Source: Capitulum mitella
Lineage: Eukaryota > Arthropoda > Thecostraca > Pollicipedomorpha > Pollicipedidae
Length of the DNA: 64,000 nucleotides
Direction: 5' to 3'
Assembly (NCBI GenBank): GCA_030062745.1
Contig: CP099849.1
Location: 15,189,307-15,253,306 of the forward strand
Each line of letters opens with the position of its first letter. Position 1 is the first letter of the stretch. The translations under genes and the position numbers were made by a program. Below, piece after piece: positions 1 to 64,000 of this stretch. Below the pieces are notes generated by a model, which saw only the letters and a program-made list of their open reading frames with translations, was not told where the DNA came from and did no database searches.

Positions 1-270
1 AGCTGAGACATTTCTCTTTCGAATGGCGCTAATCGCACCTTTCTGTGACAATCTGTCACCGAGATGTGGGTAGTCGAATCATGCAATGTCTGCAAAAATC
101 GGCGACCTTTCATGACCCGTAACTTTGACCACCAAGGTCACCTAAGGCTAAAGATCTGTGTTTCGCCAGTTTTTGATAGGTGCTATAAGCGCACCAAATC
201 TCATTAGAATCGAAATGTGTTCTCATCAATTTTTGTGCCATTTGACGAGATGACCTGACTCGACGTTTGA
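1..270 (+). repeat. Fragment of the long-inverted-repeat family (family E)
   Basis: This stretch matches 7020-7270 in the same orientation, and the reverse complement of 5384-5530. Shared landmarks are a block ending AATGGCGC.AATCGCAC, the phrase AATGTCTG.AAAAA, and TTTTTCGATAGGTGCT. It is one truncated arm of the structure seen whole at 5384-7145. No coding potential is visible. Confidence 0.6.
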
Positions 271-279
271 CGTGACCCA

Positions 280-3075
280 TATGTTAGAAAGAGGTCGATT
301 TTCAAAATTCATAGGCATATCCAGGGCACATAAAAAGGGGCATACGTTACGTTGGAAAATGTTAGTTCATTCTGCAACATTTTTTTTTAGCCTGGGGAGT
401 TTATCTGTGTTCGTAAAACATTTCCATCCGTGTCACATGCCATATCATATACCTATGGCAAATGCCCATAGATGGATCCAATCACCAAAAAAGTGAGGTA
501 ACTTCCTACATAATGAACTATTGGTAATTGGCTATCATATTCAAACATAATGTGAAAACGATTTTGTATCATGTTTAACCCTATTTCCGGAGGGCTAGAC
601 GGTAAATTTTGATTTGAAATGACCGATTGCCGACAGGGGGACGGATTCGGCCCCCTGAGATCTCGAGAATTACACATCTGATTCCATTGCAACAAACGCA
701 ATCGATTTTCCTTGGCGTAAAATGCGTTTTTACGAAAAGAACTTCGCAAAATATTGAAGGAGCTGGGAGCGGGGAAAAGTCAAGATGGTAGACATTTTTG
801 GACTTGTTATAGTTCTGCTGTTTATGGACCGATTTTGATGAAATTGGCATAAATCTGGAGTTTATGGATGGGACTTTTATTATTGCTCCATACATCTGAA
901 ATTTGGATAGAATCCATAGGCGTTCACAGGGTCTCAAAAATGAAAGGATTAATTTTTCAAAAACTGAATTGATAGGATACTAAGACACTTTTTGGGCTTT
1001 TACTAGTAATGTTATGCAGAAGAAATACAAATCGTATTACGCTGTTTGTACAATGCGTTGACAGGGACATGAAAAACGAGGAACTGTCATGGTCACGTGC
1101 CCATCAGGGTAACTCACGACCTTTGACCCTAAATGACCTCTAGTTACCTTAGAGTTGCATGGAATGATCTTGAGTGTATTTCATATTGTTCGAAAGGGTT
1201 TCCAATCGTTTGAATTTACTCTAAAATCCCATTTTAGGGCTGTCATGTTACACGGTACGCGCACTGATATTTTAGGTCACTGCGCCGTGAACCGACCTTA
1301 TATCAGTCCGAAGCCTGCTACACAAATAGAGGGCAGCCTTGTACGCCACATATATTCTGGGCTTGGCATCTGGAAAAATAGCTGTAAAATTATGACTTTG
1401 CAACCAAATTTTTACTTTTGACCTTCACCTGGCCTTGTGAGATGACCTAAGATTAACAAAATTATCTTTGTATTCTTGTCCAACTATTCACCTATACGCC
1501 CACATAAAGTCTTAAGTTCTTCCTCAAAAACGCTATTTTTGCGGCCATTTTTCTTTCTTTTACCATGAACAGGGCCAAAAATGGCCTGAGGGGCCTCCTA
1601 AAAACGTCGCCTGGCACCACCCCTGAGTTAATAGAATTACGAAATTTGGGTACAGTACGTAGAAAAGATAGGTAGGAAAAATGACCAAGGTTCGTGAAAC
1701 TGCGTCAAAAATCCTGGGATAAGCAAGCAAAAAACTCAAGGGGGGCCGGGATTCATCCCTTCCTGCCGGTAATAGGGTTAAGGTTCGTATTTTAAAATCA
1801 TAAGCACATTGCGTTTTAAAGTAATAAAATCATTCGCATAACCAGAGCACACAAAAAGGGGTAATTTTCGGAAAATGTTAAGTTTTTCGCCATATATTTC
1901 GGATTTAATGTGCCAAGGAAAGTATTTTCATTTCTGTTATATGCCATATTATGTACACATTGCAAATGCTGATAGGCAGATCCAGGTGCCAGAAAAAGAG
2001 AGGTCGATAAATATACGGTGAAATTTGTGTTTTATTTCGTGACTTAAGTCATAATTCATTCAGGAATGAGAACGAATAAAATACCTCCTTTTACATTACC
2101 CTGAAGCCGCTTCTACGAAAACAAACAGATCCAGATGTCTGTTAAGCCCACTGAACATGTTACTGCATTGCAATAGTTTTCGTGTTCTGTATTGTATACC
2201 AGCCGGGAGGTTAATGGAATGGAATGAATGAGCGAATGGACTAATCAGACCGCGCCGCCAATCGGGCCCCAAGGATCACCGCATAGTAATCGCTGGTACA
2301 CTCCTCTGCCTTAGCTCTGGACAAGGTTGGCAGAGGGGGATGGAGCCCGATTGTGCCCAGACGATCACGACCTAGTAATCGTCGGTGCAATCTTCTGGCT
2401 ACTCTATAAGCTGGGCCCTGCTCTGTCTCAACTCGGGGTTCATCACCTGCTCGGGCTAAGGACAGACTAGCAAGGTTGGGTATTGCTGCAGCAATGGTTG
2501 GGTTTCTTGTGTCAACTGCCAGTGGAAATCCGACTATTCTTGTAGCTCAGCCCAAGCAGTATAGCCAGAGCGGGCCAGACCAAAGCCAAGTTTGGCCCCA
2601 AGCAAAACTGCTGGCTGTGATTGGACGAAATATCCGCCCGTAAACCGATGCCTGGAGACGCCGCTGACATGTATAACACGTTAGCTTTGTTATATTCATA
2701 CAATGAGTCATAAATTCTTGTTAACTGGAAAGTATAAATGGATCATTTTACATGTCCAGGTGTCCGCCACTGGCCAACATGTTCCTTGAAAATTCTTTGA
2801 AGTGCGAAGGTTACAAATATTTCAATCATTTGAACTGTCCGTGATGTTATAAAAGACATCAAAGTAATACAAGGCCATCGTGCAATCTCCAGAAGGCACG
2901 ATATTCCTCAAACATGCCTCCCAACAACGTATCCTAGAACCACTTCCGGAGGAGATGAAATTTCTAAAATTTTGTCACAAAATGAACAAAACTGCACTCA
3001 GGAAATCAACAAGTTTAACGAAGCGGACCACAAAAGCTCGGAAATGGCGAGCGAAAAACCGGGGGGCGGGTCAGA
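280..3075 (+). repeat. Long dispersed repeat family C, copy 1, split by a piggyBac-like insertion
   Basis: Positions 280-575 and 1782-3075 align, in order and in the same orientation, with 47930-49177. The two halves are contiguous there but separated here by 579-1777. Shared landmarks include GGTCGATTT.CAAAATTCATAG, CATATCC.GGG.ACATAAAAA, CCGTGATGTTAT and the 3' block with CTCAAACATGCCT. Only short, stop-rich frames are present, so the type of element is unknown. Positions 2220-2480 lack a clear counterpart in copy 2 and contain an internal near-duplication around the phrase TAGTAATCG. Confidence 0.7.
579..1777 (+). mobile_element. piggyBac-like non-autonomous element with TTAA target duplication
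   Basis: The element is 1199 bp. It is flanked by TTAA at 575-578 and 1778-1781 and starts CCCTATTTCCGGAGGG; its end, read in reverse, is CCCTATTACCGGCAGG. TTAA duplication and termini beginning CCC are hallmarks of the piggyBac superfamily (family knowledge). The related family C copy has an uninterrupted CTAA at 48175-48178, close to an empty site. No long frame or transposase motif is seen, so it would depend on a transposase supplied elsewhere. It contains AGGTCA-like half-sites around 1080-1160. A second, inverted copy ends at 29652. Confidence 0.8.
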
Positions 3076-4223
3076 ATCTGCCTCCCCTCAGCACGAAATA
3101 AGGGCTGGCAGCCCTTCTTGAACACGCGTAGAAGAAGGGCGAACACGCTCCTTGTGCGAACGCGCTCAAGAAGGACTGGCTAACTTTCTTGAGCTGTGTT
3201 CGCAAAGCCACACATGCGGGAGAGGCAAGGGTTAAAGGTTAATTTTTCGGCAACAGCGTTGGTTGCACAAGTCTTCAACATGGGTAGGAAATGCCTTCCG
3301 ACCAACTTTGGAAGGATGCCGGTGAAGTGTGTCGAGTGATTTGGTTAACATTGGTTATTATGTAGGCACAAAACCTTTTTTCGTGTAAGTATATTTTCAT
3401 CCATTGTTGCAGTTTTCTGAAGATCCCGAATATAACTGACCTCAGGTAAAGGAGCCATGGCCTTGTTCTCAAGGACAGTTCATGTCTAGAATGACATTCA
3501 GTATAATTTTACCGATACCCTTGTCGTCTGCACATTTCTAGCGATGGATAAAGGCGGCATATGCAGTTAGAGAGACCACTTACATAGTTATGAAAGGCCG
3601 CCCCGCCCCACGACCTGATTCCGAAAGGCCTTACCCGCCGGTCTCGCTGGGAAATTTGAAAGGAAAAACAACAGCCCGTAGGTCAGAGACGTAACTTTAC
3701 CTTCCAATCCCAAAGAACAGTTGCATACTCTTCCAGCTAGTTTTGAAGAACTGAAATAAAGTGTGTAGTCCATCAGCATAAGGCAAGACGCAAATTTTTA
3801 AAAAGTTTTTGTGCAGCTTTAGCATTTTGTGCCCCCTGAATGGCCAGGAAAGCCCACAAGAAATGGGGCCTTTTCAGCCCACGTCTGGTGGGTCTGCGGT
3901 CTCACGAGCAGCAGTCTTAGTTTAAATGCCATCAGATGCGTCCCTGAGTGTTACCATTGAACGAGAAGGGCGGCGACGGGTTAGGGATATTTACTCTATT
4001 TTTCCAAAATGCATTTTTTCCGATTTAGGGCGTAAATTCGCATTCGTAAATTCGCATCACCCCTCTCTAAATTCAGCATTTGAAGTTAGATACCTCATCG
4101 CAGATTCTGGTTTCGCCGCGCCCACCCCCCACCCCCCTCCCCAAGTCTGAGACGTGGCTACGCCCAGGGACGTGGCTACGCCTACACCAATGCCATGAGA
4201 CGTATGCATCATTCTTATGACAG
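3076..4223. other. No gene seen; small inverted repeat and AGGTCA-poor spacer
   Basis: Frames are short and unconvincing. Around 3108-3175 there is an imperfect inverted repeat, CCTTCTTGAACACGCG against CGCGCTCAAGAAGG, with a loop of about 45 nt. Near 4150-4190 the phrase GACGTGGCTACGCC occurs twice. It resembles the ends of the MITE-like repeats elsewhere in the window. Confidence 0.4.
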
Positions 4224-4589
4224 GACTGCTCTTCCTCAGATACCGAGCTGTGCGACTATCTGATGTGGCTGCTGGATAGCAGCTTCTTAGAGGATCTTTT
4301 CTCCGACGAAGTCACTGCAGCGGTCCAACAACCTGTCTTGACGAAGGGAAAGGATGGAGAAGTTCAACCTCACTTGGAAGACATGGCCATTTCTCTTGGC
4401 CATCACAACGACTTGGTGACCCATATCCTGACCTGGGCGGCGTCGTTTTTGGTTTTTAACCAGCATTTTGCCAAACCCCAGATGAGGCACTTTGCTGCGG
4501 CCATATATCAGTATGCTCTAGACATATGGGGGAGGGGCAAAGTTACTGTAAAGACGACTAAAGCTTTTTTGAAGGAACTTTTTGACTAA
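4224..4589 (+). CDS. Probable 3' terminal coding exon of an unrecognised gene
   Basis: An acceptor (TTCTTATGACAG, ending at 4223) opens a frame that runs 121 codons to a TAA at 4587-4589. If ATG 4263 were the start the product would be 108 aa, but the frame is open upstream in good register (CSSSDTELCDYLMWLLDSS), so an internal or terminal exon is more likely than a single-exon gene. The peptide has the mixed hydrophobic and charged pattern of a globular helical domain, for example HILTWAASFLVFNQHF and the C-terminal TTKAFLKELFD. No repeats or low-complexity residues are present. An AATAAA lies 423 bp past the stop. I do not recognise the family. Upstream exons were not found in the window. 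The overlapping minus-strand frame at 4287-4490 is taken as a shadow. Confidence 0.5.
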   Translation, partial: DCSSSDTELCDYLMWLLDSSFLEDLFSDEVTAAVQQPVLTKGKDGEVQPHLEDMAISLGHHNDLVTHILTWAASFLVFNQHFAKPQMRHFAAAIYQYALDIWGRGKVTVKTTKAFLKELFD

Positions 4590-5011
4590 ACGGGATCGCA
4601 CATGGATGGTACCACATATCACCTGAGTTGTTCAGCGTTCGGACGCGACCGTGTTATTGAGTTCTCCACTCATGTGGTTCCTGGAGGTCGCTGACCGTGC
4701 CGTATAGTAAAAGTCATGGGATATTCGTATTTCCCCGTATATGCATGTTGAGGATTTGGAGACATAACCGCGTGGGACGCTCTGCCCTGGAAGTAAATGT
4801 CATGCTGGATAAATTTTACCTCGCATTGGAACTACAAACTGCACAACCAAGGCAAAGAGCAATTATTATTACCTTCATTCTATCTTCTATTTACATTATC
4901 TTCAGTTATCATCATTATTCTACCTACACATATACCTGTATACATGGGGATAAATGTAGCTTTTCATTCGATAAATGGTAACAGAAAAACTCGTGCGTTT
5001 CCATAGGTCCA

Positions 5012-5017
5012 AATAAA
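5012..5017 (+). terminator. Candidate polyadenylation signal AATAAA
   Basis: A canonical AATAAA is followed by a GT-rich stretch (AAAGTGGGC, later TTTGGGGGAGGGTAGGTTG). It lies 423 bp beyond the stop codon at 4589 on the same strand, a normal 3' UTR length. The motif is common by chance in AT-rich DNA, so support comes from its position. Confidence 0.35.
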
Positions 5018-5251
5018 GTGGGCTAAATCCGCTGAGAAACCCACATTTGGGGGAGGGTAGGTTGTTAGGTCCTCGGCTCACTTTCCCCCCAGTCGCTTAC
5101 AGAAATCGATACCCCTGCACGCAGACTCACAGTTTAGCATATGAATTGCAGTACTATGCTTGGGCGACAAACGATACTATTCAGCTATTTCCGCCTTTGA
5201 AAAGGTTTAGGGGGTACAAATCAGGCACCGGAAAAAAACATAGAAATGAAA

Positions 5252-5368
5252 CGGATTAACGTTAACTCCCGTTAACCTTTCTCAGGAAATTAACGGATTA
5301 ACTTTAACTTAGTTAACCTTCGCAGTTAACGGATTACCTTTAACGGAAGTTAGAGTTTTGTTAACTGC
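5252..5368. repeat. Short TTAAC-rich degenerate tandem repeat
   Basis: The hexamer GTTAAC and its neighbours (GGATTAAC, TAGTTAACC, CAGTTAACGG) recur about eight times in 115 bp. GTTAAC is self-complementary, so the run can pair with itself. It lies just outside the left arm of the long inverted repeat that starts near 5384. Confidence 0.6.
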
Positions 5369-5383
5369 CTTCTTTTGGGTCAA

Positions 5384-7145
5384 AGTGACAGGTCATGACA
5401 GTTCACCAATTTTCGCAGACATTTTATGATTCTCATGCCAATAACACGGTAACGGATCGTCACAGAAAGGTGCGCTTAGCGCCGTTCAAAAGAGAAATGC
5501 TCGGGCCTTCATAAACAAGCTCATTTTTTGGTGAGTTCGGATGACCTTTGACCCCACTAGGTCACATGGTACATTCTCGATTTTAACCATGTTCGCCCAC
5601 CGCGATCTTCTCTGAAATGTAGCACAGCATGTGTCTAGTATTAACAATGGGCGTGATGAAAAAACATTTCGGGGCAAACTGAAACTTGACTTCGACTGTT
5701 TCCAAACCACGTTTCAAAATATGCCCTTGAGTCTGTCTGACGAACATAGATTGATTTCATGCTTTTCGTGTGTTCGATTGTTCTACAATTTGGTTTGCAC
5801 AGTGTCCTGTGTGCCTGATACACATTAGCTAAGCTTTGAAATTTTAGACACGAAATGCCAAACTTCATGACACCCCACCATTAATCGACCCATGACATAC
5901 AGATCTGACATACCCGTTCTTCACATTTGCACGGGAGTGTGTGTATCGCATGTTCTTGGGCCTTTAAGCCAACTGAGAATCTAAGTCGAGCATCGGAGCC
6001 TTTTGAAGGCCAACCAAGATCACTGACCTCGCTTGTCCTTGGATAACCTGTTGGCCTTGGACCATTCACAGCTTTTGTAGGGCACTGGTTGCAATTCACA
6101 CATGTCCACGTATCGGGATTTGCACGCATCGAGGGTTCATTCCAACATTGTTTGCAGTCAAATGAGCAGACCAAATCAGTTTAAAGCACGTGACAGGTCA
6201 GGATGATATGTAAGCCAACGCCCTTTAGTGGACATGGGATGAACATAAATGACTCGTCGCGTGCAAAATGGTCAGAAGTCGAAATCAGGGCGTCAAAAAC
6301 CGATAAATGATCCGAGCTCAAAATAGGCCATCCGATGTCAACCGATCAACCAGCGGTCATCCAGCCATCCAGCCATCAACCAGCCATCCAGCAGTCAACC
6401 GATGTCGATGACCTCGGCTGACCTTTCAAGGGTATCCATGACGCAGTACGACTAAGATTATCTCAGCTGGCTGGATGGCTGGATGACCGCTGGTTGATCG
6501 GTTATCTCAGACTAAGATTATCTCAGATTATCTCAGCTGGCTTAAGGACCTAAGGGCACTCGATAGACATACTTTCCTGCAAATGTGAAGAACGGGTATG
6601 TCATATTAGGATGGCAGGGGTCGATTGGTGGTGAAGTGTCATAATCTAAGGCCTTTGTGGTTAAGCAAGTTGAAATTAAAGTTACGTGCAAAAGGCAAAG
6701 AGGGCATTGTGCACGCCAAATTATAGAACAATTGGACAAACGAAAAACAGGAAATCGGTCACTTAGTTGTTAGTTAATAGCCTCAGGGTATATTTCTTTA
6801 GCGGCACTTGGCAGCATTTAAGCCAATATATCTGACAAAAATTTGCATTCGCCCAGGAATGTTTTTACCGCAATTGTTGCAAATATTTGGGGAGATATTG
6901 TGCTCCATTTTCGCGAGGATCACGGTGGGCTAACATGGTTAAAACTGAAAATGTTCCATGTGACCAAGTCAGGGCAAAAGCCATGCTGAAGTCACCTCAA
7001 AATAAACTCCTCTGTGAAATTTGGAACATTTCTGTTTGGAATGGCGCCAATCGCACATTTCTTTGACAACCTTTCACCGAGTTTTAGGCATTAAAGTCAT
7101 ATAATGTCTGTAAAAACTGGTGGCGTTTCACAACTTGTAACAATG
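5384..7145. repeat. Long inverted repeat (foldback), arms of about 0.7-1.0 kb
   Basis: The left arm (about 5384-6375) reads as the reverse complement of the right arm (6468 to about 7145). The innermost 35 bp are perfect: 6341-6375 pairs with 6468-6502 around a 92 nt centre. Further out, 5866-5974 pairs with 6535-6642 (shared TGACATACCCGTTCTTCACA). Beyond that, CGATTGTTCTACAATTTGG near 5775 matches the complement of 6716-6736, and the outer block near 5500-5620 matches the complement of 6900-7060. Divergence rises and indels accumulate outward. No open frame spans it. A fragment of one arm occurs at 1-270, so this is a dispersed family. Confidence 0.8.
6341..6502. repeat. Perfect 35-bp inverted repeat with subrepeated CCAGCCAT
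   Basis: Positions 6341-6375 and 6468-6502 are exact reverse complements. Between them CCAGCCATC and variants recur (6361-6395) and the phrase GATTATCTCAG is repeated next to the right arm (6457-6467, 6514-6536). This is the core of the larger foldback. Confidence 0.9.
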
Positions 7146-7376
7146 GCCTCAGAGGCTTCCAAGAGCTAAAACTTTATGGCTGGCCATTTTTCGATAGGTG
7201 CTGTAAGCGTAGGTACCAGATTTTAACAAAAGCGAAAGGGGTTGGGTCTTGTGCGATTTGACTTGTAATGACCAACACCGTGCCCTGGCCACTCAACAAC
7301 ATGCGCTGGGCTAAAAAACCAGAGTTTGCATTCAAATGATGACCATTGAATGAGTGAATGAATAAATGATTATCAT

Positions 7377-7540
7377 GGGCGCTGCTAGGATTTTCTTAAG
7401 GGAGGGCGGGGCGGAGCTCAATGAGAACTGAAATTGTACGAAAACCGCCAGCTGGGAAGACGATGTGCAATGTTTTTCACTTAAAAAAAAATGCGGGCCT
7501 AACGGGGCCGGGCCCCCGCCCCTCCCCTCTGGCTGCGCTG
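7377..7540 (+). mobile_element. MITE-like family A, copy 1
   Basis: This is one of six ~160 bp copies. The family reads GGGGCGCAGCCAGGATTTT, then a G-rich run, GGAGCTCAATGTGAACTG, ATACGAAAACCGCCTGC, GACGATGTGCAATGG, an A-run, GCGGGCC, a C-rich run, and an inverted terminus TTGGCTGCGCC. Here the left end is altered to GGGCGCTGCTAGG and an A9 run is present. No coding frame is shared between copies. Confidence 0.75.
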
Positions 7541-7689
7541 GTGATGATAATGTAGCACACCACTTGATGATTAAGCACTTAGAGGCTTCTAGGGACCGAT
7601 CCAGCGGCTCCGCTTGGGGGGGGGGGACAAACCAGAGTTTTCTGCATCTAGATGGTAGGTCAGCGCAGTCGTTAAACGGGGGTGGGCGG

Positions 7690-8320
7690 GGATGGAAGAC
7701 ACGTAAATTTTGACCAATGACCCTGAGGTCAATTTCGCTGGATGGCCCATCTGGACTTTTATGTGCTTTGTCTGTTGGTGCTCATCATTTAGTCATAAGT
7801 GGCGTCATGTACTCGTAAAAAAGTACGTAAATTTTAACGTTCGTTTTGACCTTTACCTTTGATCTTGAGGTCAATTTCGGCGGACGACCCACCTAGCCTT
7901 TCACGTGCTCTATTGGTGGGCATGACTTAATGACAGGTGACGCCACGTACTGGTAAAAAGGCGCATAAATTTCTAGCACTTGTTTTCACCTTGACCCGTG
8001 ACCCTGAAATCAATTCCGGTGGATAACCCACCTGGACTTGTATATGCTCTGTCTATTGGTGCGCATTATTTAGTGGTAGGTGGCGCCATCTACTCATGGA
8101 AAAGTGTATAAATTTTCGGTACTCGTTTTGACTTCGACATTTAACCTTGAGGTCATTTGGCGCGTGACTCACCTAGACTTTCATGTACTGTACCTATTGG
8201 TGTCGATCACGTGATGGTAGGTGGCACCCCCTTCTGATAAAAAGATACATAAGTTTTCAACGCGCGTTTTGACATTTACCTTCGACCTTGAGTTCAATTT
8301 CGGCGGACGATTTACCTAGA
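7690..8320 (+). repeat. Tandem array of about 142-bp units (4.2 copies)
   Basis: Unit landmarks recur near 7741, 7884, 8022, 8163 and 8306: CCCACCTGGACTT or close variants. Each unit also carries TTGGTG, a GGTGGCGCCA-like block, AAAAG.G.ATAAATTTT, CGTTTTGACCTT.ACCTT and TTGAGGTCAATTTCGG. Units differ from each other by an estimated 15-25%, so the array is old. Each carries nuclear-receptor-like TGACCT or AGGTCA half-sites. No frame is conserved between units. Confidence 0.8.
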
Positions 8321-8395
8321 TAGCACCTTGCGCAGGATACCGGAAGAGGCATAAAGGAATCGCATTAAGTCTAGTGAACTGGTTAGGAAAATCAG

Positions 8396-8968
8396 TAATG
8401 GCCAGTCACCACTTTTGTATTACCTCCTTAAAGAGATGCTTGCTCCACGGCATGCCATCTAGCTTTCTGATTTTAGCTGAGACGTATTCATTCCATGTTT
8501 CAGACGCTGTTACAAACGGATTGAATTTTCGGTAACTGGTTTGGCGCGAAAGGGACTCGGAAATGTCGACTGGGATCTCGTCGACTACTTGAGCTGCAGC
8601 CCCTGAGACAGCTGGTACATGGCTTAGGACTATTGGAATCGACAGCTTTTACACCCAAAAGGTGCGAGGCACAGAACGACCGAAAGCATTTGCTGTCACG
8701 TATCTTTGTGCCCTTGCGATTTCACGGACAGATAGCGCATCGATATCGACATCGACAGGAGGAAACCTTTCTCGGCGGCTACATCGAGCACTTTCCTCTT
8801 TGATGAATATCTTGTTTCTGCCGAGACTGGTAGCAACGTCCGGCGTCGGAGCCTGCTCTTCAAGAGTCCTTTGACAACTTTCCCTCTATAGACACGGAGT
8901 TCGCGGAATGTGGCCTGAAAAGCGTCATGTGGGGTCCTATGCTTGATGTAGATGAAAGATACGTTCAT
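8396..8968 (-). pseudogene. Possible decayed coding sequence, unrecognised
   Basis: On the minus strand a 90-codon frame (8696-8968) ends in a stop. Beyond it, after frame changes, come stretches that read like protein: SKCFRSFCASHLLGVKAV near 8650-8700, and ETWNEYVSAKIRKLDGMPW followed by SKHLFKEVIQKW near 8400-8500. The residue mix (many Lys/Arg/Ser with interspersed aromatics) suggests a former gene or transposon. I cannot assign a family. Stops and at least two frame changes mean it is not functional as read. Weak support. Confidence 0.25.
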
Positions 8969-8974
8969 ACGTCT

Positions 8975-9705
8975 ATAGATTGGTATGAGAAATGAAAGTA
9001 AGGCACGTCTGCAGTTTCGTGTGTCACAATAGTGCGATCCTGGATTTAATGGGCAATCATGGGTTGTTTAATGTCTCCTTCTCACAGGCATTATATGTCA
9101 CATGTCAGAAATGTAGGATCTTCTGAAAGCTTTCGATAAAACACTGGAACTGACTGATTTCAGTACAGCTCCTAGTTCTAATACAGAGCTCTGTTCACAC
9201 ATAGAAAGGTTTATCTCCGTCGTCTCTAAAACTAAATCGCCCCTGTGAAGTAATTTCAGACCTTCGACGCTTGTCAAACATTTGCTGGACAGATACTGGT
9301 CGTTGAATGAGTACAGAGACCAATATTTTCAGCTGTTTTTTTTGTCTGTCTGCTCGGCGTTCATATGAATTCATTCCAGCTTTACCAAACAGGCGCTGGG
9401 AACTTATTCATTCTGAAGGCATTTATTAAAAACAAAAACAGAACAGAAAAACGCAATGGACCTCTCCGTCCTTCAGCCGTCTTTACATGTGTGTATATTT
9501 TGCGCCAAAAATAAAATAAAAACAAATTCGTGATACGCAAACCAGAAGCATTTCCTGCAGTGATAGAAATGTTTTGGCAGTTATGAATGGCAGAGACGAA
9601 ACATAACACTGTGGAAAATTTCAGATGAAACAAGAGGGCGTGATGTGAATAATCGCGAATAAAAGGCCTCAGCTCGAGACTAATCAGCACTTTAAAGCAT
9701 GGCTG
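8975..9705. other. No feature recognised
   Basis: This is AT-rich sequence with only short frames on both strands. A C-rich reading on the minus strand (9382-9708, 108 codons) has the composition of chance ORFs and no motif. Confidence 0.3.
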
Positions 9706-9899
9706 CAATTTTTATTTCAAACCATGTATTTTCAGCCATTGCCAATAGTGGCGACTCGTCATTAGAGGCAACTCGGACAGCGCCTCACCAGAAATATCGA
9801 GAAGTGTGAAATTAAAATCATACATAATCTGTGTGCGGTAAAATCGTTTATAAAATCGAATGCATAATGAAACTGGACTTATGTGCTCATTTTGTTCCG

Positions 9900-10205
9900 C
9901 ATTCAGCAACATAGGAGGGCACGTGCCCGCAAAGACTCCCCACGCCGCGCCACATCCCCATCCCCGCTGTCCCGCAAGCATACGGCGCAAGGCGGCCGTA
10001 AAGGCAGCCAGCTCACCTGCCTCAGTCAACGCTAGAATCCAATGTAACACGGCGCCCCTGGTGAGCGTTCGAGAAACTGTACGCCGCCAACGCAGCTGAC
10101 CGACCCCGTCTGAGCCGATACGTAGTATTACCTCTGGCCGCCGCCGTTCCGGCGCCACGGTCGGGGTCAGCGAAGAAGGACGCTCGATTGCGAGACCTAG
10201 CATCA
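9900..10205. other. CpG-rich patch; possible exon or promoter, unassigned
   Basis: GC and CpG content rises sharply. A 163-codon minus-strand frame (9712-10203) crosses it and runs into AT-rich sequence, which argues against a single coding unit. Donor-like sites occur on the minus strand (CAG|GTGAGC near 10010-10020, GAG|GTAATA near 10130). With no recognisable peptide I record only the patch, which could be a promoter, a 5' exon or a decayed exon. Confidence 0.3.
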
Positions 10206-10566
10206 GAGGAGGAGAAAGGAATGTGTTTATAGGGCAGTTATTGGTTCAGATATTGCATATGCACATTTCGTATTAACTCAACACGTCATACATACCTTTT
10301 GGAACTGTGCACAAATGGTTCAGTAATGTGACTGTATGCTCCCAGCAGTGACGATCATGTATCTCCTCCTGGAACGGGAGAGAATCTTCCGTCTGGGATG
10401 CTGGACACCACCGTATTGTCGTCGTTGTGCGTATTCGAATGGATGCCCAGTTTCCTCCAACTTTCTTTGCAGATACAGACAAAACACCAACAGTGATGCG
10501 TCATGTGACATTTCGTTTCTCTTGTATATGCCGATCTGAGAAGGGTCGGATATTATTTACGGTGTA

Positions 10567-11490
10567 ACCCTCGCCGAACGGGAAGGATTTTCACTCGCAC
10601 CAGTGACGAGCGCAGAGGGGGTGGTATGCGGTTATGCACCCCCCTCCCTTCACCATTTGGCCCCGAATTGAGTTAGCGTCACGGACCAAAAAATACCGTC
10701 GACAGCTGTGTGCCCAAGAAATCCAACGGTAGCCGGGTCGGCCCAGTCGGGCCAACCAGTGATCTCCTAGGCTTTCCCTAGATTTCGAATTAGATTCGAT
10801 TAGGAATTTCCCTAGATTCCTAGGCTCCTAGATTTCGTGCTTGGGAACTGTAAATCGATTTTCCGGAGTTGAAAACGACACATTAGGTACCGCTTAGGCC
10901 TAAAATCGTCTCCTTTGTCACATTCGGTGTCAAAAATTGATATAGGAATGCTATGAGGTCGAAAAGGGTCATCATGGGTCATTGAACTAGTCTGATCTTG
11001 AAAAGGCCATTGACGATATAAAGTGACCTGTTCGCGCGTGGACTGCCATTCTGAACCAATTTCATGCCCGTCAACTGCCGTTTATGCATACCCATTGCTC
11101 TAAAACAATAAAAAAACGACATTTGGCACAACAATCACTCTACAAGCCTTCATCAATGACGCCATAGCTCGGTGACATGAGGTCAGAATGGTAGGAACTG
11201 AAGGGCAAGGGGGCAGCTGCCACCATCCTCCCCAACATTGGGCAACATTTAGCATTAACCTTATGGCGGTGCATGGAAAGAAACGAGGTAAAAATCGTGT
11301 TTTTCCCCCATTCCCACAGAGGTTCGACGTTCCTGCCTGAGATGAACTGGAGTTACTCTTCTTTTCAAAACATGCGCAATCAGTACATCGTCAGCTATGT
11401 CAAATTTCACGACGTTGTCGCGCGCCATTTTGCCGTGGTCCCGGAAACACTGCTCGGGGGGTCGCCCACCCCTTTGTTCGGTGAGGGCTA
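10567..11490 (+). repeat. Dispersed repeat family B, copy 1
   Basis: This aligns in direct orientation with about 44600-45335. Shared landmarks are TTTCACTC.CACC, CCTCACCATTTG.CCC, AAATCGTCTCCTTTG, AAAGTGACCTGTTCGCG, TGGACT.CCATCCTGAACC, CAAGCCTTCA..AATGACG, GTTAGCTATG..AAATTTCACG, TGCCGTGGTCCCGGAAACAC and a G-run at the 3' end. Copy 1 has an inserted TA/CTAGATT-rich stretch (10765-10850). No long frame is shared. The family contains AGGTCA/TGACCT motifs. Confidence 0.8.
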
Positions 11491-11499
11491 ACAGTCAGA

Positions 11500-12260
11500 C
11501 AACGTTTATAAGACAGACATCCGTATGTAAGACCGTTTGGTGCTACACTTGCGCCGTGCCTTAGGTGTTTGTGAGACCACGATCCGCCACTGATTGCGAT
11601 AGGTCTAAACTAGGTTAAAAATGCGATAGGTTAAAAATTCTGAGAAGTGGGCGATCTAGACGTTCCCAGTACCGCCCCACGACCCGCAGCCATGTCTTAA
11701 ATCCATTCTTTATCACTCTTGAAAGCCAAATGCCACTGAAAAGAAAAACATCAGCAGCTGAGGTGTATATCTCTTGCTCTCACCTTGAGTATCCGCGTGA
11801 TCCTGCCCATGAAACCCTCCAGAAAATATGACCGTCTCGGCACACGCTCTCACAGGGGCAGGAGTACGTTCGGAAATGGCGCCAGCTCGACAGTCGGCTT
11901 TCATGCGTTCAGTGTCAGGAGAAGGTCACCTGACGAGGTTCACCTTGCTTTTCTGCAGCGACATGCCAATGAGACATCGTCAGTTTATTCCGGCAAGCAT
12001 TTTGCACGGAAACGAGAAGAATTTCAAGTAACTCCAGGTCAGTTTGCATAAGTCAACTGTTTTTTTTCGTATCCTCGCCAAAAAAAAAACAACAGAAATG
12101 CATTTGATCGTCGTCTATGGTAATTATTTCACTTCTTTTAGTGACAACCAGCTTGTGACGAATGATTGGGGGTCGTCAAATGTTCTCTCAGTGAGGACGT
12201 TTTTAGGCATCGACAACGGACTTCTGGAGAGAAACGTGTCAAGACCAGATTTCAACCTGC
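11500..12260. other. No gene supported
   Basis: Two overlapping plus-strand frames (11785-12051 and 11828-12031) show neither splice context nor motif. An A9 run lies near 12080. The TCAGGAGAAGGTCACCTGACGAGG block near 11920 contains an imperfect AGGTCA inverted pair. Confidence 0.3.
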
Positions 12261-12264
12261 CCCG

Positions 12265-13450
12265 ACTGTGAGGTGAGGGCAGTTGACTGTCTCCCCCTCG
12301 GGTTTCTCCAAAATTGCGAGAGAACGAACGAACGAAGCGCTAACAAACTTTGTGCACCTTTTGCTTGTTCATTTCTACACCTTATGTCAAAGTTTCGACC
12401 CCAAGTCAAGTCAAGGGTCTGATCTAGGTCAGGTCAAGTGGACATATGTCCAAAAAAGTTTAGCGCCCTTTAACTTTTTCGGTAAACTTGGTATCACAGT
12501 GAACTTTCTAGGGATTACAGGTTTCAAAAGACGCAACAAACCTGCTGTCTCAGATTTTTCGGAATATTCCGGTTCATTGACCTAAGGTCAAACCCATTTT
12601 CATGGCATGCCGTGGCTTTTTTTTTATTTCACGGGGCTTCTTACAAATTTTTTAGTGTCGGGTGATGCAGACATCCAGTTGCCGTCAATGGCAAAGTTTC
12701 GAGGACTTCCAGCCATTGGCCGGAGGTCAGGTCATGAATAACTATTACGAACCAAAATGCACCGCTGTCAAAATCGGTGACTGACTTCCACAGTTGCAAG
12801 TAATACTACAGAGTTCAAAAATTTCAAAAAATCGCATATTGTGGAAAAAACAGGTTCTCGCGAATAAAGCTTCGCCAGTTACGTAGATTGATCCCTACTG
12901 AGTTTTCCCAAATTTAAACATGAGAAACCATCACAGGATACACTACGATCAAGAACTATTACATGGCAAGGCCCATGTCGCGAAAATTAAGATACTCTAA
13001 AATTTGTTCCAATTATTTCACGCCGCGTTCAGTTACGGCGCCCGCCGGCAGTAGGAACGAAAATCGCTGTGTCTTTAACCAACGTTTCGGCGTATATATG
13101 AAACAAATCAGAGAAATTAGACGTGTATCGGTATCTGTGGACCTTTACCTGTTCGTTGGAGACGTTACCTAGATTTTACTAATCACAGCCCTTGAGATCC
13201 AGGCCGTTTCTCGGTTTCACGCAGTCTGCTGCGAGAAAACATAGATAAGGCGTAAATGGCCTACATATCATTCAAAACTAAAAATGGGGCGAATTTCGAG
13301 CTCTGCTTGTCACGAGCTTTCCAATGGTATGATCATTTTTATTGTTCGACCAATCGTTCGTGAATAAGGGGGACGGTCAATCGCCCCACCACCTATCTCC
13401 CCAGTCCGGTTTGGTCGGCGCCGACTGCCAGTCGTGCGAGTATTAGAAGA
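12265..13450 (-). repeat. Composite repeat family D (X and Y blocks), minus orientation
   Basis: This is the reverse complement of the units at 17.4-21.3 kb. 12290-12780 corresponds to block X (TTGCGAGAGAACGAACGAACG, GATCTAGGTCAGGTCA, AAAAAAGTTTAGC..CC). 12955-13450 corresponds to block Y (GGCGCCCGCCGGCAGT, AAACAAATCAGAGAAATTAG, TCACGAGCTTTCCA, TCGGCGCCGACTG). The blocks appear in the order expected of an inverted whole unit of about 1.17 kb. No coding frame is conserved. Confidence 0.75.
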
Positions 13451-14150
13451 GGACGTTTTCCCGGTTTTAAACATACTAATCTTTTTAGTTTCCAAGGTCG
13501 TCTTTTATGTTCCACATCATATTGACATTTCGCCTAGGGAAAATACCAGCCAAGGGAAAATTCAAAGGTTACATGTAGGTGGACGTGGCGGAGGCGTCTA
13601 AACAAAGAGCGCACGATGTGCTTCCAGTTACAAGTGATATAAATGCAAAGATGGGCCGGCGCTGCAGAAATGGCGGTCTACCACCAGCTAATAAAGCTTA
13701 GTCAACACACTGGTCAACAAATATGTGGCAAAAAAAACAAGTAAAGTGGGTAGGGAAACGGTGGAGATGAAGGAAAAATCGTAGCACGTCCAATTTTCTA
13801 CGTCTTCTGTCCATGGATGACGTCGATATTTCTGGAATAAGTAGATCAGGCGTTTTGATACATCATGCAAATTCGAATGTTTGATTTAATCTTAAGTACC
13901 AAAACCCAAACGAATATGACCACGAATGGCATAACTCTAATCAGTGCCCTGTTACTTTCAGCTTTAATGGCTGACGAAAAACGAATGGTGTTTCTAGGAA
14001 CATCCTACCATTGCGAGAGTTAAAATCCCCCAGCACCATCAGTTACCACGACGCATTGCGTGTGACCCCGTAGGCTCCAAATGTCGCACAGTATCGATGC
14101 CGTAAAAGGTTGATAAAAAAACGTCATGACCTTGTACATTATCAAGACAT
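13451..14150. other. No feature recognised
   Basis: This is AT-rich spacer with short frames only. There are no splice-bounded frames and no repeat shared with other parts of the window that I could see. Confidence 0.3.
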
Positions 14151-14225
14151 TTACTGGAGTGGATCACACACAAATGGTACAGGAGTCCGCTAATTACTGG
14201 AGTGGATCAGGCACAAATGGTACAG
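14151..14225 (+). repeat. Near-perfect 43-bp direct duplication
   Basis: A 32 nt phrase beginning TTACTGGAGTGGATCA and ending ACACAAATGGTACAG occurs at 14151-14182 and again, with two changed bases, at 14194-14225. The second copy runs straight into the left end of the Tigger-like element. The terminal TACAG is therefore shared by host duplication and element. Confidence 0.85.
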
Positions 14226-14897
14226 TGGAACTCCACTGTTCACGGAATTACGTACCGACTCCTTCCCCACCCCCGTGATTAAGGCAAATCCCCGAATAGA
14301 CCGAAACTATCCCAAAAGCACTATGTTTACTGTTTAAGTCATTTCTATGACCTGGAAACCCGCTGTGAGACCAGTAAATGCATTTTAAGGCACGGTTGTG
14401 CAGTGATACTTCCTGAAAAATTCCTCGTGGCAAAACTGCTCGTGTAAACTAACCCTGAACCATCCCTACCTTCACCTACCCCGAGCCAATCAAGGACGCA
14501 AAAAAAAAGTATTGTAAGCCTATGATTGAGCTCAACCTTTGCCCTGTCAATAGGATACGGAGAAACAAGGCGTATAGGTGCACGCAAAGGGATGTCATCC
14601 TTTGAGACAATCACAAGCAAGCTCTCTGCGAGGCAGGAGAGGGAGATTTATTTATACACTAGAATGCATGCTTCCTGTGCCGCACAGAACATACCAATAG
14701 TGGCTGCACAGCATAACCACATGGATGAGTATTTTTACCGGAAACGTGTAATAACAACACTATGTACCGCTAGAAACAACTCCCCCCGCGAAAAATGTGG
14801 ATGCCCTCTTGTGATTTTTTTAAATTAATTTCCATTAAAACATTCGCGATTACGCGAACGCGCGAATGGCCAATCCGCGATTAACGGGGATCCACTG
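14223..14897 (+). mobile_element. pogo/Tigger-like non-autonomous element with TA duplication
   Basis: The left end is TA-CAGTGGAACTCCACTG (14221 on). The right end, read in reverse, is TA-CAGTGGATCCCCGTTAAT (14899 back). A CAGTGGAxC terminus with TA target duplication is typical of pogo/Tigger elements in Tc1/mariner. The 675 bp interior carries only a 100-codon frame without transposase motifs, so this looks like a MITE. Its right flank has CpG-rich palindromic runs (TTCGCGATTACGCGAACGCG near 14844). Confidence 0.7.
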
Positions 14898-14899
14898 TA

Positions 14900-15545
14900 T
14901 AGGTTTCCGTCATCGACTGAAACCAGAATGAGGTGCGCGTTCGTTGCTCTGTCTTGATGAAGACAGAAATGAAATGGATGTGGAAACTCCCCCGTCCGGC
15001 ATGCAGATGAAAATCCTTATGCCCGGCGAGGATTAAAAACGGCAGTTGAAAAGAAGCACTGTTGTAGCAAAGAAGCTTCCAACCAGTCATTACTCATCTT
15101 CGAAAATTTTAGCTATGGTCCACTTGAGCCACATCTCTGTTTTTTGGTAAAAGGCGTTCGCTGGTCAGCTAACACCGAAAAAAAATACCCAGAGGTGGGT
15201 CCACCAAGATCACGAAAGGCATGCCACCCCAGAGCCCGTCAATAGTGGTTGGTCTAAACTGAGACGAAAAGGTTTAACATTACCCAACGGGTTTAAGTTC
15301 GAAAAGTTATATCAGAAGTGATGAAAACAGGCTCCCAAAATGCCGAATGAATTTCTAAATTATTGCCTCGATTTCAGTTCAATTAAGTTTACAGTCAAAG
15401 TTCAGTTACTTTACTACCATTAAGTATATTACCGTCAACCCTGGGGGTATGGTTAATCCCTCGTCATTTACGTCGCTGTTTCCGTCTTAAACTGCACCGA
15501 ACAAAAAGTGAAGAGAAAGAGACGCGTTCTTCTGACATCACCGAT
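14900..15545. other. No feature recognised
   Basis: AT-rich sequence without long frames, splice-bounded exons or recognisable repeats. Confidence 0.3.
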
Positions 15546-15548
15546 CAG

Positions 15549-15706
15549 CCGGGGAGGGGGGGTCGGGGACAGCCCCCGCCCCTTGGGCCCGCATGTTTTG
15601 TGAAAAACGTTGTACATCGTCTTCCGAACAGGCGGTTTTCGAATGATTTCAGTTCACACTGAGCTCCGCCCCTCCCCCCCTCTAAGAGAATCCTGGCTGC
15701 GCCCCG
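15549..15706 (-). mobile_element. MITE-like family A, copy 2
   Basis: A near full-length copy in minus orientation, with GAATCCTGGCTGCGCCCC at its right edge as the inverted 5' terminus. The internal GACGATGTACAACG and AACCGCCTGTTCGGAAG are recognisable in reverse. Confidence 0.8.
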
Positions 15707-15753
15707 GCTCACATTGTACATGGACATTGACCGTTGGCTACAATCTGCTGAGC

Positions 15754-16262
15754 CTAAGATCTGCCAAACTGCCGTCGTTCGAGGATGCAGTCCTCCCGTA
15801 AAATGGGTGCCAGTCTCGCGAGTGCCCACCACGGAAGCACTTTCCACACACCGGCGGAGCAAAGCGTCCTCCAGTGCGCCAGCGTCGACCACGCCCCGGC
15901 CGTGAGGACCGTCCGATGAGGGCGATCGTGCCGCCGCAGCGGTCTTGCCGGTCCGGTCGTCGGTCGTCGGCTACTGTTGCTACCCGTCGACGGTAGCGGA
16001 GATCGGCCAGATTGCGCGTGCGGCGGCCGGCGGCGGCTGCGCGCCCATCGATTGCTGGCGACCCGGCCGCTGGCGGCCATGTCGGTGCCGTCCCTCCAGT
16101 CGTGGCCGCGAACAGGTGGGCAGCCCGCGCGCGCCCGGCCGCCCGCTGCCAGGTGAGGGGGCTGACCTTTCGGCCTGCCGCCCGGTCGATGCGACCTCAG
16201 GCGAGCTCGATCAGCCAACAGCCATCACCGATCAACTTGTGGCAGGCCCCTGAATCTGATTC
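15754..16262. other. CpG-rich patch with open frames on both strands
   Basis: Minus-strand frame 15754-16218 (154 codons) and plus frames 15945-16253 and 16012-16275 overlap, as expected of GC-rich DNA with few stops. A good plus-strand donor (GCCAG|GTGAGG near 16150) is present, but no peptide motif or acceptor. It could be a promoter or first exon. Recorded as a composition feature only. Confidence 0.3.
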
Positions 16263-16689
16263 CGGCGCTCTGTAGCTCCGTAGCATGTGCGACAGGAAAT
16301 CGCAGGCACGGCACAACCGATTTTTATAGGTGGGGGATCGGACCAAGAAAGCGAGATACTGCGTAGACGCAGAAACGCCGCGTCTGAAAATTCTGACATT
16401 CCCTATAAGTCTGCACCATACTGTTGGACATAGATATTAACCTTAGCAGGTCTTGAGGAAGGGGGTTCATGAGAATCCCCCCCTCCCAGTTTTTCGAGGA
16501 TGGTCAGTGTTGACGCAGTTGGCGGTGTGTCACAGGAATGTCATTTGTATTTCAGCTGCACGTTCGCAGATATATTGATTTTTGAGGTTGTTGAGTGAAG
16601 TTCTAGTGACCGCAAAGACTAGTCTTTTTCCGCTAGCAGAGTAATGCAAAAACCAAGGACTCTAAAGTTACTCTGGAGATTTTACGGGA

Positions 16690-17170
16690 AGCAGTGGTGT
16701 GAGTGAAGAGGCTCGGCACTCACAGACAGAAAACAAAGAGGCACAAGTGCATGAAACTTGAAGTTTTTACATCTTGTTTTCACATTTTGTCAGTTTTTCA
16801 ACTTCAAGTCACCTCAGATCACGTACCCAGGACAAGCCAAGTAAGACCATGTTTCAAAAAAGTTAAGTATCATAACTTCTTGTGAAACACACCAACTAAC
16901 TTGAGACTTGATGGCCAACAATTCTGCTACCTCGATTTTTTCGGAAATGCCAAGGTCAGTGACCTTAGGTTCGCTAAACTTTCCGTCTTTTTAAGGCCAT
17001 CAGTTGAGACTGCGGGTTTAGTTCGGTAGTTGCGAACATTGAATATACTCTCTGGTGTCTCCCGCGTGTTTTGCTCATGTCAATATACCTTTTGACCCGT
17101 GGCCTGGGATCAAGTCACGCTTTGTATTGAATTTTCAGACCCGCAGCCGAATGCAGTGCGTCGGTTTTCA
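16690..17170 (-). repeat. Family D block X fragment, minus orientation
   Basis: The phrases TTTCAAAAAAGTTAAG, TTTTTTCGGAAATGCC and GGTCAGTGACCTTAGGTTCGC match the reverse-oriented X block at 12440-12600, not the plus-oriented X copies that begin only 400 bp downstream. Family D is therefore arranged head-to-head around about 17.2-17.4 kb. Confidence 0.55.
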
Positions 17171-17399
17171 GTTTTTGAATGCTTAGCAGGATCCACATGT
17201 GCTTTAGAAGCGCTGATACATGACAAGAGCTTACTTTCCAAGACAAACCTAACCGCATTTGGCCCGGGTTGATCTGACTAATCTGACAGTATGAAAAATG
17301 CTACTTGTTTTCTGTGTGCACACTTGCTATGGCCACATATGGTAAGAACCACACCCATGCCCACTTTCTGTTGAGTGTTTACTGGCCCAGTTCTCTTAA

Positions 17400-18350
17400 T
17401 TTTAGATACGAAGAAGTTACCATAGGGCAGATAATTGTCCGCAGATGCCGATACACATCTAATTTCTCTGATTTCTTGAATATTTACTAGGGAAAGTCCA
17501 GTTAAAGATACTGCGATTGTCTGCGACTAAGCGCTGCGGGCGCATGTTCCCAACGCAGGACGAATCTGAAGATCACTAATTTTGGCGTTTCTGTATTTTG
17601 ATGAAATAACCCCTACCAGTCTGCGTTTCTTGATATCGAGAATTCGTATTATGGGTTGCCATGTTTAATTTTCAAAGGATTTAATAGTCGTCAATAGACA
17701 CAACTGGTGGTGCTTTGTTCACGCATTCCCATCCATTTGGAAACTTGCACTATTTTGAATTTTTGATCTTATTGATATCATTAACAACTCTGAGAACCAG
17801 TCTGCCATTTTCCATCCGCTCAAAGTCATTCATCGTAGATTTTGGGGACGGTATATTTTATCTTATACAAGTTACTGATGGCGTGACATCAGGTCAGTTC
17901 CTGGAGGCCAGTAATACTTTGTTCAATGACATTAAATGGGAATTACCACTACGTCATACCCAAAACGTCGAAAAAATCCGGTTATTTTCCGAAAAAACGA
18001 CGGCTTGTTGGAAATGGGCTTGATCTTAGGCCCATGACCTAGAAGTTCCGGAAAACCTGAGATAGAGGCTCGTCGTAACTGTTAAAATCTCTAGTCCCGG
18101 AAAATTTTCATTCGATATCTGTTTTGTTTCAAAACGTCATCGATGGCTGGACTGTTTTAGACATGGGTCTACATGACCTGACCTAGGCACAGACCTTACT
18201 TCGCCTGAAATCAAAACTTTGGTGCAAGATGCAGAGAGGATCAAGCAAAACGTGCATAAAATTTCGTGGCGCTGGGTTTGTTCTTTCTCTCGTAATCTCC
18301 GAAAAACCATTTTGATTTTCCAGGTGGTTCCTGGAAAATCAAACATAATT
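17400..18350 (+). repeat. Family D unit, partial Y plus X copy 1
   Basis: 17410-17560 matches the 3' part of block Y (GCAGATGCCGATACACATCT, TTTCTCTGATTTCTTG, GGGCGC). 17565-18350 matches block X (CAACTGGTGGTGCTTTGTTC, CAGTCTGCCATTTTCCATCCG, AAAGTCATTCATCGTAGATTTTGG, TTCTTTCTCTCGTAATC). Frames are short in all copies. Confidence 0.7.
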
Positions 18351-18869
18351 CGTGAGAAAGTTTAAGAAGGAATATATGACAACTCCCAATCTTGACAATT
18401 TGATTTTCAAGTTAGCGGGCGATAGGGATGGGGCTTTATTGAAAAAAAAATATTGCAAAGGTTCAAGCCGAAAACTAGACTTGAATTGGCCAAGGAAACA
18501 AAATGCATAAATACTTCCTATTTGTTTTTGTTAACCATTCCGCGTCTATGGTTAGTAATGGCGCTGCCGTACTTTAAGGTAGCTACTTTAAAGCTTAGAT
18601 GTAATGCATTGCAATGCACTAAATGTATTGCGAAATCGTTCCTTTGCATTTTTTCATCAGATGTTTCGAAGGGATGCTTGATTTTTCGTTCACTGCAAGG
18701 TTGTCAAAATACCGACAAAACTACAAACTTCCAGCCATGTGCAGACGACCACCATGAACCTGTGATCCAGGACCAGCATCCTACCACTCTCCCAATCCCG
18801 GAGGTATACAGCCCACCAAGGTCTCCTGTTAGGTTGGTAGTATTTTTCAGCAAGCTGTCTGTACCGCCT

Positions 18870-19710
18870 AACCCGCGCCCGACTCGCAGTCGGCGCCAAT
18901 CACGCTCCACGCGGGGTTGACCACCCCCTCTAACTCACGAACGGCTTGTCCTACGATAAGAATAAGCACACCGTTGGAAAGCTCGTGACAAGCAGAGTTC
19001 GAAACTTGTCTCATTCTCATTTATAGGTAAAATGTAAGTCATTCACACCCAACATATGTTTTCTCATAAAGACTGCATGAAACCGAGAAGAGACCTGAAT
19101 CTCACAGCTGTGATTGAAAGGTCTAGGCAAAGGAACCATTGAACAGGTAAAAGTTTGCAGATGCCGATAGACGTCTGATTTCTCTGATTTGTTTAATATA
19201 TACGCCGAAACGATGAATTATCGACACGACGATTTTCGCACTGACTGCCGGCGGGCGCCGTAACCGAATGCGGTATGAAATTAATCTGCGCCGACCTTGG
19301 GTTGGCGCCATGCACGCTCGACTGAGGGGTACGGTTGACCGGCCCCCTCTAACTCACGAACGGTTGGTCGCACGATTAAAATAAGCACACCGCTGGAAAG
19401 CTCGTGACGAGTAGAGCTCGTAACTGGGCTTATTTTTAGCTTTGGGTAATATGTAAGCCATTTACGCCCTATACATGTATTCTCATACCTGCTTGCGTGG
19501 GACCAAGGAACGGCCCGGATCTGAAGGGCTGTGACGAATAAAGTCTAGATAAAGGTATCAGCGGACAGGTAGAAGTACCCAGATGCCGATCCACGCCAAT
19601 TTTCTCTGATTGGTTTAATATGTACACAGAAACGTTGCGTTAAAGACACGATGATTGTCGTAGTGCTGCACGGCGGGCGCCGACGACGAAAACGGCATGA
19701 AATTAACGGG
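18870..19710 (+). repeat. Family D block Y, two tandem copies of about 420 bp
   Basis: 18870-19305 and 19306-19710 repeat the same series: GGCGCCAA/TGCACGCTC, a CCCCCTCTAACTCACGAACGG block, AATAAGCACACCG.TGGAAAG, CTCGTGAC.AG.AGA/GTTCG, AGATGCCGAT, TTTCTCTGATT.GTTTAATAT and GGCGGGCGCCG. GGCGCC palindromes mark the junctions. Confidence 0.8.
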
Positions 19711-20470
19711 AACTAATGTTAGAGTTCTTTTATTTTCGCGAAACATGCCCCTTCATGTGTTGATTCTTGATCCGTTTGGTTCCTGGGATGATTTCTCATG
19801 TTCAAATTTTGAAAAACCCAGTAGTGGTCAATCTACAAAGTTGGCGGAGCTTTATTCACAAAGTTAGTTAGTTCCAAAACAAGCGATTTTTGGAAACTTT
19901 TTCGAATTCTTGGTGTTAGTTCCAACTGTGCGAGCTAGTTCTGCAATTTTCAACCCGATCTGAGTCATTCATCGCCGATTCTGAGGTCAGTGCATTTGGA
20001 CTCATAACAGTTATTCGTGACCTGACCTCAGGTCAGTGGCTGGAGGTCATTGAAACTTTGCTTACTGACGGAAACTGGATGTCTGGATCTCCCCACACTC
20101 ATTTGTTCTAAAAAATTTCGGCAGTTTTCGGAAAAAATGATGAATTATGTTGAAAATGGGCTTCACCTTAGGTCAGTGAACCGTACATTTCCGAAAAATC
20201 CGAAACAGCAGTTTTGTTGTATTTGCCAAAAATCTCCAACCAATGAAAGTTTTATTGTGGTGTTATGTTTTGCGAAAAAGTTACAGGGTGCTAAACTTTT
20301 TCGGACATAAGTCCATTCGACGTGGCCTAGGTCAAACACCTTAGTTAACCTGAAGTCAAAAATTGGCTACAAGGTGTAAAAATGATGAAGCAAAAGATAC
20401 ACCAAGTTTCGTGACGCTGCGTTTGGTTGTTCTCTCGCATTCTCGAAAAATCCTCAAGCAGGGCGGTCAA
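19711..20470 (+). repeat. Family D block X, copy 2
   Basis: This matches 17565-18350 and 20495-21255 in the same orientation. It contains the exact palindrome TGACCTCAGGTCA at 20023-20035 and the conserved AAAGTTT/AAACTTT..CGGACATA block. The end carries TTGTTCTCTCGCATTCTCG. The 86-codon frame inside is not conserved in the other copies. Confidence 0.8.
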
Positions 20471-20494
20471 TCGGCCCCCGCAGTCGGGGGGGAT

Positions 20495-21285
20495 TAACGG
20501 GAATTAATTTTAGCGTATCTCTATTTTTGCGGCATAGGCCTTTCCATGAAACATTTTCTTAATCCTCAAGCTTCATGTGATACTTCCTCATGCTTAAATT
20601 CTGGAAAAATTAATTTCATATCAATCTACACAACTGGTGGAGCTTTAATTGAGAGTCGGCTTGTTTTCAAATTAAGATATTTTTGGACCTTTTTGGACTT
20701 CTTAGTATTGTTTGCAACTGTGCGAGCCAGTTCTGCCATTTTCTACCTGTTTTGAGTAATTCATCGCCGATTTTGACAGTGGTGCATTTTGGCTTATAAC
20801 AGTTTTTCGTGGCCTGACCTCAGGTCAATGGCCGGAAGTCATTGATACTTTGTCTATGGACGGCAAGGAGGTTTTTGCGCCACCTCAAACTAAAAATGCT
20901 CTAAAAACCGTCAAAGCCCGAAAAACGACATGTCATGAAAATGGGTTTAACGCTAGGGCAATAACCGGAGAAATAACCGAAAATAACCAAAAAAATCTGA
21001 GATTGCAGATTTGTTGCATTCATGAAGATCTCAAATTCCTGAATTTTTTGCTGTCATACCATGTTTTCCGAAAAAGTCGCAGGGGGCTAAACTTTTTTTA
21101 GAGAAAGGACGACATGACCTGATCTAGGTCAGACACCTGACCTGACCTAAAGTCAAAATTTCGCACAATGATCAAGCAAAAGGTACACGAAGTTTTGTGG
21201 CGCTGCGTTTGTTCGTTCTCTCGCAATCCTAGAAAAACCTCAGGGGAACGGTCAACCTCCCCCACCCCAGTCGGGGGCGGGTTAA
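20495..21285 (+). repeat. Family D block X, copy 3
   Basis: Directly follows copy 2 after a C-run/G-run hinge (GGCCCCCGCAGTCGGGGGG near 20474). It has the palindrome TGACCTCAGGTCA at 20815-20827 and ends at a similar hinge (CCCCACCCCAGTCGGGGGC near 21260). The hinges look like unit boundaries. Confidence 0.8.
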
Positions 21286-21289
21286 TACC

Positions 21290-21900
21290 ACTGACATGAC
21301 ACTAACTAGCTTGTACCATCTCGGGCTCAAACGTTAGATATACGTATATGGTAGCATCTGCCACTCCTTGCATATCAGCAGAGATTTTATCAGCAGAACA
21401 TAGAGCAAAAGCATGTGTGGGAGCAGATGGCATGTATGCGCAGTTACACAAGTAACATGTATAGGTGCCATGAGGATTTCTTGACATAAGTTGCTTTCAC
21501 ATTTTTTCTGTCTTTTCTGTTTCTGTTTGGTTCTGTTCTGTTTCTTTTCGATAAAATTTGTTCTAACAGCTATTCTGTCAACCTGCAATTACATATTTTC
21601 TGAAACTGTAGAGATCAATGCTATCTCCAACGAGCGTATTTTTATCCGTGACATGTTTCATATGCATCCTTGCTGGTTATCATTGCTGGTTGGCTTCGGC
21701 CGGCAGCACTGATCGCACAATCGCACGTCCACCGAGGCGCTTGCAAGTGGCCTTGTCGGAGATGCCTGTACCAGGCTCGCCTCTGACGCCCCCCATCAGA
21801 CACAAACGTGATTAGCACGAGCGCATTCCGCATCGACCCGACACACGGCGACGGCCACTGCGGCGTTATCAATAGGTGGCTAACTTTGGTTTCTGCCCAA
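21290..21900. other. No gene supported
   Basis: Contains a T/C-rich stretch (21500-21560) and short frames. The 129-codon minus frame at 21642-22031 has no motif and extends into the tandem repeat, so it is not credited. Confidence 0.3.
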
Positions 21901-21944
21901 CATTTTGCCGTTTCAACGTACTTATGAAACTGGCCACACACCTT

Positions 21945-22210
21945 CAAGCCCATTCGAGACGCCAGCATGTGGAGATTCTGATCCATTTGCGCCCTGTGCT
22001 CACCCTGGCACAAAGTCGGAGCTCGAGACACTATCCGTTATCAATCCTGAACCATCTGGGCCCCATGCTCACCCTCGTACAAAATCAGAGCTCGAGACGC
22101 TATCCTATACCGATTCTGAACTATCTTTGTCCCGTCCTCATCCTAATACAGAATCAAGGCTACAGACACTATCCCACATCGATTATGAATCATCTCCGTC
22201 CGTCATCAGC
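21945..22210 (+). repeat. 66-bp tandem repeat (about four units), open in two frames
   Basis: Units of 66 bp carry CAC.CTCGTACAAAATCAGAG, CTCGAGACxCTATCC and GATTCTGAAC.ATCT. Because 66 is a multiple of three, one plus frame (21905-22354) reads as a 22-residue repeat around KSELETLS, and a second (21876-22250) around a different motif, SSRHYP..ILNHL. This could be a short repetitive coding exon or a plain minisatellite. No splice sites settle it. Confidence 0.6.
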
Positions 22211-23250
22211 GGCGATAAAGCAAACAGACCTGCTCCGACAAATGCATTAGCCGACGCGGACTGGCACTACCGGCGTTCACACGTGTTACGGACGAACAGC
22301 GCTGCGGGCGGCCGCCAATGGCTGTCCGCCTGGCGCCCCGCACGCGCTCCGTGAAAGGAGAAAAGGACATACGCGCCTGTTCTGCTGTTGAAGTCCAGGA
22401 GGAGCTCATCTTGTCAACAGCCAGCATCTCGTCCTGGTACGTTGAGCAGATAGCGGCTGAACCTCAACCCCGAGCTCGGTGCGGATCTTCAGACGGCCCC
22501 CAGAACCTGTCGAAACGGTCTCGCTGGGCCAGCACCATCGTGCGGAGAGACCGGATCCTCTTGAGGTTGTCGGACACGGTCAACCTTGTGCCTCACCTTG
22601 TGCCGCCTTCGTCACAGATGTCGTCATCCCCATTAGGAGCAAGCCAGGTGCGGCCCGAACAGAAATTAGAACGTCCCATCAGTCACGAGTACTCACTGGC
22701 GGGGCTTGCGACTTCTGCCCTGGTGCTCCTGTCCTCAGCTAGTGTCTCCCGACTGTCTTGTCATGAACGGTTGTGCAATGCAACGACAATGCAATGCAAT
22801 TGCCTACTATAAAGCACCGACAGCCCTCCCGGTGCGTCCACCGGGCGAGACACAGTGGTCTCAGAGTAGGGTCTGCCACAGTCTTCCTGAGGAGCACAAG
22901 CTACTTAGGGGAGTCTTCTTAGAACAGGACGAGTCTGTTCACCTCCTGCAGTTCCTGGATGTCTGGATGTCGCAGTTCCTGGATGTCAGCAAACACGTCC
23001 TGTACCACGAGATTCGGGCGATGGGCAGTACAATGGATGTACGTCGCTCTCGGTTCGACCTCCTTGATCCTGTGTCTGGCCGTCTGTCCGGAACAGACCA
23101 GCCGACCACAAGTTACGAAAACAAAATTAGTAGCCTGCAAACAAACAAGTAAAGAAGCTTCGCTTCAAAAAGTTCAGGATACTGTGTACATTTTACGTTG
23201 ACCTAACTAAACACAGACAGCGCCATTAATGTTTCTGCAGAAGAGTAATC
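22211..23250. other. GC-rich stretch with several open frames, unassigned
   Basis: Plus frames at 22318-22812, 22479-22742 and 22706-23152 overlap in different registers. A GTTCCTGGATGTC/GTCTGGATGTCGCA mini-repeat (22945-22990) is present. No domain or strong splice pair was found. Confidence 0.3.
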
Positions 23251-23252
23251 GC

Positions 23253-23412
23253 AGGCGCAGCCAAAGGGGGCCCGGGTAGCCCCCCCCCCCGCCCGAATTT
23301 CTTGTGAAAACCATTGCACATCGTCTTCCCAGCAGACGGTTTTCGTATGATTTCAGTTCACATTGGCCTCCGGGCTCCCCCCTCCCCTTAAGAAAATCCT
23401 GGCTGCGCCCCT
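23253..23412 (-). mobile_element. MITE-like family A, copy 3
   Basis: Nearly complete, with both inverted termini visible (GGCGCAGCCAAAGGGGG at left, AATCCTGGCTGCGCCCC at right) and a C13 run. It is the clearest example that the family has short terminal inverted repeats around GGCGCAGCCA. Confidence 0.85.
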
Positions 23413-23414
23413 GA

Positions 23415-24040
23415 AAGAAATAATTTGTAGTTGCCGATTTAGAAGCAAAATTTGGGTTTATGATAGTGTTTTTTTTTTATTCGAATACCATCAGATGACA
23501 ATGAATACAGACAGACAATGTGAATTAGCCGTGCGTTGCCATAACAACCATTCAAATGCATGTATTTACCCTACATCACACCAAACAGTCGCGAGCCGTG
23601 ACTGAGAACTTTACAGTTAATATCCTAGCCGAATGAGGAAACATCCTTGGATATCGAAAACAACTGTAAGCCGCGACCTATGCATGTGTTAACTTCAGCT
23701 GGGATAATTTACGATTTCACTGTACCTGTCCCTTGAAAATGTTGGGAATATAGTATCAAGAATAAAGAATTTAGAGTACGCGTAACTTCGTTCCGCATGC
23801 AACCAAGCGGGCAGCATTCACGTTATTAAAACTGTGGAACGTTTTAAAACAGTGTGGCTAGTTGAAACTGCAACGTTGATTTTGTACGTTTGCATTAAAT
23901 TGGCCATTTCTGCAATAACTGCCGACACTACACTAAATTTCAAGAACTAACTGACCAGCCTTTAATTCCATGATATGCTTTGAGGTTATTAACTATATAT
24001 TGTTATATTATATATATTATACAGTTATATTGAGCTCCTC
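23415..24040. other. No gene seen
   Basis: AT-rich sequence ending in a TATATTATATATATTATAC stretch near 24000-24020 that borders the truncated hAT remnant. Confidence 0.3.
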
Positions 24041-24044
24041 TGCA

Positions 24045-25010
24045 GTGTCACGCTTCCTTCTCACCTGGGAGGCAGCCAGACATCTTCGCGGCACCGTCAA
24101 AGCACTGCGTTCACAGGTGCTCAGGGTTCAGGTTCCATTTCTTGAGGACGTCGAGGACGATGGAAGTGATGGTCTCAGCCATGGTTGACGGTGCCTCGTG
24201 GAAACCTGCCAGCACCTCAGGGTCGATCAGGTCGGTGTTGGCGAAACGGCACCAGATCGCTGCCTGCTCCGTCCCGGTCGCGGCGTCCGCCGTCTCGTGT
24301 GCCACGATCGCCTTCCACGTCCTCCGCCACCTTCCGCTGACCTCGGTCGCCTTCACGTCCTCCGCCACCTTCCGCTGACCTCGAGTCGACAGCGTCTTCA
24401 ACATCTCATGCTGGATGTGGTGGGACGGCCAGACATGCTTCCGTTCTCCTCTCACTCTTCGCCATTCTCCCAGACAGGAGCAGTGGAACCTCTGTGAAGA
24501 TTGGGGTGGAGGGGGTGGGCAAACGTGATTTTTACCTAGTTTCTTTCATGCAACGCCAGGGGGTTTATGCTAAATGTTGCCCAAAGTTGTGGGGGTGGCG
24601 GCTGCCCCCTGCCCCCGTTCCAGCGCTCCTTCTTCCAGACTGGGATGGTGGCGACTGGCCACCTTTAGAATCCTGCAGGAGCTCACTGTGTGTTCTCTTC
24701 GTCTGAATGCCACACCTTGGACGGCGACCGTGGAAACCTCGTCGAAGATGGCAGAGAGGGCCGCTGTGTTGGATTCCACATCCTTCTGTTTGACCGTAAT
24801 CGCCAGGTTCAGTATTGGATTGCTCGGATGACGCCTGGTGGCCAGCTGCAAGACAACGAGCTGGTGTGTTTTGCAGTCCTCGTGTTGCATCAGCTTGGCG
24901 ATAGCGTTTTTTTCTGTTCCGGAATCCGTCAGAGGTAAACGCGTCCTCCATCTTTGCTGATGAAATCAGAAGTCCGGCTTGCTGAGCATCACAGCACTGC
25001 TGGCAGGAAT
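24045..25010 (-). pseudogene. hAT-type (DUF4371/ZMYM1-like) transposase remnant
   Basis: Read on the minus strand, the order of blocks fits the N-terminal half of DUF4371 hAT-derived proteins: KMEDAFTSDGFRNRKK (about 24900-24955, the family's GFRNWKKA region), KLMQHEDCKTHQLVV and then AVQGVAFRRRE (24700-24890), IQHEMLKTL (near 24395), AHETADAATGTEQAA (near 24290), and ANTDLIDPEVLAGFHEAPST, which leads to the CFDGAAKMSG block (24070-24110). The family's ADET motif reads AHET. A TGA at 24111-24113 stands where Arg (CGA) is expected before QCFDG, and at least two frameshifts separate blocks. The C-terminal hAT dimerisation half is absent. Clearly a dead, truncated copy. Confidence 0.8.
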
Positions 25011-25565
25011 CCAGTCCCGTTCCCGATCATACGCAATCCACCCCAACATCCACCCCAACGTGGTCGAAAGCGACGATACGGAGCCGCCACTGCCGGTTGC
25101 AGGGATGCCTCGTGCAGCTTGGTTGCTCTGGGGTGAGCACGGGACGGAGGTACAAGAGTTCCACGGGTAGTACAGGGTACAGATGGTGCAGGATCGGCAC
25201 AGGACTGTATCTCGAGAGGAGAAACGATTGAAATCGAGGACAGCGTCATCGGGCTATGTGTTGTAAGGTGTGTGGCGTTATACGCATATTAAACAATCAC
25301 AGGTTGGGCAAAATTGGTGTTCATCATGGGTCGGGCCAACCCTATTGGCTTGGGGCCGAATTATGGCGAGGTGCAGCCATTTCCGCAATGTTATGGGTCT
25401 GAACTGGACCGGGCCCTGACTTTGCCGCGCATAACGCTTTTTAACATCTCATTCCATGGAAGGAATGAGTCCTATCCATTGAAAAGTCGTGAAAAGTATG
25501 TGCGTTATACCAATTTACTATCGCTACTGGTATCGTTTGTGCCGTAATGGTTCTGAGGCATAGAG
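25011..25565. other. Mostly featureless; may hold the 5' end of the hAT remnant
   Basis: The expected TTF-type zinc finger of a DUF4371 element would lie here on the minus strand, but only disconnected fragments are visible. The repeat CAATCCACCCCAACATCC/CACCCCAACGTGG occurs near 25035-25065. Confidence 0.3.
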
Positions 25566-25569
25566 CAGG

Positions 25570-27087
25570 GCAGAGTGGTGCTCCAACGATTTTAGGGCAA
25601 AAGTTCGTATCGCAGAACCTCGTGGGACAAAACTTCGTCGGACTGAGATTCGTTGAACAAAAGTTTGTTTTGCAGAAGTTCGTCGTGTAAAAGTTCGTGT
25701 GGTGTAAAAGTTCGTCAGGGACAAAAATTCGTTGTGCAACAGTTCGTTGTGAAAAGGTTCGTCTATGTTAAAAGTTCAACGAGGGTAAACGCTCGTCGAG
25801 GACGGAATTTCATCTAGGACAAAAGGTCCTCTTGCAGAAGTTCGTCTAAGGCAGAAATTCTTCTAGGGCAAAGGTTCTTCTCGGACAAAAGTTCTTCTCG
25901 CAGAAGTTCGTCTAAGACAAAAGTTCGTATAAGGCAAAAGCTCTCATGAGGAAAGTTTGTATAGGACAAAAGTCCGTCTTACACAAGTTAGTCTAAAACA
26001 AGAGTTCGTCAAGGGCAAAAGCTCGTCCAGGACAAGTTCGCCTTGCTAATGGAAAAGAATCGTACTACAGAAGGTCCGTATGGAAAAGGTTCGTAGGGAA
26101 AATGCTCGTAAGGGAAAAGGTTCGTGAGGAAAAAGGTTCTTAACCAAAGGTTCGTAAACGTTAGGTTTGCATTGGAAAGATTCGTAGCGGAAAAGGAATG
26201 GATCTAATATAATAACCTACCCTAACCTCTTTGTTGGACCGAACCAAGTCCGGTCGCACCCTTCATCGGCCTGCGGCCTCTGGTATCCAATACAGCGCCC
26301 TCGGTGAGCGGTTACGCGTTCGGCGCGGACCCGAAGTGAACCTTTTCCTACCTTTTACGAACCTTTGGCAACGAACATTTTTCCTTTCAAACTTTTTCCC
26401 TTACGAACCTTTTTCCTACGAACCTTTTCCATACGGACCTTTTGCGGTTCAAAGTCATCGAGTCACGCACCTTTTCCGATACGCACATTTTACCATACGA
26501 GCATTTACCATACGAACCTTATGTATAAGAACCTTTGGCTGCAAACCGTTTCCCATACGAACCCTTGACTTACAAACGTTGGTCCGGTTACCCGCTCGCC
26601 TGTGACTCGGGCAGGTTCATGCGGTGCACAGTGGTTAAAGTGGGATATGCACCGGTTGGAATGAGATCAGTTCCGGATCCGGCCATGGCGAATCAGAGCC
26701 TCATTCACCAGCATGATTCCACTAGTTGTCGTCTGACAGTTGGCAATTTTTCTTGACTGCACGGGCATTGCCCTTAAGGACTTTGTTGCGAGAACCATTT
26801 GACACGGACAGGGTTTTTTCCTGGACAATTTTTTCCTTAGACGAACTTTTGTCCCAAACGAATTTTTGCGGGGCGAACTTTTATCATGGACGAACTCTTG
26901 TCCAAGACGATCTTATGTCCTATACAAGCTTCCGTTGGGCGAACTTTTGTCCTATACGAACTTAAGCGAAACGAACTTTTGCCCTAGATGAGGTTTTGTC
27001 TGACGAACTTTTGTCATTACGAACTTTTAACCCATAAATTATTGCCCTACGAACTTTCGCCCGACGACCGTCTGCCCGAAAACCGCT
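25570..27087. mobile_element. Foldback-type element 1, arms of ~17-20 bp subrepeats
   Basis: The left arm (25570-26195) is a degenerate tandem array of GGACAAAAGTTCGTCTA-like units. The right arm (26338-26590 and 26785-27087) is the same unit reversed, TAGACGAACTTTTGTCC. The outer ends match: ACGATTTTAGGGCAAAAG at left, and reversed CGGTTTTCGGGCAGACGG at right. The middle (26200-26337) includes AACCTACCCTAACCTC. The right arm is split by unrelated GC-rich sequence (26590-26785). Long inverted arms built of short direct repeats are the defining structure of foldback (FB-type) elements. No transposase frame is present; repetitive peptides read from the arms are artefacts. Confidence 0.75.
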
Positions 27088-27271
27088 CCAACGGTTTGTA
27101 AAGCATAGACGATACAGGAAGCGATGCGATGATGGCTTGCTTTGCTATTTCGAAACGACTCACTATTTCTTGTTTTCGATCTCTCCGTTAACCCATGATC
27201 CTACCACACGAGGAAGCAGCGTCTGGTTTATGAGACCCAAAGCATACGTCTGACAGTCCTGGTCTCTGCAG

Positions 27272-27458
27272 GATGAAGGAGCCGACACGACGGAGCAAAT
27301 ACTTCCGGAGCCGGTCTCCGGTCCACGAGCCTCTGTCGACCAAAGCTGGCGCCACCGTGGAGGGCGGCGCCGAGGAGAAACACTGGAGGATCCAGATGAT
27401 GATCGAGTACACTGCAATACCCGAGAGCAGCGAACACGAGCCTGAACACGACGGAAAG
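27272..27458 (+). CDS. Probable coding exon of an unrecognised gene
   Basis: A strong acceptor (TGGTCTCTGCAG, ending 27271) and a good donor (GGAAAG|GTAGGT at 27459) enclose an open frame. After one base it reads 62 codons starting MKEPTRRSKYFRSRSPVHEP and ending SSEHEPEHDGK, so the donor is phase 0. The peptide is charged, Ser/Arg/Glu-rich at the start, with a more ordered centre (EEKHWRIQMMIEYTAIP). The ATG directly after the acceptor could be an initiator or simply an internal Met. Local GC is high relative to the flanks. No family was recognised. It could belong to the same long gene as the exon at 42008, but nothing here proves it. The overlapping minus frame (27163-27603) lacks splice support. 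Confidence 0.45.
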
Positions 27459-27599
27459 GTAGGTGACTGGCAGAAGGGCTCCGGCGGGTGCCGAGGGCTT
27501 CAGGGCGGAGAGACGGCTCGGTGCGCTGGCCGGTCAGGCGGACGCGGAGTGGGGCAGGTGGCGCTGCTGGCCCGTTACCGGCCGAACCAGCGACGCAGC

Positions 27600-28500
27600 C
27601 CACTACCAGGAGAATACGAAACCTCAGTCTTATAGATGGTTACTGCGTCTGCAATAGTTTGAACACAAAGTATCTGGCACTTTTAAGAGTGAAATTTGAT
27701 GACTGTGTGTACAGCGTTCGCAAATCCGGTTTTGGCACAGATGTTGGAATGGAAAAACGAAACAAAGGTCGATTCTGGGAGCACTCCCAAAGTCCACTTG
27801 GAAAATGGAAATATTCCTCATCACTGTTTTGTAATCAGTATGATATTGTCTGCATGAATATCAATTGATCACATCTACGAGTCAGAGTTTTCAACGCGGC
27901 TGTTGAATTTGTAGACGCAGACGAACAAGTTAAAACACAGCTGTTATACTAATTGTACACACCAGGAATAGGTTCAAAGGCAGGCTCTGCTGGGTCATAT
28001 TTCATACTTAAGATGCATCGCAAAACTTCCAGATAACCATCTGGATTGGTTTTTTGCACTCATTTCCATCGGGAAAAGTTCGCTCTCAAGCTTTGGAGTT
28101 TTTCATACTCTGTAATACGGGACATTCGCGAAGAGCCCGAGCATCAGACACCTTGATTTAAATTTCTGACATCTGGTCGCTGAGGGCAGGAAGATGACGA
28201 ACCTTTCTGACATGAACAAAACGTCAGAGTAGTTTCACACATATAAGCGAAAAAGGTCCTCTGTCGCAAGAAATAGTGAGAAGACGCAGAGGAGGGTTTC
28301 GCGTTCTCCATCTGAGACTCTTATAAGCTACCAGGCAGGGGCGGAATTTTATGTTTTTGATTGGGGATGCAGTCAGGGATACAAGCAACTTCGCCCACTC
28401 CCAAATGCGGATTTGTCATCGGGTTTGGGATATGTTTTTTTACGACCTGGAGCAATGAAAAAAATATAAATGAAATTATAACTTAAAACGTTGTATTTAT
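27600..28500. other. No gene seen
   Basis: AT-rich probable intron or spacer. A plus frame at 27488-27868 reads through the donor above and is not credited beyond it. Confidence 0.3.
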
Positions 28501-28660
28501 TTTTTGTATCGTCCCTGTATATGCAAACCCCTCTCCATATATCTGTCTATTTTTGACTACACATATATATATATATTGTCATCACTTGGCATTTTTAACA
28601 TATGCTTTATATTTTATACATGTTTTATGAACTTTTGTTATGTCTTATCTGGTGAGTCTT

Positions 28661-28663
<3 letters not shown>

Positions 28664-28716
<53 letters not shown>
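28664..28716. repeat. (TA)n microsatellite, about 26 repeats
   Basis: Uninterrupted AT dinucleotide run followed by CACATATATT. A shorter ATATATATATAT run lies at 28563-28576. Confidence 0.97.
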
Positions 28717-28724
<8 letters not shown>

Positions 28725-28989
28725 TTACCTAACGCTTTATTCAAGTGTATAGGCAAATATCAGGGAAAGCATACCAAAGTATCTTTGTTGAACTTAGGGT
28801 ATTCCACAAGGCCAGGTGAAGTTGAAAAGTCGAAATGTGGCTTCATGCGTGTTTTGCATTTATCTTCGAAATGATAAAAACGGAAAGCATGTGATTTATC
28901 ACAGGACTCTCTACTTGTGTTTCAAGTTTCACATAGATGTCACGTCTGATCACACAGTTATGACCAAAAATATTCTTGCACGTACCCTA

Positions 28990-29652
28990 TATGACGACGG
29001 CCGTAAGTAGGACATTAAGGATTACAGTCAACTAGAAAACTGATATCGTTTCTAAACACTACAAAAATGCGCCCAAGAACATTTCCAGTGACTTCGAGGT
29101 TACTTGAGGTCATCTGAGGTCAAAGGTCAACAAATCATCTGATGAAAATGCAGCCATGACAGTTCCCCTGTTCATGCCTCTGACACCACCTATGCGAACA
29201 TCACAAGCAATGTAATACGATTTGTACTTCGTAAGTATAAAATTACTCGGACAAGTTAAAGAAATATTGTTACGTTTTCTGCTAATTCGTTTTCAAAGAA
29301 ACATACTACCTATTTTACAAACCCTGTGGACGCCTATTAATTTTGCCAGAAGTAAACACGTGGGCTAAAGAGAAAAATTTCATCACTTACCAGTCGATTA
29401 ACGCCAGCTTCATCAAAATCGGCGCTTAACATCGGCATTACAAGAAGCCAAATATATCTCACTTCCGATTTTTTTTTACTCGTGTCCATCGCTTGCAACG
29501 TTTCCAAAATTTATCGTTTTAATGTAGTTCAAGTCATGTCGAACCGACTGCCATTTGTAATCAAATTGGACGGGTAATTCTCGAGACCTTAGGAGGGGGA
29601 ATGAGCCCCTCATACGGGAATGCCTTCATGCGTTGTGGGTACGGGAATAGGG
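28990..29652 (-). mobile_element. piggyBac-like element, second diverged copy
   Basis: The right end reads GGGTACGGGAATAGGG followed by TTAA at 29653-29656. Reversed, this is CCCTATTCCCGTACCC, matching the left terminus of the 579-1777 element. Internal matches in inverted orientation are TCTCGAGAATTAC (29576-29588, versus 661-673), GTAATACGATTTGTACTTC (versus the complement of 1023-1041) and CATGACAGTTCC (versus the complement of about 1083-1094). The left end is eroded or lost, perhaps near the TA tract. Non-coding. Confidence 0.65.
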
Positions 29653-29974
29653 TTAAACCTTACCTGACAAACAACCCCAGGGCTACCTGTTAACTTACCC
29701 AGACGTCGTTCGTGATTAAATGATGTGTTAAAAGCTCTTGCCTAGGAAAATACGATGGTGAGCCATGGACGTATCAAAGGAAAGGGCAGGCGAGCGAGGC
29801 GCCCCCTCCCCTCCCTTGGCATTTTGGCGCGCTTAATACGCCTAAGAGCGCACAATTTGAAAGCCTTAGCCACCGAAGACGGGTAAGAATGTCTGTGAAT
29901 GACATGGAAGCCATTCACGGACGAATGTTGTCCATGGACACAAAGACACCCAGTCTTTCAAGAGCTTCCGTGAT

Positions 29975-30055
29975 CGGTAGCTCAGTTCACGGCGGTAGCT
30001 CAGTTGGTAGAGTGCTAGGCTCTCCGTCCTGGCAAGAATGGTTCGGATCGCTCGG
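29975..30055 (+). other. tRNA-like sequence with duplicated A box; SINE head or tRNA relic
   Basis: GGTAGCTCAGTTGGTAGAG at 29994-30012 is a textbook Pol III A box/D-arm, and GGTTCGGATCG near 30040-30050 resembles a B box/T-loop. The first part, CGGTAGCTCAGTT, is also present at 29975-29987. I could not fold a convincing T-stem or acceptor stem, so it is not called a functional tRNA. It sits 55 bp before a MITE-like copy. Confidence 0.45.
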
Positions 30056-30105
30056 TGTTCGGCCGGCGGGTCAGCTGGCAACTGACCAAAAGAGGATCAA
30101 GCTCA

Positions 30106-30272
30106 GGGACGCAGCCAGGATTTTGTTAAGGAGGGGGCGGGGCGGAGCTCAATGTCAACTGAAATCATACGAAAACCGCCTGCCAGGAAGGCGATGTGCA
30201 ATAGTTCTCGCAAAAAAATGCGAGCCTGAGGGGGCGGGGGCCGGGTCCCCCTGAACCCCCCTTGGCTGCATC
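30106..30272 (+). mobile_element. MITE-like family A, copy 4
   Basis: Starts GGGACGCAGCCAGGATTTTG and ends CTTGGCTGCATCTG. The full internal consensus is present, including GCGGAGCTCAATGTCAACTG and GGCGATGTGCAATAG. Confidence 0.85.
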
Positions 30273-30275
30273 TGT

Positions 30276-30600
30276 GGTCAAGTTGACTACGACTTGACCG
30301 CATGGCCGTGTCGCACGCTTGGTGGCACGTTGAATTTTCGTCACAAAATTAACCGTTACCTGGAATTACCCGATCGAATAAGGGGGTCGAAGTTTGTGGA
30401 ACAAGCTATGCTTCGCAAGGCCCCGAATGGCTAACATCATCCCAGGGATCATTTGGTTCCAGTTTATAAAAAAAAGAAAAAGAAAGAATCGCCACTGTGA
30501 CGGGACACGGGCGTCCCTTTATCAAAAAGACGCTCCTGTAAAATCGAGGAAGCGGCCATGACATAGGGCACGTGCACTCCGTCTTTATAAAGCCGTCGTT
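30276..30600. other. No feature recognised
   Basis: Short A-rich stretch (AAAAAAAAGAAAAAGAAAGAA near 30468-30487) and no frame of note. Confidence 0.3.
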
Positions 30601-30604
30601 AACA

Positions 30605-30715
30605 CAGAGTTGTTTGACACAGACAGGACACGAAGGACACAGAGACGCCCTTGCGATCGTGTATGGGCGCCCTGACGTTGAAAAGGAGTCTCTGTGACAC
30701 CAAGGAGACCAGTGG
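30605..30715 (+). repeat. Isolated unit(s) of the ~62-bp repeat family
   Basis: GACGCCCTTGCGATCGTGTA followed by TGGGCGCCCTGACGTTGAAAAGG and TGACACCAAGGAGAC match the array unit at 34715-35280. The block is followed by a MITE-like terminus (GTGGCGTAGCCAGGGGC at 30713). Confidence 0.65.
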
Positions 30716-30794
30716 CGTAGCCAGGGGCAAAGGGGCCATGACCCCCTGGCGGCCGAACGGGCACCCCTGGGCCGAAGGCCCTAGTTCTTCGAAA

Positions 30795-30957
30795 AGTGTG
30801 AGGCGCCCTACGGGTACCTCACACTTACACTGTAAGTGTAAGTGTGAGGTGTGAGGCGTAAGTGTAAGTGTACACCTCACACTTACACTTACAGTGTAAG
30901 TGTGAGGTGTGACAGTGTAAGTGTGAGGCGCCCTACGGGCACCTCACGCTTACACTG
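30795..30957. repeat. Nested palindrome of GTAAGT/ACTTAC repeats flanked by a direct repeat
   Basis: GTGTGAGGCGCCCTACGGG occurs at 30796-30814 and 30921-30939 and is followed each time by ACCTCAC.CTTACACT. Between and around these, TAAGTGTAAGTGTGAGGTG and its complement CACCTCACACTTACACTTA alternate. Several mutually exclusive hairpins can therefore form within 160 bp. Confidence 0.9.
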
Positions 30958-31281
30958 TCCGAAATAGACAATGAAAGCGAAATAAGAATATTTTAACCAC
31001 TAAAGAAGGTTTACGAGAAAGCGGGTGAAAAAATGCAATCCGAATACACAAGAGGGCTTTGTGTGCTACGAAGCGAGGCCCGTGGTCTGAATGAGTGTTT
31101 TGGGGCCCCTGCTAGCTTGTGGGGGAATCCACTGCTTTCCTGGAGGAGACCCCCTGTTGGCCCATAAAGGGCCCTGTCACACTCTGAAGAGACCCACTTT
31201 CGGTCTGGATGAAGGCACCTGCCCCTGCCTCCAGAGGCCGATTGGGGTCCGTTGTAGACGGATAGGAAACCCTCTACAGCA

Positions 31282-31436
31282 GGGGCGCAGCCAGAACTTT
31301 CTGGGGGGAGGCAGGGCTCAACGTGAACTGAAATCATACGAAAACCGCCTGCTGGAAAGATGATCTGCAGTGGTTTTCCCAAAAAGTGCGGATCTTAGGG
31401 GGGCTGGACCCCGGGTTCCCCCTTTGGGTGCGCCGG
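31282..31436 (+). mobile_element. MITE-like family A, copy 5
   Basis: Begins GGGGCGCAGCCAGAACTTTC and ends TTTGGGTGCGCC. It is more diverged inside (GATGATCTGCAGTGG) than copies 3 and 4. Confidence 0.8.
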
Positions 31437-31516
31437 TGCTCTACCGACAAGCAGTGCCCCCCCCCCTAACCCCCACCCTGCAGGCTAAGAGGGATTCTAA
31501 ACGTTTATTCAGGGGT

Positions 31517-31600
31517 CCTTGCTTGTCTGTAAAGATGCCCCTGCCGACCCGTAAGGGACACCCGCCAGGTCGGCAGGAACGTCTTTACAGGCAAGCAGGG
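31517..31600. repeat. Imperfect 33-bp hairpin
   Basis: 31517-31549 pairs with 31568-31600 with about five mismatches and an 18 nt loop. The core stems are CTGTAAAGA/TCTTTACAG and CCTGCCGACC/GGTCGGCAGG. No T-run follows. Confidence 0.8.
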
Positions 31601-31779
31601 ACCCGTTTACAGTCCAGCGGAGCGCCCTACAAACCGACAGTAATTTTAACCACAGGGACTCCCACTGACTCGAGGGCCAGGCACGGATGCGGGGGAGGGG
31701 AGCGATGGGGCGATCCCCCTCCCCCTCTAAGGGGCCCCTGTTAGACATGACCCGAAGTGGCTCCTTATGAGCCTCACGG

Positions 31780-33310
31780 ATTTCTGTGGAAACGTGGCGG
31801 GCTCTTGATGCAGTCAGGGGCCTCTGACAGGGTTAGATGACCCCTGAGGTGCAAAGAACTGAAGTCCCAAAGGGCCCCTGAGACCACAACAGGGCTTCAA
31901 CGCGGCAGATGGTCCCTGAGACCGCCAGAAGGGTCACAGGGCACCTGAGACGGCCAAAATGAGGACTCAGTTTGTAGGATGACGTATGGGTCCTTGGAGT
32001 GCCATGCGGGGCCCCGAATTTGTTTCGCGAGCCTGTGTGAAAAGCTGAAGGTTCTTGATGTAGATGTAGAGGGCCTCCGGGAAGATTAATGAGATCCTGA
32101 GACAGTAAGATGGCCCCTAAGATAGATAAGAGGGTCCCTGAATCCTGTCTCCATGGGTTTCTTGGGCCGCAACGCGGCAAAGGGTTCATAAGACCACTAA
32201 AAGTGCTAGAGGGACCCCTGGGACGCAAGGAACTTAAGAGGGTGCCTAGCACGGCATAAGGAGACCCATGGCCAGCCAGAGACACCCCATGAACGGGAAT
32301 TCATCGGTGACCTTCTCAACCTCGAGAGGGGTCCCAAATAGGTTACACTGGTGTTTCTGAAAACCTGCAGGGTTCTTGATGCTGTAAGGGGGCCCGGGAA
32401 GGTCAGGTGGCTCCTGAGACGGCAAGATGGACTTGTACACCGCAGGTGACCCCTGAGGCAGCCAAAAAGGTCGGAGGGCCCCTGCGAGGCAAAGACGATA
32501 AGACAGTCTCTAAAACCGCATGGAGAAGCTCTCGAAAACCAGAGGGCCCCCGAATGTGTGAGGCGGGCTCCTAGCAATGGCAAGGTCCCCAGAGACCGCC
32601 AGTGAGGCCCTTGAAGTGCTAACAGAGGCCCTTGTTATGGCTAGAGGAACGTTAAGGCTGCTAGATATACCCCATGTAACTGCGGAAGACCCCTGATACA
32701 GCCACGAGGACCACCAGAGACGATCGGAGGACCCTTGACACCGCATAGCGGCCCTGAAATTACCAAAAGGCCTTTTGTAACTGGTAGGGCCCCTGAGACG
32801 GCAAAACTTCCCCTAGAGATGATAAGGGGGCACCTAAGACCACAGGGGGCCCACTGACACTGTTAGAGAGGGACCTTTAGGACTGCTAACGAGAAGTCTC
32901 TAGCAATAGGGGCTCCTGAGACAACCAGAGGGGCCACTGGAACTTCTAAACCTTGAGAGGTCCAGACCGCCTCTGAAACGGCTAAAGGACCCAGAGGATT
33001 GCCAGAAGCTCCTCTGTCATGGTAGAGAGACTTATAGAGGGCTTTTGTTACTGCCTGAGGGGCTCCTCAGACGGCAAAAATGTTCCAGGGACGACAGGAG
33101 GGAACCTGAGATGGCTTAAGCGTCCCTGATGGCAAATGGGTCCCGCAAACTGTCCGGAGTGCCCCTGAAACTGCCAAAGTAGCGCCTGAGACGTCGTGAG
33201 GGACACGCGAAACTGTAAAAGGAACCTGAGACCACTAAAGGGTCCTGGCACGGTAGACGGCCTGAGGCCAACAGAGATGCCCCTGTAACTGCATGAGGAA
33301 ACCTAACCTA
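31780..33310. repeat. Long degenerate minisatellite, ~28-36 bp units
   Basis: Variants of GGGCCCCTGAGACxGCCAxAAG recur dozens of times over 1.5 kb with irregular spacing and about 20-30% divergence. Minus-strand frames of 125-150 codons (31833-32285, 32206-32583) are produced by the repeat and are not credited. The array ends at AACCTAACCTAAGTTAG (33301-33317), a TTAGG-like motif, shortly before foldback element 2. Confidence 0.8.
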
Positions 33311-33456
33311 AGTTAGCAAAAAAGTCTGCAGAAACTACGGGGGGCGGGGAAGGGCAGATACAGACACAGGCATAGGTACAGATGCAGGTACAGGCTCCTT
33401 GACCTGATACAGACACCATATTTGAAATGAAGGGAGGGCAGAGCCGCCTAAAATCT

Positions 33457-34430
33457 TACCGTTTTTGCCGGTTTTTGGGCAGGAGTTCGTCGTACTTAAG
33501 TTTGTAGGGCAATGGTTCGTCGGGTAATAGTTCGTAAGGACAAACGTTCGTTGGACACAAGTTCGTCTAGGGCAAAAGTTCGTCTCGCGAAAGTTCGTAT
33601 GGACAAACTTCGTCCACGACAAAAGCTCGTCTAAGACAAAAGGTTGTCTCGCGAAAGTTCGTGTAGGACAAAAGATAGCCTAGGACAAAAGTTTGTCCAG
33701 CAAAAGTTCGTGTAGGACATAAGTTCGTCTAGGACAAGAGTTCGCTCAGGACGAAAGTTCGTCTCGCGGGAATTCGTCTAAGGCAGAAGTTTGCCTGGGA
33801 CGAAATGTTAGGATACGTTAAGTTAGGTTAGGTGAGGCCGGCTTAGGTTAGTTTAGGTTAAGTTAGGCTAGGCTGGTGTACTATTTTAGATCGTTCTTTT
33901 TCCGAAGCGAAGCTTTTCCGATACGAACTTTAAGTTCACGAACCCTTGGTGACGAACCTTTTTCGTTACCAACGTCGTCCCTTAGACCCCTTTTCTACGA
34001 ACCTTTTCCTTACGAAGCTTTTGCAGTACAAACCTTTTCCATTATCGAGACAAACTTGTCCTAAACGAACTTTTGCCCTTGACGAACTATTGTTCCAGAG
34101 AAACTTCTGCATGACGGACTTTTATCCTGGACAGACTTTTCTCCTTACGAGCTTTTGCCTTATACGAACTTTAGTCTTAGACGAACCTCTGCGAGAAGAA
34201 CTTTTATCCCAGACGAACCTTTTTCCCTAGCCGAACTTTTGTCCTAGACGAACTTCTGCAAGACCGACTTTTCATGACGAACTTTTGTCCTAGACGAATT
34301 TTCGCCCAAGACGAACTTTTCCACGGCGAACTTTAGCGCGACGAACTTTTGCGCGAAGAACTTAAGTCCGACGAACTTTTGCCGATGAGCTTTTGTCCAA
34401 CGAACTTCTGAGATTCGTTTTTGTAATGTT
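33457..34430. mobile_element. Foldback-type element 2, same family as element 1
   Basis: The left arm (33457-33805) is a run of GACAAAAGTTCGTCTAG-like units starting at CCGGTTTTTGGGCAGGAG, almost the same terminus as element 1. The right arm (33900-34430) is the reversed unit (CCTAGACGAACTTTTGTC). The centre (33807-33877) is a degenerate series of TTAGGTTAGG, TTAAGTTAGGC and similar. Having two copies with the same ends, arm unit and TTAGG-like centre shows this is a repeated element, not a chance array. Non-coding. Confidence 0.8.
33807..33877 (+). repeat. Degenerate TTAGG-like run at the foldback centre
   Basis: About eight GTTAGG or CTTAGG steps occur in 70 bp (GTTAAGTTAGGTTAGGTGAG, then GCTTAGGTTAGTTTAGG). 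TTAGG is the common arthropod telomere unit. Degeneracy argues for an internal telomere-like relic or a coincidental GTTAG minisatellite. Confidence 0.6.
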
Positions 34431-34469
34431 TCGGCCACGTCATAGGGGAACAAAAGACAGAATTTTCTG

Positions 34470-34714
34470 AAATGAGGTTTTACGCGCCTGAATTTTTTTT
34501 TTTAGGTGGTAATGAAAACAAAATTACATCAAATATTCCCCGCACGAATTTTTTCTTTCTTTCTTCTTTTTTATTTTGCTTTTTCATATCTGAGGAGCAA
34601 AAATGGGGGCCCGCGCTGACGATTGGTCTCCATCCACAGCTTTGGCAAAATACGAGGGCCCCCTTAATCCGATTTGGCCCCCCCCCCCGGGCGGAATCCT
34701 GGCTACGTCTCTGA
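34470..34714 (-). repeat. Possible MITE-like element sharing the GGCTACGTC terminus
   Basis: The right edge GCGGAATCCTGGCTACGTC (34691-34709) is a variant of the family A terminus and matches the start of the 39615 element in reverse. A C13 run precedes it, as in family A. The left end is not clear. A T/C-rich tract (34545-34580) lies inside. Confidence 0.4.
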
Positions 34715-35280
34715 CGGAGACCCCCCTGAGATGCGGTATTGGAACCCTGTCGCTTAAAAGGTGGCCCTGTCAGACAAAGCGTAAAGCGCTGTGATGGAAT
34801 ATAGGCGCTCCGTTATTTAAAATGTGCCACCGTGACACCAAGGAGACACCACCGGAACGGTGTGTGGGTGCCCTGTCGTTCAAAAGGCACCCCTTTGACA
34901 CGAAGAAGATGCCCTTGCTATGGTGTATGAGTGCCCTGTTGGTAAAAAAGGCGGCCCTGTGCCACAAAGGATGTACTCCGTGACGGAGTATGGCCTCCCT
35001 GTCGTTCGTGCGGCCTATGTGATACGAAGAGGGCGTCCCTGTGATGGTTTATGGCCACCCTGTCGGTCAAAAGACGCCCTGCAAAAGAGTACGGTTGCGC
35101 TGTCGTTCAAAAGAGGCCCTTGTAACGAAGGAAACGCCTCTGCGACGGAGCATGGACGCCCTGTGGGAAGGCGCCCGTTGACACCAAACAGGCAGCCATA
35201 TGATGAAGTATGAGTAGTCTGTTGTTCGATAGGTGCTGGTGTGGCACTACGACGAAGGCCTTTGCGTGATGGAATTCTTG
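34715..35280 (+). repeat. Tandem array of about 62-bp units
   Basis: About eight diverged units carry GCCCTGTCGTTCAAAAGG, a GGCCCTGTGACAC.AAGG block and GTGATGG.GTATGG. Overlapping frames on both strands are by-products. Confidence 0.75.
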
Positions 35281-35319
35281 AGTCATGCCATTCAAAAGGC
35301 GTCTTAAGACACGTCTGTT

Positions 35320-38110
35320 TACTTGGCACACATACTCGTATTTGTATTCAGCACACGTCACATATTTTGCCCAATTTACCTCACTTGGTCGATCTGACCA
35401 TGCCGTTTCCGAATCTGAAGTTCTTTCTGCCATAAGTTTGGCCATTCGACCTCTAGATTCAAACAACGCAGATTCAAGGTCAACGATGGGTACAAGCATA
35501 GCCGTCCACTTCTGACATCAGACTGTACAAATGAGGTACCAAACCAAAAGAGAGGAACCGTCCGCAACTTTGACGACCCAAAGGATCAAGGTCAAGATCC
35601 GTCGTCAAGGTCATAATCAAGGTCAAAAGATGGGGACAAACATAGCCGCCGATCTCATGACACCAAACTGTACAAATGAAGTATCAGACTAAAGAGGAGA
35701 ATATAACAAAGCTCACGTCATGGCTTTAAATTTCAAGCTGCCGTATCAGAAAACCTTCAGATTTCAAAGTTTGCTAATTTGTTTTCTAAGTCGTAGAGAT
35801 TTCCCTTCAAAAGCCTTTGGTTTGGAAGACTGTATAAGGCTACCAGATGCCTTCAACTCTAAATCCCACAGTGGGCACAGAGGGGAATCAGACAAAGACG
35901 TCTGAGAACGCATTAACACCTTAAGTACATCAATCGTGCCACAGTGCCGCTAGGTGAATCATATCCGCAATGTTAAACGATACTTCCTTTTTCCAATTTT
36001 AAAATAGCTTACACCCACGGAAACTTCTGGAGTCTTGCATCCGCCTTACATCAGCCAGTTCTTTGAACTGTATTAACAGCAATTCGCAACTTAGGCGACC
36101 AAAAAGGTCAAGGTCATGGTTCTTTGTCAAGGTCATAATCAAGGTCAAACAGCCACTGACCTCTGGCAACGAATTGTACAAATGAGGCATAAGACCAAAG
36201 AGGGGAATTGTCAGCAACTTGGACGATCCAAAAGGTGAAGGTTAAGGTCCGTCGACAATGTCCTAAGCAAGGTCAAGGGACAGGGGCAAAAATAGTTGCC
36301 GCCGCTTTGATCTGAAACCTTACTTGTACATTTTGGTGCCATAGAGCAGCGACTATGTTTGTCCCCGTCCCTTGACCTTGATGAGGACCTTGACGACGGA
36401 CCATAACCTTGGCCTTTTTGGTCGTCAATGTTACGGACTATTTCGCTCTTTTGCCTGATTCCTCATTTTTACAGTTTGTTGCCATAGATCAGCAGTTATA
36501 CTTGTCCCCGTCATTTGACCTTGCTGAGGACATTGACGATGGACCTTGACCTTGACCTTTTTGGTCGTCAAAGTTGCGGATTGTTTTCTTCTTTGGTCTG
36601 ATTCCTCATGTGTACTGTTTGGTGCCACAGATCGGCGGCTATGCTTATCCCAATCATTTGACCTTGATTAGGACCTTGACGACGGGCCTTGGCCTTGACG
36701 TTTTTGGTCGTCAAAGTTGCAAATTGCCACCCTCTTAAGTACGATACCTCATTTCTACAGTGTAGTGCCATAGATCGGCAGCTATGCTTGTCGCCGTCAT
36801 TTGACCTTAATTAGGACCTTGACGACGGACCTTGACCGTTACGTTTTTGGTCAGCAAAGTTACGGACTATTTTTTTTTGTCTGATGCTTCATGTGTACGG
36901 TTTGGTGCCATAGATCGTCGCCTACCGTTATTAAAGCCCTTTGACCTTGATTGGTACCTTCACGACGGACCTTGGCCTTGACCTTTTTATTCGCGTAAGT
37001 TGTGCATTGCTGCCCTCTTTAGTGCGATGCTTCCTTCGTACAGTTTAGTGTCATAGGTCTGCGGCTATCCTCGTCCCCGTCCTTTGACCTTGACTGTGAC
37101 TTTGACAACGGAGCTTGACCTTGGTCTTTTTGGTCGTCAAGGTTGCGGATATCTCCCTTTTTGCTACAAAACCTCATTTGTTTGGTGCCATAGGCCAGCG
37201 GCTATGCTTGTCCCCGTCCTTTGACCTTGACTATGACCTTGACGACGGAACTTGACCTTGGTCTTATGGGTTGTAAAAGTTGCGGATGGTTTACCGCTTT
37301 GGTGCGATACCTTATTTGTACGGTTTTGTGACAATGGCCAGCGACTATGCTTGTCCCTGTTCTTTGACCTTAATTATGACCTTGACGACGGACTTTGACC
37401 TAGACGTTTTTGTGTCGACAAAGTTGTGGACCATTTCCCTCTTTGGTCTGACTCCTCATTTGCACAGTTTAATGCCAAAGGTTGGCGGCTGTGCCTGTCC
37501 CGATCGCTTTACATTGACTATGACCTTGATAACGGACTTTGACCTCGAACTTTTTGGTCGTCAAAGTTAAGGATTTCTGCCCCTTTTTGCTACGATACCT
37601 CATTAGTACAGTTTGGTGCCATAGGTCGGTGGCTGTGCTTGTCCCCATTCTTTGACTTCGGCTATGCCGTTGACGACGGAACTTGACCTTGATCTTATGG
37701 GTCGTCAAAGTTGCGGACGGCTTCCCCCTATGGTCTGATTTCTCATTTGTACAGTTTGGTGCCATAGGTCAGCGACTATGTTTGTCCCCATCTTTTGACC
37801 TTGATTATGACCTTGACGACGGACCTTGACCTTGATCCTTTGAGTCGTCAGAGTTGCGGACGGTTCCTCTCTTTGATTTGGTATCTCATTTGTACAGTTT
37901 CTTGCCAAAGGTGGACGGCTATGCTTGTCCCCCTCGTTGACCTTGAATTTGCGTTTTTTACCTCTAGGGGTCAAAGGTCAAACTTACGGGAGAAAGAACT
38001 TCAGATTCGAAAACGGCATGGTCAGGTTGACCAAACAGGGTAATTTGGGCAAAATCTGTGGTGTGTGCTGAGTACGAATATGAATATGTGTGCCAAGTTA
38101 ATGGACGTTA
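35320..38110. mobile_element. Foldback-type element 3 with ~143-bp satellite arms
   Basis: 35320-35480 is the reverse complement of 37960-38110 (shared: TTGGCACACAT, TTTTGCCCAA, GACCATGCCGTTT, GAAGTTCTTTCT, GGTCAA). Inside these ends the arms are ~143 bp units in opposite orientation: a few units in the left arm (35480-35705 and 35995-36310) and about twelve in the right arm (36335-37960). The orientation switches near 36310-36335. A segment at 35705-35990 interrupts the left arm. No transposase frame is present. Terminal unique ends plus inverted satellite arms fit a foldback element that has amplified one arm. Confidence 0.75.
36335..37990 (+). repeat. ~143-bp tandem array, about 12 units, rich in TCAAGGTCA sites
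   Basis: The phrase TGCCATAGxTCxGCGGCTATG recurs near 36338, 36480, 36623, 36766, 36907, 37053, 37187, 37331, 37473, 37618, 37760 and 37904. Each unit also carries CTTGTCCCCGTC.TTTGACCT, GACCTTGACGACGGACCTTG and TTTTTGGTCGTCAAAGTTGCGGA. TGACCTTGA (reverse TCAAGGTCA) appears two or three times in most units. Minus frames in the array repeat short peptides and are not credited. Confidence 0.9.
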
Positions 38111-38320
38111 GTAGGAGCAGTGGAAGAAATTCTTAAGCTGATGCAGCAAACTGCAAGACTGTTTCAGATACCCGTTACTTCAGCTGAGGTCACATGATCT
38201 TGAAGGACCAAGTAAATCGCCCTTGATGAGTCCATTGGTATTGGTTCTTTTCAGATGGGAGCAGTGAAAGGTGGTTTTAAACCATTGCAGCAGATTGTAA
38301 GAACTGGTCCCAGTGCAAAT
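38105..38320 (+). repeat. Diverged direct duplication next to foldback 3
   Basis: GGAGCAGTGGAAGAAATTCT and ATGCAGCAAACTGCAAGACTG (38114-38162) recur as GGGAGCAGTGAAAGGTGG and TTGCAGCAGATTGTAAGAACTGG (38257-38306). The period of ~143-146 bp is close to the neighbouring array period. Confidence 0.55.
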
Positions 38321-38375
38321 TAATGGATCTAAGGTCACAAGCCTCTGGGGTTCAATGCAGATTGCCCATGGGCTC

Positions 38376-38513
38376 AGGCGCATCCAAGGGGGGCCCTTAG
38401 GCCCGCATTTTTGTGAAAACGATTGCACATCGTCTTACCGGCAGGGGGTCTTCGTCTGATTTCAGTTCACTCCAAGTTTCCGGCCCCCCTTAAGAAAATC
38501 CTGCCTTCGCCCC
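38376..38513 (-). mobile_element. MITE-like family A, copy 6
   Basis: Minus orientation; termini GGCGCATCCAAGGGGGG and TTAAGAAAATCCTGCCTTCG. Slightly shortened internally. Confidence 0.8.
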
Positions 38514-38605
38514 TAATCACATTCAAGTTAGTTCGATGTCACAGTTGGGCTCGTGCTTCGACTTAAAATGCATGTGAGGCAGGGTCGTCGGTCCGTCATG
38601 TCATA

Positions 38606-38617
38606 TGACGTCATTGG
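38606..38617. promoter_or_regulatory. CRE palindrome abutting an inverted CCAAT box
   Basis: TGACGTCA (38606-38613) overlaps ATTGG (38612-38616), the reverse complement of CCAAT. The pair sits at the left edge of a CpG-rich block. A full CRE next to a CCAAT box is a common promoter-proximal arrangement, so the neighbouring CpG-rich DNA is a candidate promoter. Activity and direction are inferred. Confidence 0.5.
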
Positions 38618-38619
38618 AC

Positions 38620-39228
38620 GTTGGCTGTCTTGCCACGTCGCAACCACGAGGCGAGTCCTTGCAAGCCTGCGCAGTCTCGCGTGCTGACGCGATCCCGGAC
38701 CCGTGCGCGGTGCGGACGCGTCGAGATAGTGGAGTCGTCAGCTGCACTGGTAGAGGGCAGGAGCGGGCGCGCTGTGTACGGGCTGGTGTTTCCAGCTGTG
38801 TGGCCGTAGCCTCCGGCGTCGGACCCGCGCGGCTTGTCAGCTGAGTGCGGCGAACGGAACCAAGGACGTCGGGCGGCGACCACGCGGCCTGACGCCCGGC
38901 CCACCTGCTCTAGTGTGGCCGCGGCGGCTGAGGTGTGTGAGTGCCGCGTCTGTCCTGCATTATTTCCGCGAGCTGTCTCGAGTTGGCTGTCGTGCGTGCC
39001 AAACAGACCGCTGGAAACCCGCCGGCGCCCGCTGCCAAAGCGACAGTTGGAGCAGTTGATTTCGCCCATCAGCATTGTCGTCGGTGGCTCCGTGGAAAGA
39101 ACGCATTCTCGAAGACGCTGGGACGTGCATATAGATCCTTTCACGAAGACTGCGGCCACAGAGACACCCGATCTGTTTGGCCTGTGCATCATCAGCTCGT
39201 GTGCAGTGACTGAAGCAATCTCCCAGCG
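38620..39228 (+). promoter_or_regulatory. CpG-rich promoter/5' UTR candidate
   Basis: A sharp rise in CpG (GACGCGATCCCGGACCCGTG, GGACGTCGGGCGGCGACC) extends about 600 bp from the CRE/CCAAT pair. Frames on both strands (minus 38611-39192 of 193 codons, plus 38834-39232 of 132) are open because stops are rare in such sequence, and neither has a recognisable domain. A donor-like AGCG|GTGAGA at 39229 could splice this block, as a non-coding first exon, to the acceptor at 42007 on the same strand. Confidence 0.4.
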
Positions 39229-39614
39229 GTGAGACCCAACTGGTAGAAAAACGCAGGTCCACGATCACAAATTGCTAACGGGTTTGCAATGCATAGCTGA
39301 GTGAGTTCGTTTTTGAATGTTACATTCAGACAGCATGAGCAACTTTTGGCTAAAACAGTTGAAATGGAGGGGATGGAAACTACCGATAAAAACGCCAGGC
39401 GAAAGTTATGTCAAATGATTAAGGTTATCCACCTAAAGGGCTTAGGACTATGAACAGGGGGGGGGACAACAACCTCAATTATTTTAATTTGGACGTAATG
39501 GTTTTGGATGTTGTGCAGTTACGGTTTATGGGTTTTCATGAGAAGAGGCGTGGTGCATGAAAAAGTACGATAACCTGGGCTTAACAAAATGTGATGCTCA
39601 GATGTGTTACGGGC

Positions 39615-39890
39615 AGGCACGTAGCCAGGATTTTCCTCAGGGGGACCAAATGTCAAATTTTGTCAGATGCCACTGGCATATGGTAGAATTGATAGGATAA
39701 AGCAACAGTTTTTTGAAATTTATCCCATATTTAATGTACAGGAGAACATACAGTGTTTGCTTTTGCAACATATATGTATAATCACAATTCTGTATTCGTG
39801 CGAAATCGCCATATATCTAGTGCAGACCGCTTGACTCAGGGGGGGGGGGGACATGGCGCCCATGCCCCCGGCTACGTCCTTGGTTACGGG
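39615..39890 (+). repeat. MITE-like element with GCACGTAGCCAGGATTTT terminus
   Basis: Starts GGCACGTAGCCAGGATTTTC and ends with a G11 run followed by CCCCCGGCTACGTCC. The ends form an imperfect inverted repeat (ACGTAGCC/GGCTACGT). The interior differs from family A, so this is a related but distinct group. Confidence 0.55.
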
Positions 39891-41426
39891 TACCAGTATT
39901 TCATGATATCATGTTTAATTCATCGAAATTTGGGGATGCTGGGACCTGGCATTTTGTGTATATGTTGTCACAGGGAAAACACCTCTATAAACTGGATGTT
40001 GCACTTGTTATTTTAGGCTCCATCACTGGTCAACGGCCACCGGCAAGTGATCGGATGGTCAGCCACTCGTCTCAGCGGTGTTTGTCTTATAAGCTGTTGC
40101 GGGCAATGTTGCATGCTGGGCTGAGCTCAGCTGGACTTCGTGATGAGGTTTATCTAGTGGATATAGACATTATCGGCCTGCACCACTCGCCAGCCAAACC
40201 ATCGTTCGGGCGGTACAGCCTCTGACATCAATGTCTGGGAAGCCGGTCGAAAATGAACAAAAGCACCTCGATAGATCCATGAATTTTTGGGTCAGATCAC
40301 GTCGAATGACATGTGCGTACCATGCAAAAGGCCGCTTGAAAGTGGACGTAGCCGTATTTGTTTTAAGTGCCTCAGTTTGATGTACGAGCATTGGCTTGAT
40401 GACCTGCCAGATACGTCCCTAATGGGCACGTTGCCAGGCACAGATACTGATACTGTTGACAGGAGCATTACGGTGGCATCTCCATCGAAATCATCGTTGA
40501 TGGCGTGTATTAGAAATGCCATTCCCCTACAGCACTTTTCCCCTTTTTTGTAATGGGGCTGTCCTGGGTACCCTGTGTACCTTCCTTTAAGATAGCGACG
40601 AATCGTCTTACTAGTTCAAAGTAGATAAAGAAGAATCATGTGAGTTTTTCTTTTTGACGCGTCAAAACAAAATTTCTGTCGAAGTCGCATGAAGTTTTTT
40701 GCACTGGTTGAGAGGCGTGTTCTTTGTGTGACCCATTTAGCGCTGCACTAAAAACGTTACCTTGTTCAGTGTTCACACACGAATGGACTTCATGCACATG
40801 CTGCGTATGTTCGAAGACCGATTAGGAAGCTTGAACCATAGTTCGCAGATTATTGGTGCTATTTTTACCCCTTTTTGGCTTGCCCAACTTAACATCTGAA
40901 CGGCACAAACTGAGGACGCGACATTTTTGCGCCCTCTACCTGAACCTTTTCTCAAAAAAGTGATTGGCCCTGTGTAAGTATGCAAAAGGTCAGGCCATAT
41001 GACGGTATGACCTAAATTACCGTTGCGCTTTATTGACTCCGTTTCCCATATGTTCGTCTTTGGGAGTATGAAGCCACACTAATCATTTGTGTCCTCAAAT
41101 AATGTCAGCAGTTTTCCGTTAAAAGTTTCGCTCATTGCCTTTTAGCGTCTTCTCTGAGGCAGGCCTGGCTCTAGGGACCATAGTAGTGTACATTGTTACC
41201 TGGAAACAACCTTTTTTGAGGTCCTCATGAAATCCCACACCAGAACTGTGCGAAAGCTCAGGCATCCCGCTATGACCTCATTTGACGCTGCGACCTTGGT
41301 TGAAGGCGGCCCAGGGTCATCAGGGTTGGTGTTACCAGTGCTGACCATTCTTGCACTGTCAGTTACCTCCGAAGCTGTCGATATATTAACAGTAAAATTC
41401 GAGCGTTTTATCCCAATACATGTGGG
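39891..41426. other. No gene supported
   Basis: Frames of 70-105 codons on both strands (for example plus 39911-40225) lack splice pairs and motifs. Probably intron or spacer of the gene whose exon lies at 42008. Confidence 0.3.
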
Positions 41427-41463
41427 ACGTATGCTCCCGACGAAATCAGTCGGGAGCATACGT
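41427..41463. repeat. Perfect 15-bp hairpin with 7-nt loop
   Basis: ACGTATGCTCCCGAC (41427-41441) and GTCGGGAGCATACGT (41449-41463) are exact complements around GAAATCA. No T-run or known RNA motif accompanies it. Confidence 0.9.
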
Positions 41464-42007
41464 ATGTTCAGACCTTTCTCGAATGTAGCATCACTGATGA
41501 TGCTGATAGTTCATCCAGCATTTCAGAAACTTTCAGATTTTGATTGCGTTGTTTCTACTGATCATTGTTACTGTCATTGTTACTGTTGAACAGAACTCAT
41601 ATGGCTTCTAATTATGTGCTGCAGTAAAAAGAGAAAAAGCAGTTCCTTGTCTTAGGTGCACGGTTACGACTCTGATATTTGTCCTTGCTCTGCCAGATAA
41701 GCCCACTCCGCTATGACCCGTTTGCTACTCTACCTTTGTCTTGTTTTGCACTTGGTGTCACTGGCTGTTCGAACTATTGGGTCGTGAACAAGATTGGAGG
41801 ATTGCTCGTTTTTGGACCGGCTGGAGTGATAGGATGTTTAATCCTGCGGAACGAAGGTCATTAGTTAGTAAGAAGAAATAGAAAAGACTGCACGCAGCAA
41901 ACTGGGGCAGAGACAAGTTTTGTCGTAGTTGGTATTCTGATCTGATCTTAGTTGTTATCCCATTCCCTGCGTTTTTTTACCGTTGGGTCTCCGTGAACGT
42001 TTTCTAG

Positions 42008-42794
42008 GATCTTGATCGTCTTGCGGGATCGATAACACTGACGGTGTGAAACGATGGAGTCGACTCGTGGCCGGTCGCGTGAGAACAGCCTGGACGCGGA
42101 CGGCTCGGAGCGGCGGCGGCACCGCTCCGTGTCTCCGGGCCGCGTGCTGCACTCCCTCCTCGGCTCGTTCTCCAAGAAGCCGGCGGCCGAGCCGGCCGAG
42201 GCCGCGGCCGTGCTCAGCCTGGGTGCCAGCTCGCGCCGCAGCAGCGTCAGCTCGCCGGTGCCGAGTCGCCGCGCCAGCTCGCCGGCGCCGCCCAGCCCGG
42301 CGTCGGCGCGCCGCGGCTCGGACGCCGCCGAGCGCGGCCGCCGCGTTTCGGCGCCCGACTCGCTGACGTTTCCGGGCCGGCGCGACCGGCGTGTGTCGTC
42401 GCCGGACCCGCTGCGCCAGCTGGAGCAGCTGCAGGAGATGTTCGAGGAGGATCGCGCCGCCGACCTGATGGTGGCCGCCGACTGCGGCGCCGGCTCCCTG
42501 CAGCTGGTGGAGAACGGCCGCGTGGTGCCGCACCTCACCACCCAGTGCTGGAATCGAGCGCGCGCGCCGCCGCCGAAGATGCTGCTCACGGCCACCACCT
42601 CGCTGCCGCCGGCCTCGGATCCGATCGCCGTGCCGCGCATCCAGGTGACGACGCCGTCGCCGCAGATGTCGCCGCTTATCCCGCACCGCTCGCTCGACTA
42701 CGTCGACTCGCGCATGGCCAGCCTGCGTAACGCCGCCAGCTACTCGGAGGGCGACGGCTCGGACGTGTGGGTGCGGCGCGAGGACAGTGACGAG
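42008..42794 (+). CDS. Coding exon: 247-codon Ser/Arg/Pro-rich disordered N-terminus, unrecognised gene
   Basis: Acceptor TTTTCTAG (ending 42007) and donor GACGAG|GTAAGT (42795) bound the exon. Its first 46 bp hold in-frame TAA and TGA before ATG 42054, which has A at -3 and G at +4. The coding part is exactly 247 codons, so the donor is phase 0. Residues 1-45 are basic and Ser-rich (RSRENSLDADGSERRRHRS, then VSPGRVLHSLLGSFSKKP). Residues 60-115 are a Ser/Pro/Ala linker with RRxS-type kinase sites (SRRSSVSS, SRRASSPAP). Residues 122-140 form a short helix (PLRQLEQLQEMFEEDRAAD). The end is PRIQVTTPSPQMSPLIP...SLDYVDSRMASLRNAASYSE. GC at third positions is extreme. This fits the regulated N-terminal tail of a signalling or channel protein, but I cannot name it. 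Minus-strand frames 41948-42686 are shadows. Confidence 0.75.
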
Positions 42795-44595
42795 GTAAGT
42801 CCGGCGGCGCTGCTGTGCTGGGCCGCCACCGTTGGACGTCTCGGAAAGCTGAGCGGCGTTTCCACTGGGCGGTGGACAGATGAAGTGGTTTCAGATCCGC
42901 TGTGCCAGGGATCTTGCTTGAGATCGGAGCCAGCTGTTGCTGTTGAATGGCGGTTAGTCATTCATCTAAGCTCCAGTCTTCCGGATCTGCATTTGTTTTT
43001 ACAAGTTTCCATGCGAAATTCGTGACTGTAGGACAACCATGTTCAGCTGTTCCAGCGGCAGGGGAGAACTTAAGGTCCGTACGATGTACACGATAAACAT
43101 ACGTTTTTCGTCTTCCTAATTTTAGGCTTCTCAAGGGAACTGGTCTGATTTGGGCGAAGGTCACGTGCGACGAGAGAGGCCGTATGCGGACCTTGTCGTC
43201 CTTCGGTAATCAAAAGACGCAAATGAAGTGGTCCAGCCAAGCCCGGCCGAAACGATCTTTGTTTAACGTACATTTACTGCCTGACTTTGTAAACCTTTGA
43301 CTTTGAATCGTGCAGTATTCAGTTGGAAATAGCTCGGCTTTGTAAAAGCTCTCATTTCCATCCTCAACCCTTTGGTGTGCACTCGTTTGACTACACAGCT
43401 GTTTTGGTGTGATGTTTTTACTCTTCGATGTGTGATTACGATTTTGGAAACATTCGCGAGTAACGCGGATTAATGCCGTTAGATCAGTGGGAAACATCTT
43501 AGTCCTTCTATTATGAAGAACTAGATTTGCTTGGGGAGCAGCGTAACAGTTTGGTTGAGGGGTTGTTGAGACCAGTCAGACGGCGGAGTTATGCTGTTAT
43601 TATTTGTCATTGTTTCTTCCCGGGTTTTTGTGGGTGTAAAAGCTGCCTGAAACTATCAGATCGTTGTCAGGCTGCAGTCAGTCAAACCCAGTCATGGGAG
43701 ATATCTGTCGCTGCTAACGGCATTCTCCCTGGCGGAAGATGCTCAATAACCAATATAATTATGTATCGCGATAAAGATCTTTCCCCGAATGAGCCAGCAG
43801 CGTTTCCCGCTTTAAAAAGGTAGTTCCAGTTTGCGAGGAATGTTGAGCTTTCACAAGCATACACCAGTCTGCCGAATATACCCTTTTTGTTAAGAACTAT
43901 ACGGGGATAGTATTGGACGTTCCCTATCCCTATGAAGGGATAGCGAAGGAACGATTGAAAGGCTTGAGAGAGTCGGAGGAGTCGCCAGGATACCAGAGGT
44001 TTGTGAAATTTGTTTATTCCAATCGAGCCGAGTCGACTATTTTTAGCGCTGGTCCGGAATTTCATCAGACAGATGACCCGAAGAGCCCATTACAGTAAAT
44101 GCAACCATAAATCAGAGAGAGCCAACTTTAGCTCTGCCCATTTTACCCCCTTAGTGTAATTACCCAGTAACATAAACAATACATCAGCATAAGATATGAC
44201 AAGCGCAAACATAATAGACAAGCGTGATACAAAAATGAAATTACACATGAAATCACTAATGTTAGGAAATAAACCATGGACTGTACAATCCATAATGCCA
44301 CTGGTGGTGGCAAGTCTTACATATCTTTTCCTTTCTGAGGGACGTTAAAAATTATAGAGCCTTTGTATGTACGATAAATTCTGCTACTTTTATCTTGGAG
44401 CTGATGTCGCCGGCACAGTTTGGATTAGTGGTATTGGAAGGCGGAAAATCGGGCATTGCTGGTTGTCGTGAGCCCAGAATAATGTTTGTCATGACTCATC
44501 CAACTACACCTCAAAAAATCACCTGCAATCCTGCTGTTGGCAACCGCTCATTGGTTGCTGTATGACAGTCGACCGGTGCAGTCTGTGCAGTCTTA
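42795..44595 (+). other. Probable intron following the 42008-42794 exon
   Basis: Begins with the consensus donor GTAAGT. No partner acceptor with a convincing downstream frame was found. The frame running on to 43025 past the donor changes composition abruptly at the splice site, which supports the donor. The sequence otherwise looks unique. Confidence 0.5.
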
Positions 44596-44599
44596 AAGG

Positions 44600-45335
44600 A
44601 CCGTGCACTTTTTGTCTGGATGATGCCCGATCAACACGTTTTTAACCGTCGCTGGATGGCAGGGATTTCCACTCACACCGACAAGGAGGGGTGGTACGTC
44701 CCCTCACCATTTGCCCCTAATTGAGGTAGGGCCACGGGGCAAAAAAAAACAATCGATAGCTATGTACACAAGGAATCCAACAGCACCCCGTTTGACCCCG
44801 TCAGGTTAACCAGTGACCTTTTAAGGCTAAATCGAACTTTATGCCTATGAACTACAAGTGGGTTTTCCGGAGTCAAAAACGACGCCTTTGGGGCCAGATC
44901 GGCCTGAAATCGTCTCCTTTGCCATATCCAATGCCAAAAATTAATGTGGGAACGTTTTAAGGCCAAAAAGGTCACCTTAGGTCTTTAACCTGGTTTAACC
45001 TTGAAAAGGTCATGTACCTTTGTAAAGTGATCTGTTCGCGTGTGGACTACCATCCTGAACCGATCTCATGGCTATCATGTGCCATTTTTACCTCCTTATT
45101 GTCCTAAAACAGTAAGAAAACGTTTCTTGGAGCAAAAATCGCTCAGCAAGCCTTCAGAAATGACGTCACAGATCGCTGGTGTGAGACGACCTGGGGCCTC
45201 TCCGTTTCCAAAACATGCCCAGTGAATATATCGTTAGCTATGCTAAATTTCACGGTGATGTCGCGCGCTGTATTGCCGTGGTCCCGGAAACACTACTTGG
45301 GGGTGGCATCCACCCCCCGTCGTCCGGCGAAGGTT
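44600..45335 (+). repeat. Dispersed repeat family B, copy 2
   Basis: Collinear with 10567-11490 in the same orientation, but lacking the TAGATT-rich stretch of copy 1. The best shared blocks are AAATCGTCTCCTTTGCCATA, GTGATCTGTTCGCG, TATCGTTAGCTATG.TAAATTTCACG and GTGGTCCCGGAAACACT. Confidence 0.8.
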
Positions 45336-46160
45336 AAGGCTTCGCGCATGAAGACTGTCGTGTCGCGGAGGCCGGTATGGTAGATGGCCATCGTTTTGGC
45401 GGTGAATGAGGGTCGCCACTCTGGTCGTTGATATGTGAGGAAATACCATTCCTGCTGGGGCTGGTGTCGTGGCCTCCCCAGCTATCTGCGCAGTACAGCG
45501 CACAGACTCCCTCATTTTGCTGTTGGCGTTTTCACTATGGCTCTATCATCATTCTGCCTTCGTGCATTCACAAAATCAGCTGCCGGGCGGGAATGCATGG
45601 ATGCTTTATTTGCATTCTATCACGACCTACCATTACTTCCTGCACAGTTGACATGGTCCGCTGTTACGGTGTGTGGTCGCTGCTTGGTTTGTGTGTTGAC
45701 GGGTTGGCACGGCCAGTGGCGTGGCCTGCCCTATTGTCGCTTTTGCAGAATGACTGCACGGTGCGTGACGCCGAACTCCATTACATATGAATTCCAGGCT
45801 GCAGACGGAGGAAAAGGCATTACGGTATCAGCGCTTCTAGAATCTCATCGGGCTACGTACAATTAGAGCTCGGAGGCAGTAGCCTCAGACTTTGGGACGG
45901 TAGTACAGGAGCGTGGACACCATTTTCCAGAGCAAATGGGGGACAGTGGTAACTGGCCCCTTTTAGGAAGTTCCAGTTCGCAGGGCGTGTTTAACGCGCA
46001 CGCTTTGGTGGTAGTGGAGATCGATTCTGCCTTAGATGAGGATCTCAGAATACGCGCTAAATCGTGCATCGACAACATCGCTTTGCGATTAAAAATATTC
46101 CACGGGATGATATTGTTATATATATATACATGGTACATATATTTTAATAACCTTGTGTAC
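45336..46160. other. No gene supported
   Basis: Two long overlapping plus frames (45428-45790 and 45435-45866, 120 and 143 codons) occupy different registers, and neither shows a domain or a splice pair. A Cys-rich reading in the second (WCRGLPSYL, CGRCLVCVL) has no family pattern. Confidence 0.3.
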
Positions 46161-46164
46161 AATT

Positions 46165-46600
46165 AGTTTATGCTGTTGATGGGACGCCGGCTTCAGGCGG
46201 CCGTGGGACGGTGGGCTCCGTACGTCTCGGATGCGTGTCGCGGCGTTGTAGCACCAGGAAAATACGGCAGGGAAATGGAGCCCTGCTCACGACAGTCAGC
46301 AGCCGGACACAAGGAAAACGGGGCCCCCGAGCACCGCTGGGACCCGCCCCGGCTCGGGCTGGATCGCAGCGCTCTCGACCGATTCCCGCGTCCGTGCCGA
46401 GACCGAGACCGTCCGGCCTGGGCTGGATGAACTGGACGACGCGAAGCCGGCGACATGTACTCGGCGGGGCGCTCCGCGCGCGCAGTGCAGCCGGACGCGA
46501 CAGACTGGGAGCCGAGGGCGTGACAGCACCGCTAACACGCTGACTCACGGCTCGGCTCAGGACCGGGCGGCGTAGCTGGGACGGGTCTGTGTGACAAGTA
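46165..46600. promoter_or_regulatory. CpG-rich patch, possible alternative promoter or exon
   Basis: CpG-dense sequence (GGACGACGCGAAGCCGGCGACA near 46432-46452) with overlapping frames on both strands and no domain. The composition resembles the 38.6-39.2 kb block. Whether it is a promoter, an exon or neither cannot be decided from sequence alone. Confidence 0.25.
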
Positions 46601-46609
46601 TTGTTCGTT

Positions 46610-47925
46610 GCTGGCGACCAGTGTCGAAGCGGTTTTTAGATTTCCATGGTGCAGGTGGTTATAATCTGTCCAGTTTTTTTTTTTAACACGCTTAAAGCGA
46701 CTTCGTCTTTTTGCCATATACGCAAAGAAAACGGTATATCAAAATGAGACGCCCCGTAAACGTATCAGTACCAAACAGATTTAGGCACTGAGTGACAAGG
46801 GCGAATCCAGACCATGTGCTGGGGGGGAAAGAGGGTGTGAAATCTCCATCCGTGGAAGCTAACCTACCCTCAGGTATTGATTTCTCTCGGAGTTCGCCCA
46901 CTGTTGTCGCCATTTTCGAAACTTACCAGGTGTAAAAAAGTGTTTCGAAAACGAAAAAACACTTTTTCGTCGGGGGAGACAAAAAACATGTTGAACGCCC
47001 TTTCCAACGAAAAGGGTGTCATGGCCCCGATGGCCAACTCCTGGATCCGCCAGTAGTGAAGGATGTATGTGTATGCCTTCCAAATTTTGGTACAAAGAGA
47101 TAGTTTAAACGTTATTATATATTAACTGTGTGCATTCAGTGTAAGATATTTCATATTAGTACCAGAATGATCATAGTCAACCGGCGAGGATCCGTCTGTC
47201 AGAGAGCGGAACCCCAGTGCCAAGATGAACGTGCCATTCAACCGCAGTGCGTCGTATTAATGCAGTACAGCACCTTTCTGCGTATTCATGCATTACAGCA
47301 CCTTGCTGCGTATTATTGCACTGCGGCACCTTTCTGCGTGTCTGGACGATATATTCGGCCTGCTTGGCGAGTTGTGGCGCACTGCCGGGAGGGAGGGGAA
47401 ACCGTCAGACCCTGCGCACACGCTTGTCGAGGTGGCCCTGTTTTTCGCGTGGTCCCGTGGCACGCCGGCCTGGCAGGGTGGTAAACACAATCGATGGCCG
47501 TCAGACAGACGCGAGCCCGTCTGGCCGGAGTCTGGCGTTGCTGGCGAGGTTCTGGTCTGGACCGCTGGTAACGACAGGCCCACGCCGAGCCCCGCCAGGA
47601 GAGCGACTTAACCATATTCAACGCTCCTGCCCGGTGTGTACGGTCCTGTGCTGGGAGTGGGAGGGGTACAGATTCTGCTCCCTCCCCTGCGATCTCGAAA
47701 GTTGGTGGTCCGATTTCCAAGCGGAAAACGGCGTTCGATAGCCTGTAGTAAGATGTACATTTTCAAAAAGTGTAAAAATAAAATTTGGAAGATTCTAAAA
47801 AGAGGGGATGGGGGTCAGAATGAAGGTATACGTATTGGTTTATCTATACGAGTCTTCTGACCACATTTTATGACCGATTTTATTCTACTTTGTCATCCTA
47901 CTTACAATTGATAGGTCTGTTACTT
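46610..47925. other. No gene supported; short 30-bp repeat at 47255-47343
   Basis: A triplicated phrase, CAGTACAGCACCTTTCTGCG, CATTACAGCACCTTGCTGCG and CACTGCGGCACCTTTCTGCG, lies at 47263-47338. The 164-codon plus frame 47247-47741 runs through it but has no domain. The minus frame on the same DNA is equally long. Confidence 0.4.
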
Positions 47926-47929
47926 ATGT

Positions 47930-49177
47930 TAGGAAGCGGTCGATTTCCAAAATTCATAGGCATATCCGGGGTACATAAAAAGGGCCCACGTTTTGGGAAA
48001 TATGATTTCATTCTACAACATATCTTGAGTCTGACGAGTTTATTTGTGTTGGCTATGACAAATGCGCACTGGCGGATCCATTGACCAGAGAAATTGGGGC
48101 AGCTTTCTACATGTTAGGTATCGGTAACTGGCTACCTTATTTAAACATATTGTAAATATTATTTTGTATTGTGTCTAAAGGTCTCATTTTAAGATCGTGA
48201 GCGCATCACATTTTCACATAATAGAATCATAGGCGTAACCAGGGCACATAGAAGGGGTAATGTGTGGGAAACGTGAAGTTTTGTTGTCATATATTCCGAA
48301 TCCTGTGAGATTACGTGTGTGAAGAAAACGCTTCTATATGTGTCACATGCCAGATTATGTACATATTGCAAGTGCTTATAGATGGATCTAGGTGCCAGAA
48401 AAAAGAGGTAGATAACTACATGGCGATATCTGTGTTTTATTCCGTAAATCGAGTCATAACTTATCAGGAATAAGAAGAAATAAAATACCTCTTTTACATA
48501 ACCCTACAGCCGTCTTTGATTTTTGTGTTCATTGAAATATATGGCGTTTGAGCTGAATGTATGTAATGTAATGTAATGGAACTAACGAAAGCAGTCACAC
48601 AGATATACATGTCTGTTAGGCTCGCTGAACATGTTATTGGACGAAATATGGACCGGAAAACCGATTCCTGGGGACCCCCCTTGGTAGTTTATATGGCAGA
48701 ATTATATGCATTCATTAAGGTGAAAATGTCCATGTCACACTTTAGCCTTGTTTTATCCATAGAGTAAGCCAGGAATTTACAGGAATAAGAAAATATAAAT
48801 GTCCCCATTTATAGGCCCTCTGAATCTGCTATTAAACAGGATTTTTCGTAAAAACCTGAAAGTATGCACGTTTCAAATATATTTATATATTTAATAATAT
48901 AATATAATAATAATAATTTTATAATATATTTAAAATATCCGTGATGTTATGAAGGACAGCAAAATAGTACATGATCACGTCGAAGTGCGCGATCTCCATA
49001 CGGTGCGATATTTCTCAAACATGCCTTTCAAAAACGTCGTGGAACCCGCTCTGGATGAGGAAAAATTTCCGAATTTTGCCACATCATGTGGAAAACGTAT
49101 TTAGGAAATGTTACTCAGTTTCGTAAAGCAGCTCTCAGAAGCCCGGCGATCTCAGAAGCGAAAAACGGGAGGGGGAC
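47930..49177 (+). repeat. Dispersed repeat family C, copy 2 (uninterrupted)
   Basis: Collinear with 280-575 plus 1782-3075. At 48175-48178 it has CTAA where copy 1 carries TTAA-flanked element 579-1777, so it approximates the pre-insertion sequence. The second half is shorter than in copy 1 (no counterpart of about 2200-2700). Confidence 0.75.
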
Positions 49178-49179
49178 AA

Positions 49180-50115
49180 TCTTCATCAGGGTTAGGAATT
49201 TGGTTTCTGTTTCCGGTGTCGGAGTATAATTTTTGTTTCGGAGTACAAAATTTTGCAAACAGTAATGCTGTTTTAAGTTGGCATTCGTGGTGTAAGCCGG
49301 TTATGACATCATACCTGCTTCTTACGGAATGGAGACAGTCATTTCCTTGCAGAGGTAAAAATTTGTCAACATGATAACATTGTAGCTTTTTGGTAGAAGC
49401 ACAAGACCAAACTCTTGGAGTATAAAATGTTTTTGGAGCACATATCTTCTGGTGTTCTTTGACACCAAAAAACAGGGCCGTTCCCAACCTTGGTCTCCAC
49501 CCCCCCCCCCCCACACGGAATAGAACTAAGGCACGCCGGCACGTTCGCAGTCGAGGCGCGGTGCGCTTCTGGAATAGTCGCGACTGAATGTATAGTGCCA
49601 CTGTTGTCCGGTCGGAGTGAACTAAGGGTGACATTGACAATGGGGCTGCGGAGCAATGCATATCTCATTTGGTGATTGGCCCCACGGTTAAGGTGCAGTG
49701 TGCTGTGTCGTTCTCTTGCCCTGTGCATAGGCGTTGAAACGTTCAGTTTAGTACAGACAAAGGCATGTTGAGGTAATGTTTTTCCGTGCAGCTTTGTTTA
49801 GGGCGTATGTTAAAACTGACCAAAGCTGCGCCGGCCTCTGTTCTCACAGCGCTGTGACCTGGTGTCAACGCAGCGGCGGTACTGGTGCTGATCGGTTTGC
49901 TACTTGCGCATATACATGCTCATAAAGAATCAGGTTTGCATCCCATGCCTCCATGGTTACATTTTAAGTGCTTTTAAAGATCTGGAAGAGAAATGCTCAT
50001 GGAAAAACAGGTGCTCGGCAGCGATGAATGATAGCGGAAATGCATTTCGATGACTTCAGAGAACTCGACGACGTCCGGAGAGCGCTTCTTCCTGGGCGTC
50101 TGTGTCGACGTCTTC
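49180..50115. other. No gene supported
   Basis: A minus frame at 49152-49661 (169 codons) crosses a C12 run and the family C edge. It has no motif and is treated as chance. Confidence 0.3.
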
Positions 50116-50120
50116 AGGGG

Positions 50121-50461
50121 GTCCGTCTCAGTTCTCCTGGCAGGCGGCACTGGAGGGGGTCCGTCTCAGTTCTCCTGGCAGGCGGCACTGGAGGGGGTCC
50201 GTCTCAGTTCTCCTGGCAGGCGGCACTGGAGGGGGTCCGTCTCAGTTCTCCTGGCAGGCGGCACTGGAGGGGGTCCGTCTCAGTTCTCCTGGCAGGCGGC
50301 ACTGGAGGGGATCTGTCTCAGTTCTCTTGGCAGGCGGCACTGGAGGGAGTCCGTCTCAGTTCTCCTGGCAGGCGGCACTGGAGGGGATCTGTCTCAGTTC
50401 TCCTGGCAAGCGTCACTGCTCGGGGCCCATCTCATTTCTTCTGGCGAGCCACACTGTTGGC
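50121..50461 (+). repeat. 38-bp tandem repeat, about nine units, open in all plus frames
   Basis: Units start at 50121, 50159, 50197, 50235, 50273, 50311, 50349, 50387 and about 50425. The unit is GGTCCGTCTCAGTTCTCCTG plus GCAGGCGGCACTGGAGGG. The first five are nearly identical; units 6 and 8 share GATCTGTCTC, which suggests a two-unit duplication. Since 38 is not a multiple of three and the unit has no stop, long frames appear in all three registers (157-223 codons). They are artefacts of the repeat. Confidence 0.95.
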
Positions 50462-50464
50462 AGG

Positions 50465-51405
50465 GCCTGCACGTGGAAGCACTGCTTCCCAACGCTTCAG
50501 GCTGTCTCGTTGCCAGCCCTTGATCCAGGACGAAATTGGCATGGTATGAAACGTTTGTTTGAGCGACCGGAGCCATGTTGTCATAGTCTGGCGGTATTGC
50601 CCGTGGCTCCTCAGACAGCAGTCGATGGCCGCCAGACGCTACGTTGGGGAACAGTCGTCAGGCGGACGAGAGACCGGCGAGGGCCGGCGCCGATCGGTCT
50701 GGCTCCCGCCGTCTGTGCGCAGATCACACGGCCCTCCACCCACGGCCCCGAGGCCGTCCCAGCCTCCATCTGAACAAGCGAAGGTCCTGTTACAGGCAAG
50801 TCTTGTTACCATTCAGTTCGGTTCCTCCATGTTTAAGAACTTTGGCGTGTTTCACTTTTATGTGCGCTGCCAAGGTCCCTTGTGATAGGTCAGTCTAGCT
50901 TCCCGTCTGCCGATTAAAGGGCTTAGGTTCCTCGGCACTCTTACCGCAAGATTATGTCTTCTTAGTCTGTGCGCTGGAGCAATCCTTGAGTAGTTCCAAC
51001 GTTCTCGGAGTGATATCTTGTAGTCTGGTCACTCACAACGACACCATGGATTTCTCCGGTCAGCGCCAGCCCGGCCGTGAGGCTGGCCGTGTGTAGTGGG
51101 CTGGCAGACAGTCGCCAAGGGAGAGGGCCTCCGCCGTCGGCGGTATCACATTCCAATCTGGTGTCTGGTTGGTGGGCCTAGTCAGCTGGACGACAGCCGT
51201 CCATTACCTACTGTCTCACGTCCCTGCTGACCTTGGGCCGACACACGGGCTCTGTCGCTGGCGGCCCAGCCTCCGTCTGAAGGCTTTCTGGTGTGGACTG
51301 TATATTTTATGGACACGAGAGGTCCGCGACATTTAAATGGGTTACGCTCGTCTCAGGAGGAAAAGTATGGAGAAATAGGTGGGAGAATTTGGGGCAGGAA
51401 GGCGC
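50465..51405. other. No gene supported
   Basis: GC-rich in part (50590-50770) with overlapping frames of 84-108 codons. No splice-bounded exon is convincing. Confidence 0.3.
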
Positions 51406-51409
51406 AGAA

Positions 51410-51612
51410 CGCTACAGTTCAGCGGCATGAAAGGAAAAACACCCAATTCAAGATGGTATACGGTCCTAACTGAGAATGCTGCAGTTCAACAGCATAAGAG
51501 GAAAACCATCCAGTTGAAGATGGCATGCGAGCCCTAACCGAGAATGCTGCAAGTTCAATAGCATGAAAGGAAGGACCAGCAAATTCAAGCTGGTAAAGGT
51601 GATGCAGGAGCT
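51410..51612 (+). repeat. 67-bp tandem repeat, three units
   Basis: GAACGCTACAGTTCAGCGGC, GAATGCTGCAGTTCAACAGC and GAATGCTGCAAGTTCAATAG start successive units, each followed by ATGAAAGGAA, CCAxTTxAAGATGGxATxCG and CCTAACxGA. A weaker GGAGCTGTAATTCAGGAG relic follows to about 51660. Confidence 0.85.
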
Positions 51613-51949
51613 GTAATTCAGGAGAGCAAGGAACGCTCGAATTCAGGCGCACTGGGAGAGAAATGAACTAATTTACAGAATGGCAGTTCAGGAGGCAAGG
51701 AGATCTCCCGTTGAAGAGGTCAAGAAGAGGGTAAAAGGAAACTCCCAAGCCTCGCGGACTTTCATTTTTCTGCTATACGTCATTTCACATCATTGCCCTG
51801 CCGAACATCGTCACTGACAACGAATTTCGGTGTCGAGGAGACGTCCGAACAATTTTAGAGTCAGACAGGAAGAGAGAGCCAGACCTGTTTACGCCAAGCT
51901 TATATAGCGCGGGCGAAATAGGTCACGAGATAAAGGGGAAACGTATTTT

Positions 51950-52830
51950 GGGGACAGAACAAACGGTAAAAGCGAATACAGGTGGGCGGCCGGGTCCGGC
52001 GGAACGCGTGAAACCGCCAGCGCAGGGCGGCCGGCCGGCCGGCCGGGGCGTCGCCGCCCCACGCACTTTGGGATGGAGCAAAGGCGGCGCAAACACAGGA
52101 GCCGACCGGGTCCGGCGAGACGTGCCGGACCGCGGGGCTTCGCCGCCCCATGGACAGGGCGCTGTTCAACCGACGGTAACAGGCTCGCTATGTGATGTTC
52201 CGTCACAGGCTGGCTCTATAGAAGATGTCCCGCGTCATGCTGACACTGTAGGAGATACCCCACCACAGGCTGGCTCTGTAGGAGATACCCCTCCACGGGC
52301 TGGCTCTGTCGGAGACGTACCCCGCCACAGACTGGCTCTGCGGGAGTTGACCCGTCACAGGCTGGGCTTGCAGTCTTTTTCCGTTCCAGCTGATGTCTAT
52401 ATTTACGGGCGGTGTTGTCCACCGTTACTGATTTCGGCTGTCGGTCGGCGCCGGCCCCTGCCCTCCCAGCCGAGCTGTCAGAGGACGTTGGTACAGCGGG
52501 GTGGTGTCGGGCCTGTCTCTCCAGTGTAGCTGTCGGAGGGCGCCGTCACTCGTTGGGTGGGACGGTGTCGGGGTCGGCCGTCGGAGCGTGACGTTTCTGG
52601 CGCGGAATCCGTCACGGGCGAGGGCGGCCGCGGGGTGGTCGGCGTACGCAAGCGGCTGCCGTGGCGCGTCGGCGGCCACCGACAGCTGGACCGGACCGAC
52701 ATGCTGCGCGTTGCCGGTGACCAGTCGTCCCAGTTTAGAGCTGCTGTTTCCGCTGCGTGCTGGCTAACCCGGAGCTGCCCGGCGCCGTGCACAGGGCACA
52801 AAGCACACGTATTTCCAGCACGGCCGCAAC
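51950..52830. other. CpG-rich block with a 30-bp array, unassigned frames
   Basis: GGCCGGCCGGCCGGGG (52031-52046) and other CpG-dense runs. A 193-codon plus frame (51948-52529) spans the block and the 30-bp array, and minus frames are of similar length. With no splice sites or domain, coding is unproven. Confidence 0.35.
52202..52368 (+). repeat. 30-bp tandem repeat, in-frame decapeptide
   Basis: Five to six units of CACAGGCTGGCTCTGTAGGA plus GATACCCC. In one plus frame they read as QAGSVGDTPP-type decapeptides. The register is kept because 30 is a multiple of three, but the last units drift into another frame. Confidence 0.85.
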
Positions 52831-52834
52831 GGCA

Positions 52835-55800
52835 GTCGTAGGTGTATGAACGCAGCATGTTCACATCAGCGTTTCCCCTTGTAACGTATTTTGGTGATTG
52901 TCTGGCTGACGTTTTGAACGGAACTGTTTGCTTAAACGCCAGTGTTTTGGAGCTGATTTGGCGAGATTGTACATCGTACGGTATGAAATCGATTTCAAAC
53001 CCGTGATGTCAGTGTTTTCTAGTCTCGGAGTTTCATACGATTTCCCTCATTTCCAGTGCACGCGTTTTGTTGGCGAGTCGTTGATTCACGCACAGTTTGC
53101 AGCTGCTGCAGTTTGGGGATAGCAAATAAGTGGCATATTCCAGTGAGAGAAAAGAGCTTGTGTGACCAAATTGCAAAATGTGGTGATGAGAAATCAGCTG
53201 ATTGAGCACGCTATGTCGCTAGACTAAATTAGTTCAGATGTTTTGGCACTTCTACCCATCATGCTCTTAATGCTGATCTTGGGCCTATTCGTTTTGTCCC
53301 AAAAGTTGCCAGGAGTGACCCCACTAATGTATAACGTGTTGGAAGGTATTTTTAGCTAAATTTGAATGTTTTTAGGGCCGTCGTAGGCTAAATACATCGT
53401 GTTTTTTTTTCGGAATTCTGTCGAAGAATTCGCGTGCCATTACATATGGCATGTGATGAGCGCGAACTTCGTCGTGTCTGTTAACGGTTCCCGTACAAGA
53501 ACCGCTAGGCGTCTTCCGGGAACGGGCCCCCGAACAGGCCCGCGTCCCGTAAAAATGCACCAACAATGGCCCTGCGGCGCGACAGTGCCGGGCTGTTCCG
53601 AAAACGCAAACCCAGACCAGACAGACAAGAAAAGTCCAGCCCTGGAGCCCCAGCACACCAGCTGCAACAAAGGCTAGACCAGCTATCGTAACGTGACCGA
53701 GGACTGTTGCAGAGCAGGCCTTCAGTCCGTGCCTGACGCTCTTCTCTACGACTGACATGTGTGGCGTGTTTTGCGGGTGATTTCATCAGTTTGGAAAACA
53801 TAACAATATGGGAATTCTTTATGACGAAACGTGGAAGGAGAGACGTCATTTTTTTCATGGGGGAGATGGGGGAGGAGGCACTGGCTCCATCTCAGTTTCA
53901 GCTCCTAGTGCTTAGTGGTGCCCGTGAGGCTAGATAGCCCTTGCTATATCGATTAAGGGTTCTCAGGATCTTCTCATATTCACCGTTTTGTCATACGTAT
54001 GACATTTTCAAGAATGGTTTAATTCAGGGCTACTTCACACTAAATATACGATCAGGGCGTTCGCGTTACATCTCAAAGGGATTCTTAAGAAGTGGACGTT
54101 GTGCATATTTACATCGTTCAGCTTACGGCTTACTCCTACGCGGGGGCGGGCCCTCATAGAGCTGGATGGTCCCACGCACTGGACGGTTTATGTTTGGATC
54201 CCTTTCGCCACTGTAGGACGTCTCGAAAGCTGTCAGACGTCGCTTGTCATATGTTTTGGCAGTGATCGTCACCGTGGTTCTGGAGGTGCGTTGTGAGGCG
54301 TCTGAAGAGGGTTAGTGGTAATGGCTTTAAATTCTTAGGGCTTTAAACCTTTAGGTAATGGCGTTAAACCCACTTTAGGGATGAGCGCGCAATCCCTCAT
54401 GTTGCGTTTGTTGTGGTATATGACGTTACGCTGCTTCGTTGTCTCTTGGTGGTTGCAGGTGTTGTTTTTCAAGACGACAGGTGATGAGCTGCGGTCCGTA
54501 GTAGATGTTGGGTTTGAGGCTGTCCGTGACATTGAGTTTTACAGTTGCGTCGGATGATGTGGAGGAGGGCTATTTCAGCAACTTCATGGGCCGGCAACGT
54601 GTGTTGGTGCTACGGGTTGAAGGTTGCACTAAGTTGACAAATTTAGCCGATTCGAAATTTGTGGACGGAGGTATTTTGTCAGGGTCTTGTGAGTCGGCTT
54701 TTGTTTCGTCAGTTATTAAATGGTCGTTGTCCACGAATATTTGTCTGATTCTGCTCAGTTGTTGGTGCACAAGGAGCCATGCGGCTTTCGGCAACCACAT
54801 CAACTACTCGGATGTTTACATCTACACATCTAGCACCTCGTGCAGCGTATGTGTATCCCGTAAGTCCACCAACGATGGAAAATATTGAACGGCTTCAGCG
54901 AGTGCTCCCAGCGCTATAAGACCAGTGTTATTCGGACCTGTATAATCCGGGCTCTCAGGCAGTGCTCCACGTGGCCCCGTGTGCATCAAGAAACGAGCAT
55001 CAAACAAATACTGGTGGATAACGATTATCCAATAGCCGATGTAGACTAATTCAAGAGATCCCAACAAAACATTTCAGCCCAGAAATCTCGACTCGGCGTG
55101 GTAGCGCCTTTAACCTGTATCGCAAGAACACCATGTCGCCGGTCTATAAAACTGCTGAAAAATCCTCCACCACATCATTCGACTTAATTATAAAACTCAG
55201 AATACGATAGACAGAGTCAAGCTGAACTTCTACCACAAAAATCGCAGCACATCATCTTTTGTCTTAAAAAACAACAGCACTGACCAGCAGCAGATAATCA
55301 AACAACTTAACGTCATATACCACTACAAATGCAGCAAAAGAGATTGCGCTCTCCTTCTAGGCAGTCGAAATATAGGCATTAACACAACACCCTCCAGACG
55401 CCTCACAGTACATCTCTAGAGCGGCTGGCCACCAACAAACACCGAGGCGCAACACAGCACCACACTAACAAGACAGGCGCTTGTTCAAAGCAACGATCGT
55501 TACCAGAACATATGGCAAAGAACGTCTGATAGTCATTGAGCTACCTACATTCGCGAAAGGGACCCGACTAAAATTGCACGGTCTGAAATGCTGGCTCCGC
55601 CTTCAGCGCCAGCCACTGGATAGATCTCGTGGCACACGCTTGGGCACGGTATGGCCTGATACGGACTCCGCTGGTCACCGCGCAATAGTTTGCCATCATG
55701 GAAGGATGTGTCCAATAATTCTGAGTTTATAAGAACTGGAACAGCTGTAAGCAACCATCAGACATTTGGCGAGTGGCCAACCATTGTTGTCGGAAGTTTT

Positions 55801-56005
55801 GTTGTTACAGGTTCCATGTTTCATGTCCATATTTTGCTTTCATTCCTCGAAGACACGGCATAGGCACAGCCTGCTTGAGCACAGACCCCGCTGTAGGCAC
55901 GCCTTGTCTAAGTGTAGGCATGGCGTTTTGCCTGCGGTTACTCAGAATTGCGACTCTAGACCCAACCATGAACCATCAGGTTAATGCGCTTGGGAGCATC
56001 CGGTT
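52835..56005. other. No gene supported
   Basis: Mixed-composition spacer. Frames at 53372-53758 (minus, 128 codons), 53399-53677 and 54505-54888 (plus, 127 codons) lack motifs and splice pairs. Near 54315-54375 a GTAATGGC.TTAAA phrase is repeated. The 55100-55450 stretch is unusually CA-rich but has no repeat unit. Confidence 0.3.
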
Positions 56006-56011
56006 GTATGA

Positions 56012-56087
56012 AGGAAGTTAAATTAAACGTAGGAAGTTAAATTGGACGTAGGAGGTTAAATTGGACGTAGGAGGTTAAATTGAACGA
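56012..56087 (+). repeat. 19-bp tandem repeat, four units
   Basis: Units AGGAAGTTAAATTAAACGT, AGGAAGTTAAATTGGACGT, AGGAGGTTAAATTGGACGT and AGGAGGTTAAATTGAACGA run head to tail with stepwise single-base changes between neighbours. Confidence 0.95.
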
Positions 56088-56392
56088 TGCAGGGATGTGA
56101 AATGTCCGTTTGTTAGGAAACTCTGAAATGTTAAGCGTGCGTCTTGATCGTGTATTTACGTCAAAGTAGCACCGCTAGTTCTTGAAACCGTGTTTGCGTA
56201 TGTTATAGGTGCGACGAAACCTCGACTGTAAGCATTACGAAACATGCCATTCTTATTCACCTCCTTACCATGAGCTTCAGCTACATTCTTCAAAACATCC
56301 AGAAGGGATAAGGAAATTCATGTACTGTATCGAAAGTATCAACAGAGTATTAAGTAATCCTTGGCAAATAATTTGCTTCCAAAGTTTTCATA

Positions 56393-56396
<4 letters not shown>

Positions 56397-56438
<42 letters not shown>

Positions 56439-56449
56439 CATATATATAT
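56397..56449. repeat. (TA)n microsatellite next to the mariner remnant
   Basis: ATATAT run from 56397 to about 56435, interrupted by GTGCA, then ATATATATAT. TA-rich DNA is a natural target for mariner insertion. Confidence 0.97.
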
Positions 56450-56465
56450 TGCATTTAATCTCAAA

Positions 56466-57510
56466 ATGTGGATACTGCAACACGTGACACAAACGGATTT
56501 CCAGAAGGCGATCGGCGCGTTTTACACCAAGCACTGGCGCTCTGTGAAGCTATTTACCATTTCAGTTTTTGAAAATATGGGTGTACCAAAAACAACCATA
56601 TACCGTATACTAGAGAGGTGTGACCGGGGCACGCCCTTGAAGAGAAAGGTTAGAAGTGGTCGCAAAGCAGTGGTAATGCCCACTGAAAAGGTGTAAGCGC
56701 TCCAACGCGCACTGAAGGAGAAAATTAGTGTCACACAGAACTCAGTCGCTCCCAAGTCTCAAATAAGCCAATCATATGTACGCAGAATCAGAATCATCCA
56801 CAAAAAGAAAGCCTTGAGTCTTATCACAGACAAAAGGTGCAACAGCAGAGACAGAGTGACAGAAAGCAAAACATAAGTTCAGATGCTCTGCTTCGAGGAC
56901 CGTCCCGAAGCCTTGAGAAGACCATTTAATAGTGATAGATGATGAGACAGGTTGTTATTACAACAAGATATCTGTGGTGACAAATAAGGGATTGTACTCT
57001 GAGGATAAAGGAAACGTTGCTGACGGAGTCGTACTGAGCCCTAGAGAGAAATACCCTAAGAAGATTATGCTATGGCGGGCAATCTCGAGAAAAGGCGTGA
57101 GTCGTTTTGTTGAAAGGGTCAATGTGAATGGTGCGTTTTGTCTAAAGGAGTGTATCCCTCGTCAGAGAAATATCCTCCATAGATAAACAGCGCCGAAAAG
57201 ACAAGGTGCTATTTTGGCCCGACTTCGCCATCGCGCATTATTAGAAAGAGATACTGGGTGAGCTGGAAAGGCTGGAAATATCATACGTTAAGAAGGCAGG
57301 AAACCCGCCCGGAGCATCACAGTCAAGCCGATCGAGCGTTACTAGGCCTTACTCGTCGGCCAGGTGTACAAACGTGGCCGAAGTGCAACGGACACCCGTT
57401 AGCTTGAGGGCAGAATCGGGCAGCGCGTGAAGGATGAGCGCGGATCACTGCCAAAGCCTGTTGTCAAGAATCAAAAACATAAGTCCGAAAAGTAGCTGAC
57501 GAAGGAAATC
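56466..57510 (+). pseudogene. mariner-type transposase remnant, apparent DD37E
   Basis: Blocks in order: an N-terminal helix-turn-helix region around GVPKTTIYRILERCDRGTP (about 56580-56640); SYVRRIRIIHKKKALS (near 56780); IDDETGCYYN with the first Asp (56935); PREKYPKKIMLWRAISRKGV (57040-57100); FWPDFAIAHY with the second Asp (57213-57242); YVKKAGNPPGASQ (57282-57320); KPIERY with the Glu (near 57333); then VYKRGRSATDTR and KDERGSLPKP. Counting between second Asp and Glu gives about 37 residues, after allowing one frame change. The frame is broken by stops (56694-56696, 56872-56874, 57243-57245 and others) and by at least three frameshifts, so it is inactive. I could not fix the terminal inverted repeats. 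Confidence 0.85.
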
Positions 57511-57514
57511 AAGC

Positions 57515-59095
57515 TCTTCGGCGGCTGTAGTAGCGTATAACTGCTTCCTCTGCGAATCGAATGACCTACCGCATGCCGCGATTGAACAGTCCATAGATAA
57601 TACACACGTCTTCAAAGAAATTCCCATGATATATATATTTATATCTGCCTGTTCCTAGCATCTGTATCTATTGTGCTAAACGATGTGGAGCGGCATAACA
57701 TTGCTGGTGATTGAGTTTTATTCAGCTCCCCACATTATGAAACCCATCACAGTACTAGCTCACATCAGGCCATGGCTGTAGAGGGACATTTTTTGCAAGC
57801 ATGTTTGGTATCTCGGCAACTCTCCCTGCAAGGTAGCACGTGTCTTGTTGAACAAGAGTAGGACCATTGCGTGCTCGCAGATAAGAAGTGAAGGGCTGTA
57901 AGACACGGCATAAACATTAAGAGATATCCTCACGTGAACGTCATACAAGTGTAGTCCATTTATCCCGACAACACAGTAGTTCCATTTTGACTATCCGAAT
58001 CAGGCCTGACCCTGAATACCAGGCCATAAATAAGAGATGCATACAATATATTCATCTTTCTTGCAGAACGAAATGCACCCTCTCAAGCGGCGTTGACTGG
58101 CACGTTGTTTTCAAATGGCAGGCGGTGAGAGAGGGAGGGGAAGCGGGGCTTGCGGAATTCTCGGATAAGACTGCCAGTCTTCGACGGTAGGGAAACTGGA
58201 ATGTTTCCGGTGGCCGTCAGTTGCGTTAGGGTGAACTGTTGCAAAATGACGAAGTGTCCTCTTCCGTCAATGACTTTCCTTAACGGAAATCTTGTGTAAA
58301 ACGTACGCAAAACGGACCACCGCGTGGTTTCTTTTTGTGTGTGGTCCCGTACATGTTAATAGGAACCCGGTGCATGCTAAGAAATTTTGACGCGCAGTTC
58401 TGACGATTTGAACAAATCGTTGTTCAGTTGTGAAATTGAAAAACGATTTGTTCAGTCGTAAAACTGAAAAACGATTTGTTGGTCGTTGTTCGTTGTTGTA
58501 AAATTCGTATTTTTAGTAGTTTTCGGACAGGTATACATATTGTGCAACTGCTGACAGTTTCACATCTCTTTTGGTTTTCGTTTCCGCGTGATTGGAAAAT
58601 GTCACGAGGTTACTCGACAAAAACTTAGAGATAAAATGGGTAAAATGGCTAGGTAGTATTCAGTTGCTTACGATTAGCAGCGAGGCAGGGAAAATGAGTA
58701 CAAATAACCGGAACGTTGTAATGAAAGCTATTTCGTAGTTGGTTTAACCTGGAGAACATTTTGGACTCGAACACAGCATTTGTGAACAGTACTTTCGTCC
58801 TTTTTGGCAGCATTTTCAAACATTGTCGTGGTTTTGAAACTTGATTACTAGAAGACCAGAGACCAGGAAGACCATGATTAGATTAGACCATGATTAGAAA
58901 GACCATGATTAGATCCAGATGATGCCGGATTCCAGGCCAAAGCCAACGTTCCGTCCTTACATTTTGTAAAGTGAAAATTTCGTTTAGCTTTTGTTAGCAT
59001 ATCTTGCTCCTAGGACAACGCATGCCGATAATTGCACATTAACCCGATATGCCGGTAAAGGTTGAGTTTTCTCTCGGAGAATGCTACTGTAAAAG
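57515..59095. other. No gene seen; two short imperfect repeats
   Basis: 58404-58490 repeats GAAAAACGATTTGTTCAGTC (about three ~31 bp steps, the first inverted around GATTTGAACAAATC). 58858-58920 repeats GACCATGATTAGA three times. The minus frame 57760-57948 and plus frame 57987-58190 are unsupported. Confidence 0.4.
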
Positions 59096-59099
59096 CCTT

Positions 59100-59755
59100 T
59101 TTGGTTTAGGGCGATGGCCGACCGAGGCCAGCCGGCTGGATTCGGCCCCGGTTCGGTTCAGGTCGGAAGCGCGTGAAGCTGCATAACTTGGCAGTCTGCG
59201 GCACCTGGCTTCGGAACGCTGGCATTTTACGATGCCTGGCTGGAAAGCAATCCGTGACCGCGCAGGAGCAGACCCAGTATTTTGCAAAAGGGAGGGATCA
59301 CGTCACTATCAGTCATCTTCCCACGTTGATTGCAAGGCAAGTCCACGGGAAAAATGTCTGGCGCGGACGAAACGGAGGCTCACGGGCCGTCCCTCCTGCA
59401 TCGTCCGTGGTTCGTATTACCAGGACCATTGCTTTACCAGGACCTGATGCACAGGTCCCTGTGATGTGACGCGGGCCGACGCGTCTGCGTGCCGGCGGTG
59501 GGGTCGTTGGAGGTCGCGGTGGCGGCACGGTGTGGGTGCTGGCGCCCGCAGCGTGCTCGCGAAGTACCGTGCAGGTGGCGCGCCAGCAGCCAGCCAGCCA
59601 GCGGACCGGCCGGGCTGCCGGGGGCCGATAACCTCGCACGGTCGGAGCGGCTGCCGGGCCGCCGCCGTGCCGGCGCAGGCACGGTCGGCCGCGTCGGAAG
59701 CCACCGGTCTGCCAACGACTGACGGCGACCAAGTATGGCCTGCCGAAGGTCATTC
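59100..59755. other. CpG-rich patch with frames on both strands
   Basis: Minus frames 59313-59753 (146 codons), 59417-59704 and 59434-59715 and plus frames 59466-59771 and 59489-59722 overlap. All are Arg/Pro/Ala-rich, as expected of CpG-rich DNA. GCCAGCAGCCAGCCAGCCAGC is a small CCAG repeat near 59582. No domain or splice pair identified. Confidence 0.3.
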
Positions 59756-59904
59756 GGAAGACCGCAGATAGTACTGAAGGACGTCTCCCGTCTCTGTCAT
59801 ATACATGTCACGACCGGATGTGTTTCGCGTGTAGTACGTTCATGACGCAACGGACTTGTCTGCTGAGCTAACGGTCCGCTGGATCGTCCAAGGGCGAACC
59901 GCAG

Positions 59905-60423
59905 CTACGCGGCCCCGTCTCTGACCTTAACGTACGAGCTCCAGAAGCGAAGCGAGGAGGTACTAATTTGATATACTGGCGGCCATCCAAAGGAAGTGAT
60001 GATTTCCTCGGCTCCGGTAGTGCCCCCGGTGATGCCCCATCGATCCCGCTGAATTGCTTTTGGTGTCATTGAGCTGGTGGGTGTGGTTTTTCGCCGACAG
60101 TGATCAACGTGCATTTTGAACTCCTTTATGCCAGGCTTACTTTCACTGACGACAATATTGATGCCAACACTTTCGTCTCGAAATATTGACAGAGTTTTTC
60201 GCGATTGAAAATTTTCATTGTTAAACCTTCGCTTATAAATATGCAACACTAGCTTATAATCAAATAATGATCTACCGTCACTTCTGCGTGGCACTGGGGA
60301 GCCGTCCTGCAAATAAGGCATTGTTGGGAGCAACCTTGTTCGGGAATTGGATGTTTTGTTCTTTTTTTTGGTGGAAAGCGTCACTGAAAAGCTTATGCCC
60401 CATCGGAAATAATTGTGTTCCAA
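59905..60423 (-). other. Unsupported 172-codon minus frame, noted for length
   Basis: This is the longest minus-strand frame in an AT-rich part of the window, where 172 codons without a stop is less expected by chance. The peptide (for example SRKTLSIFRDESVGINIVVS, ITSFGWPPVYQISTSS) has ordinary composition, but I recognise no domain. The 5' region is Lys/Asn-rich and there is no clear splice context. It could be a decayed or orphan exon. Confidence 0.25.
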
Positions 60424-60499
60424 AACACAGTTGGATAACTTTTCCTAAAATCACAGTCTGCTCCACTCCTGCTTATGAAAAAATGGACTAAGCTTCAAA

Positions 60500-62405
60500 G
60501 TGCCACAGAGAGAATGGAAGCCTGTCCTCTGTTATGGAAGTTGTTAAGAGAAACAATGGCATTATCGAAAGCAAAATAAATCAACCTCATGATTCAGATT
60601 GATCTTCGTCCTGAACATCAAATATGTCGAGAAATGAAACATTGGGTCTTTATAGTGGCATTGGAATAAGGACATTGGAAAAATGATGAGGGATCTCGAT
60701 GCGCACCCAACCATTTCATTGTCAGGCAAGCATGTTCAGATATTTCTACCTCTGTCGTCCAATGGACAGGGCGTAGAAAAGAGGTGGAGTGCGCTCCTGG
60801 TCCGTTCGTTTTGGATGCTTGTCAGATGTCAAATATCATGGTGTTGCAAAACTAGATTTGTGTTGTAATATTATAAATTACATATGTACAACTGACAACT
60901 ACAACAACTCTAATGTTTTGTTGTACTTCCATCGCCCGTCTAAATCAGAATGATATTTTAGCACTAAAAACCATGGTGCTATCTTGGAGCAATAAGGCAG
61001 CATGGTGCAAGACCAAGCGAGTTTTTCAGACATAAACGCCTCGGTAATCATAACATTTTGTGCTGGCCGAACAGAATGTTGTCTGGTCCCCATGCCCGTG
61101 CGTAAGTGTGCACTGGTCAGTTGATGGACGACTGCCATCGTTTGAGCTCAGAGCCGAGCGTGGTGGCCTGAGCCCCAGTCCGTGGCTGGAGTTCCCCAAG
61201 ACTACCTTACGCGGTCCTCGTCTCGGAATGACCGGAAAGAGCCGAGCTTTGCCATGCATTAGTGTCTGGAAGACGCCTGTCCAGCGGTTGTGGTGTGTGC
61301 CTCCGTTGTGTGACTGTGTGACGCCTGGTGGGCCGTTCTGCTGGCCTATTTTTTTGGGTCGAACGTTCCCAAAAGTCCCCAGCTGTTGCTTGTCGACTTA
61401 GCTTTTGTCGCAGTTTGTTATATCATTGCGCCCGTTCAGAGACGTCTTCATGCACGGACGCATGCACATTTATTTTTTTGTGAGGTAATTGTGCCAAATC
61501 ACAAAGCTCTCTAATTTTCCAGGGGTTGCCCACCGGCAGCGATGCTGCACTCCTCGTAAGAGGACACTAGCTCATGGCTACAATGCAATGGGATAGTGTC
61601 CTCGTAGTGCTTAGTGATGAGATGAGATTTCACGAACTTTTTGCGGACGAATGACGCCGGTAATGATCGGTTTCAGCAAATATAGTGAACGGCTCGGATG
61701 CAAATGGGCTCAGTAGCGTATATCGTCTAGAGCCACAATCTCTTATAGGAGTCTTGCCTCGAACCGGGCGTATCAAGAGCTTGAAACCTGGAATCTCGCG
61801 CACCATGAGGCAAACTCATGAGAGCTTTAACTTGTACGCCTAAGGAACTGTTCGCAAAGAACTGCCGTGCACTAAACTGACTAATCTCGGTATTCTTATT
61901 GCTATGTAGTCCACGAATGGTTAGATAGTTACATTGGTTAGATAACAGAATATAGAAAATAAAAAAATAATGGAATTAAAATTAGAAAAGAATAAATTAA
62001 ATTAATTAAGTCATAAATCAGAATTAAAATTAGAAAAAATGGAAAATAATACAGAATAGAATGGTTAGATAATAGTTAGACGTCATCTACGTAGACAAGA
62101 CTTTTCGCTTTGATGAGGATGGTTGTTAATGAATCTGTCGTTTGGCAGGATATTGCAGGAAGGATTTCGGGATGGAGAAACCAGATGTCGCAGAGAAATA
62201 TTTATAATCGCGCATGCATAGAGACCATCAAGATCATTTAGCAACATTTATCCATTTGCACGCGTGTTTTCATGTGTGACAATAATCCCGAAACATACCA
62301 AAAAATTCCGTTGCATGTATCTTTCTCGTTTGTAGACATCTGTAAACTTGTGCTCCTGTATATAATTCATGCTTCAAAACCAAGAACCGAAACAGAATAT
62401 GCAGC
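60500..62405. other. No gene supported
   Basis: AT-rich spacer. The plus frame 61060-61401 and opposing minus frames lack motifs. An A/T-rich low-complexity tract with AGAATTAAAATTAGAAAA repeated lies at 61945-62050. Confidence 0.3.
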
Positions 62406-62510
62406 CCTGGCCTTGTAGATGACGTCCCATGAAGGCTACCGTATCAAAACAGCGGTCTCGGCTCAGCGTGCTGCCGCGTCGGAGTACGAGTACGAGCGCC
62501 GATTTGAACG

Positions 62511-62578
62511 GGTTATTGGGGGCCGTGCTTGGGCGCCGAATGACCCTGCAGTCGGTGCGCCCCTAAGCCCCAATAACC
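62511..62578. repeat. Two-stem hairpin (GGTTATTGGGG ... CCCCAATAACC)
   Basis: GGTTATTGGGG (62511-62521) pairs perfectly with CCCCAATAACC (62568-62578), and the inner CTTGGGCGC pairs with GCGCCCCTAAG with one bulge. The direct repeat GGGGGCCGTGCT occurs at 62519 and again near 62589. Confidence 0.8.
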
Positions 62579-62579
62579 A

Positions 62580-62880
62580 ACCAACCAATGGGGGCCGTGC
62601 TGAATATATTTGAATACAGCTGTCTCGCAGTGGTCCGACCAGCGACGGGCTCTGACTTCAACATCCATCTGGAATTCACCGACTGTCAGCCTGACTTATG
62701 GACGGTAAACCGGTCTTCAGCGGCTTTCGTCTTGACCTTACCGACAATCGGCCGGACTGGCCCGACCGGCAGCCGCACGTTTTTTTGCCTGCAGTCCAGT
62801 CATTCAGTCGGTCACGAAAAACATCGGTAGCGAGTATGTTTCGATGCGTCGTTGAATGCTTGCAGTTAAGCAGTCAGGTG
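62580..62880 (+). other. Possible exon ending at donor near 62880, weak
   Basis: A consensus donor, GCAGTCAG|GTGAGT (near 62880), follows plus frames at 62588-62830 and 62698-62901. No acceptor or domain was found, so this is only a candidate. Confidence 0.2.
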
Positions 62881-62899
62881 AGTCGCTGGACGGTTGAAT

Positions 62900-64000
62900 G
62901 ATGCGTCCCTCCCCATTTCAGTCTTGATGTTCCGTCGCCATTAGCCGGAGCATCCCCCTCCGCACATCCGCCCGCCCGCCCCTACACACGCACGCGCGCA
63001 CGCACTTCGGGAATACTTCAGGCCTGTGGCATTGCTTGGAAAGAGAGAGAGTCTGGAAGAAAAGTCAGAACCTCATTAATTTTCGGAAATCTCCAGTCAT
63101 GGGGCATAGCTAGCTGTGTCTCTGTGGTGTGTTCCATCGCACACGTGGTCGCGTATCGTACAGTCGTTTGCATTCACTACAGTGTACGCTGAAGCTGGGA
63201 TAACTTATGTAAACGCATGACCCGCAGCATGAACAGTTTCTGGCCCCCTCGAAATAAGCTCGTGTCAGTCTTGGCAGTAGGAATAATGCCGGGGCGGGTT
63301 TTAGCCGTGGACAGTAAGAGGAAACGCTGGACAAGCCCTAAGCCTCGGGCGCTGTTACCTGCCGCTGCTGATGTCCATAGCGGCCTGTGCTTTTTACCTG
63401 TCTTGTGCCGGGTGCTGCCGGGACGCGTTTTACCGCATCTTTGGCAAGAAAAAGATTGACCTGACTCGAATTTTCTAAACAAATGAATAATGGCGGAATG
63501 CGTTGTCTCAGTATGTATCACGCCTTTGTGTTGAGCAGTTATATAAAATGCTGCATGAGGCCGGGTCAAGTAATTGTTTAGAAACCGAGATGATGGTTTG
63601 ATTTTTTTTTAACCGGCGCAAGGTCAGAATTCAAGAAAACACTGAGGTTTTTAAGTAATTATTGCCGGCCGAATGCAGTAGGAGTTTTATCACATGCCAT
63701 TACAGTTGCGATTTTGCTGAGATATTTGCGTGTAGGGTGGCATAGGGAGTCCAGTTTGTTGGGACCATCAAACATTCAACCTGTGTCGTCACCATTCCAG
63801 TCATCTCAGTCGTCACCCGCCATACTTCACAATAGTGGCGGCTAATATGCCACTATTAACAGAGCTGTTAATGGTGACGTATTAGGTCTGGAAGCTCGAA
63901 CACTAGAAGCTCTTTTAGGGCTTGCCACCACCCGCCTTCTGTTCTCTTTGTCTGAGTGCGAATAAAATTGTTCGTGCCGATACATTGCATTACTTCTGCC
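62900..64000. other. No gene supported
   Basis: Contains a CG/CA-rich microsatellite-like stretch (ACACACGCACGCGCGCACGC near 62983-63002). A 130-codon minus frame 63177-63569 and its plus counterpart show no domain. Confidence 0.3.

What the first reader, a model, noticed from the sequence alone, without database searches (positions are those of the whole stretch)
25570..34430. Foldback element family with a TTAGG-like centre, two copies 7 kb apart
25570-27087 and 33457-34430 share the same architecture: an outer terminus like CGGTTTTTGGGCA, a left arm of degenerate GGACAAAAGTTCGTCTA units, a centre with TTAGG/CCTAA-like steps, and a right arm of the reversed unit. Inverted arms made of short direct repeats define foldback (FB-like) elements. 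The short ~17-20 bp unit together with a telomere-like centre in both copies is something I do not recognise from a described family. It may be a new element, or a structure that arose from telomeric or hairpin repair.
Basis: partly seen in the sequence, partly recalled or inferred. Interest (0 to 1): 0.85.

Follow-up and report, generated by a model that had tools for sequence, protein, structure and literature searches.

The report
Two decayed foldback transposon copies
Two stretches of this unidentified, probably eukaryotic DNA look like old protein-less copies of one jumping element with long mirror-image ends built from a short repeat; it is a new family of a known kind, with an odd telomere-like centre.

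Summary
Two foldback structures lie at 25589-27084 and 33470-34416. Their inverted arms consist of a degenerate unit, consensus GGGCAAAAGTTCGTCTA; of 81 spacings between 85 outer-arm units, 75 are 15 or 17 bp. The order of variant units is conserved between opposite arms of the two copies (0, 0, 0 and 1 of 1000 unit shuffles reach the observed score) but not convincingly within a copy (40-446 of 1000). So these are two insertions, in opposite orientation, of one ancestral element that already had two distinct arms, not a satellite in both orientations. The terminus CG[GA]TTTTNGGGCA stands at 3 of 4 ends, and copy 1 is flanked by an exact 9-bp direct repeat. TTAGG-like steps sit at the homologous central point of both copies (about 3 and 13 steps); at 14/15 stringency they occur nowhere else in the 64 kb. 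Best reading: a decayed, non-autonomous Mutator-type foldback DNA transposon, built like Muta1 (Aedes) and Tm1 (Meloidogyne). No transposase was found among 150 ORFs, the host is unidentified, no whole genome is held, so the superfamily is inferred. New family, known kind.

The parts
25580..25588 (+). Left target-site duplication of copy 1, GCTCCAACG (8-bp reading GCTCCAAC, 25580-25587, if the termini are taken as symmetric)
   Evidence: exact 9-mer shared with 27085-27093; junction-level chance 24 of 200000 random pairs
25589..27084 (+). Copy 1 of the foldback element, 1496 bp
25589..26045 (+). Copy 1 left outer arm (28 units, 15/17-bp spacing), terminus (CG)ATTTTAGGGCA
   Evidence: order conserved with copy 2 right arm
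26046..26200 (+). Copy 1 left inner arm, units like GGAAAAGGTTCGTA
26201..26335 (+). Copy 1 middle segment, beginning with the short CCTAA-like tract (about 26213-26228), otherwise unique in the window
26336..26566 (-). Copy 1 right inner arm
   Evidence: 26347-26444 pairs with 26068-26165, 98 nt, 86%
26567..26805 (+). Copy 1 second unique segment, absent from copy 2
   Evidence: best local score against the copy 2 centre 14; no other significant match in the window
26806..27084 (-). Copy 1 right outer arm (15 units), terminus GGTTTTCGGGCA on the minus strand
27085..27093 (+). Right target-site duplication of copy 1, GCTCCAACG
33470..34416 (-). Copy 2, about 947 bp, inverted relative to copy 1; right boundary uncertain
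   Evidence: 25673-26228 matches 34410-33865 at 75.5% over 559 columns; 26838-27085 matches 33731-33469 at 73.2% over 265
33470..33806 (+). Copy 2 left outer arm (20 units), terminus GGTTTTTGGGCA; counterpart of the copy 1 right arm
33807..33872 (+). Degenerate (TTAGG)n tract, about 13 steps, at the centre of copy 2
33896..34044 (-). Copy 2 inner arm, on one side only
   Evidence: order conserved with the copy 1 left inner arm, 0 of 300 shuffles
34045..34416 (-). Copy 2 right outer arm (22 units); counterpart of the copy 1 left arm, about 85 bp shorter at the outer end and without the terminal motif

Best explanation
Both loci are old, non-autonomous copies of one foldback-type class II (cut-and-paste) DNA transposon, most likely mobilised by a Mutator-like (MULE) transposase encoded elsewhere. 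Shown: two copies with the same asymmetric arm order in opposite orientation, shared termini at 3 of 4 ends, an 8-9 bp direct repeat around copy 1, no coding capacity recognised. Inferred: a transposase reads the terminal motif together with the tandem units of the arms as a multi-site binding array, pairs the two ends, cuts the element out and joins it to a target cut with an 8-9 bp stagger, which fills in as the target-site duplication. The arms change by gain and loss of units. The centre is free to vary and carries unique DNA plus a TTAGG-like tract. The about 19-20% difference between homologous outer arms points to copies that inserted long ago and are probably inactive.
For: Unit order conserved c1L-c2R (0 and 0 of 1000) and c1R-c2L (0 and 1 of 1000), terminal 25 nt left out (with termini 0 of 300 for both). 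Identity of these arm pairs 81.2% over 325 and 80.3% over 223 aligned bases, against 72.2% and 78.5% within copies. Exact 9-bp direct repeat abutting the motif-defined ends of copy 1 (24 of 200000 random junction pairs do as well). Terminal motif at 3 ends and nowhere else in the window. Spacing 15 or 17 bp in 75 of 81 cases. Published analogues: Muta1 has 8 or 9 bp TSDs and TIRs of a 10-bp terminal motif plus nine 12-bp repeats with 3-4 bp spacers; Muta5 has a 15-bp repeat (PMC5225508, passages); Tm1 has composite TIRs of about 14-bp units and 9-bp TSDs (PMC3169594, passages and part 1 of the Discussion). Binding of a transposase domain to repeats in long foldback-like TIRs was shown for Galileo (PMC3688188, abstract and Discussion).
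Against: No transposase family matched among 150 of the 151 stop-to-stop ORFs of 90 aa or more (one HTH_29 match at E 0.044 is at the level expected by chance). Only one of two copies has a convincing target-site duplication: copy 2 shares only CGTTTTTG near its ends, not abutting the left terminus, and 1119 of 19872 random pairs of 70-bp segments share a word of 8 or more. The right end of copy 2 lacks the terminal motif. With 9 bp the two termini of copy 1 differ by one base in register; the symmetric reading gives 8 bp. One within-copy comparison is borderline (c1L against shuffled c1R, 40 of 1000). Core positions of the unit are not significantly better conserved between copies than spacer positions (47/291 against 43/181 mismatches, p 0.053), so selection on binding sites is not shown. 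Two copies is a small sample, and 8-9 bp TSDs are not unique to MULEs.
Confidence: 0.8

Rival explanations
1. Foldback element of another superfamily (P/Galileo-like, Merlin, hAT or an unclassified kind): same cut-and-paste logic, different transposase.
For: Foldback structure arises in several superfamilies; Galileo is a P-type element (PMC3573991, abstract start in the listings; PMC3169594 Discussion). The 8-bp reading of the duplication is also open.
Against: [quoted passage not shown] The termini do not begin with CAG or CA as hAT and P ends usually do (recalled, not tested).
Confidence: 0.2
2. A satellite or minisatellite present in both orientations, with no mobile element.
For: The unit is short, degenerate and tandem.
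Against: Conserved order of arm variants across copies in inverted correspondence, shared termini, a flanking direct repeat, and a homologous centre. Strong unit hits outside the copies are 2 of 51.
Confidence: 0.04
3. A palindrome made by local inverted duplication (template switching or hairpin repair), twice or once followed by duplication and inversion of the locus.
For: Inverted arms; the two copies lie 6.4 kb apart in opposite orientation.
Against: Arms within a copy are not close in unit order (c1: 40 and 172 of 1000; c2: 446 and 304 of 1000), whereas a recent duplication would make them the closest pair. A search of each copy with flanks against the window gave no match outside the two elements, so no duplicated flank is seen.
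Confidence: 0.05

Closest known systems
Muta1 and Muta5 (Mutator-like elements of Aedes aegypti, type 2 foldback; PMC5225508, passages seen)
   Same: 8-9 bp target-site duplication, short terminal motif, subterminal tandem repeats with a 15-16 bp period, many non-autonomous derivatives with variable interiors
   Different: Muta TIRs are 145-151 bp with 9 repeats; here the outer arms are 279-457 bp with 15-28 units and a 15/17 spacing, plus inner arms and a TTAGG-like centre. No sequence comparison with Muta1 was possible (its letters were not available)
Tm1 (Mutator/Foldback family of root-knot nematodes; PMC3169594, passages and Discussion part 1 seen)
   Same: Composite arms of variable numbers of about 14-bp units, 9-bp TSDs, arms of one element unequal, some copies without a terminal motif or TSD, MITE-like and longer forms; one terminal motif begins CGGTT
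   Different: Other unit (CGATTCAGTATCCGC), 1-9 units per arm, no telomere-like centre mentioned in what I read, a transposase-bearing member known
Tetris (foldback of Drosophila virilis; PMC4079207, passages seen)
   Same: Non-autonomous, modular foldback with inner and outer arm domains, 8-10 bp TSDs, no transposase found, assigned to Mutator from TSD length
   Different: Tandem repeats of about 220 bp; source of a satellite
Rehavkus (PMC6446971, passages seen)
   Same: 9-bp TSD, TIRs up to 400 bp, minisatellite inside the element, arthropods and annelids
   Different: Minisatellite lies before the 3' TIR rather than forming both arms; the defining transposase is not seen here
Interstitial telomeric sequences inserted at double-strand breaks (PMC2246262, PMC7215372; search listing with abstract starts only)
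   Same: Short telomere-like tract inside a chromosome, possibly at a break-prone point
   Different: Those are vertebrate TTAGGG tracts at single loci; here a TTAGG-like tract is at the homologous centre of two element copies

Membership tests
Foldback (FB-type) elements | Long inverted arms composed of short direct repeats | tested here: met
Foldback (FB-type) elements | Shared termini and recurrence as a mobile unit at more than one site | tested here: met
   two copies, motif at 3 of 4 ends, arm order conserved; one end of copy 2 fails
Class II transposon | Target-site duplication | tested here: met
   copy 1: exact GCTCCAACG on both sides; copy 2 inconclusive
Mutator (MULE) superfamily | 8-11 bp TSD | tested here: met
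   9 bp (or 8 bp) in copy 1 only
Mutator (MULE) superfamily | MULE/DDE transposase in the element or in an autonomous relative with the same ends | tested here: inconclusive
   none among 150 ORFs of the window; the rest of the genome is not held
Tm1 | Motif C units and A1/A2 ends | tested here: not met
   unit consensus GGGCAAAAGTTCGTCTA is not the published Motif C
Rehavkus | Rehavkus-type transposase with PHD finger | not testable with these tools
   no coding sequence in either copy; no autonomous relative available
P / Galileo | P-type transposase with THAP domain | tested here: inconclusive
   no such match, window ORFs only

The most novel reading that the evidence does not exclude
The (TTAGG)n tract is not incidental: the hairpin apex of this foldback family is a break-prone point where host telomerase added telomeric repeats. 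In copy 2 the tract sits exactly where about 580 bp of copy 1 (most of the middle segment, the right inner arm and the second unique segment) is missing, as expected if a central break was resected, capped with TTAGG and rejoined. The short CCTAA-like steps at the same point in copy 1 would be the seed or a remnant. The element would then be a recurrent generator of interstitial telomeric sequence.
Probability: 0.1. Interest if true: 0.6.

Novelty: new member of a known kind. Interest (0 to 1): 0.35.

Why it matters
Foldback elements are repeatedly invented in different genomes, cause inversions and seed satellites (PMC4079207, PMC3573991, seen as passages or abstract starts). This family gives unusually clear unit-by-unit homology between two copies, which separates shared ancestry from mere unit similarity. 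Its TTAGG-like centre at a homologous point in both copies would, if general, offer a way to test whether palindromic transposon centres are sites of telomerase capture. Otherwise it is an ordinary addition to the catalogue.

Tried and rejected
Whole-genome search: answered that no genome is held, so copy number, empty sites and an autonomous partner could not be sought. Exact patterns of two joined units or of the terminus: 0 matches in viral contigs and in prokaryotic genome contigs; copy 2 in distant mode: no match among phages. These collections are not where a eukaryotic transposon is expected, so the negatives weigh little. Rfam gathering search and ARAGORN on the window: nothing. Pfam on 150 of 151 ORFs of 90 aa or more: 16 families at E up to 0.1, each in one ORF, none a transposase or reverse transcriptase domain; nine ORFs again at E up to 1: nothing above a curated cut-off; one ORF against PDB chains: nothing. 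The host was therefore not identified; a TTAGG telomere would suggest an arthropod, but that is only a hint.

Dyad symmetry of the unit, noted by eye, was tested and rejected: 8 matches, reached by most of 5000 shuffles. Purifying selection on the unit core between copies: suggestive only, p 0.053. A target-site duplication for copy 2: not accepted (CGTTTTTG, T-rich, not abutting the left terminus). The idea that the inner right arm of copy 1 is a recent inverted duplication was dropped: three-way identities are 95/127 (c1Li-c1Ri), 97/127 (c1Li-c2Ri) and 93/127 (c1Ri-c2Ri), so it looks as old as the split of the copies, although one 98-nt stretch is 86% alike. A unit profile at 9 bits or more gives 13 of 59 plus and 6 of 48 minus hits outside the copies; no shuffle control was run at that threshold. 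In 70-bp windows the second-best TTAGG-period score of the window (36) lies at 26114, in the inner left arm of copy 1, where the unit itself partly mimics the period. At 13/15 a few further TTAGG-like spots exist (21135, 33300, 46856).

Literature: 10 searches. Four motif strings of the unit (13-15 nt) gave 0 papers. I found no paper on a foldback element with a TTAGG centre in the listings, which is no proof of absence; Repbase was not available.
Full report
Setting. The window is 64 kb with CpG observed/expected 0.95 and about 48% GC. It has no Rfam or tRNA hit and no whole genome is held for it. It is probably eukaryotic (tandem arrays, dispersed degenerate repeats, no long ORFs), but no call identified the host.

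Observation. Reading 25000-35000 and the repeat searches confirm two foldback structures. I define copy 1 as 25589-27084 (1496 bp) and copy 2 as 33470-34416 (947 bp, right boundary uncertain). A refined profile finds 85 units in the four outer arms (28, 15, 20 and 22). Spacings are 15 bp (37), 17 bp (38), 16 bp (3), 14, 18 and 29 bp (1 each); the outermost units are spaced about 15 bp. A second unit family, like GGAAAAGGTTCGTA with spacing mostly 14-16, forms inner arms on both sides of copy 1 and on one side of copy 2. Both copies fold, as single-stranded DNA, better than each of 20 dinucleotide shuffles (z -8.0 and -11.5).

Are the two copies the same element? The key test asks whether the order of variant units is shared, by comparing alignment scores with those after shuffling the units of one arm. 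Opposite arms of the two copies agree: c1L with c2R 0 and 0 of 1000 (z 9.8 and 8.6), c1R with c2L 0 and 1 of 1000 (z 4.4 and 4.6), terminal 25 nt removed. The eight other directed comparisons give 40 to 502 of 1000; the lowest is c1L against shuffled c1R (first version). Hence copy 2 is inverted relative to copy 1, and the two arms of the ancestor were already distinct when the copies separated. This does not fit a satellite placed in both orientations, or a fresh palindrome at each locus. Inner arms agree in order too (0, 0 and 1 of 300).

Ends. The motif TTTT[ACT]GGGCA occurs three times in the window, at three of the four ends, in the wider form CG[GA]TTTTNGGGCA. Copy 1 is flanked by exact GCTCCAACG at 25580-25588 and 27085-27093. 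A 9-mer shared within 2 bp of given junctions occurs in 24 of 200000 random pairs. If the termini are held symmetric (GATTTTAGGGCA and GGTTTTCGGGCA), the duplication is 8 bp. Copy 2 has no terminal motif on the right, its right arm is about 85 bp shorter than its counterpart, and its only shared flank word (CGTTTTTG) is not convincing. I read copy 2 as truncated or rearranged at that end.

Centre. TTAGG-period windows at 14/15 or better start at 12 positions in the whole window: 10 at 33817-33853 in copy 2 and 2 at 26213-26214 in copy 1. The alignment of copy 1 with the reverse complement of copy 2 runs through the left outer and inner arms up to exactly this point (26228 against 33865). So the telomere-like steps are a homologous feature of the family, long in copy 2 (about 13 steps, 57 of 70 bases) and short in copy 1 (about 3 steps). 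In copy 2 the tract adjoins the opposite outer arm directly, and the 577 bp that follow in copy 1 (26229-26805) have no counterpart. The tract may be an expanded microsatellite or a captured telomeric repeat; the data do not decide.

Mechanism. Shown: insertion-like ends with a duplication in copy 1, two inverted copies of one asymmetric element, no recognisable transposase in the window (150 of 151 ORFs scanned). Inferred from published systems: a transposase supplied in trans recognises the terminal motif and the tandem units, synapses the ends and moves the element with an 8-9 bp stagger. In Aedes MULEs the same plan is usual: 8-9 bp TSDs in 14 of 14 families and 9-15 bp subterminal tandem repeats in 10 of 12 long-TIR families; Muta1 has 12-bp repeats with 3-4 bp spacers, and its derivatives with variable interiors move in yeast (PMC5225508, passages). 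In Galileo a transposase domain binds sites in the long repeated TIRs (PMC3688188, abstract and Discussion). I could not show selection on the unit core here (p 0.053).

Filing. What it works like: a Mutator-type foldback element (Muta1, Tm1, Tetris). Membership: foldback architecture and target-site duplication are met, transposase identity is untested for lack of genome data, and Tm1 membership fails on unit sequence. I file it as a new family of a known kind, with the TTAGG-like centre as its one unusual trait.

Age. Homologous outer arms are 81.2% (325 aligned bases) and 80.3% (223) identical, so the copies are old and probably dead. This is an inference, since the neutral rate of the host is unknown.

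Noticed in passing
35311-38108: Another inverted-arm structure 0.9 kb right of copy 2: arms 35311-35697 and 37725-38108 pair well around an 11.5-copy, 143-bp tandem array (36305-37946). One 109-nt stretch is 94% complementary. It may be a second foldback or satellite-bearing element; no target-site duplication was recognised by eye.
   Followed up: partly
31640-33330 and about 34710-34990: Degenerate minisatellite-like DNA (recurring CCTGAGA / GGCCCCTGAGAC words; 58-63 bp steps at 34727-34910) on both sides of copy 2, as if copy 2 had inserted into such an array.
   Followed up: no
33300-33315: A short CCTAACCTAAGTTAG stretch, 13/15 TTAGG-period, about 155 bp outside the left end of copy 2.
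   Followed up: no
15596-15705, 30106-30215, 31303-31414, 7403-7514: A dispersed roughly 110-bp repeat family in both orientations (69-82% alike to a reference copy) within the window.
   Followed up: no
12301-13372 and 19345-20453: Long inverted pair of dispersed repeats (72-77% complementary pieces), with related direct copies at 17414-20891.
   Followed up: no
50116-50445: Clean 38-bp tandem array, 8.7 copies, 92% matches.
   Followed up: no
30805-30960: Palindromic simple-sequence block built of CACTTACACT / AGTGTAAGTG words.
   Followed up: no
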